A stretch of DNA of 64,000 bases from Rhodothermus marinus (GTDB lineage: Bacteria; Bacteroidota; Rhodothermia; Rhodothermales; Rhodothermaceae), in the NCBI RefSeq assembly GCF_009936275.1, contig NZ_AP019797.1, positions 1,293,501-1,357,500 of the forward strand, in the 5' to 3' direction. The notes below the pieces were generated by a model. The model was not told the DNA's origin, made no database searches, and worked only from the letters and a program-made list of their open reading frames with translations. Below are positions 1-64,000 of the stretch, one piece after another. A program made the translations under genes and the position numbers. The stretch's first letter is position 1, and each line of letters starts with the position of its first letter.

Positions 1-1850
1 TGGGTCGGGAGCCGCGCTGGGGTCGAATCGAGGAGACCTTTGGGGAGGATCCGTACCTGGTGGCGGAGATGGGGAAGGCGGCCGTGTGGGGGTTGCAGGG
101 CCGTCGGGTTCCGCCGGTGGGACCGGGTCATGTGATTGCGACGCTGAAGCACATGGCGGGTCATGGTCAGCCGGAGAGCGGGATCAACGTGGCGCCGGTG
201 TTTTTCGGGGAGCGTCATTTGCGGGAGGTGTTTTTGTATCCGTTTCGGGAGGCGGTGGAGAAGGCGCATGCGCTGAGTGTGATGGCTTCGTACAACGAGA
301 TTGATGGGATACCGTCGCATGTGAACGCGTGGATGTTGCGGGATGTGTTGCGGGGCGAGTGGGGCTTCCGCGGCGTCATCGTCTCCGACTGGCATGGCAT
401 TCCTCAGCTGATTACCCGTCATCATGTAGCCGAAAACCTGGAGGAAGCCGCCCGTCTGGCCCTTCAGGCCACCGTGGATGTGGAATTGCCCGACTACGAA
501 GCCTACGCGACGCTGGTCGATCAGGTGCGTCGGGGACTGATTCCGGAGTCGGCGGTTGACGCGGCGGTTCGTCGGTTGTTGTGGGCGAAGTTTGCGGTGG
601 GATTGTTTGACGGGGAGCCATATGTGGACGAGGCGGAGGCTTCGCGGGTGAACGCGTCGGAGGAGGATCGGGCGCTGGCGTTGGAGGCGGCGCGCGAGGC
701 GATCATTTTGTTGAAGAACGACGGGTTGTTGCCGTTGGAGGCGGGTCGGTTGGATCGGGTGGCGGTGATTGGGCCGCATGCGGGGGAGGTGTTGCTGGGG
801 GGATATTCGGGGCGTCCGCGTTACACGGTGAGCATACTGGAGGGGTTGCGTGAGCGGTTGCGTGGGGAGGCGGAGGTGTTGTATGCGGAGGGGGTTCGGA
901 TCACGGAAGACTCGGTCTTCACCGACGAACTCCAGCCGCACCTCGGAGGCACGTGGGCTCAGCAGCGCAATGCTGCACATCGCGTTGTGTTCACGCCGCC
1001 CGAGGCGAACCGGTCGCGCATCGAAGAGGCGGTCGCGCTGGCCCGCACGAGCGATGTAGTGGTGCTGGTCGTGGGTGGTAATGAGCAGACCGCCCGTGAG
1101 GCTTATGCGCCGTATCATCTTGGAGATCGTTTGTCGTTGCGGTTGCCGGGTCAGCAGGAGGAGTTGGTGAAGGCGGTGTCGGCGACGGGTGTGCCGGTGG
1201 TGCTGGTGGTGATTGGAGGTCGGCCGTACGTGATCACGGAGTTGGTGGACCGGGTGGGGGCGATCGTGTGGGGCTGGTATCTGGGTCAGGAGACGGGTCG
1301 TGCGGTGGCGGAGGTGTTGCTGGGGGATTACAATCCGGCGGGCCGTTTGCCGATCACGATACCGCGTCACGAGGGGCAGCTTCCGGCCTATTACAGTCAC
1401 AAGCCGAGCAAGGAATTGGACTACGTGGACGGTACGAGTCGGCCGCTTTTCCCGTTCGGGTATGGTTTGTCGTACACGCGTTTTGCGTATCGGAGTGTTC
1501 GGTTGGAGCCGGATCGGGTGGGGGGATGTGGAGTGGTTCGGGTGCTGGTGGAGTTGGAGAACGTGGGGGATCGTGCCGGGGATGAGGTGGTGCAGGTGTA
1601 TGTTCGGGATCGGGTGAGCAGTGTGGCGCGACCGGTGAAGGAGTTGAAGGGATTTCGTCGGGTGCATCTGGGGCCGGGGGAGCGGAAGGTAGTGGAGATT
1701 GAGCTGGGGCCGGAGGCGTTTGCGTTTTACGGCCTGGAGATGGAGCGGGTGGTGGAGGCGGGGTGGTTTGATGTGCTGGTGGGGGGTAATTCGGAGGAGT
1801 TGATCAGCGTGCCCCTGGAAATCACCGAGGGCTGTAACCTGGGACGATAG
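1..1850 (+). CDS. GH3 beta-glycosidase, 5' end outside window
   Basis: Glycoside hydrolase family 3 exo-beta-glycosidase that would release terminal glucose or xylose from oligosaccharides. The frame is open from base 3 (GREPRWGRIEETFGEDPY, a GH3 N-domain motif), so the 5' part is missing and the internal GTG at 60 is not the start. The nucleophile Asp is in VSDW (codon 387-389). The C-terminal alpha/beta domain contains GGNEQTAREA, where the acid/base Glu is expected, followed by DRLSLRLPGQQ. A fibronectin III-like domain (VVQVYVRD, PVKELKGF) ends the protein. It stops with TAG 29 nt before a second GH3 gene, so the two are probably one transcript. It aligns with 2415-4264 without net gaps. 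Substrate cannot be told from sequence. Confidence 0.95.
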   Translation, partial: GREPRWGRIEETFGEDPYLVAEMGKAAVWGLQGRRVPPVGPGHVIATLKHMAGHGQPESGINVAPVFFGERHLREVFLYPFREAVEKAHALSVMASYNEIDGIPSHVNAWMLRDVLRGEWGFRGVIVSDWHGIPQLITRHHVAENLEEAARLALQATVDVELPDYEAYATLVDQVRRGLIPESAVDAAVRRLLWAKFAVGLFDGEPYVDEAEASRVNASEEDRALALEAAREAIILLKNDGLLPLEAGRLDRVAVIGPHAGEVLLGGYSGRPRYTVSILEGLRERLRGEAEVLYAEGVRITEDSVFTDELQPHLGGTWAQQRNAAHRVVFTPPEANRSRIEEAVALARTSDVVVLVVGGNEQTAREAYAPYHLGDRLSLRLPGQQEELVKAVSATGVPVVLVVIGGRPYVITELVDRVGAIVWGWYLGQETGRAVAEVLLGDYNPAGRLPITIPRHEGQLPAYYSHKPSKELDYVDGTSRPLFPFGYGLSYTRFAYRSVRLEPDRVGGCGVVRVLVELENVGDRAGDEVVQVYVRDRVSSVARPVKELKGFRRVHLGPGERKVVEIELGPEAFAFYGLEMERVVEAGWFDVLVGGNSEELISVPLEITEGCNLGR

Positions 1851-1879
1851 TTGTTTCTGCAAACCAACTACGGAAAACG

Positions 1880-4264
1880 ATGAGGCAGGTTCTTGTTTTT
1901 CTTGGCGTAATGCTTTTGCTGCATCTGAAAGCTGCAGCGCAGGAGCGACCGGCGTATCTGGACCCGACGCTTCCCATCGAAGTGCGCGTCGAGGACCTGC
2001 TCGGCCGCATGACGCTCGAAGAAAAAGTCGCCCAGATGCTGAGCATGTGGCAGACGAAGCGGTTGATCGTCGACGAGCAGAACCGTTTCGATCCGAGCCG
2101 GGCGCCGGAATGGTTCAAACTGGGCATTGGCCGCATCGAGCGGCCGAGCGAGTATTTCCAGACGGCGCGCGAGGCGGCCGCCTTCACCAACGCCATCCAG
2201 CGCTGGGTCAAAGAAAACACCCGTCTCGGCATTCCCGTGCTTTTCCACGAGGAAGCCCTCCACGGCATTCAGGCCGCCGAGGCGACCAGTTATCCGCAGG
2301 CGATTGCGCTGGCGAGCACGTGGAATCCGGCGCTGGTGGAGCGGGTCTACGGGCGGATTGCGCGGGAGGTGCGGGCGCGCGGGGTGCATCAGGTGCTGGC
2401 GCCGGTGGTGGACGTGGGTCGGGAGCCGCGCTGGGGTCGAATCGAGGAGACCTTTGGGGAGGATCCGTACCTGGTGGCGGAGATGGGGAAGGCGGCCGTG
2501 TGGGGGTTGCAGGGCCGTCGGGTTCCGCCGGTGGGTCCGGGTCACGTGATTGCGACGCTGAAGCACATGGCGGGTCATGGTCAGCCGGAGAGCGGGATCA
2601 ACGTGGCGCCGGTGTTTTTCGGGGAGCGTCATTTGCGGGAGGTGTTTTTGTATCCGTTTCGGGAGGCTGTGGAGAAGGCGCATGCGCTGAGTGTGATGGC
2701 TTCGTACAACGAGATTGACGGGATACCGTCGCATGTGAACGCGTGGATGTTGCGGGATGTGTTGCGGGGCGAGTGGGGCTTCCGCGGCGTCATCGTCTCC
2801 GACTGGTTTGCGATTCGTCAGCTCATCACGAAGCATCATGTAGCAGCCGACGAGGCCGAGGCGGCGCGGCGGGCGCTGGCCGCCACGGTGGACATCGAAC
2901 TCCCGGACTACGATGTGTACCCGGTATTGCTGGAGCAGGTGAAGAAGGGGTTGATTCCGGAGTCGGCGGTTGACGAGGCGGTTCGTCGGTTATTATGGGC
3001 GAAGTTTGCAGTGGGATTGTTTGACGGGGAGCCGTATGTGGACGAGGCGGAGGCTTCGCGGGTGAACGCGTCGGAGGAGGATCGGGCGCTGGCGTTGGAG
3101 GCGGCGCGCGAGGCGATCATTTTGTTGAAGAACGACGGGTTGTTGCCGTTGGAGGCGGGTCGGTTGGATCGGGTGGCGGTGATTGGGCCGCATGCGGGGG
3201 AGGTGTTGCTGGGGGGATATTCGGGGCGTCCGCGTTACACGGTGAGCATACTGGAGGGATTGCGTGAGCGGTTGCGTGGGGAGGCGGAGGTGTTGTATGC
3301 GGAGGGAGTTCGGATCACGGAAGACTCGGTCTTCACCGACGAACCCCAGCCGCATCTGGGAGGCGAGCGCGCCTATCCGCGCTGGGTGGCCGACACGGTG
3401 GTCTGGACCGATCCGGAATCCAACCGCCGACGCATTGAGGAGGCGGTCGCGCTGGCCCGTCGGAGTGATGTGGCGATTCTGGTGGTTGGCGGCAACGAGC
3501 AGACTTCGCGCGAGGCCTGGGCGGTGAACCATCTTGGAGATCGTTTGTCGTTGCGGTTGCCGGGTCAGCAGGAGGAGTTGGTGAAGGCGGTGTCGGCGAC
3601 GGGGGTTCCGGTGGTGCTGGTGGTGATTGGCGGGCAGCCGTACGTGATCACGGAGTTGGTGGACCGGGTGGGAGCGATCGTGTGGGGCTGGTATCTGGGT
3701 CAGGAGACGGGTCGTGCGGTGGCGGAGGTGTTGCTGGGGGATTACAATCCGGCGGGCCGTTTGCCGATCACGATACCGCGTCACGAGGGGCAGCTTCCGG
3801 CCTATTACAGTCACAAGCCGAGCAAGGAATTGGACTACGTGGACGGTACGAGTCGGCCGCTTTTCCCGTTCGGGTATGGTTTGTCGTACACGCGTTTTGC
3901 GTATCGGAGCGTTCGGTTGGAGCCGGATCGGGTGGGGGGATGTGGAGTGGTTCGGGTGCTGGTGGAGTTGGAGAACGTGGGGGATCGTGCCGGGGATGAG
4001 GTGGTGCAGGTGTATGTTCGGGATCGGGTGAGCAGTGTGGCGCGACCGGTGAAGGAGCTGAAGGGATTTCGTCGGGTGCATCTGGGGCCGGGGGAGCGGA
4101 AGGTAGTGGAGATTGAGCTGGGGCCGGAGGCGTTTGCGTTTTACGGCTTGGAGATGGAGCGGGTAGTGGAGGCGGGATGGTTTGATGTGCTGGTGGGGGG
4201 TAATTCGGAGGAGTTGATCAGCGTGCCCCTGGAAATCACCGAAGACTGCAATCTGGGGCCCTGA
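1880..4264 (+). CDS. GH3 beta-glycosidase, complete, exported
   Basis: Complete 794-residue GH3 enzyme, family-typical length. The N-terminus MRQVLVFLGVMLLLHL followed by KAAAQ is a Sec signal peptide, so it acts in the periplasm or outside the cell. Order: TIM-barrel domain (about 30-370) with KHMAGHG and nucleophile D308 in VSDW; alpha/beta sandwich with GGNEQTSREA carrying the likely acid/base Glu and LPGQQEELV; C-terminal FnIII-like domain with VVQVYVRD. It resembles BglX-type enzymes. Its last 616 codons are a near copy of the preceding gene, but residues just after the nucleophile (WFAIRQ against WHGIPQ) and around the acid/base loop (REAWAVNH against REAYAPYH) differ, suggesting different substrate preference. 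No promoter-sized gap separates the two genes. An intrinsic terminator follows. Confidence 0.96.
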   Translation: MRQVLVFLGVMLLLHLKAAAQERPAYLDPTLPIEVRVEDLLGRMTLEEKVAQMLSMWQTKRLIVDEQNRFDPSRAPEWFKLGIGRIERPSEYFQTAREAAAFTNAIQRWVKENTRLGIPVLFHEEALHGIQAAEATSYPQAIALASTWNPALVERVYGRIAREVRARGVHQVLAPVVDVGREPRWGRIEETFGEDPYLVAEMGKAAVWGLQGRRVPPVGPGHVIATLKHMAGHGQPESGINVAPVFFGERHLREVFLYPFREAVEKAHALSVMASYNEIDGIPSHVNAWMLRDVLRGEWGFRGVIVSDWFAIRQLITKHHVAADEAEAARRALAATVDIELPDYDVYPVLLEQVKKGLIPESAVDEAVRRLLWAKFAVGLFDGEPYVDEAEASRVNASEEDRALALEAAREAIILLKNDGLLPLEAGRLDRVAVIGPHAGEVLLGGYSGRPRYTVSILEGLRERLRGEAEVLYAEGVRITEDSVFTDEPQPHLGGERAYPRWVADTVVWTDPESNRRRIEEAVALARRSDVAILVVGGNEQTSREAWAVNHLGDRLSLRLPGQQEELVKAVSATGVPVVLVVIGGQPYVITELVDRVGAIVWGWYLGQETGRAVAEVLLGDYNPAGRLPITIPRHEGQLPAYYSHKPSKELDYVDGTSRPLFPFGYGLSYTRFAYRSVRLEPDRVGGCGVVRVLVELENVGDRAGDEVVQVYVRDRVSSVARPVKELKGFRRVHLGPGERKVVEIELGPEAFAFYGLEMERVVEAGWFDVLVGGNSEELISVPLEITEDCNLGP

Positions 4265-4288
4265 GGTCCGGCTGCGCGGCCCCGGTAG

Positions 4289-4329
4289 CAGGGTCGGTTT
4301 CCCGTCCGGGAGGCCGACCCTGTTTTTTT
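4289..4329 (+). terminator. Intrinsic terminator after GH3 pair
   Basis: Stem CAGGGTCGG/CCGACCCTG with a GC-rich loop, followed by seven T residues. It lies 25 nt after the TGA of the second GH3 gene. Confidence 0.9.
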
Positions 4330-4407
4330 ACGCGCGCTGCAAGTTCTGGCATGAACTTGTGGGCGAAGCCGTCGTTTGCCGGCGCGGTCTGAACACGGCG
4401 TGCTTCG

Positions 4408-5028
4408 ATGGAGGCCTGGTTCGCATCGCCCTGGGGTGCCCTGTTGATCTTCGGATTGCGGATCGTCGACGTATCGATGTCGATGATTCGCATGATTCTG
4501 GCCGTACGCGGCTATCGGGGCCGGGCGGCGGTGATCGGTTTCTTTGAGGTGCTCGTCTGGCTGATGGCCGTCGGCCAGGCGCTGCAGCATCTGCATTCCA
4601 TCTGGCACGTGCTGGGGTACGCGGCCGGATTTGCAACGGGCAACTACGTGGGCGTGTGGCTGGAGGAGCGGTTTGCCATCGGGCTACGGGTGGTGCGGGC
4701 TATTTTCCGGAATGGTACGGAGCGTCGCGGGGCGCTGGCAGCCCAGCTGCTGCGTGAGCGTGGCTTTGGCGTGACGGAAGTGCAGGGGCGCGGCCGCGAA
4801 GATGTGGTCGAGATCCTGGATCTGATCGTCGAGCGACGGCACGTGCCGGAAGTGGTGCAGCTGCTTCGCCAGGTGGACCCGAACGTATTCATCAGTATCG
4901 AGGAAGTACGCGCCATTCAGGGAGGCTATGTGCGGCCGGGTGGCCGCAAACTTCCCTTCCTGACGCGGCTACAGACGTTGCCTTCCCGCTCGCGGATGCT
5001 GCTGGGCTGGCTGGTTCGGCGCCGCTGA
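4408..5028 (+). CDS. UPF0316 / DUF2179 membrane protein
   Basis: 206-residue protein of the UPF0316 family. The first about 90 residues hold three hydrophobic segments (GALLIFGLRIVDVSMSMIRM, AAVIGFFEVLVWLMAV, HVLGYAAGFATGNYVGVWLE). The cytoplasmic C-terminal half has the DUF2179-like alpha/beta pattern (GALAAQLLRERGFGVTEVQG, then an EEVRAI strand). Molecular function is unknown; in related proteins the DUF2179 domain is proposed to bind small ligands. It stands alone after the GH3 terminator and is convergent with the PAS gene, stops about 5 nt apart. No clear Shine-Dalgarno sequence precedes the ATG at 4408. Confidence 0.82.
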   Translation: MEAWFASPWGALLIFGLRIVDVSMSMIRMILAVRGYRGRAAVIGFFEVLVWLMAVGQALQHLHSIWHVLGYAAGFATGNYVGVWLEERFAIGLRVVRAIFRNGTERRGALAAQLLRERGFGVTEVQGRGREDVVEILDLIVERRHVPEVVQLLRQVDPNVFISIEEVRAIQGGYVRPGGRKLPFLTRLQTLPSRSRMLLGWLVRRR

Positions 5029-5033
5029 GGCCG

Positions 5034-5423
5034 TCAGGCCTGCTGAAGCGGCTGCAGGAGCAGCAGGATGCCGTCCTGCTCGGCCAGCAGGTTGCGGGCG
5101 CGCACCTGGAACCACCGCCAGTGGCCACGTCCGGTGCGGAGCCGGAGCAGCCAGGAGGCCTGTTGCTTGCGCTGGCGGGTCATGGCGGCCAGATCGTGCC
5201 AGACCTGCTGCAGGTTGCGGCTGTGCACGTGCGTGAAAAAGCAGGGGTCGAGCGGTTGCCGGTCCGGGTATTCGAGCAGCATACGGGCGGCCGGAGTTAT
5301 GTGCTGGATGTCGCCGTCCGCGTTGAGCAGCAGCATGGGAAGCCGGGGATCCAGTGTTTCTTGCTGCTGAAAGCGCTTCCGAATCGAGGAAGCCGATTTT
5401 GGTTTTATGGTCTCCATGGGCAT
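5034..5423 (-). CDS. Single PAS-domain protein
   Basis: Small protein (129 residues from the chosen start) that is essentially one PAS fold: PMLLLNADGDIQHITPAARM (sensor core start), a helix region with FFTHVHSRNLQQVW, and the closing strands WLLRLRTGRGHWRWFQVRA and DGILLLLQPL. No kinase, HTH or nuclease domain follows, so it may be a stand-alone sensor or partner subunit. The start is the ATG at 5423, preceded on the minus strand by AAGGAGGG at good spacing. An ATG seven codons upstream overlaps that ribosome-binding site and is unlikely. Ligand unknown. Confidence 0.72.
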   Translation of the reverse strand: MPMETIKPKSASSIRKRFQQQETLDPRLPMLLLNADGDIQHITPAARMLLEYPDRQPLDPCFFTHVHSRNLQQVWHDLAAMTRQRKQQASWLLRLRTGRGHWRWFQVRARNLLAEQDGILLLLQPLQQA

Positions 5424-5550
5424 AGATGCGTCCCTCCTTACCAAACCATGCGCAGGGTTACGCAGTTAGAACGTACGACAAAGTCGGCGCCGACGCAAGC
5501 GCTTCCGGCTACGAACCGTGTGAAAAACATTCGGTCCAACAGGTATCTCC

Positions 5551-6501
5551 ATGCGTATTGTCTCGCTTTTACCCGCTGCCACCGAATGGGTTTGTGCGTT
5601 CGGGGCAGGCGCGTCGCTGGTCGGACGCTCCCATGAATGCGACTTTCCGCCGGAAATTCTGGATCGGCCGGTGCTGACCCGCCCGCGGGTCGATGCCCGG
5701 GGCACCTCGGCCGAAATCGACCGCCAGGTCCGCACCGTATGGGAGCAGGGGCTGAGCCTCTATGAAATCGACTGGGAGCGACTTCGTGCGCTCCAACCGG
5801 ATCTGATTCTGACGCAGGCACAGTGTCCGGTATGCGCTGTGTCGGTTTCGGAACTGGAAGCCGGGCTGGCCGACTGGCCGGCGCCCCGGCCGCAGGTGCT
5901 CGCCATGGCGCCCCAGACGCTCAAGCAGGTGCTGGATGCCGCGCTGGAGATCGGCCGCCACATCGGCCGCCTGCACGAGGCCATGAGCTACCTGGCCCGG
6001 GCCGAGAAGCGCCTGCGCCACCTTCGGGACTTTCTCGGCCTGCGTCGCCGTAGCGATCCGTCCGCGTTCCCGCGGGTGGCCTGCATCGAATGGATTGAGC
6101 CACTGATCGTGGCAGGCCACTGGATGCCCGACGTGGTGGAGATGGCCGGCGGACAGGCCGTGCTGGCCGAGCCAGGCCAGCCTTCCCGCACGATCACCTG
6201 GGCCGAACTGCAGGCGGCCGATCCCGACGTGCTGCTGCTTATGCCCTGTGGCTTTACCGTGGCCCAGACTGCACGCGAACTGCCGGAGCTCGTGCAGCGA
6301 CCGGAATGGCAGGCGCTGCGGGCCGTGCAGGAAGGACGGGTCTTCGTGCTGGACGGCCACGCCTACTTCAACCGTCCGGGACCCCGCCTGTACCGCTCCA
6401 TCGAACTGGTGGCGGTCTGCCTGCACCCGGACCGGCTTTCGCCGGAGTTGCTCGACGTGCAACCCTGGGAGTTGCAGACGCTGGAGACCGCACTGGCCTG
6501 A
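5551..6501 (+). CDS. Cobalamin/metal-chelate binding protein, BtuF-like
   Basis: 316-residue class III periplasmic-binding-protein fold (BtuF/FhuD type): MRIVSLLPAATEWVCAFGAG opening, RPRVDARGTSAEIDRQV, a long backbone helix, then the second lobe with CIEWIEPLIVAGHWMPDVVEMAGG and NRPGPRLYRSIELVA. The first lobe resembles cobalamin-binding proteins. No signal peptide is evident, which is common in this subfamily, so it may act in the cytoplasm or be misassigned as a transporter component; no permease or ATPase gene lies nearby. Its TGA abuts the convergent stop of the next gene (TGATCA). A 30-codon remnant matching its C-terminus lies 4.2 kb away at 10629-10721. Confidence 0.82.
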   Translation: MRIVSLLPAATEWVCAFGAGASLVGRSHECDFPPEILDRPVLTRPRVDARGTSAEIDRQVRTVWEQGLSLYEIDWERLRALQPDLILTQAQCPVCAVSVSELEAGLADWPAPRPQVLAMAPQTLKQVLDAALEIGRHIGRLHEAMSYLARAEKRLRHLRDFLGLRRRSDPSAFPRVACIEWIEPLIVAGHWMPDVVEMAGGQAVLAEPGQPSRTITWAELQAADPDVLLLMPCGFTVAQTARELPELVQRPEWQALRAVQEGRVFVLDGHAYFNRPGPRLYRSIELVAVCLHPDRLSPELLDVQPWELQTLETALA

Positions 6502-6849
6502 TCAGCTGCGACGCCGAAGCGTCTGGCGCAGCAGTTGTTCCAGTTCCAGCATGGCCTGCGCGCCTTCCAGCAGCTCGCGCAGCTCGATCAGTTCGGCGCG
6601 GGTGCAGGCGTAGCGCACGTCGGCCGCCTCCAGCCGTCCCGTCAGCGACAGCGCGCACAGGCTCCCGGGCTCCCAGGCGTCGAGGGGGACCGAGCGCACG
6701 CGTTCGCAGAGCGCCTGGAAGCACTCGGGCGAAAGTTGCAGCAGCAATCGTCCGAGGGCCACTTCGAAGCGGCCGCAGCAGGCGCAGCGCAGCACGTAGC
6801 CGTGCTCGGTGCAGAACAGGTACGGACGTTCGGCCGAGGCTGCATGCAT
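6502..6849 (-). CDS. Small CxxC protein, possibly DUF6686-like
   Basis: 115 residues from the ATG at 6849. The N-terminus (YLFCTEHGYVLRCACCGRFEVALG) has a possible zinc or haem-binding CACC cluster, followed by a helical region with an ELIELRELLEGAQAMLELEQ stretch. I think it belongs to a small family seen beside TonB/HmuY genes in Bacteroidota, but the family name is from memory and uncertain. It starts 14 nt after the chelatase-like gene and is probably the last gene of the leftward haem cluster. An upstream ATG at 6933 overlaps the previous gene by 70 nt and gives a low-complexity extension, so it was not used. Confidence 0.6.
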   Translation of the reverse strand: MHAASAERPYLFCTEHGYVLRCACCGRFEVALGRLLLQLSPECFQALCERVRSVPLDAWEPGSLCALSLTGRLEAADVRYACTRAELIELRELLEGAQAMLELEQLLRQTLRRRS

Positions 6850-6863
6850 GGCTTTCGGTGGTT

Positions 6864-7763
6864 TCAGTGGGTGGGACGCAGCGCCGTGCTTGTCTCTTTC
6901 AGCCAGCCGGCCTGACGGCTCAGCCGCTCCCACTGGCGCTCGATCCAGGCGGTGATGGCCGGATGCGGCAAGAGGCCGGTTCCGTCGGCCCGGTAGGTCA
7001 GCCCGTCCAGCACCTTCCGGTAGGGACCGAAGCCGTAGACCCGGAACGGAATGACCAGCACGGTGCGGCCGGCCTGCGTTTCGGCCTCAACAAAAGCCCG
7101 GATGCGTCGCTCGGCGTCGGTGCGAAGCGCCGGCCAGTCTTCCCGCAGCGTCTCGACGCGTACGGCGTGAAAGCCCAGCCCGCGGATGAGCTGCGCGTGG
7201 CGCTCCATGGCCACGATCCAGCGGGCGTTGAGCACATCGTCTTCCGTGCCATGTGCCAGCAGCAGCACAGATTCCCGGTTGGGATTCTGGCTGAGTGCCA
7301 GCGCCCGATCGGCCAGGATCGGACCGATTTCGGGCGCTTCCATCAGGCCCGCCTCGCTCAGCACCAGTTCCAGGTTGTGCCGTAGCGGAGGTGGTGGGCC
7401 TTCCGAGTGGTGCCCGTCAGGGCTACCGTGGCGATGCAGCAGAAAGCGCGCGGGCGGGTCCGGACGCAATCCCAGCAGGTATTCGGTCTGGTGCTTGAAC
7501 GAAGCGCCGTCCATGAACAGCCGGACCACCACGGCCCGGCGGGCACCCAGTGCCTGCAGCGTGTCGAGTGCCTGCTGGAGCGTGTGCGGATCGGCCATCC
7601 CGAACGCGACGGCCGTTGGCCGTCCGGCCCGCAGCGGCGCCACCGCTTCGAGCACGGCCTGGTTCCACGCCGGGGGGCCACCGTGCGCCATCACGAGCAG
7701 GCCCGGCTTCGTGCTGTCGGGCGTAGAGATCAGTGTGCTCCAGATCAAAAGCAGTGTCAGCAT
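6864..7763 (-). CDS. CbiK/CbiX-like chelatase, probably exported
   Basis: 299-residue two-domain protein of the class II chelatase fold (sirohydrochlorin cobalto-/ferrochelatase family). Each half has a candidate metal-binding His at the end of a buried strand: GLLVMAHGGPP near residue 22 and VLLLAHGTEDD near residue 167. The extreme N-terminus MLTLLLIWSTLIS is hydrophobic, suggesting export, as in periplasmic CbiK of Desulfovibrio. No cobalamin or sirohaem biosynthesis genes are adjacent; it lies downstream of a HmuY lipoprotein and a TonB receptor, so handling of haem or another tetrapyrrole in the periplasm is more likely than cofactor synthesis (inference). Strong ribosome-binding site GGAGGG before the ATG. 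Confidence 0.8.
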   Translation of the reverse strand: MLTLLLIWSTLISTPDSTKPGLLVMAHGGPPAWNQAVLEAVAPLRAGRPTAVAFGMADPHTLQQALDTLQALGARRAVVVRLFMDGASFKHQTEYLLGLRPDPPARFLLHRHGSPDGHHSEGPPPPLRHNLELVLSEAGLMEAPEIGPILADRALALSQNPNRESVLLLAHGTEDDVLNARWIVAMERHAQLIRGLGFHAVRVETLREDWPALRTDAERRIRAFVEAETQAGRTVLVIPFRVYGFGPYRKVLDGLTYRADGTGLLPHPAITAWIERQWERLSRQAGWLKETSTALRPTH

Positions 7764-7783
7764 GGCTTTGCCCTCCGGTCAGG

Positions 7784-8455
7784 TTATTGCAGACGACGGG
7801 AGCCGTCGGGTTGAAAGACGTACTCGAACGTGTAGTAGCGCGAAGGATTGGCTTCGGGATCGATGGCACCGGGATCGGGAGCGCCTTTGTAGTAGCTCAG
7901 GATCCGCACCTTGGCATAGCGACCGTCGGCCGTACGCACGACGATCGTGCGGCCGGGAATCGGAGTGACGATGTGTGTGGTGGGATCGTAGTTGTACCAG
8001 CCGTTGCCGGAGCCGGGGCAGATGGCGCGCTTGACGCCATTGGGGCATTCGTCCACGCCGTCCACCCGGAACTGATCGTCGGTCGGCGCTTCCGTCACCT
8101 CGTCGAAAGGCACCTCCAGCACGACCGCGCCGCCCTGTCCCGGACCGCTCGTGCCGCCGTTGATCAAAATGTTCGTGCCCTGGAAGGCCAGGTCCCAGGC
8201 CGTCGAAGCCGAGTCGCTTCGGTCCGGCTCGTCGTAGCGTAGCACGATCTCGCCGGTGCGCAGGCTGAAGAACGTGTAGCGTCCGGTGCCGACCGGCCGT
8301 CCGGTCTGAGGATCCGGTGTGGTGGGATCGGCTGGCAGGTCTTCGACCCGCACGGCCTCGACCGGCGTGGTTTCATCCAGCGGTTCGCTGCTGTCGCAGG
8401 CAGCCAGCAGCAGGACCAGCGTCAGGCTCAGCAGCAGGAAGGTTCGTGTGGGCAT
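7784..8455 (-). CDS. hmuY: HmuY-family haem-binding lipoprotein
   Basis: 223 residues starting MPTRTFLLLSLTLVLLLAAC, a lipoprotein signal with the lipidated Cys in LLAACDSS. The rest matches the HmuY beta-fold: TGRYTFFSLRTGEIVLRYDE, STAWDLAFQGTNILING, WYNYDPTTHIVTPIPGRTIVVRTADGRYAKVRILSYY and YYTFEYVFQPDGSR. HmuY proteins capture haem at the outer surface and hand it to a TonB receptor. The receptor gene ends 20 nt upstream on the same strand and the chelatase-like gene begins 20 nt downstream, consistent with one operon. The frame stays open far upstream inside the receptor gene, but only the ATG at 8455 gives a lipoprotein signal. Confidence 0.88.
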   Translation of the reverse strand: MPTRTFLLLSLTLVLLLAACDSSEPLDETTPVEAVRVEDLPADPTTPDPQTGRPVGTGRYTFFSLRTGEIVLRYDEPDRSDSASTAWDLAFQGTNILINGGTSGPGQGGAVVLEVPFDEVTEAPTDDQFRVDGVDECPNGVKRAICPGSGNGWYNYDPTTHIVTPIPGRTIVVRTADGRYAKVRILSYYKGAPDPGAIDPEANPSRYYTFEYVFQPDGSRRLQ

Positions 8456-8475
8456 GGTTCGCTTCGGGTTTGAGG

Positions 8476-10515
8476 TTACACATGAACGGTGAGCATCACA
8501 AACCAGCGGCGACCGGGCTGGAAGGGCATCAGCGCCGGACGCCGTAGATCGAACAGGTTGAAAGCACCGCCCTGAAGCTCCAGGTGACGGCCCAGCCGAC
8601 GTCCGACGGTCAGGTGCCAGAGGCTGTAGCCGGGCACGTACTCGTCGGCGCGGTTGGGCACACCGTTGCCGTCCACGTCGCGGTAGCCGTAGCGGCTGCG
8701 CCACACGCCGCGAAGCGCCACGGTCAGTCCGAGCGAAGTGGGTTGCCAGCGTAACTGGACCGTGCCGCTGTGGCGCGAGCGCCCGAAAAGTCCGCCGTAG
8801 TCGCTGCGCTGCAGGCGATAATCGCGGCCCGACGCCGTGCGCCCGTACAGCCGTCCCGCGTCGATGGCCTCGAGCACGTCGCGATCGGCCGTCTCCAGGT
8901 ACTGATAGCTGAGGCTGAGCGTGAGCGCCGACACGGGCTGCGCCGTCAGCGTGGCTTCCAGACCCCGGGTGTAGATGCGGTCCAGGTTGAAGTAGGAATA
9001 GACGAACGCCTGGTTGGTCTTCTGGGCGACGGGTTGCGTATCGATCAGATCGCGCACTTCGTTGTGAAACAGGTTGAGCGACAGCGCCAGCGCCTCGTCG
9101 AACCACGTCGCCTCGCCCCCGAGGTTGAAGGCGACGGAGCTTTCGGGTCGCAGCGTGGTGACGCGATCCGGATCGATCAGCAGCCGCGCGATCTGGCCTT
9201 CGGCCTGCAGCCGCGCCAGTTCTTCCCGGAAGCGGGTGACGCCAAACACGCTGTAGCCGGCCGCCGCGTTCGTAAAAACCAGGTAGCGCTGGCGAAAGTC
9301 GGGCGCTTTGAAGCCGCTGCCGATCGACGCGCGCAGCCGGTAGGCCCCGGCGGGACGAATCAGTACGGCCAGGCGTGGACTGAGCCGACTGGCGTAGTCG
9401 CTGTGGGCGTCGAAGCGAAAGCCCGTGACCATTTCGATCCAGCGGCGGGGTGTCCATTCGTGCTGGGCGAAAAGAAAGCCGCTCCGGGCCGAGACGCGTC
9501 CGGCGTAGCGGTCGCCTTCCAGTGCTTCTTCGATAGCGCCTCCGCCGAGCGTCAGGAGCTGGCGATCGGTCAGAAGCTGCTGCAGTCGCAGCTCGAGCTT
9601 GCGGTAGGCCTGGGAAAATCGATCCGCGTAGTACAGCGCGCCGTCTTGCCGACGGGTCATGCGCGTGCGCGTTTCGTAGCCGGTCAGGTAGAGCGACGCG
9701 TCGAGCCGCAGACGACGGGTGAGCTGCTGTTGCAGGCGGGGATGCAGGCTCCAGTCCGTCTGGCGATAGGTTTCGTCGTGGGGGATGCCGTCCAGCGCAA
9801 AGGCGCTCCGGCGCTGTTGCTGGTGGCGTCGGAAGGCCAGCGAGAGGAGCGAACGGCGGGGCAGGTCCCAGGTCAGGTAAGCGTCGGCCGTGTAGTCGCG
9901 TAGCGCAGGAGCAGTAGGACCAAAAACTTCCGGGGCCAGATCGTAGCCTTCGGTGCGGTAGTGGTCAAGCAGCAGGGTGGCGCCCAGGCGGTTGCGTCGC
10001 AGTTCGCTGGTAGCGCCGAGCTGGTAAGTCCCGAACCTTTCCATACGGGCGTGCAGGGTAGTGGCCATCGGTGCTTCGGGACGATGCCGGATCAAGTTAA
10101 CCACCCCAGCCAGTGCTTCACTGCCGTAAAGCGACGACGTGGGACCACGTACGATTTCGATGCGGTCCAGGCCCTGTACAGTGAAACGCTTTAGGTCCAG
10201 CGTACCTGCTGTGCGGCCAATGACCGGCTCTCCATCGAGTAACAGCAACGTGTAATCGGGCTCAAAGCCCTGGATCATGAGACCAGTGCCATGATCTTCG
10301 AAGAGCAATAGGCCGGGTTGTTCGGCCAGCACATCCGATAGGCGAGCAGCACCACTCCGACGAATGGCTTCGGCCGGGACGAGTTGCACGGGGACCGGGA
10401 CATCGCTCACGGCCCGCATGGAACGCGTAGCGGTGATGACGACAGGCGGCAGCGGCACCGCCCGGGTTGTATCGATAGCAACCTGTGGGAGCAGTAGCAA
10501 CAACAGGAGTTTCAT
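8476..10515 (-). CDS. TonB-dependent outer-membrane receptor, HmuR-like
   Basis: 679 residues from the ATG at 10515: signal peptide MKLLLLLLLPQVAI, TonB-box-like PPVVITATR, plug domain (SGAARLSDVLAEQPGLLLFEDHG, LDRIEIVRGPTSSLYGSEAL, AGVVNLI) and a 22-strand-type barrel ending GRRWFVMLTVHV. There is no N-terminal carboxypeptidase-like domain, unlike the second receptor in this window. Pairing with HmuY points to haem or another metal-tetrapyrrole as ligand, though BtuB-like use cannot be excluded. A 23-bp palindrome sits 11 nt upstream of the start and could be a metal-responsive operator. A longer frame to 10662 runs through that palindrome and lacks a signal peptide. Confidence 0.93.
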   Translation of the reverse strand: MKLLLLLLLPQVAIDTTRAVPLPPVVITATRSMRAVSDVPVPVQLVPAEAIRRSGAARLSDVLAEQPGLLLFEDHGTGLMIQGFEPDYTLLLLDGEPVIGRTAGTLDLKRFTVQGLDRIEIVRGPTSSLYGSEALAGVVNLIRHRPEAPMATTLHARMERFGTYQLGATSELRRNRLGATLLLDHYRTEGYDLAPEVFGPTAPALRDYTADAYLTWDLPRRSLLSLAFRRHQQQRRSAFALDGIPHDETYRQTDWSLHPRLQQQLTRRLRLDASLYLTGYETRTRMTRRQDGALYYADRFSQAYRKLELRLQQLLTDRQLLTLGGGAIEEALEGDRYAGRVSARSGFLFAQHEWTPRRWIEMVTGFRFDAHSDYASRLSPRLAVLIRPAGAYRLRASIGSGFKAPDFRQRYLVFTNAAAGYSVFGVTRFREELARLQAEGQIARLLIDPDRVTTLRPESSVAFNLGGEATWFDEALALSLNLFHNEVRDLIDTQPVAQKTNQAFVYSYFNLDRIYTRGLEATLTAQPVSALTLSLSYQYLETADRDVLEAIDAGRLYGRTASGRDYRLQRSDYGGLFGRSRHSGTVQLRWQPTSLGLTVALRGVWRSRYGYRDVDGNGVPNRADEYVPGYSLWHLTVGRRLGRHLELQGGAFNLFDLRRPALMPFQPGRRWFVMLTVHV

Positions 10516-10525
10516 AAGAGACAAC

Positions 10526-10548
10526 TTATTTGGATTTGGTCTAAATAA
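10526..10548. promoter_or_regulatory. 9-5-9 palindrome, candidate metal-regulator operator
   Basis: TTATTTGGA, a 5-nt spacer, then TCTAAATAA: an inverted repeat with one mismatch in an AT-rich patch just before the TonB receptor start. Symmetry and location fit binding of a Fur- or DtxR-family dimer. The regulator identity is inference. Confidence 0.5.
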
Positions 10549-10628
10549 TAAAACTGGGTAAATGAATGTAAAAGTGGGGATATGTGAAGCTATGGTAAAA
10601 AAGGGGTAAGCGCCGGCTGGCTGTTGTT

Positions 10629-10721
10629 TGGGCTCCGATGCTTTTCCCAGACCGCCTCGCATCTGCCCTGCTGGAAGTCCAGCCCTGGGAGCTGCAGCCG
10701 TTGGAAGCAGCGCAGGCCTGA
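10629..10721 (+). pseudogene. C-terminal remnant of a second BtuF-like gene
   Basis: In the frame ending TGA at 10719-10721 the translation contains FPDRLASALL followed by EVQPWELQPLEAAQA and a stop. This aligns codon by codon with the end of the complete gene at 5551-6501 (HPDRLSPELL, DVQPWELQTLETALA). Synonymous sites differ widely, so it is an old paralogue rather than a recent copy. No homology is recognisable upstream of about 10629. It is in the same orientation as the intact gene, and the two ends bracket the haem cluster. Confidence 0.7.
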
Positions 10722-10873
10722 TGGATTCCGGATAGGGCAGGTAGGGACAGCCGAGCGCCCGGACGCTTTTCTTCAGAGTGGTGCAGCTGGAAAAAGTGCA
10801 AGGCTGCCCTTAACTTAAGCGGACAGCTCTTTAGTTGAAGGAAGTCACGTAACCGAACCCGAACCCGAAAGTC

Positions 10874-12334
10874 ATGGCCCTTGATATCTCCACGCTCGAA
10901 ACCTGGCTCTGGGATGCCGCCTGTGCCATTCGCGGCCCCGTAGATGCCCCGAAGTTCAAGGATTACATCCTTCCGCTGGTTTTCCTCAAGCGCCTTTCCG
11001 ACGTGTTTGAGGATGAGATGGACCGTCTGGCCGAGGAGTACGGCAGCCGAGAGGTAGCACAACGTATCGTTGAGGAGGAACGGGAGCAAGGCATCATCGC
11101 CCGTGGTGGCGGCTCGGTGCGCTTCTACATTCCCGAAAACGCCCGCTGGAAAGCCATCCGTACCCGTGGCCAGGCCGGCCTGGGCCAGTTCCTCACCGAT
11201 GCCGTGCGGGCCGTAGCCCGCGAGAACCCGCGTCTGCAGGGCGTTATCGACATCGTCGACTTCAACGCGACAACGGCAGGGCAGCGGATCGTGGCAGATG
11301 AGTACCTGGCCCGCCTAGTGGACGTACTCTCTCGCCATCGCCTGGGCTTGCGTGATGTGGAACCCGACATCCTGGGCCGCGCCTACGAGTACCTGCTGCG
11401 CAAGTTCTCCGAGGGCCAGGGCCAGAGCGCGGGCGAGTTCTACACCCCGCGCGAGGTGGCCGTGCTCATGGCCCGCATCCTGGAGCCCCAACCGGGCATG
11501 ACCGTCTACGACCCTTGCTGCGGATCTGGCGGGCTGCTCATCAAGTGTCACCTCCGCCTGCTGGAGACCCATGGAGAGGAACAAAACGGCCACCGCCGGT
11601 TGCCTGCCCATCATGCGCCGCTTCAACTCTTTGGCCAGGAAATCAACCCGGCCACCTTCGCCATGGCGCGCATGAATGCGGTGATCCACGACATGGAGGC
11701 CGACATTCGCCTGGGCGACACCATGCGCCACCCCGCCTTTCGCGATGAGACCGGCCGCCTCATGGCCTTTGATTTGGTCACCGCCAATCCCATGTGGAAC
11801 CAGAACTTTCCTACGGATCTGTACGAGAACGACCCCTACGAACGTTTTCACCTGGGCATCCCGCCCGCTTCCAGCGCGGATTGGGGCTGGCTGCAACACA
11901 TGCTGGCCTCGCTGAAAGAGGAGGGCCGTATGGCGGTGGTGTTGGACACGGGTGCGGTGAGCCGGGGCAGCGGCAACCAGGGCTCCAACCGCGAGCGGGA
12001 CATTCGCAAGGCTTTCGTGGAACGCGATCTGATCGAGGCGGTGATCTTGTTGCCGGAGAACCTTTTCTACAACACCACCGCGCCGGGCATCATTCTCGTG
12101 GTCAACCGCCAGAAGCGCCACCCCGGCGAGATCCTGCTCATCAACGCGAGCAAACGGTTTGCTAAGGGCCGCCCCAAGAACTACCTGACCGACGAACACA
12201 TCGAGACCATCGCCCGGCTGTACCACGAATGGAAAGCGGAGGAGGGCGTATCCGCGATCATCACCAACGAGGAGGCGGCCCGCAACGACTATAACCTGAG
12301 CCCCAGCCGCTACGTGGCCCAAAACGGCGCCTAG
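10874..12334 (+). CDS. hsdM: Type I restriction-modification DNA methyltransferase, HsdM
   Basis: N6-adenine methyltransferase subunit of a type I system. It opens with the HsdM N-terminal helical domain (ETWLWDAACAIRGPVDAPKF, YILPLVFLKRLSDVFEDEM). Then come GEFYTPREVAVLMARIL, the SAM-binding motif I DPCCGSGG from residue 213, and the catalytic NPMW from N305, a variant of NPPF. As read, it stops at TAG after 486 codons. The same frame continues for 40 more codons with a normal HsdM C-terminal tail, so this is a truncated product. It is the first gene of an operon with hsdS and hsdR. Loss of the C-terminal helix could weaken contact with HsdS, but activity cannot be judged. Confidence 0.93.
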   Translation: MALDISTLETWLWDAACAIRGPVDAPKFKDYILPLVFLKRLSDVFEDEMDRLAEEYGSREVAQRIVEEEREQGIIARGGGSVRFYIPENARWKAIRTRGQAGLGQFLTDAVRAVARENPRLQGVIDIVDFNATTAGQRIVADEYLARLVDVLSRHRLGLRDVEPDILGRAYEYLLRKFSEGQGQSAGEFYTPREVAVLMARILEPQPGMTVYDPCCGSGGLLIKCHLRLLETHGEEQNGHRRLPAHHAPLQLFGQEINPATFAMARMNAVIHDMEADIRLGDTMRHPAFRDETGRLMAFDLVTANPMWNQNFPTDLYENDPYERFHLGIPPASSADWGWLQHMLASLKEEGRMAVVLDTGAVSRGSGNQGSNRERDIRKAFVERDLIEAVILLPENLFYNTTAPGIILVVNRQKRHPGEILLINASKRFAKGRPKNYLTDEHIETIARLYHEWKAEEGVSAIITNEEAARNDYNLSPSRYVAQNGA

Positions 12335-12457
12335 GAGACCCTGCCGCTGGAAGAGGCCATGGTGCTGCTGCGCGAAGCGGAAGAAGAGCGCACCGAGATG
12401 GAGCACCGCCTACAAGAGGTGCTGGGAGTTTTGGGGCTTCAAGGCAAGGGGACATAG
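12335..12457 (+). other. Separated in-frame C-terminal tail of hsdM
   Basis: Directly after the TAG at 12332-12334 the same frame encodes ETLPLEEAMVLLREAEEERT and then EMEHRLQEVLGVLGL before a second TAG at 12455-12457. This is the usual HsdM C-terminal coiled-coil. It ends 3 nt before the next gene, the spacing expected of the original stop. The first TAG therefore looks like a nonsense substitution. Confidence 0.85.
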
Positions 12458-12460
12458 CGC

Positions 12461-13807
12461 ATGGAGAAGCTTGAGGCTACGGAAGGCCAAACCCTGGAGT
12501 TCAAAAGGCAATGGACCGATCGGGCTCTGGAGGATCTGGCGGCCTTCGCCAACACGGAAGGCGGTAGGCTCCTCCTCGGCGTCCGAGACGATGGGGAAGT
12601 TGTGGGCACGCGAGCGGATGACCGAGAACTCCAGCGCATCGCCAACCTCATCGCCGCCCATCTGGGCATCACGCCGTCGGTTCGCGTGATTGAGATGCAG
12701 GGCCTGCCGGTGGTGGAAATTCGGGTAGATCCGGCCCCGGGGTTGGTGCCCTACAAGGGGCGGTATCTCCGCCGCGTGGGCACCACAAACCGCGATTTCT
12801 CGCCCGAGGAACTGGCCCGCCACATTCTCACGCGTTCCGGGAGGAGTTGGGATGGGCTGCCCAGCGATTGGTCGCTGGAGGAGGTGGATCCGGAAGCCCT
12901 GAAGGCCTTTGCCCGCCTGGCTCGAGAGAGGCTTCCCCATCTCGATCCCTCCGATCCCGAAGGGACGCTGCGCAACCTCAACCTCGTAGAGGGGAAGCGG
13001 CTGAAGAACGCGGGGGTGCTGCTCTTTGGCAAGCGGCCCCAGCGCCTCTTTCCCCAGGCGCAGGTGCGCGTCGGCATCTTCCGGGGAGATGAGATCCTGG
13101 ATAGCCACGATTTCACGGGCACCTTGTGGGAGCAGTTAGACGGGGTGATGGCGCGCTTTCGCCAGGTGCTCAAGGTGCGTTTCGCCATCCGGGTGGAAGA
13201 GCCGTCTTTAGCGGGGCTACAGCGTGAAGAGACATGGGAATATCCGCTGGAGGCCCTGCGGGAGGCGGTGGTGAACGCCCTCATCCACCGGGATTACACC
13301 TATCCGGCGGACATCCAGATCCGTTTGGAGGAAGATCGCTTGGAGGTTTGGAGTCCGGGGGAGTTGCCGTCGCCGCTTACGCCTGAGCAGCTCTATCAAC
13401 CCCACTCGTCGGTGCTTCGTAATCCCCTTCTCGCCCAGGCCTTCTACTTTGCCGGCGTCATCGAACGCTGGGGCACGGGCACCACGCGCATCGTCCGCCT
13501 CTGCCGGGAGCAAGGGCTTCCGGAGCCCGAGTTTGCGAACTGGCAGGGTGGCTTTCGGGTGACCTTCCTGAAGGACCCTTACACCCCGGAGCGGCTACGC
13601 AAGTTGGGCCTGAACGAGCGGCAGATCAGGGCAGTGCTGTATGTGAAGGAGCATGGGGAGATCTCGAATCGTGACTACAGAAGTCTGACAGGTGTGTCGG
13701 ACGAAACTGCCCGCCAAGACCTCCTGGCGCTGGTCAAACGGAAGGTGTTGCGGGTTAAAGGAAAAGGGAGGGCAACGAGGTATGTGCTGGGGAGTTTTGG
13801 CGATTAA
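12461..13807 (+). CDS. AlbA_2 (Schlafen-like) DNA-binding, GHKL ATPase and winged-helix protein
   Basis: 448 residues. The N-terminal AlbA_2/divergent AAA-4 domain has EGQTLEFKRQWTDRALEDLA and AFANTEGGRLLLGVRDDGEVVG. The middle region has a GHKL-like ATPase part (EALREAVVNALIHRDY, LEVWSPGELPSPLT, RWGTGTTRIVRLC). A C-terminal winged helix (NRDYRSLTGVSDETARQDLLALVKRKVL) follows. Such proteins are often annotated as RecG-like or transcriptional regulators and recur inside type I restriction operons between hsdM and hsdS; a role in regulating or assisting the system is inferred. It begins 3 nt after the original hsdM stop. The C-terminus ends in GSFGD, where a run of GGCGATT-like repeats begins. 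Confidence 0.85.
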   Translation: MEKLEATEGQTLEFKRQWTDRALEDLAAFANTEGGRLLLGVRDDGEVVGTRADDRELQRIANLIAAHLGITPSVRVIEMQGLPVVEIRVDPAPGLVPYKGRYLRRVGTTNRDFSPEELARHILTRSGRSWDGLPSDWSLEEVDPEALKAFARLARERLPHLDPSDPEGTLRNLNLVEGKRLKNAGVLLFGKRPQRLFPQAQVRVGIFRGDEILDSHDFTGTLWEQLDGVMARFRQVLKVRFAIRVEEPSLAGLQREETWEYPLEALREAVVNALIHRDYTYPADIQIRLEEDRLEVWSPGELPSPLTPEQLYQPHSSVLRNPLLAQAFYFAGVIERWGTGTTRIVRLCREQGLPEPEFANWQGGFRVTFLKDPYTPERLRKLGLNERQIRAVLYVKEHGEISNRDYRSLTGVSDETARQDLLALVKRKVLRVKGKGRATRYVLGSFGD

Positions 13808-13916
13808 TTGGCGTTTTCTTGGCGATTTTGGCGATTACTTGGAGATTCCAATAAGGGCTCAAAAAGGACTCAAAGGGGTCAAAAACGGGTCAAAGGGGCA
13901 ACAAACAACCCGATGG
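13797..13916 (+). repeat. Two short degenerate tandem repeats before hsdS
   Basis: The gap between the AlbA_2 gene and hsdS holds several spaced copies of TTGGCGATT-like sequence (13797-13850). Four copies of a TCAAA core at roughly 10-14 nt spacing follow (13858-13908). The gene's own last codons form the first repeat unit, so the array may vary the protein's C-terminus. Confidence 0.6.
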
Positions 13917-13925
13917 AGGAAAAGC

Positions 13926-15253
<1,328 letters not shown>

Positions 15254-15257
<4 letters not shown>

Positions 15258-16021
15258 ATCCTATTCATTTAGACCCTGGCATTTACCTAAATGTATTTCC
15301 CGTGACGTTGCCGGACGACCCCATTCCTATGGTTCAAGCTAATAGGGCATCGTGGACCGACTTGCGACCTCTTCGTGAAAGGATCAACAACCACAAAGTG
15401 TGGGTTTATCCAGACGGAAAAATCGTATATGGCTACGGCCCTGACAAAGCCATTTTGAAAGATCAGGGGTTTCAGGAAACTGAGGTCAGGCTTAGAGAAA
15501 CACCCAGATTGGCTGCTTGGCTAATCGTCGAAGGGATAGTGAACCTACTTAGGCAGGAAGGCTATGAGACTCTTTTTCCAAAGGAACGCTCCGAATCAAT
15601 CAAGGGACGCTGGCAACTCTATCACCCGAACCAATTCAAAAAAGTTGCCGGTAGTGGGATTCGCGTGCATCAAGGGTATGACCTGCGTGCTTTCTTCTGG
15701 AAAGACATCGTTTCTGAACAGCTTGCCTTCGGGTTGATCGTGGACATTATTTGGGCACTGCGGGACGATGAAAATCAGTCGCTCAATATGCGCCAGATCA
15801 GGCAGCGATATGGGTACAATGCGATAATTGAAGTTGGCAAAGTTCAAGGAGAATACTTGCCGGGTAGCAATAGGATCAATACCGAAGTGGCTCGTCAGCG
15901 ATTCCGGGAGAATATACTACCTTTCATCCAAAGACATTCAAAGTTTGAACTGCCTTGCGGTGGGGTGGCCCGGATTCACGCGAAGCCTATCCGAATCATC
16001 CTGGGAGGTGAGGAGCAATGA
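15254..16021 (+). CDS. N-L1-L2-like partner of split Argonaute (AfAgo-N type)
   Basis: 255-residue protein with no domain I can assign by motif alone. It starts on ATGA overlapping the hsdS stop and ends overlapping the MID-PIWI gene start. Predicted character is mixed alpha/beta. GIRVHQGYDLRAFFWKDI and FGLIVDIIWALRDD resemble the beta-hairpin of long Argonaute N-lobes, and the tail GGVARIHAKPIRIIL resembles an L2-like exit strand. In Archaeoglobus fulgidus a MID-PIWI-only Argonaute works as a heterodimer with a separately encoded N-L1-L2 protein. Gene order, size and the partner's close similarity to AfAgo suggest this is that subunit. APAZ domains of short Argonaute systems are related and are the main alternative. 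Low GC for this genome. Confidence 0.65.
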
Positions 16022-17298
16022 GCACTTTTACAGGTGAAATGCTTAAGCCGCCAGCACTGCGATTTAATTACTCATCAACCTCTGCTCAGCATGACAACCC
16101 ACGGGAAGGACTAAAAACTTATGGCCCTTACGACTCTGACATCCTGGGTAAAGATCGTATCCGCGCTGCTGTGATTTTCCCTTCTCAGTATGATAGAGAA
16201 AAGACTACGCTGGTACGCTGGCTAACGAACGGTTATACATCCAAGCACGGATCGTTTAGAGGCTTTAAAAACCTCTTTAAAATCTCTTTAAGCATAGAGA
16301 GAGAATATCCCCTTTCTGTAGAGAATGAGAAAGAAGTACAGAGTGCAATCCGAGACTTGGCGTGTCAGGGCAACGTAGATCTGGCGTTAATTCTTATCAC
16401 TTCACAGGATGGAGACCTATATCGAATCATCAAGCAAGAACTCCTAGGCAACGGTATCCCAAACCAGATTGTGACAGTTGAGAAGTTGCGTGATGCAAGA
16501 CAATTGCCTTGGGTGTTAGAAAATATTGCGTTAGCCTGCTACGCTAAAAGTGGGGGCACCCCCTGGGTTATTGCTTCCGAGAGCAGTCGACGCGAACTTG
16601 TTATCGGCATCAGCCGTACGCAAGATCGTAACAAGCAGTTTCTCGTGGGATTCGTCACTCTTTTTACCTAGGATGGTGATTTTCTATTGCTGCACTCATT
16701 GGCACCGGTTTTGGAATGGGAGCAGGAGAAATACGTAAAAGGGCTAACCGACTTGATCGTCGAGGCCTACCACGAATATCGCGAGATTCAAGGCACACCT
16801 GACGCAATCATACTGCACCTTTGCAAACGGCCTGGCCGCTTCCGGGAGGTTGAGGCTGTGCAGCGAGCCCTTCAGCAGATAGGCGATGTTCCTTATGCCC
16901 TGATCCATCTCAACGACGACAGTAGTTATCGGCTATTCGATACAAGTCACGCCACTTATGTCCCCCAGGCCGGGCTGAAGGTGGATTTGGGCCGGCGCAA
17001 CGTCCTGTTACTGCTTGATGGACGCATCGGTGATAGGCGCTATCGTAGAGGCGTACCACGGGTGTTAGATATTTCCATGGATAAACGCTCTACGATCTCC
17101 GCTGATGAATTCCCCCGTTTGGTTCGCCAGATCTACAATTTCGCCCGGGTTAATTGGCGTGGGTTTAACGCGCGTGCCGTTCCCGTTACACTCAACTATT
17201 CCTACCTCATCGCCCGTCTTATCGTAGAGATCGGTGCGAATAGATGGAACCAAGTTATCAGTGCAGGTCGATTGAGGGATAAGGCATGGTTCCTATGA
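16018..17298 (+). pseudogene. MID-PIWI prokaryotic Argonaute (AfAgo type), interrupted by in-frame TAG
   Basis: 426-codon frame interrupted only by TAG at codon 218 (16669-16671). Similarity to Archaeoglobus fulgidus Ago (about 427 residues) is visible throughout: GLKTYGPY near residue 31, AKSGGTPWV near 176, ALIHLND in the PIWI part, VNWRGFNARAVPVTLNY near 378, and the C-terminal WFL. MID residues that hold the guide 5' phosphate are kept: Y135, K139, Q150 and K177 (Y-x3-K, IPNQ, KSGG). PIWI catalytic positions are not: the first Asp is S199 in VIGIS, and the second Asp region reads LHLCKRPG. It should bind guide and target without slicing. Without suppression the product would be 217 residues; a TTG at 16687 could restart the rest. 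Confidence 0.85.
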
Positions 17299-18470
17299 GA
17301 ATGAACTTCTACCGGTATCGAGAAGAGGTCAAGCGAGCAATTCTCCAGCGGGTCGCTCGTCTGAACTCTGCATGGGACCCATTTGGTGTTTCTTGGTTGG
17401 CCTATGCTCTTAGCCAAGATGGTTTTGAAGAAAATCAACCGTTATTAGAATTAGTCCGAAGGCTTAGCCGTTGGGCAGAAAACGATGAGGCCTGGGCTGC
17501 GCGACGGAACCTGGGAGCGCTATGTTTCCTGGGCTATTTCCTGAGCAAAATGTCCAAAGATGCACCGGACTTCACAGATCGGGTCTTGGAGCAGATCGAG
17601 CGATTAGAGGAGCAGAAGAGCCACAAGTTTTCGCCGGTGAATGATCCAGAGCAGGTCTTCCCAATGGCTCTGCTGGTTGGATTTCTGGAGGAAGCCTCTC
17701 AGAGCCTCAAGGATTTTCTGAAAGAGGTAGCCCGTACACGAATCCAAGGCGCGATCAAGCGCCGGATCCTTTACTGCGCAGCGTTAAGGGAGTTGGGCGA
17801 GAATCCTTCCATATCCATAGAAGACGTGAGCGATCCCAGCGATGTTATCGCGTTAGTATGGTATTGGGAGCGATATGCCCCAAGCGGTGAGCAGGCAAAG
17901 TTGTGGAAGGCCTTTGAAAACATCAAGGATGGGTTATCTTTTGACCGAGATGAAGTGCGCGAAGGAGTCCGTGTTCTTTCAGATTCGGAAGTAGCCCTGC
18001 TGTATGAAGCACTCACTCGTGAGACTGCTGAGCCCGATCCCAATTTGCTGTTTGAGTTTTATCTGCTTCATCCACGCGTAAAGGATATTGCCCGAAAACA
18101 TTTCGAAAATGGTAACTATTTGACTGCGGTTTTTGAAGCTGCAAAAGCTTTTGAGAAGTATTTAAAGGAGCTGACAGGAATAGAACAAACATGCCGTCCT
18201 TTGGTGCAGCAAAGCATGGGCGGGAATTCTCCTCGCATTAAATTCAACAACTGTCGTACTAAATCAGAAAAAAATGAACAAGAGGGATTAAAGTTGATAG
18301 CAGAAGGCATTTGTGCTGCTTTTCGCAACCCTAAAGGACACGAGCCGGAGGATAGCCCTCAGGTGCAAATAGACGCTTTGGAAGCATTGGATCAACTTGT
18401 GATTATCAGCTACATTTTCAAGCGAGTAGAAAGGGCTCAAGCAAAATTAGGTTCAGAGGAAACGCTGTGA
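17295..18470 (+). CDS. HEPN-domain protein (TIGR02391/Ymh type), putative RNase effector
   Basis: 391 residues if started at ATG 17295, which overlaps the Argonaute stop as ATGA (17286 and 17301 are alternatives). The N-terminal about 250 residues are helical with no recognised motif. The C-terminal about 130 residues match the TIGR02391/Ymh HEPN-like domain: HPRVKDIARKHFENGNYLTA, VFEAAKAFEKYLKELTG, ICAAFRNPKGHEPED. The RNPKGH segment (R344 to H349) fits the R-x4-6-H signature of HEPN ribonucleases. HEPN proteins often kill or arrest infected cells by cutting RNA. Placement directly after a dead Argonaute suggests that guide-target recognition triggers this protein; this is inference. Confidence 0.75.
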   Translation: MRMNFYRYREEVKRAILQRVARLNSAWDPFGVSWLAYALSQDGFEENQPLLELVRRLSRWAENDEAWAARRNLGALCFLGYFLSKMSKDAPDFTDRVLEQIERLEEQKSHKFSPVNDPEQVFPMALLVGFLEEASQSLKDFLKEVARTRIQGAIKRRILYCAALRELGENPSISIEDVSDPSDVIALVWYWERYAPSGEQAKLWKAFENIKDGLSFDRDEVREGVRVLSDSEVALLYEALTRETAEPDPNLLFEFYLLHPRVKDIARKHFENGNYLTAVFEAAKAFEKYLKELTGIEQTCRPLVQQSMGGNSPRIKFNNCRTKSEKNEQEGLKLIAEGICAAFRNPKGHEPEDSPQVQIDALEALDQLVIISYIFKRVERAQAKLGSEETL

Positions 18471-18742
18471 CCTATTACAAATTCCAACGCCACCACCGCC
18501 GTTCCATCCGGTTGAAGGGATACGATTACACCCAACCGGGCGCGTATTTCGTCACCATCTGCACCCACGGGCGCGCCCCTCTGTTCGGCGACGTGGTGGA
18601 CTGGGAAATGCGGTTGAACGACATGGGGGAAATCGTGCGCGCGTGTTGGCATGAAATCCCGGACCATTTCCAACACGTGGAATTGGACGCCTTCGTGGTG
18701 ATGCCCAATCATGTCCACTGCATCGTATGCATCGTGGACAAC

Positions 18743-18770
18743 GTAGGGGCGACGCATGCGTCGCCCCTAC
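18743..18770. repeat. Perfect 28-bp REP palindrome inside RAYT gene
   Basis: Left arm GTAGGGGCGACGCA and its exact reverse complement, with no spacer. A partial right arm ATGCGTCGCCCC repeats at 18771-18782. It is translated in frame as GATHASPLHASPRR within the transposase. Confidence 0.85.
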
Positions 18771-18893
18771 ATGCGTCGCCCCGACGGAATAAACCGCGTG
18801 GGCCTGCGCCGGGTTCTATTGGCGCCATTGTGGGTGCATTCAAATCCGCGGTCACGCAGCGCATCAACCAACGGTGCGGCACTCCCGGCACAT

Positions 18894-18931
<38 letters not shown>

Positions 18932-19075
18932 ACCGAGCGCGCCCTGAACGCCATCCGGCGCTACATTGCCGAAAATCCCCTGCACTGGCACCTGGACCGC
19001 TACAACCCCTACGCTACCGGCACCGACCCCCAGGCATGGGAGATCTGGCAAATGATAAAGGAAGATGCCCAAACG

Positions 19076-19103
19076 GTAAGGCGACGCGCTGCGTCGCCCT
19101 TAC
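19076..19103. repeat. Second REP-like hairpin at RAYT/hsdR junction
   Basis: GTAAGGCGACGC, 3-nt loop, then GCGTCGCCCTTAC: 12 paired bases with one bulged C. Same family as the palindrome at 18743. It ends 12 nt before the hsdR ATG, so it may affect hsdR translation. Confidence 0.75.
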
Positions 19104-19115
19104 GGGAGGCCAGCC

Positions 19116-22040
19116 ATGACCTTATCTAGCGAACGCCGCATCGTCCAAAACCCCTTCATTCGCTACGCCGAGGAGGCCGGCTGGCAGTATCTATCTCCGG
19201 AGGAAGCCCTGCGGCTCCGCGGCGGAGAGGATAGCCCCATCCTGCACACCGTTTTTATCGAGCAACTGCAGCGCTTAAACCCCGGAATTGTGGATTCGGT
19301 GACCAAGGCCGAGGAGGTCTTCAACCGTCTCATCCGCGTCCGGCCTAACATCGAAGGTAACCTGGAAGCCTGGGAGTACCTCAAGGGGATGAAAACCGTC
19401 TTCGTCGAAGCCGAGCGCCGCGAGCGCAACCTGCGCCTGCTCGATACGGAGAACATAGAGGCCAATCGCTTCCATGTCACCGACGAGTTTCGCTTCGTCA
19501 GCGGCCACGTCGCCATCCGCGCGGATGTGGTGCTCTTCGTCAACGGGATCCCCGTGATCGTCGTGGAAACCAAGGCGGCCACCCGCCCCGAAGGCATTGC
19601 CGAAGCCTTCGACCAGATCCGCCGTTACCACCAGGAAGCGCCTGAACTCATGGCCCAGGCGCAGATCTTCGCCCTCACCCACCTGGTCAGGTTTTTCTAC
19701 GGTGCCACCTGGAGCCTATCGCGCAAAACTCTCTTCAACTGGCGGGAAGATCTTGAGAGACAGCGCGCCGTGTCCCGACAACCTGCCGATTTCGAAACCT
19801 TGGTCAAATCCTTCGTCGCTCCGCGGCGGGTGCTGCGCGTGCTCACCGAATACATCCTTTTCACCCGCCGTGATGGCGAGTTGAGCAAGGTGGTCCTGCG
19901 CCCCCACCAGATGCGGGCCACCGAAAAGGTGATTGCCCGCGCTCGGGACCCGCAGAGGCGCCGTGGCCTGGTCTGGCACACCCAGGGTTCGGGCAAGACT
20001 TACACCATGATTACGGTGGCCAAACTACTGCTGGAGGACCCGCGCTTCCAGAACCCCACGGTCCTCATGATCGTGGACCGCAACGAACTCCAGCAGCAAC
20101 TCTTCCAAAACCTGGAGTCCGTCGGCTTTGGCCGGGTGCATGTGGCCCGGAGCAAACGTCATCTGCGCGAACTTTTGCGCCAGGACACCCGCGGCCTGAT
20201 CGTGTCCATGATCCACAAGTTCGACAAGGCCGACGCGAACTTCAACACCCGCGCCAACATCTTCGTGCTCATCGACGAAGCCCACCGCTCCACCGGCGGC
20301 GACCTGGGCAACTACCTGATGGGCGCCCTGCCCAACGCTACCTTCATCGGCTTCACCGGCACGCCCATCGACAAAAGCGCCCACGGCAAGGGCACCTTCA
20401 AGACCTTCGGCGGGGATGACCCCGGCGGCTATCTGGACAAATACGCCATTCGCGAGTCCATCGAGGACGGCACCACCGTGCCCCTGCACTACCAGATGGC
20501 CCCCAACGACCTGATCGTGGACCGGAGCGCCATGGAAGCGGAGTTTTGGAAGGCCGCCGCCCTGGAGGGAGTGACCGATGTGGAAGAACTCAACCGTGTC
20601 CTGGACCGGGCCGTGACCCTCAAGAACCTGCTCAAGAACCGCCAGCGCGTGGAGCGCATTGCCTCCTTTGTGGCCAAGCACTACCGCACCTATGTGGAGC
20701 CCATGGGCTACAAAGCCTTTCTCGTCGCCGTGGACCGCGAGGCCTGCGGCCTGTACAAGGAAGCCCTGGATCACCACCTGCCGCCGGAATACAGCCAGGT
20801 GGTCATCAGCCGAGGGCATAACGACCCGCCCGAACTCAAGCGCTGGCATCTGAGCGATGAGGAAGAGGCAGCCGTGCGCAAAGCCTTCCGCAAGCCCGAT
20901 CAGCCTCCCTACATCCTCATCGTCACCGAAAAGCTGCTCACCGGCTACGACGCGCCCATCCTCTACGCCATGTACCTCGACAAGCCCATGCGCGACCATG
21001 TGCTCCTGCAAGCCATTGCGCGGGTCAACCGTCCCTATGAGGACGACGAGGGCCGGCGCAAGACCAACGGCCTGATCGTGGACTTCGTGGGCATCTTCGA
21101 CAACCTGGAGCGGGCCCTGGCCTTCGATTCCCAGGATGTGGAAGGGGTGGTGGAAGGGCTGGATGTGCTTAAGGAGCGCTTTGAGATCTTGATGCAACAA
21201 GGGCGGGAGGCGTATCTACCCCTGCGTGCAGGCAAAAGCGAAGACAAGGCGGCCGATGCCGTGCTGGAGCACTTCCGCGACCGGGAGGCGCGCGAGGCTT
21301 TCTACGCCTACTTTCGCGAACTGCAGGAGGTGTACGAAATCCTTTCGCCCGATCCCTTCCTGCGCCCTTTCCTGGAAGACTATCGCGCCCTGGTGGCGAT
21401 GTACCGTCTGCTGCGCAGCGCCTATGAGCCGCACGTGTCGGTAGACAAATCCTTCCTGCGCAAGACGGCCGAGATCGTCCAACAACACACCACCACGCAG
21501 GCCGTCCACGAGCCCCAGGCCACCTACGAGATCGGCGCCGGTGCGCTGCTGGCGCTCGTCGCTCAGGACAAACCCGACGCGGTCAAGGTTTTCAACCTGC
21601 TCCGGGCACTGCATCGCCTGGTGGAAGCCCAAGGGAAGGAACAGCCCCACCTGATCCCCATCGGCGAGCGGGCCGAAGCCATCCGTCAGGCTTACGAAGC
21701 GCGGCAGATGAACAGCCAGCAGGCCTTGGAAGCCCTGAACGACCTGGTGCGCCGCCTGCAAGAAGCCGAGGAAGAGTGGCGCGAGAGCGACCTTACACCG
21801 GAAGCCTTTGCCGTGGCCTGGTGGTTGCGGGTGCAAAAGGAGATGGACGCACCGCAAGCCCATCGTCTGGCCGCCCAAATCGAACCGGCCTTCCAGGCCT
21901 TCCCCCACTGGGCCACCAGCCAGTACCAGGAGCGCGAGCTGCGCAAGCAACTCTACAAAATCCTGGTCGAGGCGGGAGTCAAGGAAGTGGTCGCCTGGGC
22001 CGACGAAGTGTTGACCCTGTTACGGGGGATATCCTCATGA
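19116..22040 (+). CDS. hsdR: Type I restriction endonuclease subunit R, HsdR
   Basis: 974 residues, normal length for HsdR. The N-terminal PD-(D/E)xK nuclease domain has ADVVLFVNGIPVIVVETKAA, with catalytic D and E-x-K. Superfamily 2 translocase motifs follow: Walker A TQGSGKTYT near residue 290, DEAHRS, GFTGTP (motif III) and RVNRPY with a conserved arginine. The C-terminal helical region binds the methylase core. The protein translocates DNA and cuts remotely. The ATG at 19116 lies inside the 3' end of the RAYT gene, with GGGAGG upstream. The stop overlaps the next start as ATGA. It looks intact, so restriction would depend on whether the truncated HsdM still works. Confidence 0.96.
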   Translation: MTLSSERRIVQNPFIRYAEEAGWQYLSPEEALRLRGGEDSPILHTVFIEQLQRLNPGIVDSVTKAEEVFNRLIRVRPNIEGNLEAWEYLKGMKTVFVEAERRERNLRLLDTENIEANRFHVTDEFRFVSGHVAIRADVVLFVNGIPVIVVETKAATRPEGIAEAFDQIRRYHQEAPELMAQAQIFALTHLVRFFYGATWSLSRKTLFNWREDLERQRAVSRQPADFETLVKSFVAPRRVLRVLTEYILFTRRDGELSKVVLRPHQMRATEKVIARARDPQRRRGLVWHTQGSGKTYTMITVAKLLLEDPRFQNPTVLMIVDRNELQQQLFQNLESVGFGRVHVARSKRHLRELLRQDTRGLIVSMIHKFDKADANFNTRANIFVLIDEAHRSTGGDLGNYLMGALPNATFIGFTGTPIDKSAHGKGTFKTFGGDDPGGYLDKYAIRESIEDGTTVPLHYQMAPNDLIVDRSAMEAEFWKAAALEGVTDVEELNRVLDRAVTLKNLLKNRQRVERIASFVAKHYRTYVEPMGYKAFLVAVDREACGLYKEALDHHLPPEYSQVVISRGHNDPPELKRWHLSDEEEAAVRKAFRKPDQPPYILIVTEKLLTGYDAPILYAMYLDKPMRDHVLLQAIARVNRPYEDDEGRRKTNGLIVDFVGIFDNLERALAFDSQDVEGVVEGLDVLKERFEILMQQGREAYLPLRAGKSEDKAADAVLEHFRDREAREAFYAYFRELQEVYEILSPDPFLRPFLEDYRALVAMYRLLRSAYEPHVSVDKSFLRKTAEIVQQHTTTQAVHEPQATYEIGAGALLALVAQDKPDAVKVFNLLRALHRLVEAQGKEQPHLIPIGERAEAIRQAYEARQMNSQQALEALNDLVRRLQEAEEEWRESDLTPEAFAVAWWLRVQKEMDAPQAHRLAAQIEPAFQAFPHWATSQYQERELRKQLYKILVEAGVKEVVAWADEVLTLLRGISS

Positions 22041-22381
22041 GCCAACGCGGAACAAAGCACGCAGAAGCCACATCGCCCTTGCAGGAGGCCATCTCCCGTG
22101 ACATCCTGTTGGCCGAGGTGTGGGCTTGGGCGCGACGCATCGGCGTGGAGGAGCGCCTGCGCGAGGTGCGCATCCAGCCCATGACGCGCAAGTGGGCCAG
22201 CGTTTCCACCCGCGGGCGGCTGACCTTGAGCCGCGACCTGCTCGACCAACCAGCGGCCTTTCGGCGCCAGGTCATTGTGCACGAGTTGGTGCACCTCAAA
22301 CTCCGCCACGGCGGGCACACGAAACTCTTCCACGCCCTGGTGCGGGCCTATCTGACTCAGTATGAAGGTAGGGATGCATAA
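22037..22381 (+). CDS. YgjP-like zinc metallopeptidase
   Basis: 114 residues from ATG 22037 (ATGA overlap with hsdR). It contains the zinc motif HELVHLKLRHGGHTKLFHALV (HExxH plus downstream H), with SRDLLDQPAAFRRQVIV just before, matching the short DUF45/YgjP-like metallopeptidases often encoded right after hsdR. The substrate is unknown; a role in turnover of restriction subunits is a guess from position. The frame is open further upstream inside hsdR, but that stretch is out of frame with the real HsdR protein. It is the last gene of the island and converges on the next receptor gene. Confidence 0.85.
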   Translation: MSQRGTKHAEATSPLQEAISRDILLAEVWAWARRIGVEERLREVRIQPMTRKWASVSTRGRLTLSRDLLDQPAAFRRQVIVHELVHLKLRHGGHTKLFHALVRAYLTQYEGRDA

Positions 22382-22412
22382 AGGCCAGGCGGTACGGGCT
22401 GGAAGCAGGGCG

Positions 22413-24656
22413 TTACAGGTGCCACTGAAGTTGAAGCTGAAAGTGGCGGGGTGGGGCCAGCAAGGCAGGCCGTTCTACATAGTAGTAGTCCAGGGCATTT
22501 TTGACTAGAAAAGTTAGCGTTAGCGACGAGACCTGCCAGCGCAGGCGCAGGTCGAGCACGCGCACCGGCACGGTCACCTCGGCGTCCGGCACGAAGCGCG
22601 CAAACTCGGTATCGATACGCTCCGGGCGGCTGGCCACGCGCAGGTCTGCACCCAGCGCCAGATGGGACGGCAGCATCATCGTGAGGCTCGTTTTGAGCAG
22701 GTGGCGGCTTCGGAACGACAGCGGCAGGGGTTCGGGACCGGTCAGGTCTTTCGCGTCCAGCAGGGTGTAGCCGAGCATTCCTTCCAGCCAGCCGCCCAGC
22801 AGGCGGACGTCCAGGGTGGTCTCCAGACCGCGAATGCGGGCGCGTGTCAGGTTGACGAACTGGAAGGCCAGGCGCTCGGCCTGAAAGCGCGGCTCGACGA
22901 GGTCCCGGTAGTCGGTCCAGAACAGCGCCAGCGTGCCGTTCAGCTCGGCCAGCAGACCCGCGCGGTAACGATAGCGGAGCCCGACTTCGTAGCCGGTGCT
23001 GGTTTCGGGACGCAGGTCCGGGTTGGCGACGATCGGGAAGAATTCCTGGTTTTCGATGTAGCGCTCGGCCACGCCGGGCACGCGGAAGCCCAGTCCGAAG
23101 GCGGCGTGCAGCGTCAGACCGGGCCGCGCCTGGAACAGTACGTTGGTGCGTGGACTGAGCCGGGTAATCCACCGGTCGGCGCGGATCTGGTAGGCGTCGA
23201 AGCGCAGGCCGCCGGTCAGGCGCCAGCGCGCCGTGAGCGCCTCTTCCCACTGGCCGAAGACGGCCACTTCGGGCTGGCTCCGAAACGGATGACCGTCTTC
23301 GGACGGAAAGAACGAGGAGCGCGTGGCGACGGCGTCGGCCGAAGCGCCGAAGGTCAGGTAGCGCCCTTCGGCAGGTTGCCAGTCGAGTTGAAGCTGTCCG
23401 CCGTAGCGAAAGCCCAGCGTGCCTTTCGAGAGCGGTTTGGGGCGGCCCTGTTCATCGAGGGGGCGCAGCGCCAGTACGTAGAGCCGACCGCCGATCGTGT
23501 AGAAGAAGCTGTGGCCGGGCGCGTGCGTGAAGGCCGGCAGGAGCGTCCACTGGAGCGACTGGGTATCGTTGGCACCGACGGCGTCTCTGGCCCCGGTGGT
23601 GGGAATGCTGCCGGGGTTGAGCGGGTCGCGCAGGCCGTTCCAGTACAGAAACGAGTCGTTGCGTCGCCAGGTCAGGCCCGAGAGCACTACGACGCGTGCA
23701 CCGGCGGCCGGCTGCCAGCGCAGCTTCGTGTAACCCTGCAGCATGGTGCGTTCGCTGAAGTTCAGGTGGCCCGTGTCGCGCAGATAGGTGAGGTGGATCC
23801 AGCCGCCGAGCCGGTCGCTCAGGCGTCGGGCATGCGTGAAAATCGCGGTGCCGAAGGGCCGCCAGTGCCGCGCCCCTTCCCAGTGTGCCCGCCATTCCTC
23901 ATGACGCACAGGCTCGTAGGCACCGCCGGAAAGGCGCACTTCCGTTTCGGGCTGTTCCGGAAAATCGCGCGTGACGACCTGAATCACACCGCCCAGCGCG
24001 CCGCTTCCGTAGAGGGCCGAGCCCGGACCTTTGAGCACTTCGATCCGGTCGATCTGGGCGATGGGCAGCAGTTCGAAGGGCACGCCGTCGGCATCGGGCG
24101 ACAGCATTGGGAAGCCGTCGATCAGCAGCAGCACGCGGCTTCCTGCATTGTAGGTGAAGCCCGACGAGCCCCGGATGTTGACCTGATTGCCCGTCATCTG
24201 CACGCCGGGAATGTAACGCAGTGCGTCGTCGAGCGTGAACAGGCCGCGTGCGGTCACGTCGGCCAGCGACAGCACCGACAGGCTGATGGGCACCTGTTCC
24301 AGCGGCTGGGCTCGCCGCGCGGCCGTCACGACCACTTCCGGGGCCTCGATGACGGTGGGGACCAGTGCAAAGTCCAGACGCCGATGCGCGCCCGGCGTGA
24401 GTGTGACGGTCTGTTCCGCCGGCACGTAGCCGACGGCCGACGCGCGTACCGTGTACGTGCCGGGCGGAATGTTCGCAATGAGGTAGCGTCCAGCGGCGTC
24501 GGTGGCGGCGCCATAAAGCGTCCCCACGAGTACCACGTTCACGCCGGCGAGCGGCGTGCCGTAGACGTCGCGCACGGTGCCTTCCAGCGTGGCCCGTTCG
24601 GGCTGGGCGCGCAGCGGCAGGGCGATAAGGAGGAGCAGCAGGCTGCTGTATCTCAT
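22413..24656 (-). CDS. TonB-dependent receptor with carboxypeptidase-like N-domain
   Basis: 747 residues from ATG 24656. It has signal peptide MRYSSLLLLLIALPLRAQ and a CarboxypepD_reg-like beta-sandwich (ATLEGTVRDVYGTPLAGVNV, GRYLIANIPPGTYTVRASAVGY). The TonB box region EVVVTAARR and plug (DDALRYIPGVQMTGNQVNIR, IDRIEVLKGPGSALYGSGAL) follow, then a barrel ending FQLQLQWHL. It transports an unknown ligand. The lipoprotein gene upstream overlaps its start by 4 nt, so the two are co-translated, but that partner is not SusD- or HmuY-like. An upstream in-frame extension to 24767 is low-complexity and overlaps the lipoprotein gene. Confidence 0.93.
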   Translation of the reverse strand: MRYSSLLLLLIALPLRAQPERATLEGTVRDVYGTPLAGVNVVLVGTLYGAATDAAGRYLIANIPPGTYTVRASAVGYVPAEQTVTLTPGAHRRLDFALVPTVIEAPEVVVTAARRAQPLEQVPISLSVLSLADVTARGLFTLDDALRYIPGVQMTGNQVNIRGSSGFTYNAGSRVLLLIDGFPMLSPDADGVPFELLPIAQIDRIEVLKGPGSALYGSGALGGVIQVVTRDFPEQPETEVRLSGGAYEPVRHEEWRAHWEGARHWRPFGTAIFTHARRLSDRLGGWIHLTYLRDTGHLNFSERTMLQGYTKLRWQPAAGARVVVLSGLTWRRNDSFLYWNGLRDPLNPGSIPTTGARDAVGANDTQSLQWTLLPAFTHAPGHSFFYTIGGRLYVLALRPLDEQGRPKPLSKGTLGFRYGGQLQLDWQPAEGRYLTFGASADAVATRSSFFPSEDGHPFRSQPEVAVFGQWEEALTARWRLTGGLRFDAYQIRADRWITRLSPRTNVLFQARPGLTLHAAFGLGFRVPGVAERYIENQEFFPIVANPDLRPETSTGYEVGLRYRYRAGLLAELNGTLALFWTDYRDLVEPRFQAERLAFQFVNLTRARIRGLETTLDVRLLGGWLEGMLGYTLLDAKDLTGPEPLPLSFRSRHLLKTSLTMMLPSHLALGADLRVASRPERIDTEFARFVPDAEVTVPVRVLDLRLRWQVSSLTLTFLVKNALDYYYVERPALLAPPRHFQLQLQWHL

Positions 24657-25243
24657 GGCGATCCCGGAAAACTGGCAGGATTGCGAAAGTCGGCCTCCAG
24701 CACGATGGGGCGGCGCTCGCCCGGACGGAGGATGAGCGGCCGGTCGTAGACCACCAGCGGCCGCCAATCAAACGGATTCGGACCGAATTTCCAGGCGATG
24801 CCGCTGTAGCGAAACGTGTCGGCGGCCACGCCTTCCAGATCGATCACGACGCGGAACGTGTCCGAATCGACAAAGCGCCGCAGCGTGTCGCTACGTTCTA
24901 TCTCGTTGAAGCGTAGTAGCAGCTCCTGCGTGCTCTGGGGCACGAAGCGCATTGCCACGAAGCGCAGTTCGCGCACCGAGTCCGGATGCGGCCAGGGACC
25001 GTTGTAGTACACGGTGCCCTCGATGACGGCCAGCGGCGAAGGCGGAGGCGGGGCCAGTCCGCCGTCGCAACCGGCCAGCAGCAAGATGACCGGAAATAAA
25101 AGGGTTAAAGGCTTTCGCGTGGGTTGTCCGTGAATTCGGGACCGAACCGGTCGGGAACGTGTTGAATGCGCCGCGCAGGGTTTGGCGCCGGAGCCGTGTG
25201 AATGTATATTTTCGACCGCCGTCTTGCAGTTCGAGCCGTGCAT
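24653..25243 (-). CDS. Small lipoprotein co-translated with TonB receptor
   Basis: Contains a clear lipobox (PLTLLFPVILLLAGCDGG) followed by a Pro-rich linker and a beta-rich domain of about 130 residues (LAVIEGTVYYNGPWPHPDSV, FRVVIDLEGVAADTFRYSG, RPLILRPGERRPIVLEADF). No known family was recognised. The true start is uncertain: the nearest in-frame ATG (25243) leaves about 45 residues before the hydrophobic segment, too many for a normal lipoprotein signal, so a non-ATG start nearer 25130 is possible. Its TGA overlaps the receptor ATG, suggesting a surface partner for that receptor. Divergent from queA. Confidence 0.65.
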   Translation of the reverse strand: MHGSNCKTAVENIHSHGSGAKPCAAHSTRSRPVRSRIHGQPTRKPLTLLFPVILLLAGCDGGLAPPPPSPLAVIEGTVYYNGPWPHPDSVRELRFVAMRFVPQSTQELLLRFNEIERSDTLRRFVDSDTFRVVIDLEGVAADTFRYSGIAWKFGPNPFDWRPLVVYDRPLILRPGERRPIVLEADFRNPASFPGSP

Positions 25244-25314
25244 GCAGAAAAACAGCCACCGAGGCTCGACGCGGTTGTAAGCGGTTTCTATGGACGTAAG
25301 CCAGAAGATCATCG

Positions 25315-26361
25315 ATGCGGTTGTCTGATCTGCACTACGATTATCCTAAAAGCCTGGTCGCCAAGTATCCGGCCGAGCCGCGCGACAGCGCCCGGCTCAT
25401 GGTGCTTGATCGCAAGCGTAAGACCATCGAACATCGCATCTTCCGTGACATTGTCGATTATTTCAACGAAGGCGATGTTCTGGTGGTCAATAATACGAAA
25501 GTTTTTCCGGCGCGGCTCTACGGCCGCAAGGAGAAAACTGGAGCCAAAATCGAAGTCCTGCTGCTGCGCGAGCTGAATGCCGAAAGCCGCCTCTGGGATG
25601 CGCTCGTCGATCCGGCCCGCAAGATCCGGGTGGGCAACAAGATCTACTTCGACGGCGGGCTGGTGGCCGAGGTGATCGACAACACGACTTCGCGCGGCCG
25701 TACGATCCGGTTCCTTTTTGACGGCAGCGACGAAGAGCTCTACCGGAAAATCGAAGAAGTCGGCCACATGCCGCTGCCGCCCTACATCAAGCGCGAAGAC
25801 GAGCCGGAGGATCGCGAGCGCTATCAGACAATCTTTGCGCAGGAGACGGGTTCGGTGGCGGCTCCGACGGCCGGTTTGCACTTTACGCCGGAGCTGGTCG
25901 AGCGCCTGAAGCAGAAAGGCGTCGACATCGTGCCCATCACGCTGCACGTGGGACTGGGCACGTTCCGGCCGATCGAGGTCGAGGACCTCACCAAGCATCG
26001 CATGGATTCTGAGTACTTTACCATCACCGAGGAGGCGGCCGAGCGCATCAATCGCGCCCTGCTTTCCCCGGAGCACACCGTGACGGCCGTGGGGACGACG
26101 GTGGTGCGGGCGCTCGAGTCGAGCATCTCGGCCACCGGCACGGTCAAGCCCGGTTTTGGCTGGACGGACAAGTTCATCTATCCGCCTTACGACTTCAAAA
26201 TCGTCGAGCGGCTCATTACCAACTTCCACATGCCGCGCAGCACGCTGCTGGCGCTGGTGGTGGCGTTTGCCGGGTACGACTTTGTCATGGAGGCCTACCG
26301 CACCGCCGTTCAGGAAAAATACCGGCTGTTTTCCTTCGGAGATGCCATGCTGATTCTCTGA
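25315..26361 (+). CDS. queA: tRNA preQ1(34) S-adenosylmethionine ribosyltransferase-isomerase
   Basis: 348 residues, family-typical. QueA transfers and isomerises the ribose of SAM onto preQ1 at tRNA wobble position 34 to make epoxyqueuosine. Motifs: [11 protein letters not shown]-like [80 protein letters not shown] and [14 protein letters not shown]. It starts at ATG 25315 and heads a rightward group with ispD and ispF. The upstream region shared with the divergent lipoprotein holds TATATTTTC, which resembles a Bacteroidota minus-7 element. Confidence 0.97.
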
Positions 26362-26376
26362 TGGGAGGGTAGGCGA

Positions 26377-27114
26377 ATGACCGAGGCGGTGCAGCAGCAA
26401 GGCGTGGGTCGGGTAGCTGTGCTGGTGCCGGCGGCCGGGCGCGGATCGCGGCTGGGAGGACCGCGAAAGCAGTTTCGGCGACTGGGCGGACGGCCACTCC
26501 TGGAGCAGACGCTTCGTGCTTTCGCGCTGCACCCGGAGGTGGACGGCCTGATCGTCGCGGTGCCGGCCGATCGGGTGAAACAGGTGGCGACGTCGCTTCA
26601 GGCCGCCGGAATCCCGAAGGTCTGGCAGGTGGTAGCCGGGGGACGGACGCGCCAGGAGTCGGTGCAGGCGGCGCTTGCCGCCTTGCCTCCGGATGTGGCG
26701 CTGGTACTCGTTCACGATGCCGTGCGGCCGTTCATCCTGCCGGAGCAGATTTCGGCCGTTATCGAAGCGACGCGCCGCGTTGGGGCGGCTGCGCTGGCCA
26801 TTCCGGAAGCCGACACCGTGCGGCGCGTGCGCGACGGCCTGCTGGGCGAGACGGTGCCGCGTGCCGGCCTCTACCGGATGCAGACGCCGCAGGGATTCCG
26901 GCGCGACTGGCTGGAAGCCGCCCACCGGCAACCCGGCGAAGCCGCCGCCACCGACGATGTCGAACTGGTGCAGCGGCTGGGCTACCCGGTCGCGTGTGTG
27001 CCCGGTAGCAGCTTCAACTTCAAGATCACCACGGCCGAGGACTGGGAGCTGGCCCAGATGCTCTGGCCGCAGTGGGAAACACGCCTGCGCCAAAAGCTGA
27101 CCGAGAACGCATGA
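26377..27114 (+). CDS. ispD: 2-C-methyl-D-erythritol 4-phosphate cytidylyltransferase
   Basis: 245 residues. IspD joins MEP and CTP to give CDP-ME, the third step of the non-mevalonate isoprenoid pathway. Nucleotide-binding loop [35 protein letters not shown], the catalytic [13 protein letters not shown], and the metal-side ATDDVELVQ are all present. It begins 15 nt after queA with GGGAGGG-like sequence upstream and overlaps ispF by 4 nt, so the two consecutive-pathway enzymes are translationally coupled. Confidence 0.97.
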
Positions 27115-27605
27115 CGGCTTTTCGCATCGGCTTCGGCTACGACGTACATCGACTGGTCCCGGGGCGTCCGCTCATCCTGGGCGGCGTACGCATCCCCTCG
27201 GAGCGGGGGCTGGCCGGCCACTCCGACGCCGACGTGCTGCTGCATGCCATCGCCGACGCCCTGCTGGGAGCCGCCGCATTGGGCGACATCGGCCAGCACT
27301 TCCCGGACACCGATCCGCGCTGGAAGGATGCCGACAGCCTGGAGCTGCTTCGTCAGGTGTATCATCAGGTCGTTGCGGCCGGCTACGAAGTGGCCAACGT
27401 CGATAGTACCGTCGTACTGGAGCGCCCCCGTCTTCGGCCTTATATCGATACGATGCGCGCTAATATTGCCCGCGTGCTGGCCCTTCCGGCCGAAGCCGTC
27501 TCGGTCAAGGCCACGACCAGCGAGGGTATGGGCTTTGTCGGGATCGGCGAGGGGGCCGTGGCGTTTGCTGTCTGTCTGCTTCGCCCACGCACCGTTGAAT
27601 CATAA
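27111..27605 (+). CDS. ispF: 2-C-methyl-D-erythritol 2,4-cyclodiphosphate synthase
   Basis: 164 residues from ATG 27111 (ATGA overlap with ispD). IspF cyclises CDP-ME 2-phosphate to MEcPP with loss of CMP. Key segments: [18 protein letters not shown] (Asp-x-His zinc ligands), [34 protein letters not shown], and the C-terminal [20 protein letters not shown] in two parts. An earlier in-frame codon at 27072 lies within ispD and gives an unconserved extension. IspE, which acts between the two, is not in the window. Confidence 0.97.
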
Positions 27606-27611
27606 GCGCAC

Positions 27612-28235
27612 ATGGACTGGCTGGCCGATCTGACGCAGTGGGCGCTACAGGTGCCGCCGTTCTGGGTATATGTGGCGCTGCTGGTGATCGCCTACGGCGA
27701 AAACGTGGTGCCGCCCATTCCCGGCGATCTGTTCGTCGTGTTCTGTGGCTACCTGGCGGGGCGGGGCACGCTGGAGCTGTGGCTGGTGATTCTGCTTTCG
27801 ACCATAGGAGGCGCAGCCGGCTTCATGACCATGTACGCGGTGGGCTACCGGATCGGAACGGCCGTGCTGGACCCCGAGCGGCTTCGCTGGCTTCCCAAGC
27901 AGCGTATCTACCAGGTCCAACGCTGGATGCAGCGCTGGGGCTACGGGATCGTGGCGGCCAATCGGTTTCTGAGCGGCGCCCGTTCGGTCATTTCGCTGAC
28001 CGTGGGTATGGCCCACATGCATCCGGGCAAGACGGCCCTGCTGGCTACCCTCAGCGCATTTGTGTGGACCATGCTGATCGCCTATCTGGGCTATGCCGTC
28101 GGCGAAAACTGGCCCGTGGTGCGCCGCTATCTGCAGGTGTACGGCTGGATTGTACTGGGCGTACTGGGGCTGATTGCGCTGGGCGTAGCCATGCGTGCCT
28201 GGTGGCGGCGCGCCCGAAAGACGCGCGTTTCATGA
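27612..28235 (+). CDS. DedA-family membrane protein
   Basis: 207 residues with 4-5 hydrophobic segments and the DedA/SNARE-associated signature: YGENVVPPIPGDLFVVFCGYL, GGAAGFMTMYAVGYRIG, and the conserved RFLSGARSVISLTVGMAHM with its glycine and arginines. DedA proteins are inner-membrane and several flip undecaprenyl phosphate or phospholipids; the exact substrate here is unknown. It begins 6 nt after ispF, a link with polyprenyl metabolism that may be only positional. Confidence 0.88.
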   Translation: MDWLADLTQWALQVPPFWVYVALLVIAYGENVVPPIPGDLFVVFCGYLAGRGTLELWLVILLSTIGGAAGFMTMYAVGYRIGTAVLDPERLRWLPKQRIYQVQRWMQRWGYGIVAANRFLSGARSVISLTVGMAHMHPGKTALLATLSAFVWTMLIAYLGYAVGENWPVVRRYLQVYGWIVLGVLGLIALGVAMRAWWRRARKTRVS

Positions 28236-28255
28236 GCTCTTGAAGCGCATTTTTA

Positions 28256-28285
28256 TTGACAGCCGCGGAACTCCTGGGCTAAATT
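28256..28285 (+). promoter_or_regulatory. Promoter for the tRNA array
   Basis: TTGACA at 28256-28261 and TAAATT at 28280-28285 with an 18-nt spacer, 25 nt before the first tRNA. A strong sigma-70-like layout. Confidence 0.65.
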
Positions 28286-28310
28286 AGCATTCTCGAAGCT
28301 GCTCCGACGA

Positions 28311-28383
28311 GCTGGCGTAGCTCAACTGGTAGAGCAGCTCACTTGTAATGAGCAGGTTGGGGGTTCGAGTCCCTCCGCCAGCT
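28311..28383 (+). tRNA. tRNA-Thr (anticodon TGT)
   Basis: 73-nt cloverleaf. The acceptor stem GCTGGCG pairs with CGCCAGC, the D-arm is GCTCAACTGGTAGAGC, the anticodon loop is CTTGTAA and the T-arm has GGTTCGAGTCC. CCA is not encoded. First of four tRNAs upstream of tuf. Confidence 0.96.
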
Positions 28384-28449
28384 CCTGATTGTAAATTTGG
28401 CGTGGGGTGGGCACACGGGGGCGGCGATGTTCATTTAAGGGAACGAAAC

Positions 28450-28533
28450 GGGCAGGTACCGAAGTGGCCAAACGGGGCAGACTGTAAATCTGCTGGCGCA
28501 ACGCCTTCGGAGGTTCGAATCCTCCCCTGCCCA
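28450..28533 (+). tRNA. tRNA-Tyr (anticodon GTA)
   Basis: 84-nt class II tRNA with a long variable arm. The acceptor GGGCAGG pairs with CCTGCCC, the anticodon loop is CTGTAAA, and CCA is encoded at 28534-28536. Confidence 0.96.
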
Positions 28534-28543
28534 CCACGGTCGA

Positions 28544-28616
28544 GCGGGAGTAGCTCAGATGGTAGAGCATCAGCCTTCCAAGCTGAGGGTCGCGGGTTCG
28601 AGTCCCGTCTCCCGCT
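28544..28616 (+). tRNA. tRNA-Gly (anticodon TCC)
   Basis: 73-nt cloverleaf. The acceptor GCGGGAG pairs with CTCCCGC, the anticodon loop is CTTCCAA and the T-arm has GGTTCGAGTCC. CCA is not encoded. Confidence 0.96.
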
Positions 28617-28628
28617 CCTGATAGCAAA

Positions 28629-28700
<72 letters not shown>

Positions 28701-28787
28701 CAAACGACGATGCCCTCGGGCATCGGGCCGTGCTCCCGAAAGGGAGCGCTTTTTCACTATGCATGAAAACCAAAAAGGACAACAGCC

Positions 28788-29984
28788 ATGGCGAAGGAGG
28801 TATTTCAGCGGACGAAGCCGCACGTGAACATAGGGACGATTGGTCACGTCGACCACGGCAAGACGACGCTGACGGCGGCCATCACGCAGGTGTTGGCCAA
28901 GCGGGTGCCGGACCCGGTCAACAAGCCGCGCACGTTTGATTCGATTGACAACGCGCCGGAGGAGCGGGAGCGCGGGATTACGATCGCGACGTCGCACGTG
29001 GAGTATGCGACCGAGAAGCGGCACTATGCGCACGTGGACTGTCCGGGGCATGCCGACTACGTGAAGAACATGATCACGGGTGCGGCGCAGATGGACGGGG
29101 CGATTCTGGTGGTGGCGGCCACCGATGGTCCGATGCCGCAGACGCGCGAGCACATTCTGCTGGCGCGTCAGGTGGGGGTGCCCTACATTGTGGTGTTTTT
29201 GAACAAGGTGGACCTGGTCGACGACGAGGAGTTGCTGGAGTTGGTGGAGATGGAGGTGCGGGAGTTGTTGAGCCAGTACGAGTTTCCTGGGGATGAGGTG
29301 CCGGTGATTCGGGGTAGTGCGTTGGGTGCGTTGAATGGGGATCCGCAGTGGGAGGACAAGATCATGGAGTTGATGAACGCGGTGGACGAGTACATTCCGA
29401 CGCCGGTACGTGATAAGGACAAGCCGTTTTTGATGCCGATCGAGGACGTGTTTTCGATCACGGGTCGTGGTACGGTGGTGACGGGTCGTATTGAGCGGGG
29501 TGTGATCAAGGTGGGTGATCCGGTGGAGATCATTGGATTGCGGGAGGAGAAGTTGACGTCGGTGGTGACGGGTGTGGAGATGTTCCGCAAGCAGTTGGAG
29601 CAGGGTGAGGCTGGCGACAACGTGGGGTTGTTGTTGCGTGGTATAGGTAAGGATGATGTGGAGCGTGGGATGGTGGTGTGTGCGCCGGGTAGTGTGACGC
29701 CGCATCGGGAGTTTGAGTGCGAGGTGTACGTGTTGTCGAAGGAGGAGGGTGGTCGACACACGCCGTTTTTCAACGGGTATCGGCCGCAGTTTTACTTTCG
29801 GACGACGGACGTGACGGGGGATATTACGTTGCCGGAGGGTGTGGAGATGGTGATGCCTGGGGACAATGCGCGTTTTCGGGTGAAGTTGATTTATCCGGTG
29901 GCGATGGAGGAGGGGTTGCGTTTTGCGATTCGTGAAGGTGGACGGACCGTCGGGGCCGGCGTCGTCACCAAAATCCTCGACTGA
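28788..29984 (+). CDS. tuf: Elongation factor Tu
   Basis: 398 residues. The GTPase delivers aminoacyl-tRNA to the ribosome. G1 [11 protein letters not shown]2 ERERGITI, G3 DCPGHADY, G4 NKVD and G5 GSALGA are present, followed by two beta-barrel domains ([37 protein letters not shown] in two parts). It lies between the Thr-Tyr-Gly-Thr tRNAs and tRNA-Trp, the usual tufB position. The central part (about 29250-29930) uses TTG, GGT, CGT and GTG heavily, then returns sharply to the C-ending style of neighbouring ribosomal genes near 29935. A second tuf copy elsewhere is plausible. Confidence 0.99.
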
Positions 29985-30054
29985 AGTCAACCTTTGATGT
30001 CATAACCTCCGGGATCCTGGCGCCCCCAGGGCGTACAATGGACCCGGAGGACAC

Positions 30055-30127
<73 letters not shown>

Positions 30128-30209
30128 CCAGCACGTAAAGGAGAAGGGCGAACACCGGTTCGCCCTTCCTGTTTGTCCGGAGCGGTACCGTCCATCAACT
30201 GCATCGGCC

Positions 30210-30398
30210 ATGTTTGCAAAAGTCCGGGATTATCTCCAGGAAGTTTACCGCGAAATGCAGAAGGTGAGCTGGCCCTCGCGTCAGGAGCTGATCAACAACA
30301 CCATTCTGACGCTGGTGGCCTCGACCGTGCTGGCGCTGTTCATCTTCCTGGCCGATCGGGTGATTGCCACGGTGCTGGAATTCATCTACTCCCTGTAA
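30210..30398 (+). CDS. secE: Preprotein translocase subunit SecE
   Basis: 62 residues, the short single-span form. The amphipathic helix YLQEVYREMQKVSWPSRQEL carries the conserved KVSWPS motif, followed by one membrane segment (TILTLVASTVLALFIFLADR). It forms the SecYEG channel. Directly before nusG, as in most bacteria; rpmG is absent from the usual slot between tRNA-Trp and secE. Confidence 0.96.
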   Translation: MFAKVRDYLQEVYREMQKVSWPSRQELINNTILTLVASTVLALFIFLADRVIATVLEFIYSL

Positions 30399-30413
30399 AG
30401 CGGAGCCGGGGTC

Positions 30414-30974
30414 ATGACCGAAGAAAAAAAACAGGAGGGGGTGCGTAAGTGGTACGTACTGCGCACCTTTTCCGGGCACGAAAAGAAGGTCAAACAGTAC
30501 CTGGAACGCGAAATCGAACGGCTGGGCCTGCAGGACCGGGTCGGACAGATCCTGATTCCGACGGAGACCGTCTTCGAACTACGCGGCGGAAAAAAACGGA
30601 CCCGTGAGCGCACCTTCTTCCCGGGCTATATTCTGATCGAGGCGGTGCTCGACCGCGAGTTGCAGCATTTGATCGCCAACATGCCCTCGGTGGTAGGCTT
30701 TCTTGGAAGTGGAGATCAGCCCACGCCGTTGCGTCCGGACGAGGTCCGGCGCATTCTCGGGAAGGCCGATGAGGCCCGGGAAATGGGCGAACAGCCCGAG
30801 ATCCCGTTCAAGCCCGGCGACGTGGTGCGCATCATCGAGGGGCCGTTCAACAATTTCACCGGCGTGGTCGAGGAAGTCTATCCCGACAAGCTCAAGCTCA
30901 AGGTGATGGTCTCCATCTTCGGGCGCAAGACGCCCCTGGAAGTCGATTACCTGCAGGTGGAGCGGGAATCGTAG
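30414..30974 (+). CDS. nusG: Transcription termination/antitermination factor NusG
   Basis: 186 residues. The NGN domain starts KWYVLRTFSGHEKKVKQYLE and includes RTFFPGYILIEAVLDRE. The C-terminal KOW domain has FKPGDVVRIIEGPFNNFTGV. It binds RNA polymerase and links it to Rho or the ribosome. It begins 15 nt after secE. Normal length with no insertion. Confidence 0.98.
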   Translation: MTEEKKQEGVRKWYVLRTFSGHEKKVKQYLEREIERLGLQDRVGQILIPTETVFELRGGKKRTRERTFFPGYILIEAVLDRELQHLIANMPSVVGFLGSGDQPTPLRPDEVRRILGKADEAREMGEQPEIPFKPGDVVRIIEGPFNNFTGVVEEVYPDKLKLKVMVSIFGRKTPLEVDYLQVERES

Positions 30975-31109
30975 GCAGGCTTTCTGTGAAAAAAGAAACG
31001 GCCGATCCGGTCCGGAAACCTTCGGAAAACAGAAGCATTCGAGAGGCGCTTTGCAAAACGCGGGAGCCTGCACGGCTGACAGGCGATCGGACCGCAAACA
31101 GGAGGAGCC

Positions 31110-31550
31110 ATGGCAAAGAAGGTCGAAAAGATTATCAAACTCCAGATTCGGGGTGGCCAGGCGACGCCCGCCCCGCCGATCGGCCCCGCGCTCGGTCAGG
31201 CCGGGGTCAACATCATGGAGTTCTGTAAGCAGTTCAACGCGGCCACGCAGGATCGTATGGGGGTGGTCCTGCCGGTCGTGATCACGGTTTACTCGGACAA
31301 ATCCTTCACCTTTGTCGTCAAGAGTCCACCGGCGGCCGAGCTGCTCAAAAAAGCGGCCGGTATCGAGAAAGGCGCCAGCGATCCGCTGCGCCAGAAGGTG
31401 GGGAAAGTGACGTGGGAGGATTGCCTGGAAATCGCCAGGCAGAAGATGGCCGACCTGAACGCCTACGATCTGGAGAAGGCGGCGTCGATGATCGCCGGGA
31501 CGGCGCGTTCGATGGGGATCGTGGTGGAAGGAAAGCCCGAGCATCTCTGA
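31110..31550 (+). CDS. rplK: 50S ribosomal protein L11
   Basis: 146 residues. The N-terminal domain has [20 protein letters not shown] and [19 protein letters not shown]. The C-terminal RNA-binding domain has the TARSMGI end typical of L11. It forms the GTPase-associated centre with 23S rRNA. AGGAGG-type ribosome-binding site before the ATG. The 135-nt leader after nusG holds no gene and may contain the regulatory site for L1. Confidence 0.98.
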
Positions 31551-31610
31551 GCAATTTCCTGCGGGAGTCTGCCCTGCGCAGGCGATTGAACCGCTTAACC
31601 GTAACGAGCC

Positions 31611-32321
31611 ATGCCCAAGAAACGAGGAAAACGCTATCGCCAGGCGCTTGAGATCATTCAGCAGGCCGGCGACGGTCCCTTCACGCTGGAGGAGGCAGCC
31701 GAGCTGGTCAAGAAGACGGCGCTGGCCAAATTCGACGAATCGGTCGATATCGACGTGCGGCTGGGCGTCGACCCCCGCCACGCCGATCAGATGGTGCGTG
31801 GTACCGTAGCCCTGCCACACGGCACGGGTAAAAAGGTGCGAGTGCTGGTGCTGGCCGACGAAGGTCGCTGGAAGGAAGCCCTGGAGGCGGGCGCCGATTA
31901 CGCCGGTCTGGACGAGTATATCGACCAGATCCAGAACGGCTGGCTGGAGTTCGACGTGGTCATTGCCACGCCGCAGGTGATGAGCAAGATCGGTCGGCTG
32001 GGCCGCATTCTCGGACCCCGCGGGCTCATGCCCAATCCCAAAAGCGGGACGGTGACCGAAAATGTGGCCGAGGCCGTGCGCGAGGTCAAGGCCGGCCGCA
32101 TCGACTTTCGCGTGGATAAGACCGGCAACCTGCACACCGCCATCGGCAAGGCTTCGTTTACGAGCCAGCAGATCCGCGAGAACGCCGAGGCTTTCCTGCG
32201 CGAGGTGCTCCGGCTGCGTCCGCCTTCCGTAAAGGGAGCCTATGTGCGTTCCATCACGCTTTCGACGACGATGGGGCCGCCGGTGCCGGTGAGCCTGAGC
32301 GTGCTCAACACGCTCCGATGA
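31611..32321 (+). CDS. rplA: 50S ribosomal protein L1
   Basis: 236 residues. Conserved segments: [55 protein letters not shown] and NTLR near the C-terminus. L1 binds 23S rRNA at the E-site stalk and commonly represses the L11-L1 mRNA. It follows rplK by 60 nt. Confidence 0.98.
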
Positions 32322-32356
32322 AACCGTACCCTGTTGGCAAGAGGAGGAAATAAGCC

Positions 32357-32887
32357 ATGCCGTTGACCAGAGCCCAGAAAGCGGCCATCCTGGAAGAAAT
32401 CAGCGCCAAGTTGGAGTCGGCGCCGGTCGTCTACGTGACGGACTACATGGGGCTGAACGTGGCCCAGATCACCGACCTGCGGCGTCGATTCCGGGAGGCC
32501 GGCGTGGAATTCAAAGTCGTCAAAAACACGCTGCTCCGAATCGCCATGGAGCAGCGGGGCGGCTACGATGAGCTGCTGCCGGCGCTGAACGGCCCTACGG
32601 CGATTGCCGTGGGCGACGAGCCGGCGGCACCGGCCCGCGTGATCAAGAAGTTTATCGAAGAACAGGGGGGCGAGTTGCCCCGGCTGAAGGCTGCCTACAT
32701 CGATGGGGCTGTCTACGGGGCCGACGCGCTCGACACGCTGGCCGCGCTGAAGTCGAAGGACGAACTGATCGCCGATATCGTCGGCCTGCTGCTGGCACCC
32801 GCCCGCAACGTGGTGGGCGCGCTGCAGGGACCGGGCCAGACGCTGGCCGCCTGCCTGCAGGCCATCGCCGAAAAAGAAGCCGCATAA
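32357..32887 (+). CDS. rplJ: 50S ribosomal protein L10
   Basis: 176 residues. The N-terminal rRNA-binding part has YVTDYMGLNVAQITDLRRRF and FKVVKNTLLRIAM. The C-terminal helix that carries L7/L12 dimers ends LAACLQAIAEKEAA. GAGGAGG lies upstream of the ATG. The leader between rplA and rplJ is only 35 nt, short for a classic L10 autoregulatory structure. Confidence 0.98.
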   Translation: MPLTRAQKAAILEEISAKLESAPVVYVTDYMGLNVAQITDLRRRFREAGVEFKVVKNTLLRIAMEQRGGYDELLPALNGPTAIAVGDEPAAPARVIKKFIEEQGGELPRLKAAYIDGAVYGADALDTLAALKSKDELIADIVGLLLAPARNVVGALQGPGQTLAACLQAIAEKEAA

Positions 32888-32989
32888 AGTATCATCCCGT
32901 AACCCTGGAAACAACCGTCAGCATTCCTTAATGCGCAGCGTAGCCCCTCGGGGCTGAGACCGCTGCAGGAAAACCAAGGAGGAGGAACC

Positions 32990-33373
32990 ATGGCAGACCT
33001 GAAAGCACTCGCCGAACAGCTGGTCAACCTGACGATCAAGGAGGCGAACGAGCTCGCCAAGATCCTGGAGGAAGAGTACGGCATCAAGCCGGCAGCCGCT
33101 GCTGTGGCCGTTGCGGCCGGTCCGGCTGCCGGTGGTGATGGCGCCGCTGCGGCCGAGGAGAAGACCGAGTTCGACGTCATTCTCAAGGCGGCCGGCGGCA
33201 ACAAGATCGCCGTCATCAAGGAGGTGCGCGCCATCACGGGGCTCGGTCTCAAAGAGGCCAAGGAACTGGTCGACAGCGCCCCCAAGCCGATCAAGGAGGG
33301 CGTCAGCAAGGAAGAGGCCGAGCAGATCAAGGCCAAGCTGGAGGAGGCCGGCGCCGAGGTGGAAATCAAGTAA
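32990..33373 (+). CDS. rplL: 50S ribosomal protein L7/L12
   Basis: 127 residues. N-terminal dimerisation helices ([20 protein letters not shown]), an Ala/Gly hinge ([20 protein letters not shown]), and the C-terminal factor-binding domain ([40 protein letters not shown]). GGAGGAGG ribosome-binding site. The 102-nt gap after rplJ contains a small hairpin (AGCCC/GGGCT around 32942-32955) whose role is unclear. Confidence 0.98.
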
Positions 33374-33434
33374 CCGTCCGGGAACCTACGGCTTCAGCCA
33401 GCATTTTTGCTCTGCATTCAAATAGCCTTCAGGC

Positions 33435-33466
33435 AAGCCGACCCCTCCTGCGAGGGTGTCGGCTTT
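33435..33466 (+). terminator. Attenuator-like hairpin between rplL and rpoB
   Basis: AAGCCGAC plus CCCTC pairs with GAGGG and GTCGGCTT, followed by only three T residues. It sits 60 nt after rplL, where many bacteria place a partial terminator that lowers rpoBC expression relative to ribosomal proteins. The rest of the 276-nt gap shows only an inverted repeat CATGGAG/CTCCATG at 33519-33539. Confidence 0.65.
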
Positions 33467-33649
33467 CCCTGCTTGTAGCCTGCACGCCGGAAATGATGCT
33501 TCCGTGGATCTGTTTTTTCATGGAGAAACAACCTCCATGCCAACGCGTTACCACATTGTTATCCACCTCTATCCAATTTGCAGGCGCAAGCTGTTCGTCT
33601 GGTAGGTTGACAGCAACGCGTCACTCAACCATCGAAGTCGCACCCGCTT

Positions 33650-37489
<3,840 letters not shown>

Positions 37490-37533
37490 ACGAAGGCTCC
37501 CCCTGATTCGACACCAACCCGCCGATATACGCT

Positions 37534-41832
<4,299 letters not shown>

Positions 41833-41857
41833 ACACTATCCTGACCGGAAAAACCTG

Positions 41858-41892
41858 AGCCCTGGTGGGCTTTCGCCCGCCAGGGCTTTTTT
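41858..41892 (+). terminator. Intrinsic terminator after rpoC
   Basis: AGCCCTGGTGGGC, loop TTTC, GCCCGCCAGGGCT, then six T residues. It ends the rpl-rpoBC transcription unit. Confidence 0.93.
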
Positions 41893-41948
41893 GTTGAATC
41901 GCCGTTTTTATCTTCTGGCAGAACCGGAATCGTCGATCAGACCGAAAG

Positions 41949-44537
41949 ATGGCCGTGAAGTGTCTGTTCAAACGTTTGCTTCCCGGAATTCTGCTGGGAT
42001 GGAGCCTCTGGAGCTCGCAAGTTGTTCAGAGTCAGCCCGCCTTTCCGCTGCCCCTGGCGTTGCCTGAAGCGGTGTCCTACGATTCCGCCATCCCGAAGCC
42101 GGAAGAGGTGATCGGGCACGTGGTGGGCACGCGCCATACCGCCCCGCATCAGATCGTGGCCTACTTCCAGGCCGTGGCAGCGGCCAGCGACCGGGTGCTG
42201 GTCGAGGAGCACGGCCGCACCTACGAGGGGCGGCCGCTGATTCACGCGATCGTCTCGGCGCCCGAAAACCTGATGCGTCTGGAGGATATCCGTCGGGCCA
42301 ACCTGCGGCTTTCGGATGACCCGGCCTCCGTGAGCGACGCCGAACTAGCCCGTATGCCGGCCGTCGCCTACCTGGGCTACAGCATTCATGGGAATGAGGC
42401 CAGCGGCTCCGAAGCGTCGCTGCTGACGCTTTACTACCTGGCGGCCGCCCGCGGACCGGAGATCGATTCGCTGCTGGCACAGGCCGTGCTCATCATCGAT
42501 CCCATGTTCAATCCGGACGGCCGGGATCGGTTCGTGGACTGGGCCAACCGCAACCGGGGCCGTGTGCCCGTGGCCGACCCGCAGGACCGCGAACACCTCG
42601 AGCCCTGGCCCGGCGGCCGTACCAATCACTACTGGTTCGACCTGAACCGTGACTGGCTCACCGGCCAGCATCCGGAGTCGCAGGGACGCCTGCGGCTGTT
42701 CCATCACTGGCGGCCGCAATTGCTGACGGACCACCACGAGATGGGGAGCGAGTCCACGTTCTTCTTCATGCCGGGCGTGCCCAGCCGGACCCATCCACTC
42801 ACGCCGGCCCGCAACCAGGAGCTGACGGCCGCCATCGCCCGCTACCATGCCGAGGCGCTCAACCAGATCGGCTCGCTCTACTACTCGGAAGAAGGCTACG
42901 ACGACTTCTACTACGGCAAGGGATCGACTTACCCGGACGCCAACGGCGCCATCGGGATCCTCTTCGAGCAGGCTTCGTCGCGCGCATTGCTTCGGGAGAC
43001 CCGCGATGGCGTGCTTTCCTATGCTTTCACGATTCGCAATCAGTTTGCCACTTCGCTTTCGACGCTGCGGGCGCTTCGCGCGCTGCGGCTGGAGTTGCTG
43101 CGCTACCAGCGCGACTTCTACCGGGAGGCCGAAGAGATTGCCCGTCGCCTTCCGGTCAAGGCCTACCTCATCGCGCTGGAGCCGGGCCGCACGCGGGCCC
43201 AGATGCTGGCCGAGGTGCTCCGGCGGCACCGCATCCGGGTGTACACGCTGGCCCGCGACGTGACGGTCGACGGAAGGACGTTCCAGGCCGGTCAGGCCTA
43301 CGTGGTGCCCACGCAGCAGCCGCAGGTGCGCATGCTGCAGGCGCTGATGGAGCGGCGCACCACGTTCGAGGACTCGCTTTTCTACGACGTGTCGGCCTGG
43401 ACGCTGCCGCTGGCCTACGACGTAGTCTGGGCCGAGTGGCGGCGCGATCCGTCGGAGCTGCTGGGGACGCCCGTCGACTCGGTCCGGCTGGACGGAGGTG
43501 AACTGGTGGGGGGCCACTCCGATTATGCCTATCTGATGACCTGGGATCGGTTCTACGCGCCGGCGGCCCTCTACCGCCTCCAGCAGGCCGGCGTGCGGGC
43601 GCGCGTGCTCACCGAGGCGGTCACGCTGCCCGTGGCGGGCAGCCGCCGCACGTTCCCACCCGGCACCGTGCTGATCCCGGTCGTGCAACGCGACGGCAAG
43701 GGGCCGGCGTCCGACTCGTTGCAGGCCCTGCTGCGCGCGCTGGCCGACACCTATCACGTGCGCTTCTTTGCGGTCCAGACCGGACTTACCGAGCAGGGAC
43801 CCGATCTGGGCACGCGCGACTACGGTCAGGTGCTCGAACAGCCTCGCGTGGCGCTGCTGACCGGCGAGGGCACGCGTGCCTACAATGCGGGCGAGGTCTG
43901 GCACCTGCTCTCCGAGCGCATGCAGATGCCCGTCTCGCTGCTGGACGTGGACAACGTCGCCTGGGCCGATCTGAGTCGCTACAACCGGCTGGTGCTGGCC
44001 GGCGGCTCGTACAGCGCGCTCCCGGCCGAAAAAATCAAAAACTGGGTGCGGCAGGGGGGCGTGCTGATCGCCCTGACGGACGCCGTCGACTGGGTGGTCG
44101 CGCAGGGAATGGTCAGTCTCAAGGAAAAACCTTTCGATCTCGACTCGCTGTTGCGGCCCTATCCGTACGGCCAGTTGGAGCGCGCCCGCGGCGCGCAGGT
44201 GATCGGCGGCGCCATCCTGGAAGCCCGGCTCGACACCACGCACCCGCTGGCCTTCGGACTGGGAGCCACGCTGCCGGTCTTCCGCACCGAAGAAACCTTT
44301 TATGAACCCTCCGATACGCCGGGCGCCAACGTGGCCACCTACACAGAGCAGCCGCTGCTCAGCGGCTACCTGTCGGCCGCCCGGCAAAAGCAGGCACCGG
44401 GTGCGGCCGCCGTTGTGGCGCAGCGCTACGGACGCGGCCGCATCATCCTGATCATGGACAACCCGAACTTCCGCGCCTTCTGGGTGGGTTCGAGCCGACT
44501 GTTTCTGAACGCGATCTGCTTCGGCGACGCGTTCTGA
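41949..44537 (+). CDS. Secreted M14-family zinc carboxypeptidase
   Basis: 862 residues. Signal peptide ([23 protein letters not shown]) and an M14 catalytic domain with zinc ligands H-x-x-E in [11 protein letters not shown] and the distal His in [10 protein letters not shown]. Substrate-side residues include [12 protein letters not shown] and FDLNRDW, and the catalytic Glu lies in [10 protein letters not shown]. About 400 further residues form a second region with a glutamine-amidotransferase-like fold ([37 protein letters not shown]). This arrangement is common in secreted peptidases of Bacteroidota. Likely scavenges extracellular peptides. Flanked by terminators, so monocistronic. Confidence 0.9.
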
Positions 44538-44568
44538 ACCCGCGGGCACAAATCGCCGCTTCGGGCTT

Positions 44569-44606
44569 AAGCGTAGCAGTCTGTCGGCTGCTACGCTTTT
44601 TCTTTT
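44569..44606 (+). terminator. Intrinsic terminator after M14 peptidase
   Basis: AGCGTAGCAG and CTGCTACGCT enclose an 8-nt loop, followed by TTTTTCTTTTT. Confidence 0.9.
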
Positions 44607-44626
44607 TGCACAAACCGGAAACCGTC

Positions 44627-46726
<2,100 letters not shown>

Positions 46727-46732
46727 AAAATG

Positions 46733-46771
46733 GCGGGGGCCGGCTCCGTCCGATGCGGAACCGGCCCCCGC
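46733..46771. terminator. Bidirectional terminator between yyaL-like gene and rpmA
   Basis: GCGGGGGCCGG and CCGGCCCCCGC form an 11-bp stem. On the minus strand it is followed by CATTTTTC, so it can end the rplU-rpmA transcript; the plus-strand tail has few T residues. Confidence 0.8.
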
Positions 46772-46790
46772 TTCTGGCAAAACCGATCGG

Positions 46791-47051
46791 TCAGGCTTCG
46801 ACGGGATCGACGTGCACAAAGCGCCGATCGCCACGGCCGCGGGAGAAACGCACCACACCGTCGACTTTGGCAAACAGCGTGTCGTCGCCCCCGCGTCCTA
46901 CGTTCAGACCCGGATGGAACTTGGTCCCGCGCTGGCGGACCAGAATGCTACCGGCCGTGACGAACTGTCCCCCGAAGACCTTGACACCCAGCATCTTCGG
47001 GTTGGAGTCCCGGCCGTTCCGGGTCGATCCCATTCCTTTCTTATGCGCCAT
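46791..47051 (-). CDS. rpmA: 50S ribosomal protein L27
   Basis: 86 residues. [60 protein letters not shown]: a normal L27, with N-terminal residues that reach the peptidyl-transferase centre and no cleavable pro-sequence of the Firmicutes type. Downstream of rplU on the minus strand. Confidence 0.98.
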
Positions 47052-47085
47052 AACACCCTCGCTGGTTGGCCGTTAGACGAAAACT

Positions 47086-47442
47086 TCAGGCAGTGGCTGC
47101 TTCGACGGCAAGCGGCTGCGCATTTTCGGGCAGCGTCAGCGCTTCGATCAGCACCTTCGTATAACGCTGGCGATGCCCGCGCTTGACCTTGTACCGCTTA
47201 CGCCGCTTTTTCTTGAACACAAGGACTTTGTCGGCCTTGACGTGTTCCAGCACACGGGCTTTGACGGCGGCCCCTGCCACGACGGGGCGACCCAGATACA
47301 CCTGATCGCCGTCAACCACCAGCAACACACGGTCGAAAACCAGTTCGTCGCCCGGCTGGGCCTGCTCGTGATACGGAATGTAGAGGTAACGACCTTTCTC
47401 TACGCGAAACTGCTTTCCGGCGATGTCAGCAATGGCATACAT
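47086..47442 (-). CDS. rplU: 50S ribosomal protein L21
   Basis: 118 residues from ATG 47442 (minus strand GAGGGAAG just before). MYAIADIAGKQFRVEKGRYL, VLLVVDGDQVYLGRPVVAGA, VFKKKRRKRYKVKRGHRQRY typify L21. An in-frame ATG at 47541 adds 33 unconserved residues and lacks a ribosome-binding site. Precedes rpmA by 34 nt, the standard rplU-rpmA operon. Confidence 0.97.
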   Translation of the reverse strand: MYAIADIAGKQFRVEKGRYLYIPYHEQAQPGDELVFDRVLLVVDGDQVYLGRPVVAGAAVKARVLEHVKADKVLVFKKKRRKRYKVKRGHRQRYTKVLIEALTLPENAQPLAVEAATA

Positions 47443-47573
47443 GGCTTCCCTCTGCTTTGGGGCGCCGGGTTGGGTACCGACGCGAGAGTTCACGGTTTGT
47501 TCGGGAAAAAAGTCGTAGCTTCCAAAGTTACGACGCTTCAACGTTCAATGCCAACCAGAGTTGTTAAACGCTG

Positions 47574-48233
47574 ATGGAGATTGTACTTCCCGGTTCGGAG
47601 CTGCGCATCGTGCCCCGCAAGATCCTCTGCGTGGGCAAAAACTACGCGCGCCATGCGGCCGAGTTGAACAGCACGGTGCCCGAAGAACCGATTCTGTTTC
47701 TGAAACCATCGACGGCGCTGATCGGTCCGGGCGGGACCGTGCTATTGCCCCCGCAGTCGCGCGAGGTGCATCACGAAGTGGAACTGGTCGCGGTAATCGG
47801 TCGCGAGGGGAAGCACATTCCGGAAAGTGAGGCGCTTGACTACGTGGCGGGCTATGCGCTGGGGCTCGACATGACGGCCCGCGACCTGCAGCAACAGGCC
47901 CGGGAGAAAGGCTATCCCTGGACGGTGGCCAAGGGGTTCGACACGTTCGCGCCGCTGGGGCCCATCGTGCCGGCGACGGCCGTGCCCGACCCGCAACGGG
48001 TGCAGCTCCGGCTCCGGGTCAACGGCACGGTGCGCCAGGATGGCAATACGGTCGATATGGTGTTTTCCGTGGCCCGGCTGATCGCCTACTGCTCGGAGAT
48101 CTTCACGCTGCAGCCCGGCGATCTGCTCTTTACGGGCACGCCCGAAGGGGTCGGACCGGTGCAGGACGGCGACGTGCTGGTGGCCGAAAGCGACGTGCTC
48201 CCGGTCTTCCAGGTAAACGTGCGACGGGCTTGA
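47574..48233 (+). CDS. Fumarylacetoacetate hydrolase-family protein
   Basis: 219 residues. Single FAH domain: RKILCVGKNYARHAAEL, PILFLKPSTALIGPGG, the metal-binding HHEVELVAVIGREGKHIP (E-x-E), GLDMTARDLQQQAREKGYPW, KGFDTFAPLGPIVP, and FTGTPEGVGPVQDGDVL. The family covers acylpyruvate hydrolases, oxaloacetate decarboxylase/tautomerase and 2-keto-acid isomerases; the YisK/FAHD1 type fits the length, but the substrate is unassigned. Divergent from rplU with a 131-nt gap. Confidence 0.92.
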   Translation: MEIVLPGSELRIVPRKILCVGKNYARHAAELNSTVPEEPILFLKPSTALIGPGGTVLLPPQSREVHHEVELVAVIGREGKHIPESEALDYVAGYALGLDMTARDLQQQAREKGYPWTVAKGFDTFAPLGPIVPATAVPDPQRVQLRLRVNGTVRQDGNTVDMVFSVARLIAYCSEIFTLQPGDLLFTGTPEGVGPVQDGDVLVAESDVLPVFQVNVRRA

Positions 48234-48354
48234 TTTCGCCAGACCTGCTTGCTGAAAACGGCGGCGCCGGGGTAAAAAATACAGTTCAGGAACATGGAGA
48301 ACGCTCCGGGGTGACCTCTGTCATCAGTGACAACCGCTACATTCCGATGCAGCA

Positions 48355-48570
48355 ATGGCAACCATCGCGGAAATGACTCCGGAAGAACTCCGGGCTCTGA
48401 TTGAATCCATTATTGAAGAGAAGCTGCTGGAACTGCTGGGAGACCCGGATGAAGGGTATGCGCTCCGTAAAGCAGTGCGCGAGCGCCTCCTGCGTCAGCA
48501 GCGTGCGGTGGCGGCCGATGAGCGAGGCATTTCGCTGGAGCAGGTCGTGAAGCAAATGGACCTGAAGTGA
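48355..48570 (+). CDS. Putative antitoxin of a RelE-type module
   Basis: 71 residues, acidic, with a helical heptad-like N-terminus (AEMTPEELRALIESIIEEKL) and DPDEGYALRKAVRERLLRQQ. No family can be named with confidence; size, charge and the 1-nt overlapping arrangement (TGATG) with a downstream ParE/RelE-like gene indicate the antitoxin role. It would bind the toxin and probably repress the pair. Confidence 0.7.
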   Translation: MATIAEMTPEELRALIESIIEEKLLELLGDPDEGYALRKAVRERLLRQQRAVAADERGISLEQVVKQMDLK

Positions 48571-48837
48571 TGGCTGCGTTCCAGGTTCGCCTGCTTCGAG
48601 CCGCTGTCGAGGATCTGGAGCGCCTAGATCGTGCGATCGCTCGTCGCGTTGTGCGACGCCTTGAATGGCTGGCCGAGCATCTGGAACAGCTTAGACTCGA
48701 GCCGTTGCAGGGCGATTTAGCCGGGTTGTATAAACTTCGAGTGGGTGATTATCGGGTAATTTTATGAGGTGCTCTGGGAAGAGCGTACGATCGTGGTGCA
48801 TCTCATTGGTCATCGCAGGGAGATTTACCGCCGGTGA
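48570..48837 (+). pseudogene. RelE/ParE-family toxin gene with frameshift
   Basis: Starting at ATG 48570 it reads MAAFQVRLLRAAVEDLERLD, RRLEWLAEHLEQLRLEPLQG and LAGLYKLRVGDYRVI, the RelE/ParE fold. It then meets TGA at 48765-48767 after a TTTT run (48760-48763). Removing one T restores YEVLWEERTIVVHLIGHRRE and IYRR to a stop at 48837, the expected C-terminus. A one-base insertion in the homopolymer has therefore probably inactivated the toxin; polymerase slippage at the run or an assembly error are alternatives. The intact antitoxin lies immediately upstream. Confidence 0.82.
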
Positions 48838-48942
48838 ATGCAGACAGGCGCTTGGGCAGAGCTCGTTTCGATTTTTTTCTCTGTAGATGTCTTTTCTCCT
48901 GCAGGGCGAAGGTGTCGTTTGGCATGCACGCCGGCGCCTGAC

Positions 48943-49977
48943 TCAGGCGGTTGCGCGGCCGAAGAGTCGGTGCAGGATGGCCAGCGCGCGGTCGATGTCC
49001 TGCATCGACACGTCCCGGTGCGTGGTGGCGCGGATCGTCCGGGGGCCGAAAGGCACCATGAGCACCCCTTCCTCCCGGAGCTGCGTCAGGACGCTTTCGG
49101 CGGTGCCCCGGCGGACGTCGAAGCGCACGATGTTGGTCTGCACGCGCTCCAGGTCGATCTCGAAGGCCGGTAGCTCGGCAATGCCCTCGGCCAGGCGCCG
49201 GGCTTTGGCGTGATCTTCGGCCAGCAGCGGACGGTGGTGCTCCAGCGCGTAGAGTCCGGCAGCGGCCAGCACGCCCACCTGGCGCATACCGCCGCCCAGC
49301 AGCTTGCGGAACCGGCGTGCTTCGGCGATGAGGTCGGCCGAAGCGGCCAGCACGGAGCCAACCGGCGCGCCGAGTCCTTTGGAGAGGCAGACGCTCACCG
49401 TATCGAACGGCGCGGCCAGTCGGTGTTCGGGCACCCCCAGGGCCACGCTGGCGTGCCAGAGCCGGGCGCCGTCCAGGTGCAGGGCCAGGCCGTGGCGACG
49501 TGCCTCGGCGGTAACGGCTTCGACGACGTCCGGTGGAATAACCACACCACCGGCCCGGTTGTGCGTGTTTTCCAGGCACACCAGCCGGGAGCGCGGCTCC
49601 CAGTCGTGCCCGTGGCGCACGGCCAGCGCCAGCGCCTCGGGCGAAAACCAACCCGGCGTGTCGTCCAGCGGATGGAGCTGGACGCCCGAGATCAGCGCCG
49701 GGGCGCCCGACTCGTAATTGAAGATGTGGCTTTCGCGGCCGAGGAGGACCTCGTCGCCCGGGCGCGTCAGCACCTTGATGGCGAGCTGGTTGCCCATGAC
49801 GCCGGAGGGGACGAACAGGGCCGCCTCTTTGCCCAGCAGCTCGGCCACGCGGGTCTCCAGGCGCCGGACGGTCGGATCCTCACCGAAGACGTCGTCGCCC
49901 ACCTCCGCCTCGTACATGGCCCGGCGCATGCCGGGTGAAGGGCGGGTCACCGTGTCGCTACGCAGGTCGATCAGCAT
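48943..49977 (-). CDS. ltaE: Low-specificity L-threonine aldolase
   Basis: 344 residues from ATG 49977. A PLP enzyme that cleaves threonine or allo-threonine to glycine and acetaldehyde. [20 protein letters not shown], the [14 protein letters not shown] loop, [29 protein letters not shown], and the PLP lysine in [14 protein letters not shown] are present. It overlaps the 3' end of mtgA by 7 nt, so the two are transcribed together, though they share no pathway. Confidence 0.95.
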
Positions 49978-50642
49978 CCCAGCAGGTGCATGCGTTCCAG
50001 AATGATGCTGGTGTACCACCCCATCTGCTGGGGACGGCGCCGAAGGGGAGCCGGCAGGCAGGCCGCCAGTGCTGCCGCTTCATAGCGGGTGAGCTGGCGA
50101 GCCGGTTTACCGTAATGGTACCGGGCGGCTGCTTCTGCCCCGTAAATGCCCGGCCCCCATTCCACCACGTTCAGGTATAGCGTCAGCAAGCGTTCCTTGG
50201 ACAGAAGCAGTTCCGCCAGGAGCGTCAGCGGGGCTTCCATCGCTTTGCGCAGATACGAACGGTGCGTGGTCATGAACAGGTTTTTGACCAGCTGCTGCGT
50301 GATGGTGGAACCCCCGCGACGGATGCGTTGCTGGCGGCGGTTGGCTTCCCAGGCTTCGCGCAATGCCTCCCAGTCAAAGCCCCAGTGTGTGTAAAAGCGT
50401 GTATCTTCGGCCGCCACGACGGCGCAGGCCAGCTGTTCGGAAAGCTGTGCGCGCGGACGCGGCAAATAGGTGCGCCGGCAGGACTCTCCCGCCAGCCAGC
50501 TCTCGATACATCGTTGCAGTTGCACTCCGGTAATCGGCGGGAACCAGAAGCGGTAGGCCAGCAGGGCCAGCGTACATAGTCCGTAATAAAAAGCCAGCAG
50601 AAAAAAGATGCCTTGCGCCAGTCGTTTCAACAGGCGGCGCAT
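49971..50642 (-). CDS. mtgA: Monofunctional biosynthetic peptidoglycan transglycosylase
   Basis: 223 residues. N-terminal membrane anchor ([20 protein letters not shown]) and a GT51 domain: [20 protein letters not shown] (catalytic Glu in AAEDxxF), [35 protein letters not shown] and [20 protein letters not shown]. It polymerises lipid II glycan without a transpeptidase domain. It begins 13 nt after greA. Confidence 0.96.
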
Positions 50643-50655
50643 GGCCGGACGCTGT

Positions 50656-51135
50656 TCAGCGCGAGATCTCCAGAATCTGCAGCTTGACCTTGCCGGCCGG
50701 CACCTTGACCTCGACCACGTCGCCCACCGAGCGCCCCAGCAGTCCCTTGCCGATCGGGCTGTTGACCGATATCTTGCCTTCGTTCAGGTTCACTTCCTGG
50801 GGCGATACCAGCGTGAAGACCTGCTCGGCGCCGGTCTGCAGGTTCTTGACGCGCACTTTGGAAAAGATGTATGCCTTGCTCGTGTCGATCTTGTTCTCGT
50901 CGACGATGCGCGCGTTGGCGATGGTCTGCTCGATCTGTGCGATGCGGGCTTCCAGGCGGCCCTGGGCTTCTTTGGCCGCGTCGTATTCGGCATTTTCCGA
51001 CAGATCGCCATGACCGCGCGCTTCGGCAATGGCTTTGGCAATGCGCGCCCGCTCTTTGGTTTTCAGCTCGTGCAGCTCTTCCTTGAGCTTCTGGAGCGCT
51101 TCCCTGGTCAGGTAAACCGGCTTCGGATCCTGCAT
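50656..51135 (-). CDS. greA: Transcript cleavage factor GreA
   Basis: 159 residues. The N-terminal coiled coil (YLTREALQKLKEELHELKTK, ARGHGDLSENAEYDAAKEAQ) bears the acidic tip DLSENAEY that reaches the polymerase active site. The C-terminal FKBP-like domain has NSPIGKGLLGRSVGDVVEV. It rescues backtracked RNA polymerase. First gene of the leftward greA-mtgA-ltaE group. Confidence 0.97.
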   Translation of the reverse strand: MQDPKPVYLTREALQKLKEELHELKTKERARIAKAIAEARGHGDLSENAEYDAAKEAQGRLEARIAQIEQTIANARIVDENKIDTSKAYIFSKVRVKNLQTGAEQVFTLVSPQEVNLNEGKISVNSPIGKGLLGRSVGDVVEVKVPAGKVKLQILEISR

Positions 51136-51267
51136 AGATCTACCACAGTGTTTGCTGCGCTACGAGTCGGTACAGAAAAAGAGAACGCCACGGCCTTTCG
51201 GCTGCGGCGATCCGGAAAAAGGTTACGGCTGTATCTTTCCAACGCCTGTCGCCACCGAGAGATCCGG

Positions 51268-51837
51268 CTACCAGCCGATAGCCGGGGGCGGGTCCGTCGG
51301 GGGTGCGCCGGTTGTTTCGCCGAGCACGCGCCGGGCCGTCCAGTAGTGGCGTCGCCAGTAGGGTTCATCGAGGCGCGAGACGGTAACGCCGGTGGAACTG
51401 GCCGCATGGAAAAAGCGGTCGTCTCCCAGATAGATGCCTACATGGCGGTTTTTGCGATCCAGTCGAAAAAACACAAGGTCGCCGGCCTGCAACGCCTGGC
51501 GGGATACGGGTCGGCCGATGCGGGCCTGCGCTTCGGTGGTGCGGGGCAGCGTCATCCCGAAGGCGTCCTGGTAGACGCGCACAACCAGCCCCGAGCAGTC
51601 GATGCCCCTGTGGTCGAGGCCGCCCCAGCGGTGGGGCGTGCCCTCCCAGCGCTCCAGCTCGGCCAGCAGACGCGCCTGCACGTCGGCGTCGCCGGACGTC
51701 GGCGCCGGCGGCGGGGTGGCCGTGCGGCAACCGGCAAGCGCCAGCCAGCTCAGGAGCAGCACCAGATGGCGGAACCGAAGTTCAGCGACTCGTATAACCT
51801 GCAGGGTTGTCGGTTGAATTGAAACGAATCCGATCAT
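51268..51837 (-). CDS. NlpC/P60 peptidoglycan hydrolase lipoprotein
   Basis: 189 residues from ATG 51837. Lipobox LSWLALAGC, then an NlpC/P60 domain with catalytic Cys in GIDCSGLVVRVYQ, His in HVGIYLGDDRFFHA, and TPHRWGGLDHRG. Such enzymes cut D-Glu-meso-DAP bonds in peptidoglycan. With this start the n-region before the lipobox is about 24 residues, long but tolerable. The ATG shares the palindrome CATG with the start of the divergent YtxH gene, so the real start could be a downstream non-ATG codon; none is convincing. Confidence 0.85.
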   Translation of the reverse strand: MIGFVSIQPTTLQVIRVAELRFRHLVLLLSWLALAGCRTATPPPAPTSGDADVQARLLAELERWEGTPHRWGGLDHRGIDCSGLVVRVYQDAFGMTLPRTTEAQARIGRPVSRQALQAGDLVFFRLDRKNRHVGIYLGDDRFFHAASSTGVTVSRLDEPYWRRHYWTARRVLGETTGAPPTDPPPAIGW

Positions 51838-52126
51838 GCGTGTATCCTGGCCTGTTGCAATCTGTGCGTTTGCGGCCGGTGTGGTGACCGGCCTGCTGCT
51901 GGCCCCGAAGGCCGGTCGTGAAACCCGTCGCGAACTGGCAAGCAAAGCGCGTGCCCGGTTTCATGAGCTGGAGGAGCAACTTCACAGTGTGGAATCGCAC
52001 CTCCGGCGACTGGAACAGCAGCTGGAGGTGCTGGGCGAACGCTTCCGCAAGGCCGCCGCGTCGGAGGCCTGGAAACTGGAAAACAAGGACATCGCCCGCG
52101 AGCTGCCCCGCATGCCCCACGGCTGA
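51836..52126 (+). CDS. YtxH-domain protein
   Basis: 96 residues. An N-terminal membrane segment (WPVAICAFAAGVVTGLLLAP) is followed by the YtxH signature KAGRETRRELASKARARFHE and a coiled coil (LEEQLHSVESHLRRLEQQLEVLGERF in pieces). Function is unknown; these proteins are often general-stress associated. Its ATG overlaps the divergent NlpC gene's ATG within one CATG, leaving no space for separate promoters between them. Confidence 0.8.
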   Translation: MRVSWPVAICAFAAGVVTGLLLAPKAGRETRRELASKARARFHELEEQLHSVESHLRRLEQQLEVLGERFRKAAASEAWKLENKDIARELPRMPHG

Positions 52127-52200
52127 AACCGGATCTCTTGCAGAAGCTGCACGTTCGAGGATTGTAGTGTCGCAGGGATAAAACCAAAACCGGCAGACCA

Positions 52201-52716
52201 ATGCCTTATCCGGAAGAACTGGTCCGGCCCATGCGTGAGGAGCTCACGCGGCTGGGCGTTGAGGAGTTGCGCGATGCGGCCGCCGTCGACGCCGCCTTTG
52301 AAGCGGCGAAGGAAGGGACGCTGCTGCTGGTGATCAACTCGGTATGCGGGTGCGCGGCGGCCAATGCCCGCCCGGCCGTGGCGCTGGCACTGCAGGCGCC
52401 GGTAAACAAACCGGACCGCTGGGTGACGGTGTTTGCCGGACAGGACCTGGAAGCCACGGCCCGCGCGCGGGAATACCTGGCCGGTATTCCGCCTTCGTCG
52501 CCGTTTATTGCCCTGTTCAAGTACGGCGAGCCGGTTTTTGTGCTGGAGCGCCGTCACATCGAAGGCCGGAGCGCCAGTGCCATTGCAGCCGATCTGGTGC
52601 GGGCCTTCGAGAAGTACTGTGGCACCGACACCATGCCCGAAGATGGACCGGAAATGCCGGAAGTCGATACATACGGCCCCTCGGTGCTGCCGCCAACCTT
52701 CCGTTCGATTCTCTGA
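52201..52716 (+). CDS. Bacilliredoxin-like (BrxA/BrxB, YphP family) protein
   Basis: 171 residues, thioredoxin-like fold with the redox motif CGC in LLLVINSVCGCAAANARPAV, then VTVFAGQDLEATARAREYLA and the cis-Pro loop region IPPSSPFIALFKYGEPVFVL. In Bacillus these proteins remove bacillithiol from protein thiols; whether this organism makes bacillithiol cannot be seen here. The C-terminal extension beyond residue 145 (PEMPEVDTYGPSVLPPTF) is typical of the Bacteroidota branch by memory. Followed by a strong terminator. Confidence 0.9.
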   Translation: MPYPEELVRPMREELTRLGVEELRDAAAVDAAFEAAKEGTLLLVINSVCGCAAANARPAVALALQAPVNKPDRWVTVFAGQDLEATARAREYLAGIPPSSPFIALFKYGEPVFVLERRHIEGRSASAIAADLVRAFEKYCGTDTMPEDGPEMPEVDTYGPSVLPPTFRSIL

Positions 52717-52743
52717 ATTCAGCCGAAAGGCCCGATTTTCCAG

Positions 52744-52773
52744 AAGCCGCCCGCTTCCGGGCGGCTTTTTTTG
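52744..52773 (+). terminator. Intrinsic terminator after bacilliredoxin gene
   Basis: AAGCCGCCCG, loop CTT, CGGGCGGCTT with a seven-T tail. Confidence 0.93.
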
Positions 52774-52849
52774 TTACGGCCCGTTACAACTTCCGGAAAG
52801 TGGTGTCTTTATCGAAAGGTGAGCTGGTCGATATTTTCCGGAGGAGCGT

Positions 52850-54835
52850 ATGTGGCCGCGCGTGTCTTTTCGTACATTATTTGCAGGGGAAAGGCAGAGC
52901 CTTTCGGTCCCTGCCATGCTGGATGACGAAACCATCCCCATGAAAGAGGAAGCGCTGGTTTCGAAAGAGCAGCGGCGTGTGCGGGTAGAGCATGCCATTG
53001 TGGAGGCAGCCCGGCTGCTGGTAGCCCCGGATCCGCTCGACATGGAGGCCCTGCTGCGGATTCTGGGCGAGGCGACCGACGCGGCGTCGGTCTACTTCGT
53101 AGGGGTGCCGCAATCGGGGGAGGCGCAGGATTATTCCTATACCGTCTGGCATCGACAGCAGCCGAAGACACCGCACTGGTGGCAGGAGCTGGAAGCGCGG
53201 CTCCGGAAATACTTTCCGACGCCAGCCACGCAGGACGAAGTGCATCAGCTTGGCGAAAACCTGCTGGTGGTGCCGGTACTCTCGGCCGAAGATAGATTTT
53301 ACGGCTACCTGGGAGTGGAATTCGCCGACGGACTATCGGAGGCGCGTCAGGAAGAGGTCCGACTGCTGGAAGTGCTGGGAGGCCTGCTGGCCGCCTACTT
53401 CGACCGCCGGGCTACCGAAGCGGCCCGTCGGGAAAGCGAGGAACGGTGGCGGCGGCTGGTAGAGCAGTTGCCCGAGCCGATCCTGCTGGTAGCCCGTGAC
53501 GCGCTGGTTTATCTCAACCCGGCCGGACGGCGGCTGCTGGGGGCCGAGGCCGAGGAAGACCTGACCGGGCGTTCGCTCCTGGACTTTTTCTCGGCGGATC
53601 AGTACGACGAGGTCGCCCGCCAGCTTCGACGCCTGGAGGCAGGCGAGGCGGTGCCGCCTTTCGAAGGCTCGCTGATTCGTTTTGACGGCGAGGAGCGGAT
53701 CGTCGAGATCACGGCGGCACGGGTGGTCTTCCAGGGCTATCCCGTGGTCCAGCTCATTCTGCGCGATCTGACCGAGCGGCGGCGGGCCGAGGAGCGTTAC
53801 CGGGCTTTCGTCAGCACGATCACCGAGGGCATTTTTCGGATCGAGTTGCGGCAGCCGGTGGCTACGACCACGCTGCCGGATTTACAGGTGGAGCACCTCT
53901 ATCAGCATGGCTATCTGGCCGAATGCAATGCGGTGATGGCACGTTGGCTGGGCGCCGAGCGCCCTGAGGAGGTGGCCGGGCGTTCGCTTTCGTCGCTCCG
54001 GCACTATTTCCGCCCGCGCTATCTGCGTGAGTTCGTGCAGCGGGGCTATCAGGTGCATGGCGAGGAGTATGCGCTGCCGGGCAAGCAGGGTATGCGTTAC
54101 TTCGTGGTCAATGCGGTAGGGACGGTGGAGCGCGACCGGCTGGTGCGCGTCTGGGGCAGTGCTGTCGAAGTGACGGAGCGCGTGGAACTGGAGCGCCGCA
54201 TGGTGCAGACGCTGGAGGAGCAGCAGCAGGCCATCGGGCGCGATCTGCACGATGGCGTCGGGCAGTTGCTGACAAGTGTCCGTATGCTCAGCGAGAACCT
54301 GTCCACACGCCTGCAGGCCGAGCAGCACGAACTGGCCGAGCTGGCTCAGAAGGTGGTGCGTTTCGCCCAGGAAGCCTCGGACGGCGTACGGATGATTTAC
54401 CGGGGGCTGACGCCGGCCCAGCTCTATACGGAAGATCTGACGCTGGCTCTGGAAGAACTGGCCTACAACACGAACGCCCTGCCCGGCATTCGCTGCCGGT
54501 TCGAAACCGACGGGCAGGTGTCGATCGACGACCAGGAAGTCAAGTTGCACCTGTACCGCATTGCTCAGGAGGCCGTCAACAACGCGCTCAAACATGCGCG
54601 GGCTTCGGAGATCGTGCTGACGTTGTGCCGTCGGGACGATGCCATTGAACTCTGCGTGGCCGACAACGGCTGCGGCCTCGATCCGGGCCGGGCCCGCGCC
54701 GACTCGCTGGGACTGAAAACCATGTACTACCGGGCGCGCACAATCGGCGGTACGCTGCGCATTCATTCGCAACCGGGCGAAGGGACTACCATCTGCTGTC
54801 GCATCCCGGTGGGCGAAATGAGCGGAACTACTTGA
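52850..54835 (+). CDS. GAF/PAS sensor histidine kinase (HisKA_3 type)
   Basis: 661 residues, no membrane segment, so probably cytosolic. Order: GAF-like domain (about 45-185, VEHAIVEAARLLVAPDPLDM and GYLGVEFADGLSEARQEEVR); PAS 1 (about 195-315, RRLVEQLPEPILLVARDALV); PAS 2 (about 320-450); HisKA_3 dimerisation helix with the phospho-His in QAIGRDLHDGVGQLLTSVRM; HATPase_c with QEAVNNALKHARASEIVL and DNGCGLD. Partner would be a NarL-type regulator, and two follow directly. GGAGGAG lies 3-9 nt before the ATG. A downstream ATG at 52917 is less well placed. Confidence 0.93.
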   Translation: MWPRVSFRTLFAGERQSLSVPAMLDDETIPMKEEALVSKEQRRVRVEHAIVEAARLLVAPDPLDMEALLRILGEATDAASVYFVGVPQSGEAQDYSYTVWHRQQPKTPHWWQELEARLRKYFPTPATQDEVHQLGENLLVVPVLSAEDRFYGYLGVEFADGLSEARQEEVRLLEVLGGLLAAYFDRRATEAARRESEERWRRLVEQLPEPILLVARDALVYLNPAGRRLLGAEAEEDLTGRSLLDFFSADQYDEVARQLRRLEAGEAVPPFEGSLIRFDGEERIVEITAARVVFQGYPVVQLILRDLTERRRAEERYRAFVSTITEGIFRIELRQPVATTTLPDLQVEHLYQHGYLAECNAVMARWLGAERPEEVAGRSLSSLRHYFRPRYLREFVQRGYQVHGEEYALPGKQGMRYFVVNAVGTVERDRLVRVWGSAVEVTERVELERRMVQTLEEQQQAIGRDLHDGVGQLLTSVRMLSENLSTRLQAEQHELAELAQKVVRFAQEASDGVRMIYRGLTPAQLYTEDLTLALEELAYNTNALPGIRCRFETDGQVSIDDQEVKLHLYRIAQEAVNNALKHARASEIVLTLCRRDDAIELCVADNGCGLDPGRARADSLGLKTMYYRARTIGGTLRIHSQPGEGTTICCRIPVGEMSGTT

Positions 54836-54850
54836 TTCTTTATACAGATG

Positions 54851-54879
54851 TTGATTGCCTCCGTTTTGTTGTATATTTC
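54851..54879 (+). promoter_or_regulatory. Bacteroidota-type promoter of the first response regulator
   Basis: TTG at 54851-54853, 18-nt spacer, then TATATTTC at 54872-54879, close to the TTG/TAnnTTTG pattern of the Bacteroidota primary sigma factor. It is 33 nt before the ATG and just after the kinase stop. Confidence 0.6.
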
Positions 54880-54912
54880 TGGCGAAGTGGCATAAAAAAG
54901 AGAGGTGGGCTG

Positions 54913-55617
54913 ATGATGCATTCCTTGCTACGAGAAAACACGGGCATGCAGAGCGACCGCATCCGCGTGGTGATTGTCGACGACCACCCGGCCATCCGGG
55001 AGGCGCTCTCGGACACGATCAACAGTGCCATGGGCATGGAGGTCGTGGGGCAGGCCAGCACGGCCGCCGAAGCGTTCCGCCTGATCGAAAAAGAGCGCCC
55101 CACGGTGGCGGTTGTCGACATCTCGCTGGAGGATGCGCACGGGCTGGATCTGGTCCAGAACATCCGGGCACAGTTCCCCGAAGTGCTGGTCGTCATCTTT
55201 TCCATGTACGACGAAAGCGTCTATGCCGAGCGGGCCATCCGGGCCGGCGCTTCGGGCTACCTGATGAAGAGCGAGCCCACGCAGAGCGTCGTGGAGGCCA
55301 TCCGGGCCGTCGTGCGCGGCGAGGTGTACCTGAGCCGACGTATGGCCTCACGCATTCTCAGCAAGGTGGCCATGGGGCGGGCACCGGGGCCCGGCTTCGC
55401 CATCGACGAGCTGACCGACCGGGAGATGGCCGTCTTCCAGATGCTCGGCCAGGGCTACACGATTGAGGAAATCACGGAGCGGCTGAACCTGAGTCGGAAG
55501 ACGGTCGAGACCTACCGCCGCCGCGCCAAGGAAAAGCTCGGCTTCGACTCGGTGGCCGAATTGCTCCAGTTTGCCGTGCAGTGGACGCACGCGCAGGGAC
55601 GGGGCGGCAAATTGTGA
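54913..55617 (+). CDS. NarL-family response regulator 1
   Basis: 234 residues from ATG 54913 (GAGGTGGG upstream). Receiver domain with acidic pocket VVIVDDHPAIREAL, phospho-Asp in VAVVDISLEDAHGLDL and switch Lys in GYLMKSEPTQS. The C-terminal LuxR-type helix-turn-helix has LTDREMAVFQMLGQGYTIEE and LNLSRKTVETYRRRAKEKLG. It lies 77 nt after the kinase gene and carries its own promoter. It is a close paralogue of the next gene. It likely controls the exopolysaccharide genes downstream, but no binding site was identified. Confidence 0.94.
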   Translation: MMHSLLRENTGMQSDRIRVVIVDDHPAIREALSDTINSAMGMEVVGQASTAAEAFRLIEKERPTVAVVDISLEDAHGLDLVQNIRAQFPEVLVVIFSMYDESVYAERAIRAGASGYLMKSEPTQSVVEAIRAVVRGEVYLSRRMASRILSKVAMGRAPGPGFAIDELTDREMAVFQMLGQGYTIEEITERLNLSRKTVETYRRRAKEKLGFDSVAELLQFAVQWTHAQGRGGKL

Positions 55618-55643
55618 AGAAGTTTTGATGCATAGGTGATCTG

Positions 55644-55668
55644 GCGCAACATGCATGGCGTGTTGCGC
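55644..55668 (+). terminator. Hairpin between the two response-regulator genes
   Basis: GCGCAACA and TGTTGCGC enclose a 9-nt loop, 27 nt after the first regulator. No T-run follows, so it may be a Rho-type, mRNA-stabilising or protein-binding site. The rest of the 271-nt gap shows no gene. Confidence 0.45.
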
Positions 55669-55888
55669 GCGTCCTTCTCTCTCGAAATGCTTCAGTCTCC
55701 GGCGCACGCCTATGCGCTGAAACTACATACCCCTTTCCGCTAAAGTTTGGAATTGAACGACAGCGCCTGCCGTTAACTTTTCGTTGTCTCACCGAGAGAC
55801 CTATCGGGACTGAAGGGAAGGGTTCGTAAAGCGTCACCCTTGTTGTAACAGGTATCAGCGGATTTCTTTTATCATTTGAGGCAGGCGC

Positions 55889-56617
55889 ATGATGGCTCTG
55901 GAAGTTTTGTTCCAGCGCTCCGATCCGGAGCTGAAAGATACACCCCGTGTGCGGCGCGGACCCATCCGCATTTTCGTGGTAGATGATCATCCGGCCATTC
56001 AGGAAGCCCTTGCGGCCACGGTAAGCAGCGAGGCGGATCTGGAACTGGTGGGGAGTGCGCGCACGGCCGCCGAGGGCATGAAGCGAATCCGAGCGTTGCG
56101 GCCGGACGTGGTGGTGGTGGACATCTCGCTGGAAGATGCGCACGGACTGGACCTGGTGCATCAGATTCGGGCCGAGCTGCCCGAAACGCAGGTGGTCGTC
56201 TTTTCCATGTACGACGAGGTGGCCTATGCCGAACGGGCCATCCGGGCCGGCGCCATGGGCTACGTGATGAAAAGCGAGTCGACGCAGAGCGTCGTGGAGG
56301 CCATCCGGACGGTCATGCAGGGCGAGGTGTACCTGAGCCACCGCATGGCCTCGCGCATTCTGAGCAAGGTGGTCCGGGGCCGAAGCGTCCAGCCGCATGT
56401 GCTGTCGCTTGATATGCTGACCGACCGGGAGATGGCCGTCTTTCAGTTGCTCGGTCAGGGTTATTCGATCGAAGAAATCATGCAGCGACTGAACCTGAGC
56501 CGGAAGACGGTCGAGACCTACCGCCGCCGCGCCAAGGAAAAACTGGGCTTTTCGTCGGTCGGCGAGTTGCTGCAGTTTGCGGTGCAGTGGACCTATCGGC
56601 ATACCCGCCAGGAATAG
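55889..56617 (+). CDS. NarL-family response regulator 2 (paralogue)
   Basis: 242 residues. Same layout as regulator 1: IFVVDDHPAIQEALAATVSS, phospho-Asp in VVVVDISLEDAHGLDLVHQI, GYVMKSESTQSVVEAIRTVM, and HTH LTDREMAVFQLLGQGYSIEE, LNLSRKTVETYRRRAKEKLG. The DNA-recognition helix segment (NLSRKTVETYRRRAKEKLGF) is identical between the two, while the N-terminus and the linker between domains differ. They may therefore bind the same sites but respond to different inputs. No second kinase gene is adjacent. Confidence 0.94.
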   Translation: MMALEVLFQRSDPELKDTPRVRRGPIRIFVVDDHPAIQEALAATVSSEADLELVGSARTAAEGMKRIRALRPDVVVVDISLEDAHGLDLVHQIRAELPETQVVVFSMYDEVAYAERAIRAGAMGYVMKSESTQSVVEAIRTVMQGEVYLSHRMASRILSKVVRGRSVQPHVLSLDMLTDREMAVFQLLGQGYSIEEIMQRLNLSRKTVETYRRRAKEKLGFSSVGELLQFAVQWTYRHTRQE

Positions 56618-56626
56618 ATGCGCTTC

Positions 56627-56656
56627 TGGCGCAGAAAACGCAGAAAGTATGCGCCA
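56627..56656 (+). terminator. Hairpin after second response regulator
   Basis: TGGCGCA and TGCGCCA separated by 16 nt, 10 nt after the stop, with a further GGCGCA copy and a TTTTATT tract around 56682-56695. The 199-nt gap to the glycosyltransferase also contains CCTGAC/GTCAGG at about 56766-56786. Function uncertain. Confidence 0.4.
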
Positions 56657-56816
56657 ATTCTACCTTCTGTGAAATCCACTGGCGCACTTTTATTGGGTCA
56701 GTTGCCGTCGCCGGAGGCGCTGAAACCGGACGTCCGAAAAGTCGGCCCATGAGTATCTTTTCGTAGCCTGACTGAAAGCCGGTCAGGTCTGGTTTAAACG
56801 AACGGGGACAGGGTGT

Positions 56817-58025
56817 ATGCAGGTCACAGGCGTCCGGTTGAACGGCGCGGTTCAAACCGATAAGCAGGAAGGGTCGGGGTGCCGTGTGGCGCTGGTACAC
56901 GACTGGCTCCCCGTCTATGCCGGCGCCGAGCGCGTGCTGGAGCAGATGCTGCATCTTTTTCCGAACGCCGACCTGTTCAGCCTGATCGAATTTTTGCCGC
57001 CCGACCAGCGGGCCTTTCTGCAGGGGCGGCCGGTGCAGACTTCGTTCATCCAGCGCCTGCCCTTTGCCCGACGGGCTTACCGCTACTACCTGCCGCTGGC
57101 CCCGCTGGCCATCGAACAGTTCGACCTGCGCGGTTACGACCTGGTGATCTCCTCCAGCTACGTGGTGGCCAAGGGGGTGCTGACCACGGCCGACCAGCTT
57201 CATATCAGCTACGTACACAGCCCGATTCGCTACGCCTGGGACCTGTACTTTCAGTATCTGGAGCAGGGCGGTCTGGTGCGCGGGCCGAAAAGCTGGCTGG
57301 CCCGGATGATTCTGCACTACCTGCGGCTCTACGATGCCACGACGGCCAGCCGTCCGGACGTGCTCGTGGCCAACTCGCGCCATGTGGCCCGCCGCATCTG
57401 GAAGACGTACCGCCGCCGCGCCCGGGTGATTTACCCGCCGGTCGACACGACCGCCTTCGGGCCGGACGGCGCAAAGGACGACTACTACGTGACCGTCTCG
57501 CGCCTGGTCCCCTACAAGCGGGTGGATCTGATCGTGCAGGCCTTCACCCGTATGCCTCGGCGTAAGCTGGTGGTGATCGGCGATGGTCCGGAAATGGACC
57601 GGATCGCCCGGCTGGCCACCCCCAACGTCGAGCTGCTGGGCTACCAGCCCTTCGAGGTGATGCGCACCTACATGCAGCGGGCCCGGGCGTTCATTTTTGC
57701 GGCCGAGGAAGACTTCGGCATCGTGCCCGTCGAGGCGATGGCCTGTGGTACACCCGTCATCGCCTACGGGCGCGGGGGCGTGCGGGAATCCGTGGTCGAG
57801 GGCGAAACGGGCCTGTTCTTCTACGAGCAGACGCCCGAAGCCCTCTGCGAGGCGGTGGAACGCTTTGAGCGCCTGGCGCCGTCGCTGAGCACCGAGCGCA
57901 TCTGCCTGCAGGCCGAACGGTTCTCCGTAGCACGCTTCCGGAAAGCCTTCGGCCAGCTGGTCGCGCGGGCTTTCGAGCGGTTTTCGAAGCGCAAGCAGCA
58001 AGTCCATTCCGAAGTTTCGTTATGA
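56817..58025 (+). CDS. GT4-family glycosyltransferase (WbaZ-like)
   Basis: 402 residues. GT-B fold: N-domain CRVALVHDWLPVYAGAERVL and ISYVHSPIRYAWDLYFQYL. The C-domain has YYVTVSRLVPYKRVDLIVQA, VVIGDGPEMDRIARLA, and the nucleotide-sugar EX7E motif in EEDFGIVPVEAMACGTPVIA. It probably adds mannose or a similar sugar during exopolysaccharide repeat-unit assembly in the cytoplasm. It overlaps the next gene by 4 nt and starts the polysaccharide locus. Confidence 0.92.
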   Translation: MQVTGVRLNGAVQTDKQEGSGCRVALVHDWLPVYAGAERVLEQMLHLFPNADLFSLIEFLPPDQRAFLQGRPVQTSFIQRLPFARRAYRYYLPLAPLAIEQFDLRGYDLVISSSYVVAKGVLTTADQLHISYVHSPIRYAWDLYFQYLEQGGLVRGPKSWLARMILHYLRLYDATTASRPDVLVANSRHVARRIWKTYRRRARVIYPPVDTTAFGPDGAKDDYYVTVSRLVPYKRVDLIVQAFTRMPRRKLVVIGDGPEMDRIARLATPNVELLGYQPFEVMRTYMQRARAFIFAAEEDFGIVPVEAMACGTPVIAYGRGGVRESVVEGETGLFFYEQTPEALCEAVERFERLAPSLSTERICLQAERFSVARFRKAFGQLVARAFERFSKRKQQVHSEVSL

Positions 58026-59533
58026 AGGAACTGGTACTGACAGAAGTGGGAGGAGACGGACGTAACGGTAGGGAAGCCGTTGAGGTAACGCCCGTCCGTA
58101 AAGCGGCCTGGTCGCGGCCGGCCCGCTATCGGCGCCTCTATCCGCGACAGTTCTTCTCCGGACTTTCGTTGCTCGGAGCCGATCTGCTGATTCTGGGGGG
58201 TCTGACGCTGCTGCTGCAGGGATGGGGCGCGGAGGTGCTGGGAAGCGTGTACCCCACGTTCGCGCTGGCTACATGGGTGACGGCCGGGCTGATGCTGCTG
58301 GGCATCAGCCTGCTGGGCTGCTACAGCACGGTGGTCATGCATCCGGCCGCCGAACTGCGACGGCTGACGATCGTAACGGGACTGGTCTACGCGCTGCCGG
58401 TGGGCAGTCTGCTGATCGCCACGCCGCTCAGTGCCGCGCACGCTACCCTGCTGGGCGGGAGCTGGCTGGCGGCGGTGGTCATGGTACCCATGGGCCACCT
58501 GTTTGCCCGCCTGTTGCTGGCCCGCACCGAGTGGTGGGGGGTGCCCGTGCTGGTGCTGGCCACCGGCGGGGCCGGCGAACTGGCCGTGCACACCATGCGG
58601 CGCTGGCCCGAGCTGGGATTGCGGCCCGTCGGCGTGCTCTCGGATCACCACCCGGTGGGCGAGATGCTGGGCGAAGTACCGGTGGTCGGTCGCATCGAGG
58701 ATGCGCCGCGGGCCGGACTCCGCCTGGGCGTGCGTCATGCCATCGTGGCACTTTCCGGCCAGAGCCACCGCGAGGTGCTGGAACTCCTGGAACGTTACAG
58801 CCGCTACTTCCGGCAGCTCTTCGTGCTGCCGGAAAATCCGGGCATGATTGCCTTCTGGAGCACGGCCCGTTCGTTCGAAGGACTGCTCGGCTATGGCGTG
58901 CAGCACTCCTACTGGAACCTGCGCGCTCGCATGCTCAAGCGGGCCATGGACATTGTGGGCGCTTCGATCCTGCTGCTGTTGCTGTCGCCGCTTTTCGCGG
59001 TGGTGGCCCTGCTGATCAAGCTCGACTCGCCCGGACCGGTCTTCTATCGTCAGATGCGCATGGGCCGGGGTGGCCGCTGCTTCCCGCTGCTGAAGTTCCG
59101 CACGATGTACCAGGATGCCGATCGCCGCCTGCAGGAACTGCTGCGCGAAAATCCGGAGCTGCGTGCCGAGTACGAGCTGTTTCACAAGCTGCGCAACGAT
59201 CCGCGCGTAACCCGCGTAGGCCGTTACCTGCGGCGCTTCAGCATCGACGAGCTGCCTCAGCTCTGGAACGTGCTGCGGGGCGATCTCAGTCTGGTGGGGC
59301 CGCGGGCCTACATGCCGGAAGAACGCCACGAAATGGACGGCATGGACCGCATCATCCTGCAGAAACGTCCCGGCGTGACCGGTCTGTGGCAGGTTTCCGG
59401 ACGCAACGGGCTTACCTTCGAAGACCGCGTGCGCATGGATGTGCATTACATCCACAACTGGACGCCCTGGCTGGACCTGTACATCCTGGCGCGTACGGTG
59501 CCGGTCGTTTTGACCGGCGAAGGCGCTTGCTAA
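58022..59533 (+). CDS. Polyprenyl-phosphate hexose-1-phosphate transferase (WbaP/WcaJ type)
   Basis: 503 residues. Four or five N-terminal membrane segments (LSLLGADLLILGGLTLLLQG and others) and a Rossmann-like middle domain (WWGVPVLVLATGGAGELAVH). The C-terminal catalytic domain has the re-entrant helix KRAMDIVGASILLLLLSPLF, then SPGPVFYRQMRMGRGGRCFP, LLKFRTMYQDAD, RRFSIDELPQLWNVLRGDLS, LVGPRAYMPEE and KRPGVTGLWQVSGRN. It loads the first sugar phosphate onto undecaprenyl phosphate. Substrate sugar (glucose or galactose) unresolved. Confidence 0.95.
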   Translation: MKELVLTEVGGDGRNGREAVEVTPVRKAAWSRPARYRRLYPRQFFSGLSLLGADLLILGGLTLLLQGWGAEVLGSVYPTFALATWVTAGLMLLGISLLGCYSTVVMHPAAELRRLTIVTGLVYALPVGSLLIATPLSAAHATLLGGSWLAAVVMVPMGHLFARLLLARTEWWGVPVLVLATGGAGELAVHTMRRWPELGLRPVGVLSDHHPVGEMLGEVPVVGRIEDAPRAGLRLGVRHAIVALSGQSHREVLELLERYSRYFRQLFVLPENPGMIAFWSTARSFEGLLGYGVQHSYWNLRARMLKRAMDIVGASILLLLLSPLFAVVALLIKLDSPGPVFYRQMRMGRGGRCFPLLKFRTMYQDADRRLQELLRENPELRAEYELFHKLRNDPRVTRVGRYLRRFSIDELPQLWNVLRGDLSLVGPRAYMPEERHEMDGMDRIILQKRPGVTGLWQVSGRNGLTFEDRVRMDVHYIHNWTPWLDLYILARTVPVVLTGEGAC

Positions 59534-59578
59534 GTGCCGAAAATGTAGTAAATTTCAGGGGAGTATCCCGGGGGAATC

Positions 59579-61951
59579 ATGGCACATTACCGACATCATT
59601 CGCTGATCGTGGCGCGCGGCGGGCAACGGGGGGGATTGCCGCCCGCCTCCGACGAGAAGCGCGACGAGGGCCGCATCAACTTTGCCGAGATCTGGCACAC
59701 GATCCGGCGGGGCAAGTGGATCATCCTGCTGACCACGCTGGTGGTGGCCGGCGCCATCGGTGCGTACACCTACACGCTGCCGCCCGTGTACGAGTCGAGC
59801 GCGATCGTCTTTGTCGATACGCGGGGCGGTGAGAATGCACCGGTCAGTGTGGCGGCCTTTACGCCCATCGAGCGGCGGGCGCTCTCGAACGAGCTGGGCA
59901 TTCTGCGCAATTCGGCCGAGCTGGCCACGCGCGTGGCCGAGGCGATCGTGGCCACGGCAGAGACGGCGGGGGCGAAGGATCGCTTTCCGATCCTGGCACC
60001 CACGGAAGATGGGCGCGAACCGACCATCCGGGAGATCGCGCTGCGATTGCGAGAGCGTGTCCATTTCCAGCCGCTTTCGGATCAGGACATGATCGTGATC
60101 ACGGCCGAGAGCACGACGCCCGAAGAGGCGGCTGTGATCGCCAACCGCTATGCCGAGGAATACGAGCGCTTCAGTCGGGAGCGCAGCCGGGAAAGCCTGG
60201 CGGCCGCCCGCGAGTTTGTCGAAAAACAGGTCGAGCAGCGGCGCCAGGAGCTGGAGGAGCTGGAGCGGCAGTGGGAGGCGTTTGCGCGTTCGCGCCAGGT
60301 GGTGCGGCTGGGACCGCAGGGCGAACGTCTGGTCGCCGAGGTGGCACAGCTCGAAGCGCAGCGCGATGCCGCCCGCTTCCAGCTGGAGCAGGAAAAGTCG
60401 GCGCTGCAGTTCATCGAACAGGAGCTGCAGAAGCTGGAGCCAGGCCTGGTTGATGAACTGGTCAAAAGCCGGCAGGTATCGACCCTGGAGGCGCAGATCG
60501 ACGCGCTCTCGAAGAAGATCGCCGAACTGAAGGTGCAGGCCGAGCAGTACTACGTGTTCAATCCGAAGCTGCGCGGCAACGAAGAGAAGCTGGGCGATCA
60601 GCAGCTTGTCGAGATCGTGCGGCAGATCGATCACTTCGAAAAGCAGCGCGAGCAGTTGCAGGCGCAGCTCGTCAAAGAAATGATCGGCCGCGACAGCCAG
60701 GCGCCGGCTTCGGAGCCACTGAGCTACGTCGAGCAGCTCCGGGCCCGTCGCATCGAAAAGCAACTGGCCATCCAGGAGCTGGAGCGTCAGGTCGAGGCGT
60801 TCAACCAGGAGCTGGCCAAGTACGAAGATCAGCTGGCCCGCCTGCCGCGGCAGCAGATCGAACTGGAGCAACTCGAACGGCGCCGGGCCATGGCCGAGCA
60901 GTGGTACACGACGTTCGTGCAGGAGCTGCAGCGCATCATGATCGCCGAGCAGTCCGAGCTCGGCTACGTCAAGATCGTCAGCAGTGCGTTCGTTCCGACC
61001 GTCCCGGTGCGGCCGAATCGGGCGCAGAACATCGTGCTGGGCATCCTGATCGGCCTGGGGCTCGGGCTCGGGCTGGCGTTTCTGCGACAGGCCATGCACA
61101 CGCAGCTCGACGATCCGGAGAAGGTGCGGGAGCACGGCTACACGTTGCTGGGAGTAGTGCCGGCCATGGAGCCCTACATTCGCAAGCATTTCCGCGGGCG
61201 CAAGGTGGTCGAGGTCGACGAGCGGCCGCGTAGCACCACACTGATTACACTGCTGGATCCCTGGTCGCCGATCGCCGAAAACTTCCGGCTCATTCGCACG
61301 AACCTGCAGCAGCATACCCCGGCAAAAGGACGGGCTGTGACCTGGCTGGTGACCAGCCCGGAGATGGGCGACGGCAAGACGGTGGTAGCGGCCAACCTGG
61401 CGGTGGCGACGGCCCATGGCGGCCAGCGCACGCTGTTGATCGACGCCGACCTGCGGCGTCCGCGCGCGCACGAGGTGCTGGGGGTGGCCGATCAGCCCGG
61501 TCTGTCCGAACTGCTGCTGGGCAAAGTGCGGCCCGATCCGGAAAGCTGGGCGACCGACATCCCCAACCTGTACTTCCTCCCGGCCGGCGTGGTCGATCAA
61601 CCACCGCCCGAGTTGCTGGGATCGCAGCGCATGGTGCAATTGCTGGAGTTTCTGCGCAAGCACTTTGACGTGATCGTGATCGACTCGCCGCCGGTGCTGG
61701 CCGTGACCGACTCAGTATTGCTGGCGCAGCTTTGCGAGGCCACGCTGATGGTGATTTCGGCCGGACGCACCGACGCGAAGGCGCTGGACATCGCGCGCCA
61801 GACGCTGGAGTCGGTGAACGTGTCGATTGCCGGAGTAATCTTCAATCGCTACCGGGCTGACAAACGCAAAGGCTACGCTTATGGTTACGGCTATGGCCGT
61901 CGATACCATAAGGGCTACGGCTACTATGCCCGGGAAGCGGCCACCGGCTGA
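59579..61951 (+). CDS. Wzc-type chain-length determinant and tyrosine autokinase
   Basis: 790 residues. An N-terminal Wzz domain (INFAEIWHTIRRGKWIILLT, first membrane helix near residue 50) is followed by a long periplasmic coiled coil with Gln/Glu/Arg-rich heptads (about 200-430). The second membrane helix (NIVLGILIGLGLGLGLAFLR) is near residue 490. The cytoplasmic BY-kinase has Walker A SPEMGDGKTVVAANLA, A-prime LLIDADLRRPRAHEVLG and Walker B DVIVIDSPPVLAVTDS. The tyrosine cluster GYAYGYGYGRRYHKGYGYYA forms the autophosphorylated tail. It controls polymer length and export. Operon position after WbaP supports this. Confidence 0.95.
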   Translation: MAHYRHHSLIVARGGQRGGLPPASDEKRDEGRINFAEIWHTIRRGKWIILLTTLVVAGAIGAYTYTLPPVYESSAIVFVDTRGGENAPVSVAAFTPIERRALSNELGILRNSAELATRVAEAIVATAETAGAKDRFPILAPTEDGREPTIREIALRLRERVHFQPLSDQDMIVITAESTTPEEAAVIANRYAEEYERFSRERSRESLAAAREFVEKQVEQRRQELEELERQWEAFARSRQVVRLGPQGERLVAEVAQLEAQRDAARFQLEQEKSALQFIEQELQKLEPGLVDELVKSRQVSTLEAQIDALSKKIAELKVQAEQYYVFNPKLRGNEEKLGDQQLVEIVRQIDHFEKQREQLQAQLVKEMIGRDSQAPASEPLSYVEQLRARRIEKQLAIQELERQVEAFNQELAKYEDQLARLPRQQIELEQLERRRAMAEQWYTTFVQELQRIMIAEQSELGYVKIVSSAFVPTVPVRPNRAQNIVLGILIGLGLGLGLAFLRQAMHTQLDDPEKVREHGYTLLGVVPAMEPYIRKHFRGRKVVEVDERPRSTTLITLLDPWSPIAENFRLIRTNLQQHTPAKGRAVTWLVTSPEMGDGKTVVAANLAVATAHGGQRTLLIDADLRRPRAHEVLGVADQPGLSELLLGKVRPDPESWATDIPNLYFLPAGVVDQPPPELLGSQRMVQLLEFLRKHFDVIVIDSPPVLAVTDSVLLAQLCEATLMVISAGRTDAKALDIARQTLESVNVSIAGVIFNRYRADKRKGYAYGYGYGRRYHKGYGYYAREAATG

Positions 61952-62010
61952 TGCGTGCGGAGGAGCGGGCAGGCCCGTTCGTTGTTCCGTCAACCAGGAA
62001 AACGAAACCC

Positions 62011-62517
62011 ATGCGCTATAAAACAGGATGGTGGTTACTGCTGCTGAGCTGGGGGCTGTTTGGTATCGCCCATGCCCAGCCGATCGGAGGACTGGGAGGT
62101 GGCAGCAGTTCGTTCGAATTTGAGTTTTACCGGCCGGGCCGGCCCACGATGATCGTGTACATCTGGGGGGCGGTCGGGCAGCCCGGCATCTGGCGGGTCG
62201 AACGGGGCGTGGATCTGATTCCGCTGCTGTCGGCGGCAAAGGTGCCGGGTGTGGGGAGCAGTCCTCAGGGCGTCAGCCAGCAGTATCTGGTGCGTCTGTT
62301 TCGGGATGTAAACGGTGAGCGGCGCGAAATCTACAACGAGCGCCTGGAACGCCTGGTAGGAGGCGGTGCCCGACCCTATCCGCCGCTTCAGGAAGGCGAC
62401 ATCCTGGTGGTGGAAATGCGCCAGCGGGCGCGGTTCGGGTGGGGGACGGCCTTCGAAATCACCCGCACCATCGCCCAGATGCTGACGCTTTATCTGCTGA
62501 TCCGACGGGAATTCTGA
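62011..62517 (+). CDS. SLBB-domain exported protein of the polysaccharide locus
   Basis: 168 residues from ATG 62011. Signal peptide WWLLLLSWGLFGIAHAQ, then one SLBB-like unit (IVYIWGAVGQPGIWRVERGV, DLIPLLSAAKVPG), RPYPPLQEGDILVVEMRQRA, and a C-terminal hydrophobic or amphipathic stretch FEITRTIAQMLTLYLLIRRE. It is too short to be a full Wza channel and lacks the Poly_export domain, so it may be an auxiliary periplasmic or membrane-bound partner of the Wzc protein. An in-frame codon at 61951 overlaps the wzc stop but gives a polar N-terminus without a signal. Confidence 0.78.
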   Translation: MRYKTGWWLLLLSWGLFGIAHAQPIGGLGGGSSSFEFEFYRPGRPTMIVYIWGAVGQPGIWRVERGVDLIPLLSAAKVPGVGSSPQGVSQQYLVRLFRDVNGERREIYNERLERLVGGGARPYPPLQEGDILVVEMRQRARFGWGTAFEITRTIAQMLTLYLLIRREF

Positions 62518-62688
62518 TGGATGGATCCAGCAATACAAACGCCACGATACCTGCATGGACCCGTTTCGCTGACTCTGTATGCAAGGAGCGGGCTTGAGAG
62601 CTCTGAAAGAGGAATCCCGAAGCCGTCACCGGCGCCGATCGACTCGAACAATGCGGCAGGCAACAACCGGGAAATACCCTCCCCCTGA

Positions 62689-62711
62689 CCCCCTCCCTGG
62701 CAGGGAGGGGG
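62689..62711. repeat. Intergenic palindrome, 11-bp arms
   Basis: CCCCCTCCCTG, one G, CAGGGAGGGGG. First of three repeat-like elements in the 522-nt gap 62518-63039, which holds no convincing gene. Confidence 0.75.
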
Positions 62712-62762
62712 AAGAAAATAAGCGGAAGCGTTGACGCTGAAATGTGCGTAAGCGCGGGCCTC

Positions 62763-62838
62763 CACCGCTTACCGTAGCCCATGGGCTTTGCCCTCTTTCG
62801 AGTGGGGCTGGCCCGAAGGGCCTGAGGAGGTCAACAAA
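62763..62838. repeat. Interspersed repeat unit A (degenerate)
   Basis: Shares the order ACCG, CCGTAG-CCCAT, a pyrimidine/purine hairpin around TTTCGAG, CCCGAAGGGCCTGAGGAGG with unit B 150 nt downstream. Arms are imperfect here, suggesting an older copy. Confidence 0.55.
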
Positions 62839-62914
62839 ATTTTCTGACTCCATAGAAGAAAGGCCATAAGCAGGAAAGCATCGGCGCTGCAAGACGCGCA
62901 AGTGCCGACTTCTA

Positions 62915-62990
62915 CCACCGGCCGTAGTCCATAGACACTGCTCCCCCTCGAAGGGGGAGCTGCCGCGAAGCGGCTGAGGGGGTGAATGAT
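62915..62990. repeat. Interspersed repeat unit B
   Basis: CCGTAGTCCATAGACACT, then a hairpin GCTCCCCCTC/GAAGGGGGAGC, then GCCGC-GAA-GCGGC, then TGAGGGGGTGAA. A double hairpin typical of dispersed non-coding repeats; same layout as unit A. Confidence 0.65.
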
Positions 62991-63039
62991 CGGTCGGGCT
63001 TCTTGATCAATGGGGCTTTACGGACAACAGTTACCACTA

Positions 63040-64000
63040 TGCTGAAGACTGATAGATTGCAGGTTGTGGTGGGGATGAAACAGGGGGTGAAAATACTGTT
63101 GCGCCGTCGGTTCTGGCGTGTGGATGAAGGCGCGCGCCTGGTGCTGCGCCAGCTCTGGGAGCACCGGAGGCTGTTCGTGCTGACGGTCGCCCTGACCGGC
63201 CTGGGTGCGGCTTTCGAGGGAGTCGGACTGGGCCTGCTCGTGCCGTTTCTGGACAGCCTGACCAATCCGGACGCGAAGGGTTTTGCCACGGGCTGGACCT
63301 GGGTGGACCAGCACCTGCTGCGCGTCGATGCCCCGGTCATGACGCGCTTGTACTGGTTTTCCGGGCTGATCCTGACGGCCATCCTGCTACGGGCGGTTCT
63401 GGGCTACGCGTCCCAGCAGTTCAGCATTCGCCTGCAGGAGTCCATTCTGCACCGCCTGCGCTGTCAGATCATCGACCAGTTGCAGGCCGTTTCGCTCCGG
63501 TTCTATGCACACCGCCGCGCCGGTGACCTGCTCAACGTCCTGACGGCCGAAATCCAGCGGTTGCGTATGCTTTTTGGCACGTCCAGCGCCATTCTGATTA
63601 ACGGTTTCCTGCTGGTGGTCTATGGCACGGCCATTTTTGCACTTTCCTGGCCGCTGGCGCTGGTGGCCGTCGGGTTGACCATCAGCCTGTTTGTGGTCGT
63701 GCGTGTACTGGTGGTGCGTCTGAAGCAGGAAGGTAGCGGCATTACGGTTACGAACAGCCGGATTGCCTCCCGGGCGCAGGAGTTGATCGCCGGCATTCGT
63801 ACGGTGCTGACGCATGGTGCTGAAGCCTTCGAGTCGGCGCGGTTCAAGCAGGTCAGCCAAGAGGCGGCCGACGTGGTCGTGCGGCTCAGCCGGAAACAGT
63901 CGCTCATCGGACCGCTTTCCCAGGCGGTGGCTTCGGCGGCGCTGATCGGCCTGATCATTGTGGCCGTGCAGTTCTTCGTGCTGCCGGGGCGCATGAGCAT
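63040..64000 (+). CDS. ABC exporter, transmembrane part, truncated by window end
   Basis: Open from ATG 63040 to the window end (320 codons), with an alternative ATG at 63076. It encodes a type I ABC exporter membrane domain: LFVLTVALTGLGAAFEGVGL, FSGLILTAILLRAVLGYASQ, the conserved loop QQFSIRLQESILHRLRCQII followed by FYAHRRAGDLLNVLTAEIQR, then NGFLLVVYGTAIFALSWPLA, RAQELIAGIRTVLTHGAE and AALIGLIIVAVQFF. The nucleotide-binding domain would lie beyond the window. Next to polysaccharide genes it may flip a lipid-linked glycan, as MsbA/PglK-like proteins do. No good Shine-Dalgarno precedes 63040. Confidence 0.88.

Follow-up and report, generated by a model that had tools for sequence, protein, structure and literature searches.

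Upstream of a type I restriction island in Rhodothermus marinus lies a short open frame that resembles the end of a gene found intact several kilobases away. Is it what remains of a second copy of that gene, once resident at this site, or did it come with the island? A sequence-only reading of the window (the whole stretch of 64,000 nucleotides analysed here) had placed the fragment at 10629-10721, assigned it to a second BtuF-like gene, and suggested a past duplication or recombination event possibly linked to the arrival of the island. The features concerned are listed in Table 1.

Table 1. Positions in the window of the gene tail, its intact homologue, the restriction island and the sequence that flanks it
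Feature	Position	Strand	Remarks
Intact Peripla_BP_2 (PF01497, "BtuF-like") gene	5551-6501	+	Found in 7/7 genus genomes
TonB-dependent receptor adjoining the site	8476-10515	-	First ~600 bp (~9900-10515) are a diverged, imported allele
Left imported shoulder	9900-10631		Receptor start, promoter region and novel joint at ~10616-10640
Gene tail: truncated 3' end (~28 codons and TGA) of a gene homologous to that at 5551-6501	10632-10721	+	Sequence match
Spacer, tail stop to hsdM	10722-10873		Similarity to the DNA 3' of the intact gene not detectable
Restriction/defence island: hsdM, AlbA-type ATPase-like protein, hsdS, Argonaute and HEPN module, IS200-like transposase, hsdR, YgjP-like protein	10874-22381	+	Absent from 5/7 genus genomes
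hsdM, type I methyltransferase	10874-12334	+	First island gene
Right imported shoulder: 3' end of the second TonB receptor	22413-22560		76-80% identical to 5 island-free congeners; normal beyond

The gene tail and its intact homologue

The frame that starts at 10629 translates as WAPMLFPDRLASALLEVQPWELQPLEAAQA, followed by a stop. Over 29 aligned residues, 19 are identical to the C-terminus of the 5551-6501 product (BLOSUM62 local score 90), and around the stop codon 42 of 54 bases are shared with the intact gene. Two sets of 31-codon pieces served as controls: in the six frames of the window without the intact gene (17,919 pieces) the top score off the site was 46, and in the reversed window (18,260 pieces) it was 39. 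A search of the same genome with the intact protein recovered the tail independently (E 1.9e-4, residues 286-315). With a score so far above the controls a chance match is rejected; the tail is real, left over from the 3' end of a gene homologous to that at 5551-6501, and on this point the sequence-only reading was right. Its boundaries were right at one end: the homology stops at the TGA (10719-10721), as proposed, but it begins near 10632-10644 and not at 10629.

No more of the gene was found upstream of the tail, where positions 180 to 80 bases ahead of the stop give 2 to 6 matches per 20 bases (noise). The 152 bp 3' of the tail stop were compared with the DNA 3' of the gene in six genomes (the genus set with G001 left out), and in all six between 91 and 284 of 300 shuffles score as high. 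An ungapped slide past the stop is uninformative, because true orthologues likewise fall to noise there. A search with positions 9900-10900 for another locus of the same genome from which the tail might have been copied gave only noise.

The intact gene encodes a product of 316 residues that matches PF01497 at 68.5 bits (cut-off 27.5); its nearest solved chain is annotated as vitamin B12-binding (E 3.5e-8). Four NCBIfam families were matched, all below their cut-offs, and thus no model above cut-off names its ligand. We predict a metal- or vitamin-binding protein, for which the label "BtuF-like" is apt at the level of the family and not beyond it. None of the seven genus genomes, all of which carry the intact gene, has a second near copy, and in each a distant paralogue (27-32% identity) lies elsewhere. 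As a separate observation at the start of the window, the adjacent ORFs at 60-1850 and 1880-4264, which we take to be beta-glucosidase-like, share long identical protein stretches and form a tandem duplication.

The restriction island and its distribution in the genus

Seven Rhodothermus genomes were compared (G000 to G006, G000 being that of the window), and in each the site was read through on a single contig. The tail and the type I restriction island occur together in two of them, G000 and G004, with tails that are 100% identical, and both are missing from the other five. The tail is present only with the island, and the proposed link between the two is borne out. At the five island-free sites the same neighbours enclose an empty spacer of ~105-340 bp, which runs from the TonB-receptor promoter to the end of a second, convergent TonB receptor; such an empty site in relatives is a mark of islands acquired by homologous recombination. 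The fuller second gene that the sequence-only reading had anticipated at the matching locus of island-free strains was looked for, and all five spacers are empty of any trace of it.

Among ten island proteins scanned with Pfam (smaller ORFs left out) no integrase family was matched, the only mobile function being the IS200-like transposase. Plasmids were considered as a source and gave matches of only 60-80%; the 19 matches listed all fall in the hsdM part. Between G000 and G004 the sequence is identical across 10450-10949 and 97.7-100% identical per 300-base piece over 19201-22800; the island is more variable in its middle part (as low as 81.7% at 18601-18900). These values agree with recent sharing by both lineages, but 200-base pieces that are 100% identical occur elsewhere too, outside the island, which leaves the date approximate.

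The Argonaute module of the island (15254-18470) comprises pAgo class II-like pieces and an Aga_HEPN partner, and 15225-18483 (most of the Argonaute module stretch) has no match in the island of G004. An in-frame TAG occurs at 16669-16671 in the PIWI part, and the same frame continues beyond it. The hsdS genes of G000 (13692-15257) and G004 are strongly dissimilar, and their halves match crosswise, as is expected for shuffled specificity domains.

Foreign sequence in the flanking receptor genes

The borders of the island are foreign on both sides: ~615 bp to its left (longer in G004) and ~150 bp to its right are 70-82% identical to the five island-free congeners. In the background region 6600-9150, G000 shares 97% identity with G004 and 92% with G005, the nearest island-free congener. 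The corresponding values are 98-100% and 79% at 9950-10200, 98-100% and 73% at 10451-10515, and 100% and 80% at 22413-22560; from 22561 to 23300 they are back to 99% and 95%. The left side is also mosaic. At ~9250-9900 G004 is foreign and G000 native (91% to G005), and at ~10200-10449 G000 is foreign and G004 native (92% to G005). In the tree of block A, G000 groups with G005 (100/98) and G004 falls outside, whereas block B joins G000 to G004 (100/99) and keeps G005 apart; most of the remaining forks are open. Such foreign or mosaic stretches in both flanking genes are a further mark of an island acquired by homologous recombination. The novel joint on the left was read by eye from an alignment that is unreliable past the promoter.

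When the shoulder was searched against 114 genomes of the order, all near-full-length matches lay within the genus, and those outside it were short and ~73% identical at best length; the donor should therefore belong in or near the genus. Since the flanks are foreign and mosaic and the near-full-length matches lie in the genus, the island would have entered by recombination via the flanking receptor genes, from an unsampled donor. The TonB-receptor promoter also contains an imperfect palindrome at 10528-10546 (about TTTAGACT..GTCTAAAT in relatives), recognisable in all six aligned sequences and perhaps a candidate regulator site.

Divergence of the tail

The tail is too short for placement on a tree, and its divergence was expressed as pairwise counts over 75 bases (G001 left out). 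It differs from the resident gene at 24 of these (68% identity) and is 64-69% identical to the resident-type copies, including the five other copies compared. Among themselves, copies of the gene are 67-77% identical between species outside two close groups, and 84-96% within the close groups. By these counts the tail stands at roughly the same distance from the resident gene as a copy from a different species, and is slightly more diverged than most between-species pairs. Thirteen of the 24 differences are at third codon positions, a share that fits genes diverging while coding, weakly so with 24 changes. The tail also sits inside the foreign tract, to which the start of the TonB gene belongs; this location, together with the 24 differences, argues that it is not a recent local duplicate.

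Origin of the tail

We consider it likely that the tail is the 3' end of a donor's orthologue, joined to the island, and that both were brought in by homologous recombination at the flanking TonB-receptor genes. In an unsampled donor of the Rhodothermus lineage, the last 28 codons of a PF01497 gene would have been fused to the left edge of the type I island, which stood between two TonB-receptor genes. By the simplest route that we can infer, the island would once have lain directly downstream of the gene and then been moved by an illegitimate joint. DNA of the donor, or of an intermediate, would later have passed into the G000 and G004 lineages, where recombination in the common receptor genes on each side would have imported the island, the tail and the ragged donor shoulders. 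The position of the tail suggests that it arrived in the same event as the shoulders.

In the tract as it now stands, the two outer joints are homologous. The joint at the tail is older, and its partners were not found in the 114 genomes of the order or in 394 drawn from the phylum: this gene was seen beside this hsdM neither in the former (DNA search and tail-peptide search) nor in the latter, nor was there a convincing homologue beside the three nearest hsdM relatives outside the genus. One match to the end of the tail, in G050 (E 4.6e-5), looks like chance; the open frame there lies on the other strand and presumably encodes a CTP synthase.

The main rival, which we regard as unlikely, is a tandem-duplication joint. 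A segment that starts late in the gene and extends to the TonB promoter would have been duplicated head to tail, in donor or recipient, leaving the promoter joined to a gene tail; from the stop codon onwards, the second copy would then have given way to the island. The novel joint does have the order and orientation that such a duplication produces, but the 152 bp past the tail stop match the normal downstream DNA no better than shuffles do (six of six genomes). A local and recent duplicate should moreover be near 90-100% identical to the resident gene, against the 68% observed over 75 bases; in the donor, such a duplication may still have taken place.

It is more doubtful that the site once held a full second gene, divergent from the TonB receptor, most of which was lost on arrival of the island, as the sequence-only reading implied. 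The tail is indeed a true homologue in a suitable orientation; against this stand the empty spacers of all five island-free congeners and the lack of a second near copy in any of the seven genus genomes.

A function for the fragment, either as a small ORF (27 codons from the ATG at 10638) or as a control element for hsdM, is highly improbable. The identity of G000 and G004 over the whole of 10450-10949 might speak for it, but it spans non-coding DNA equally and therefore reflects a common origin in the recent past; neither a sigma-70-like promoter on the + strand nor a terminator was found. The tail, which would be too short to fold like its parent and has no such promoter, is probably a remnant without function. 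Some integrative elements target the 3' end of a gene and leave a copy of its tail at the island edge. A site-specific element carrying a replacement tail would leave that trace here, yet we give it almost no credence, because what lies between the intact gene and the tail is the resident cluster (beside the gene in 7/7 genus genomes) and not the island, so that target gene and tail do not occupy opposite element edges, and because the island proteins scanned gave no integrase match, only the IS200-like transposase.

Relation to known systems and significance

Import of donor DNA through the receptor genes has a precedent in double recombination at flanking genes, a route described for cargo without integrases (PMC5635113). 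As far as that 2017 account goes, its islands resemble the present one in carrying cargo without its own integrase between conserved genes with foreign, recombined ends, and differ from it in that the tract here also bears a truncated gene tail whose proper place is elsewhere in the cluster. In Vibrio T6SS clusters, displaced gene pieces have been proposed to follow homology-facilitated illegitimate recombination (PMC5361080). Those arrays, in the outline given there, would share with our locus a homologous anchor, an illegitimate joint and relic pieces beside new cargo; unlike them, our locus has a single tail and no array, and the original joint was caught in no genome. It seems very unlikely to us that the 3' end of the gene acts as a repeated recombination handle in the genus, each orphan tail marking a further delivery of defence cargo to the TonB-TonB site, in the manner of displaced Rhs/T6SS 3' ends. 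Among titles on Rhodothermus restriction-modification and islands, none describes the present locus, a statement confined to titles.

The tail is real, but as a recombination scar it is ordinary and belongs to a known kind. When the edge of an island bears a matching gene tail, this need not imply a lost local duplicate. Here a gene scrap and mosaic shoulders are the trace of island transfer, and the locus offers a clear, small example of a restriction island moving between thermophile species via recombination in common flanking genes.
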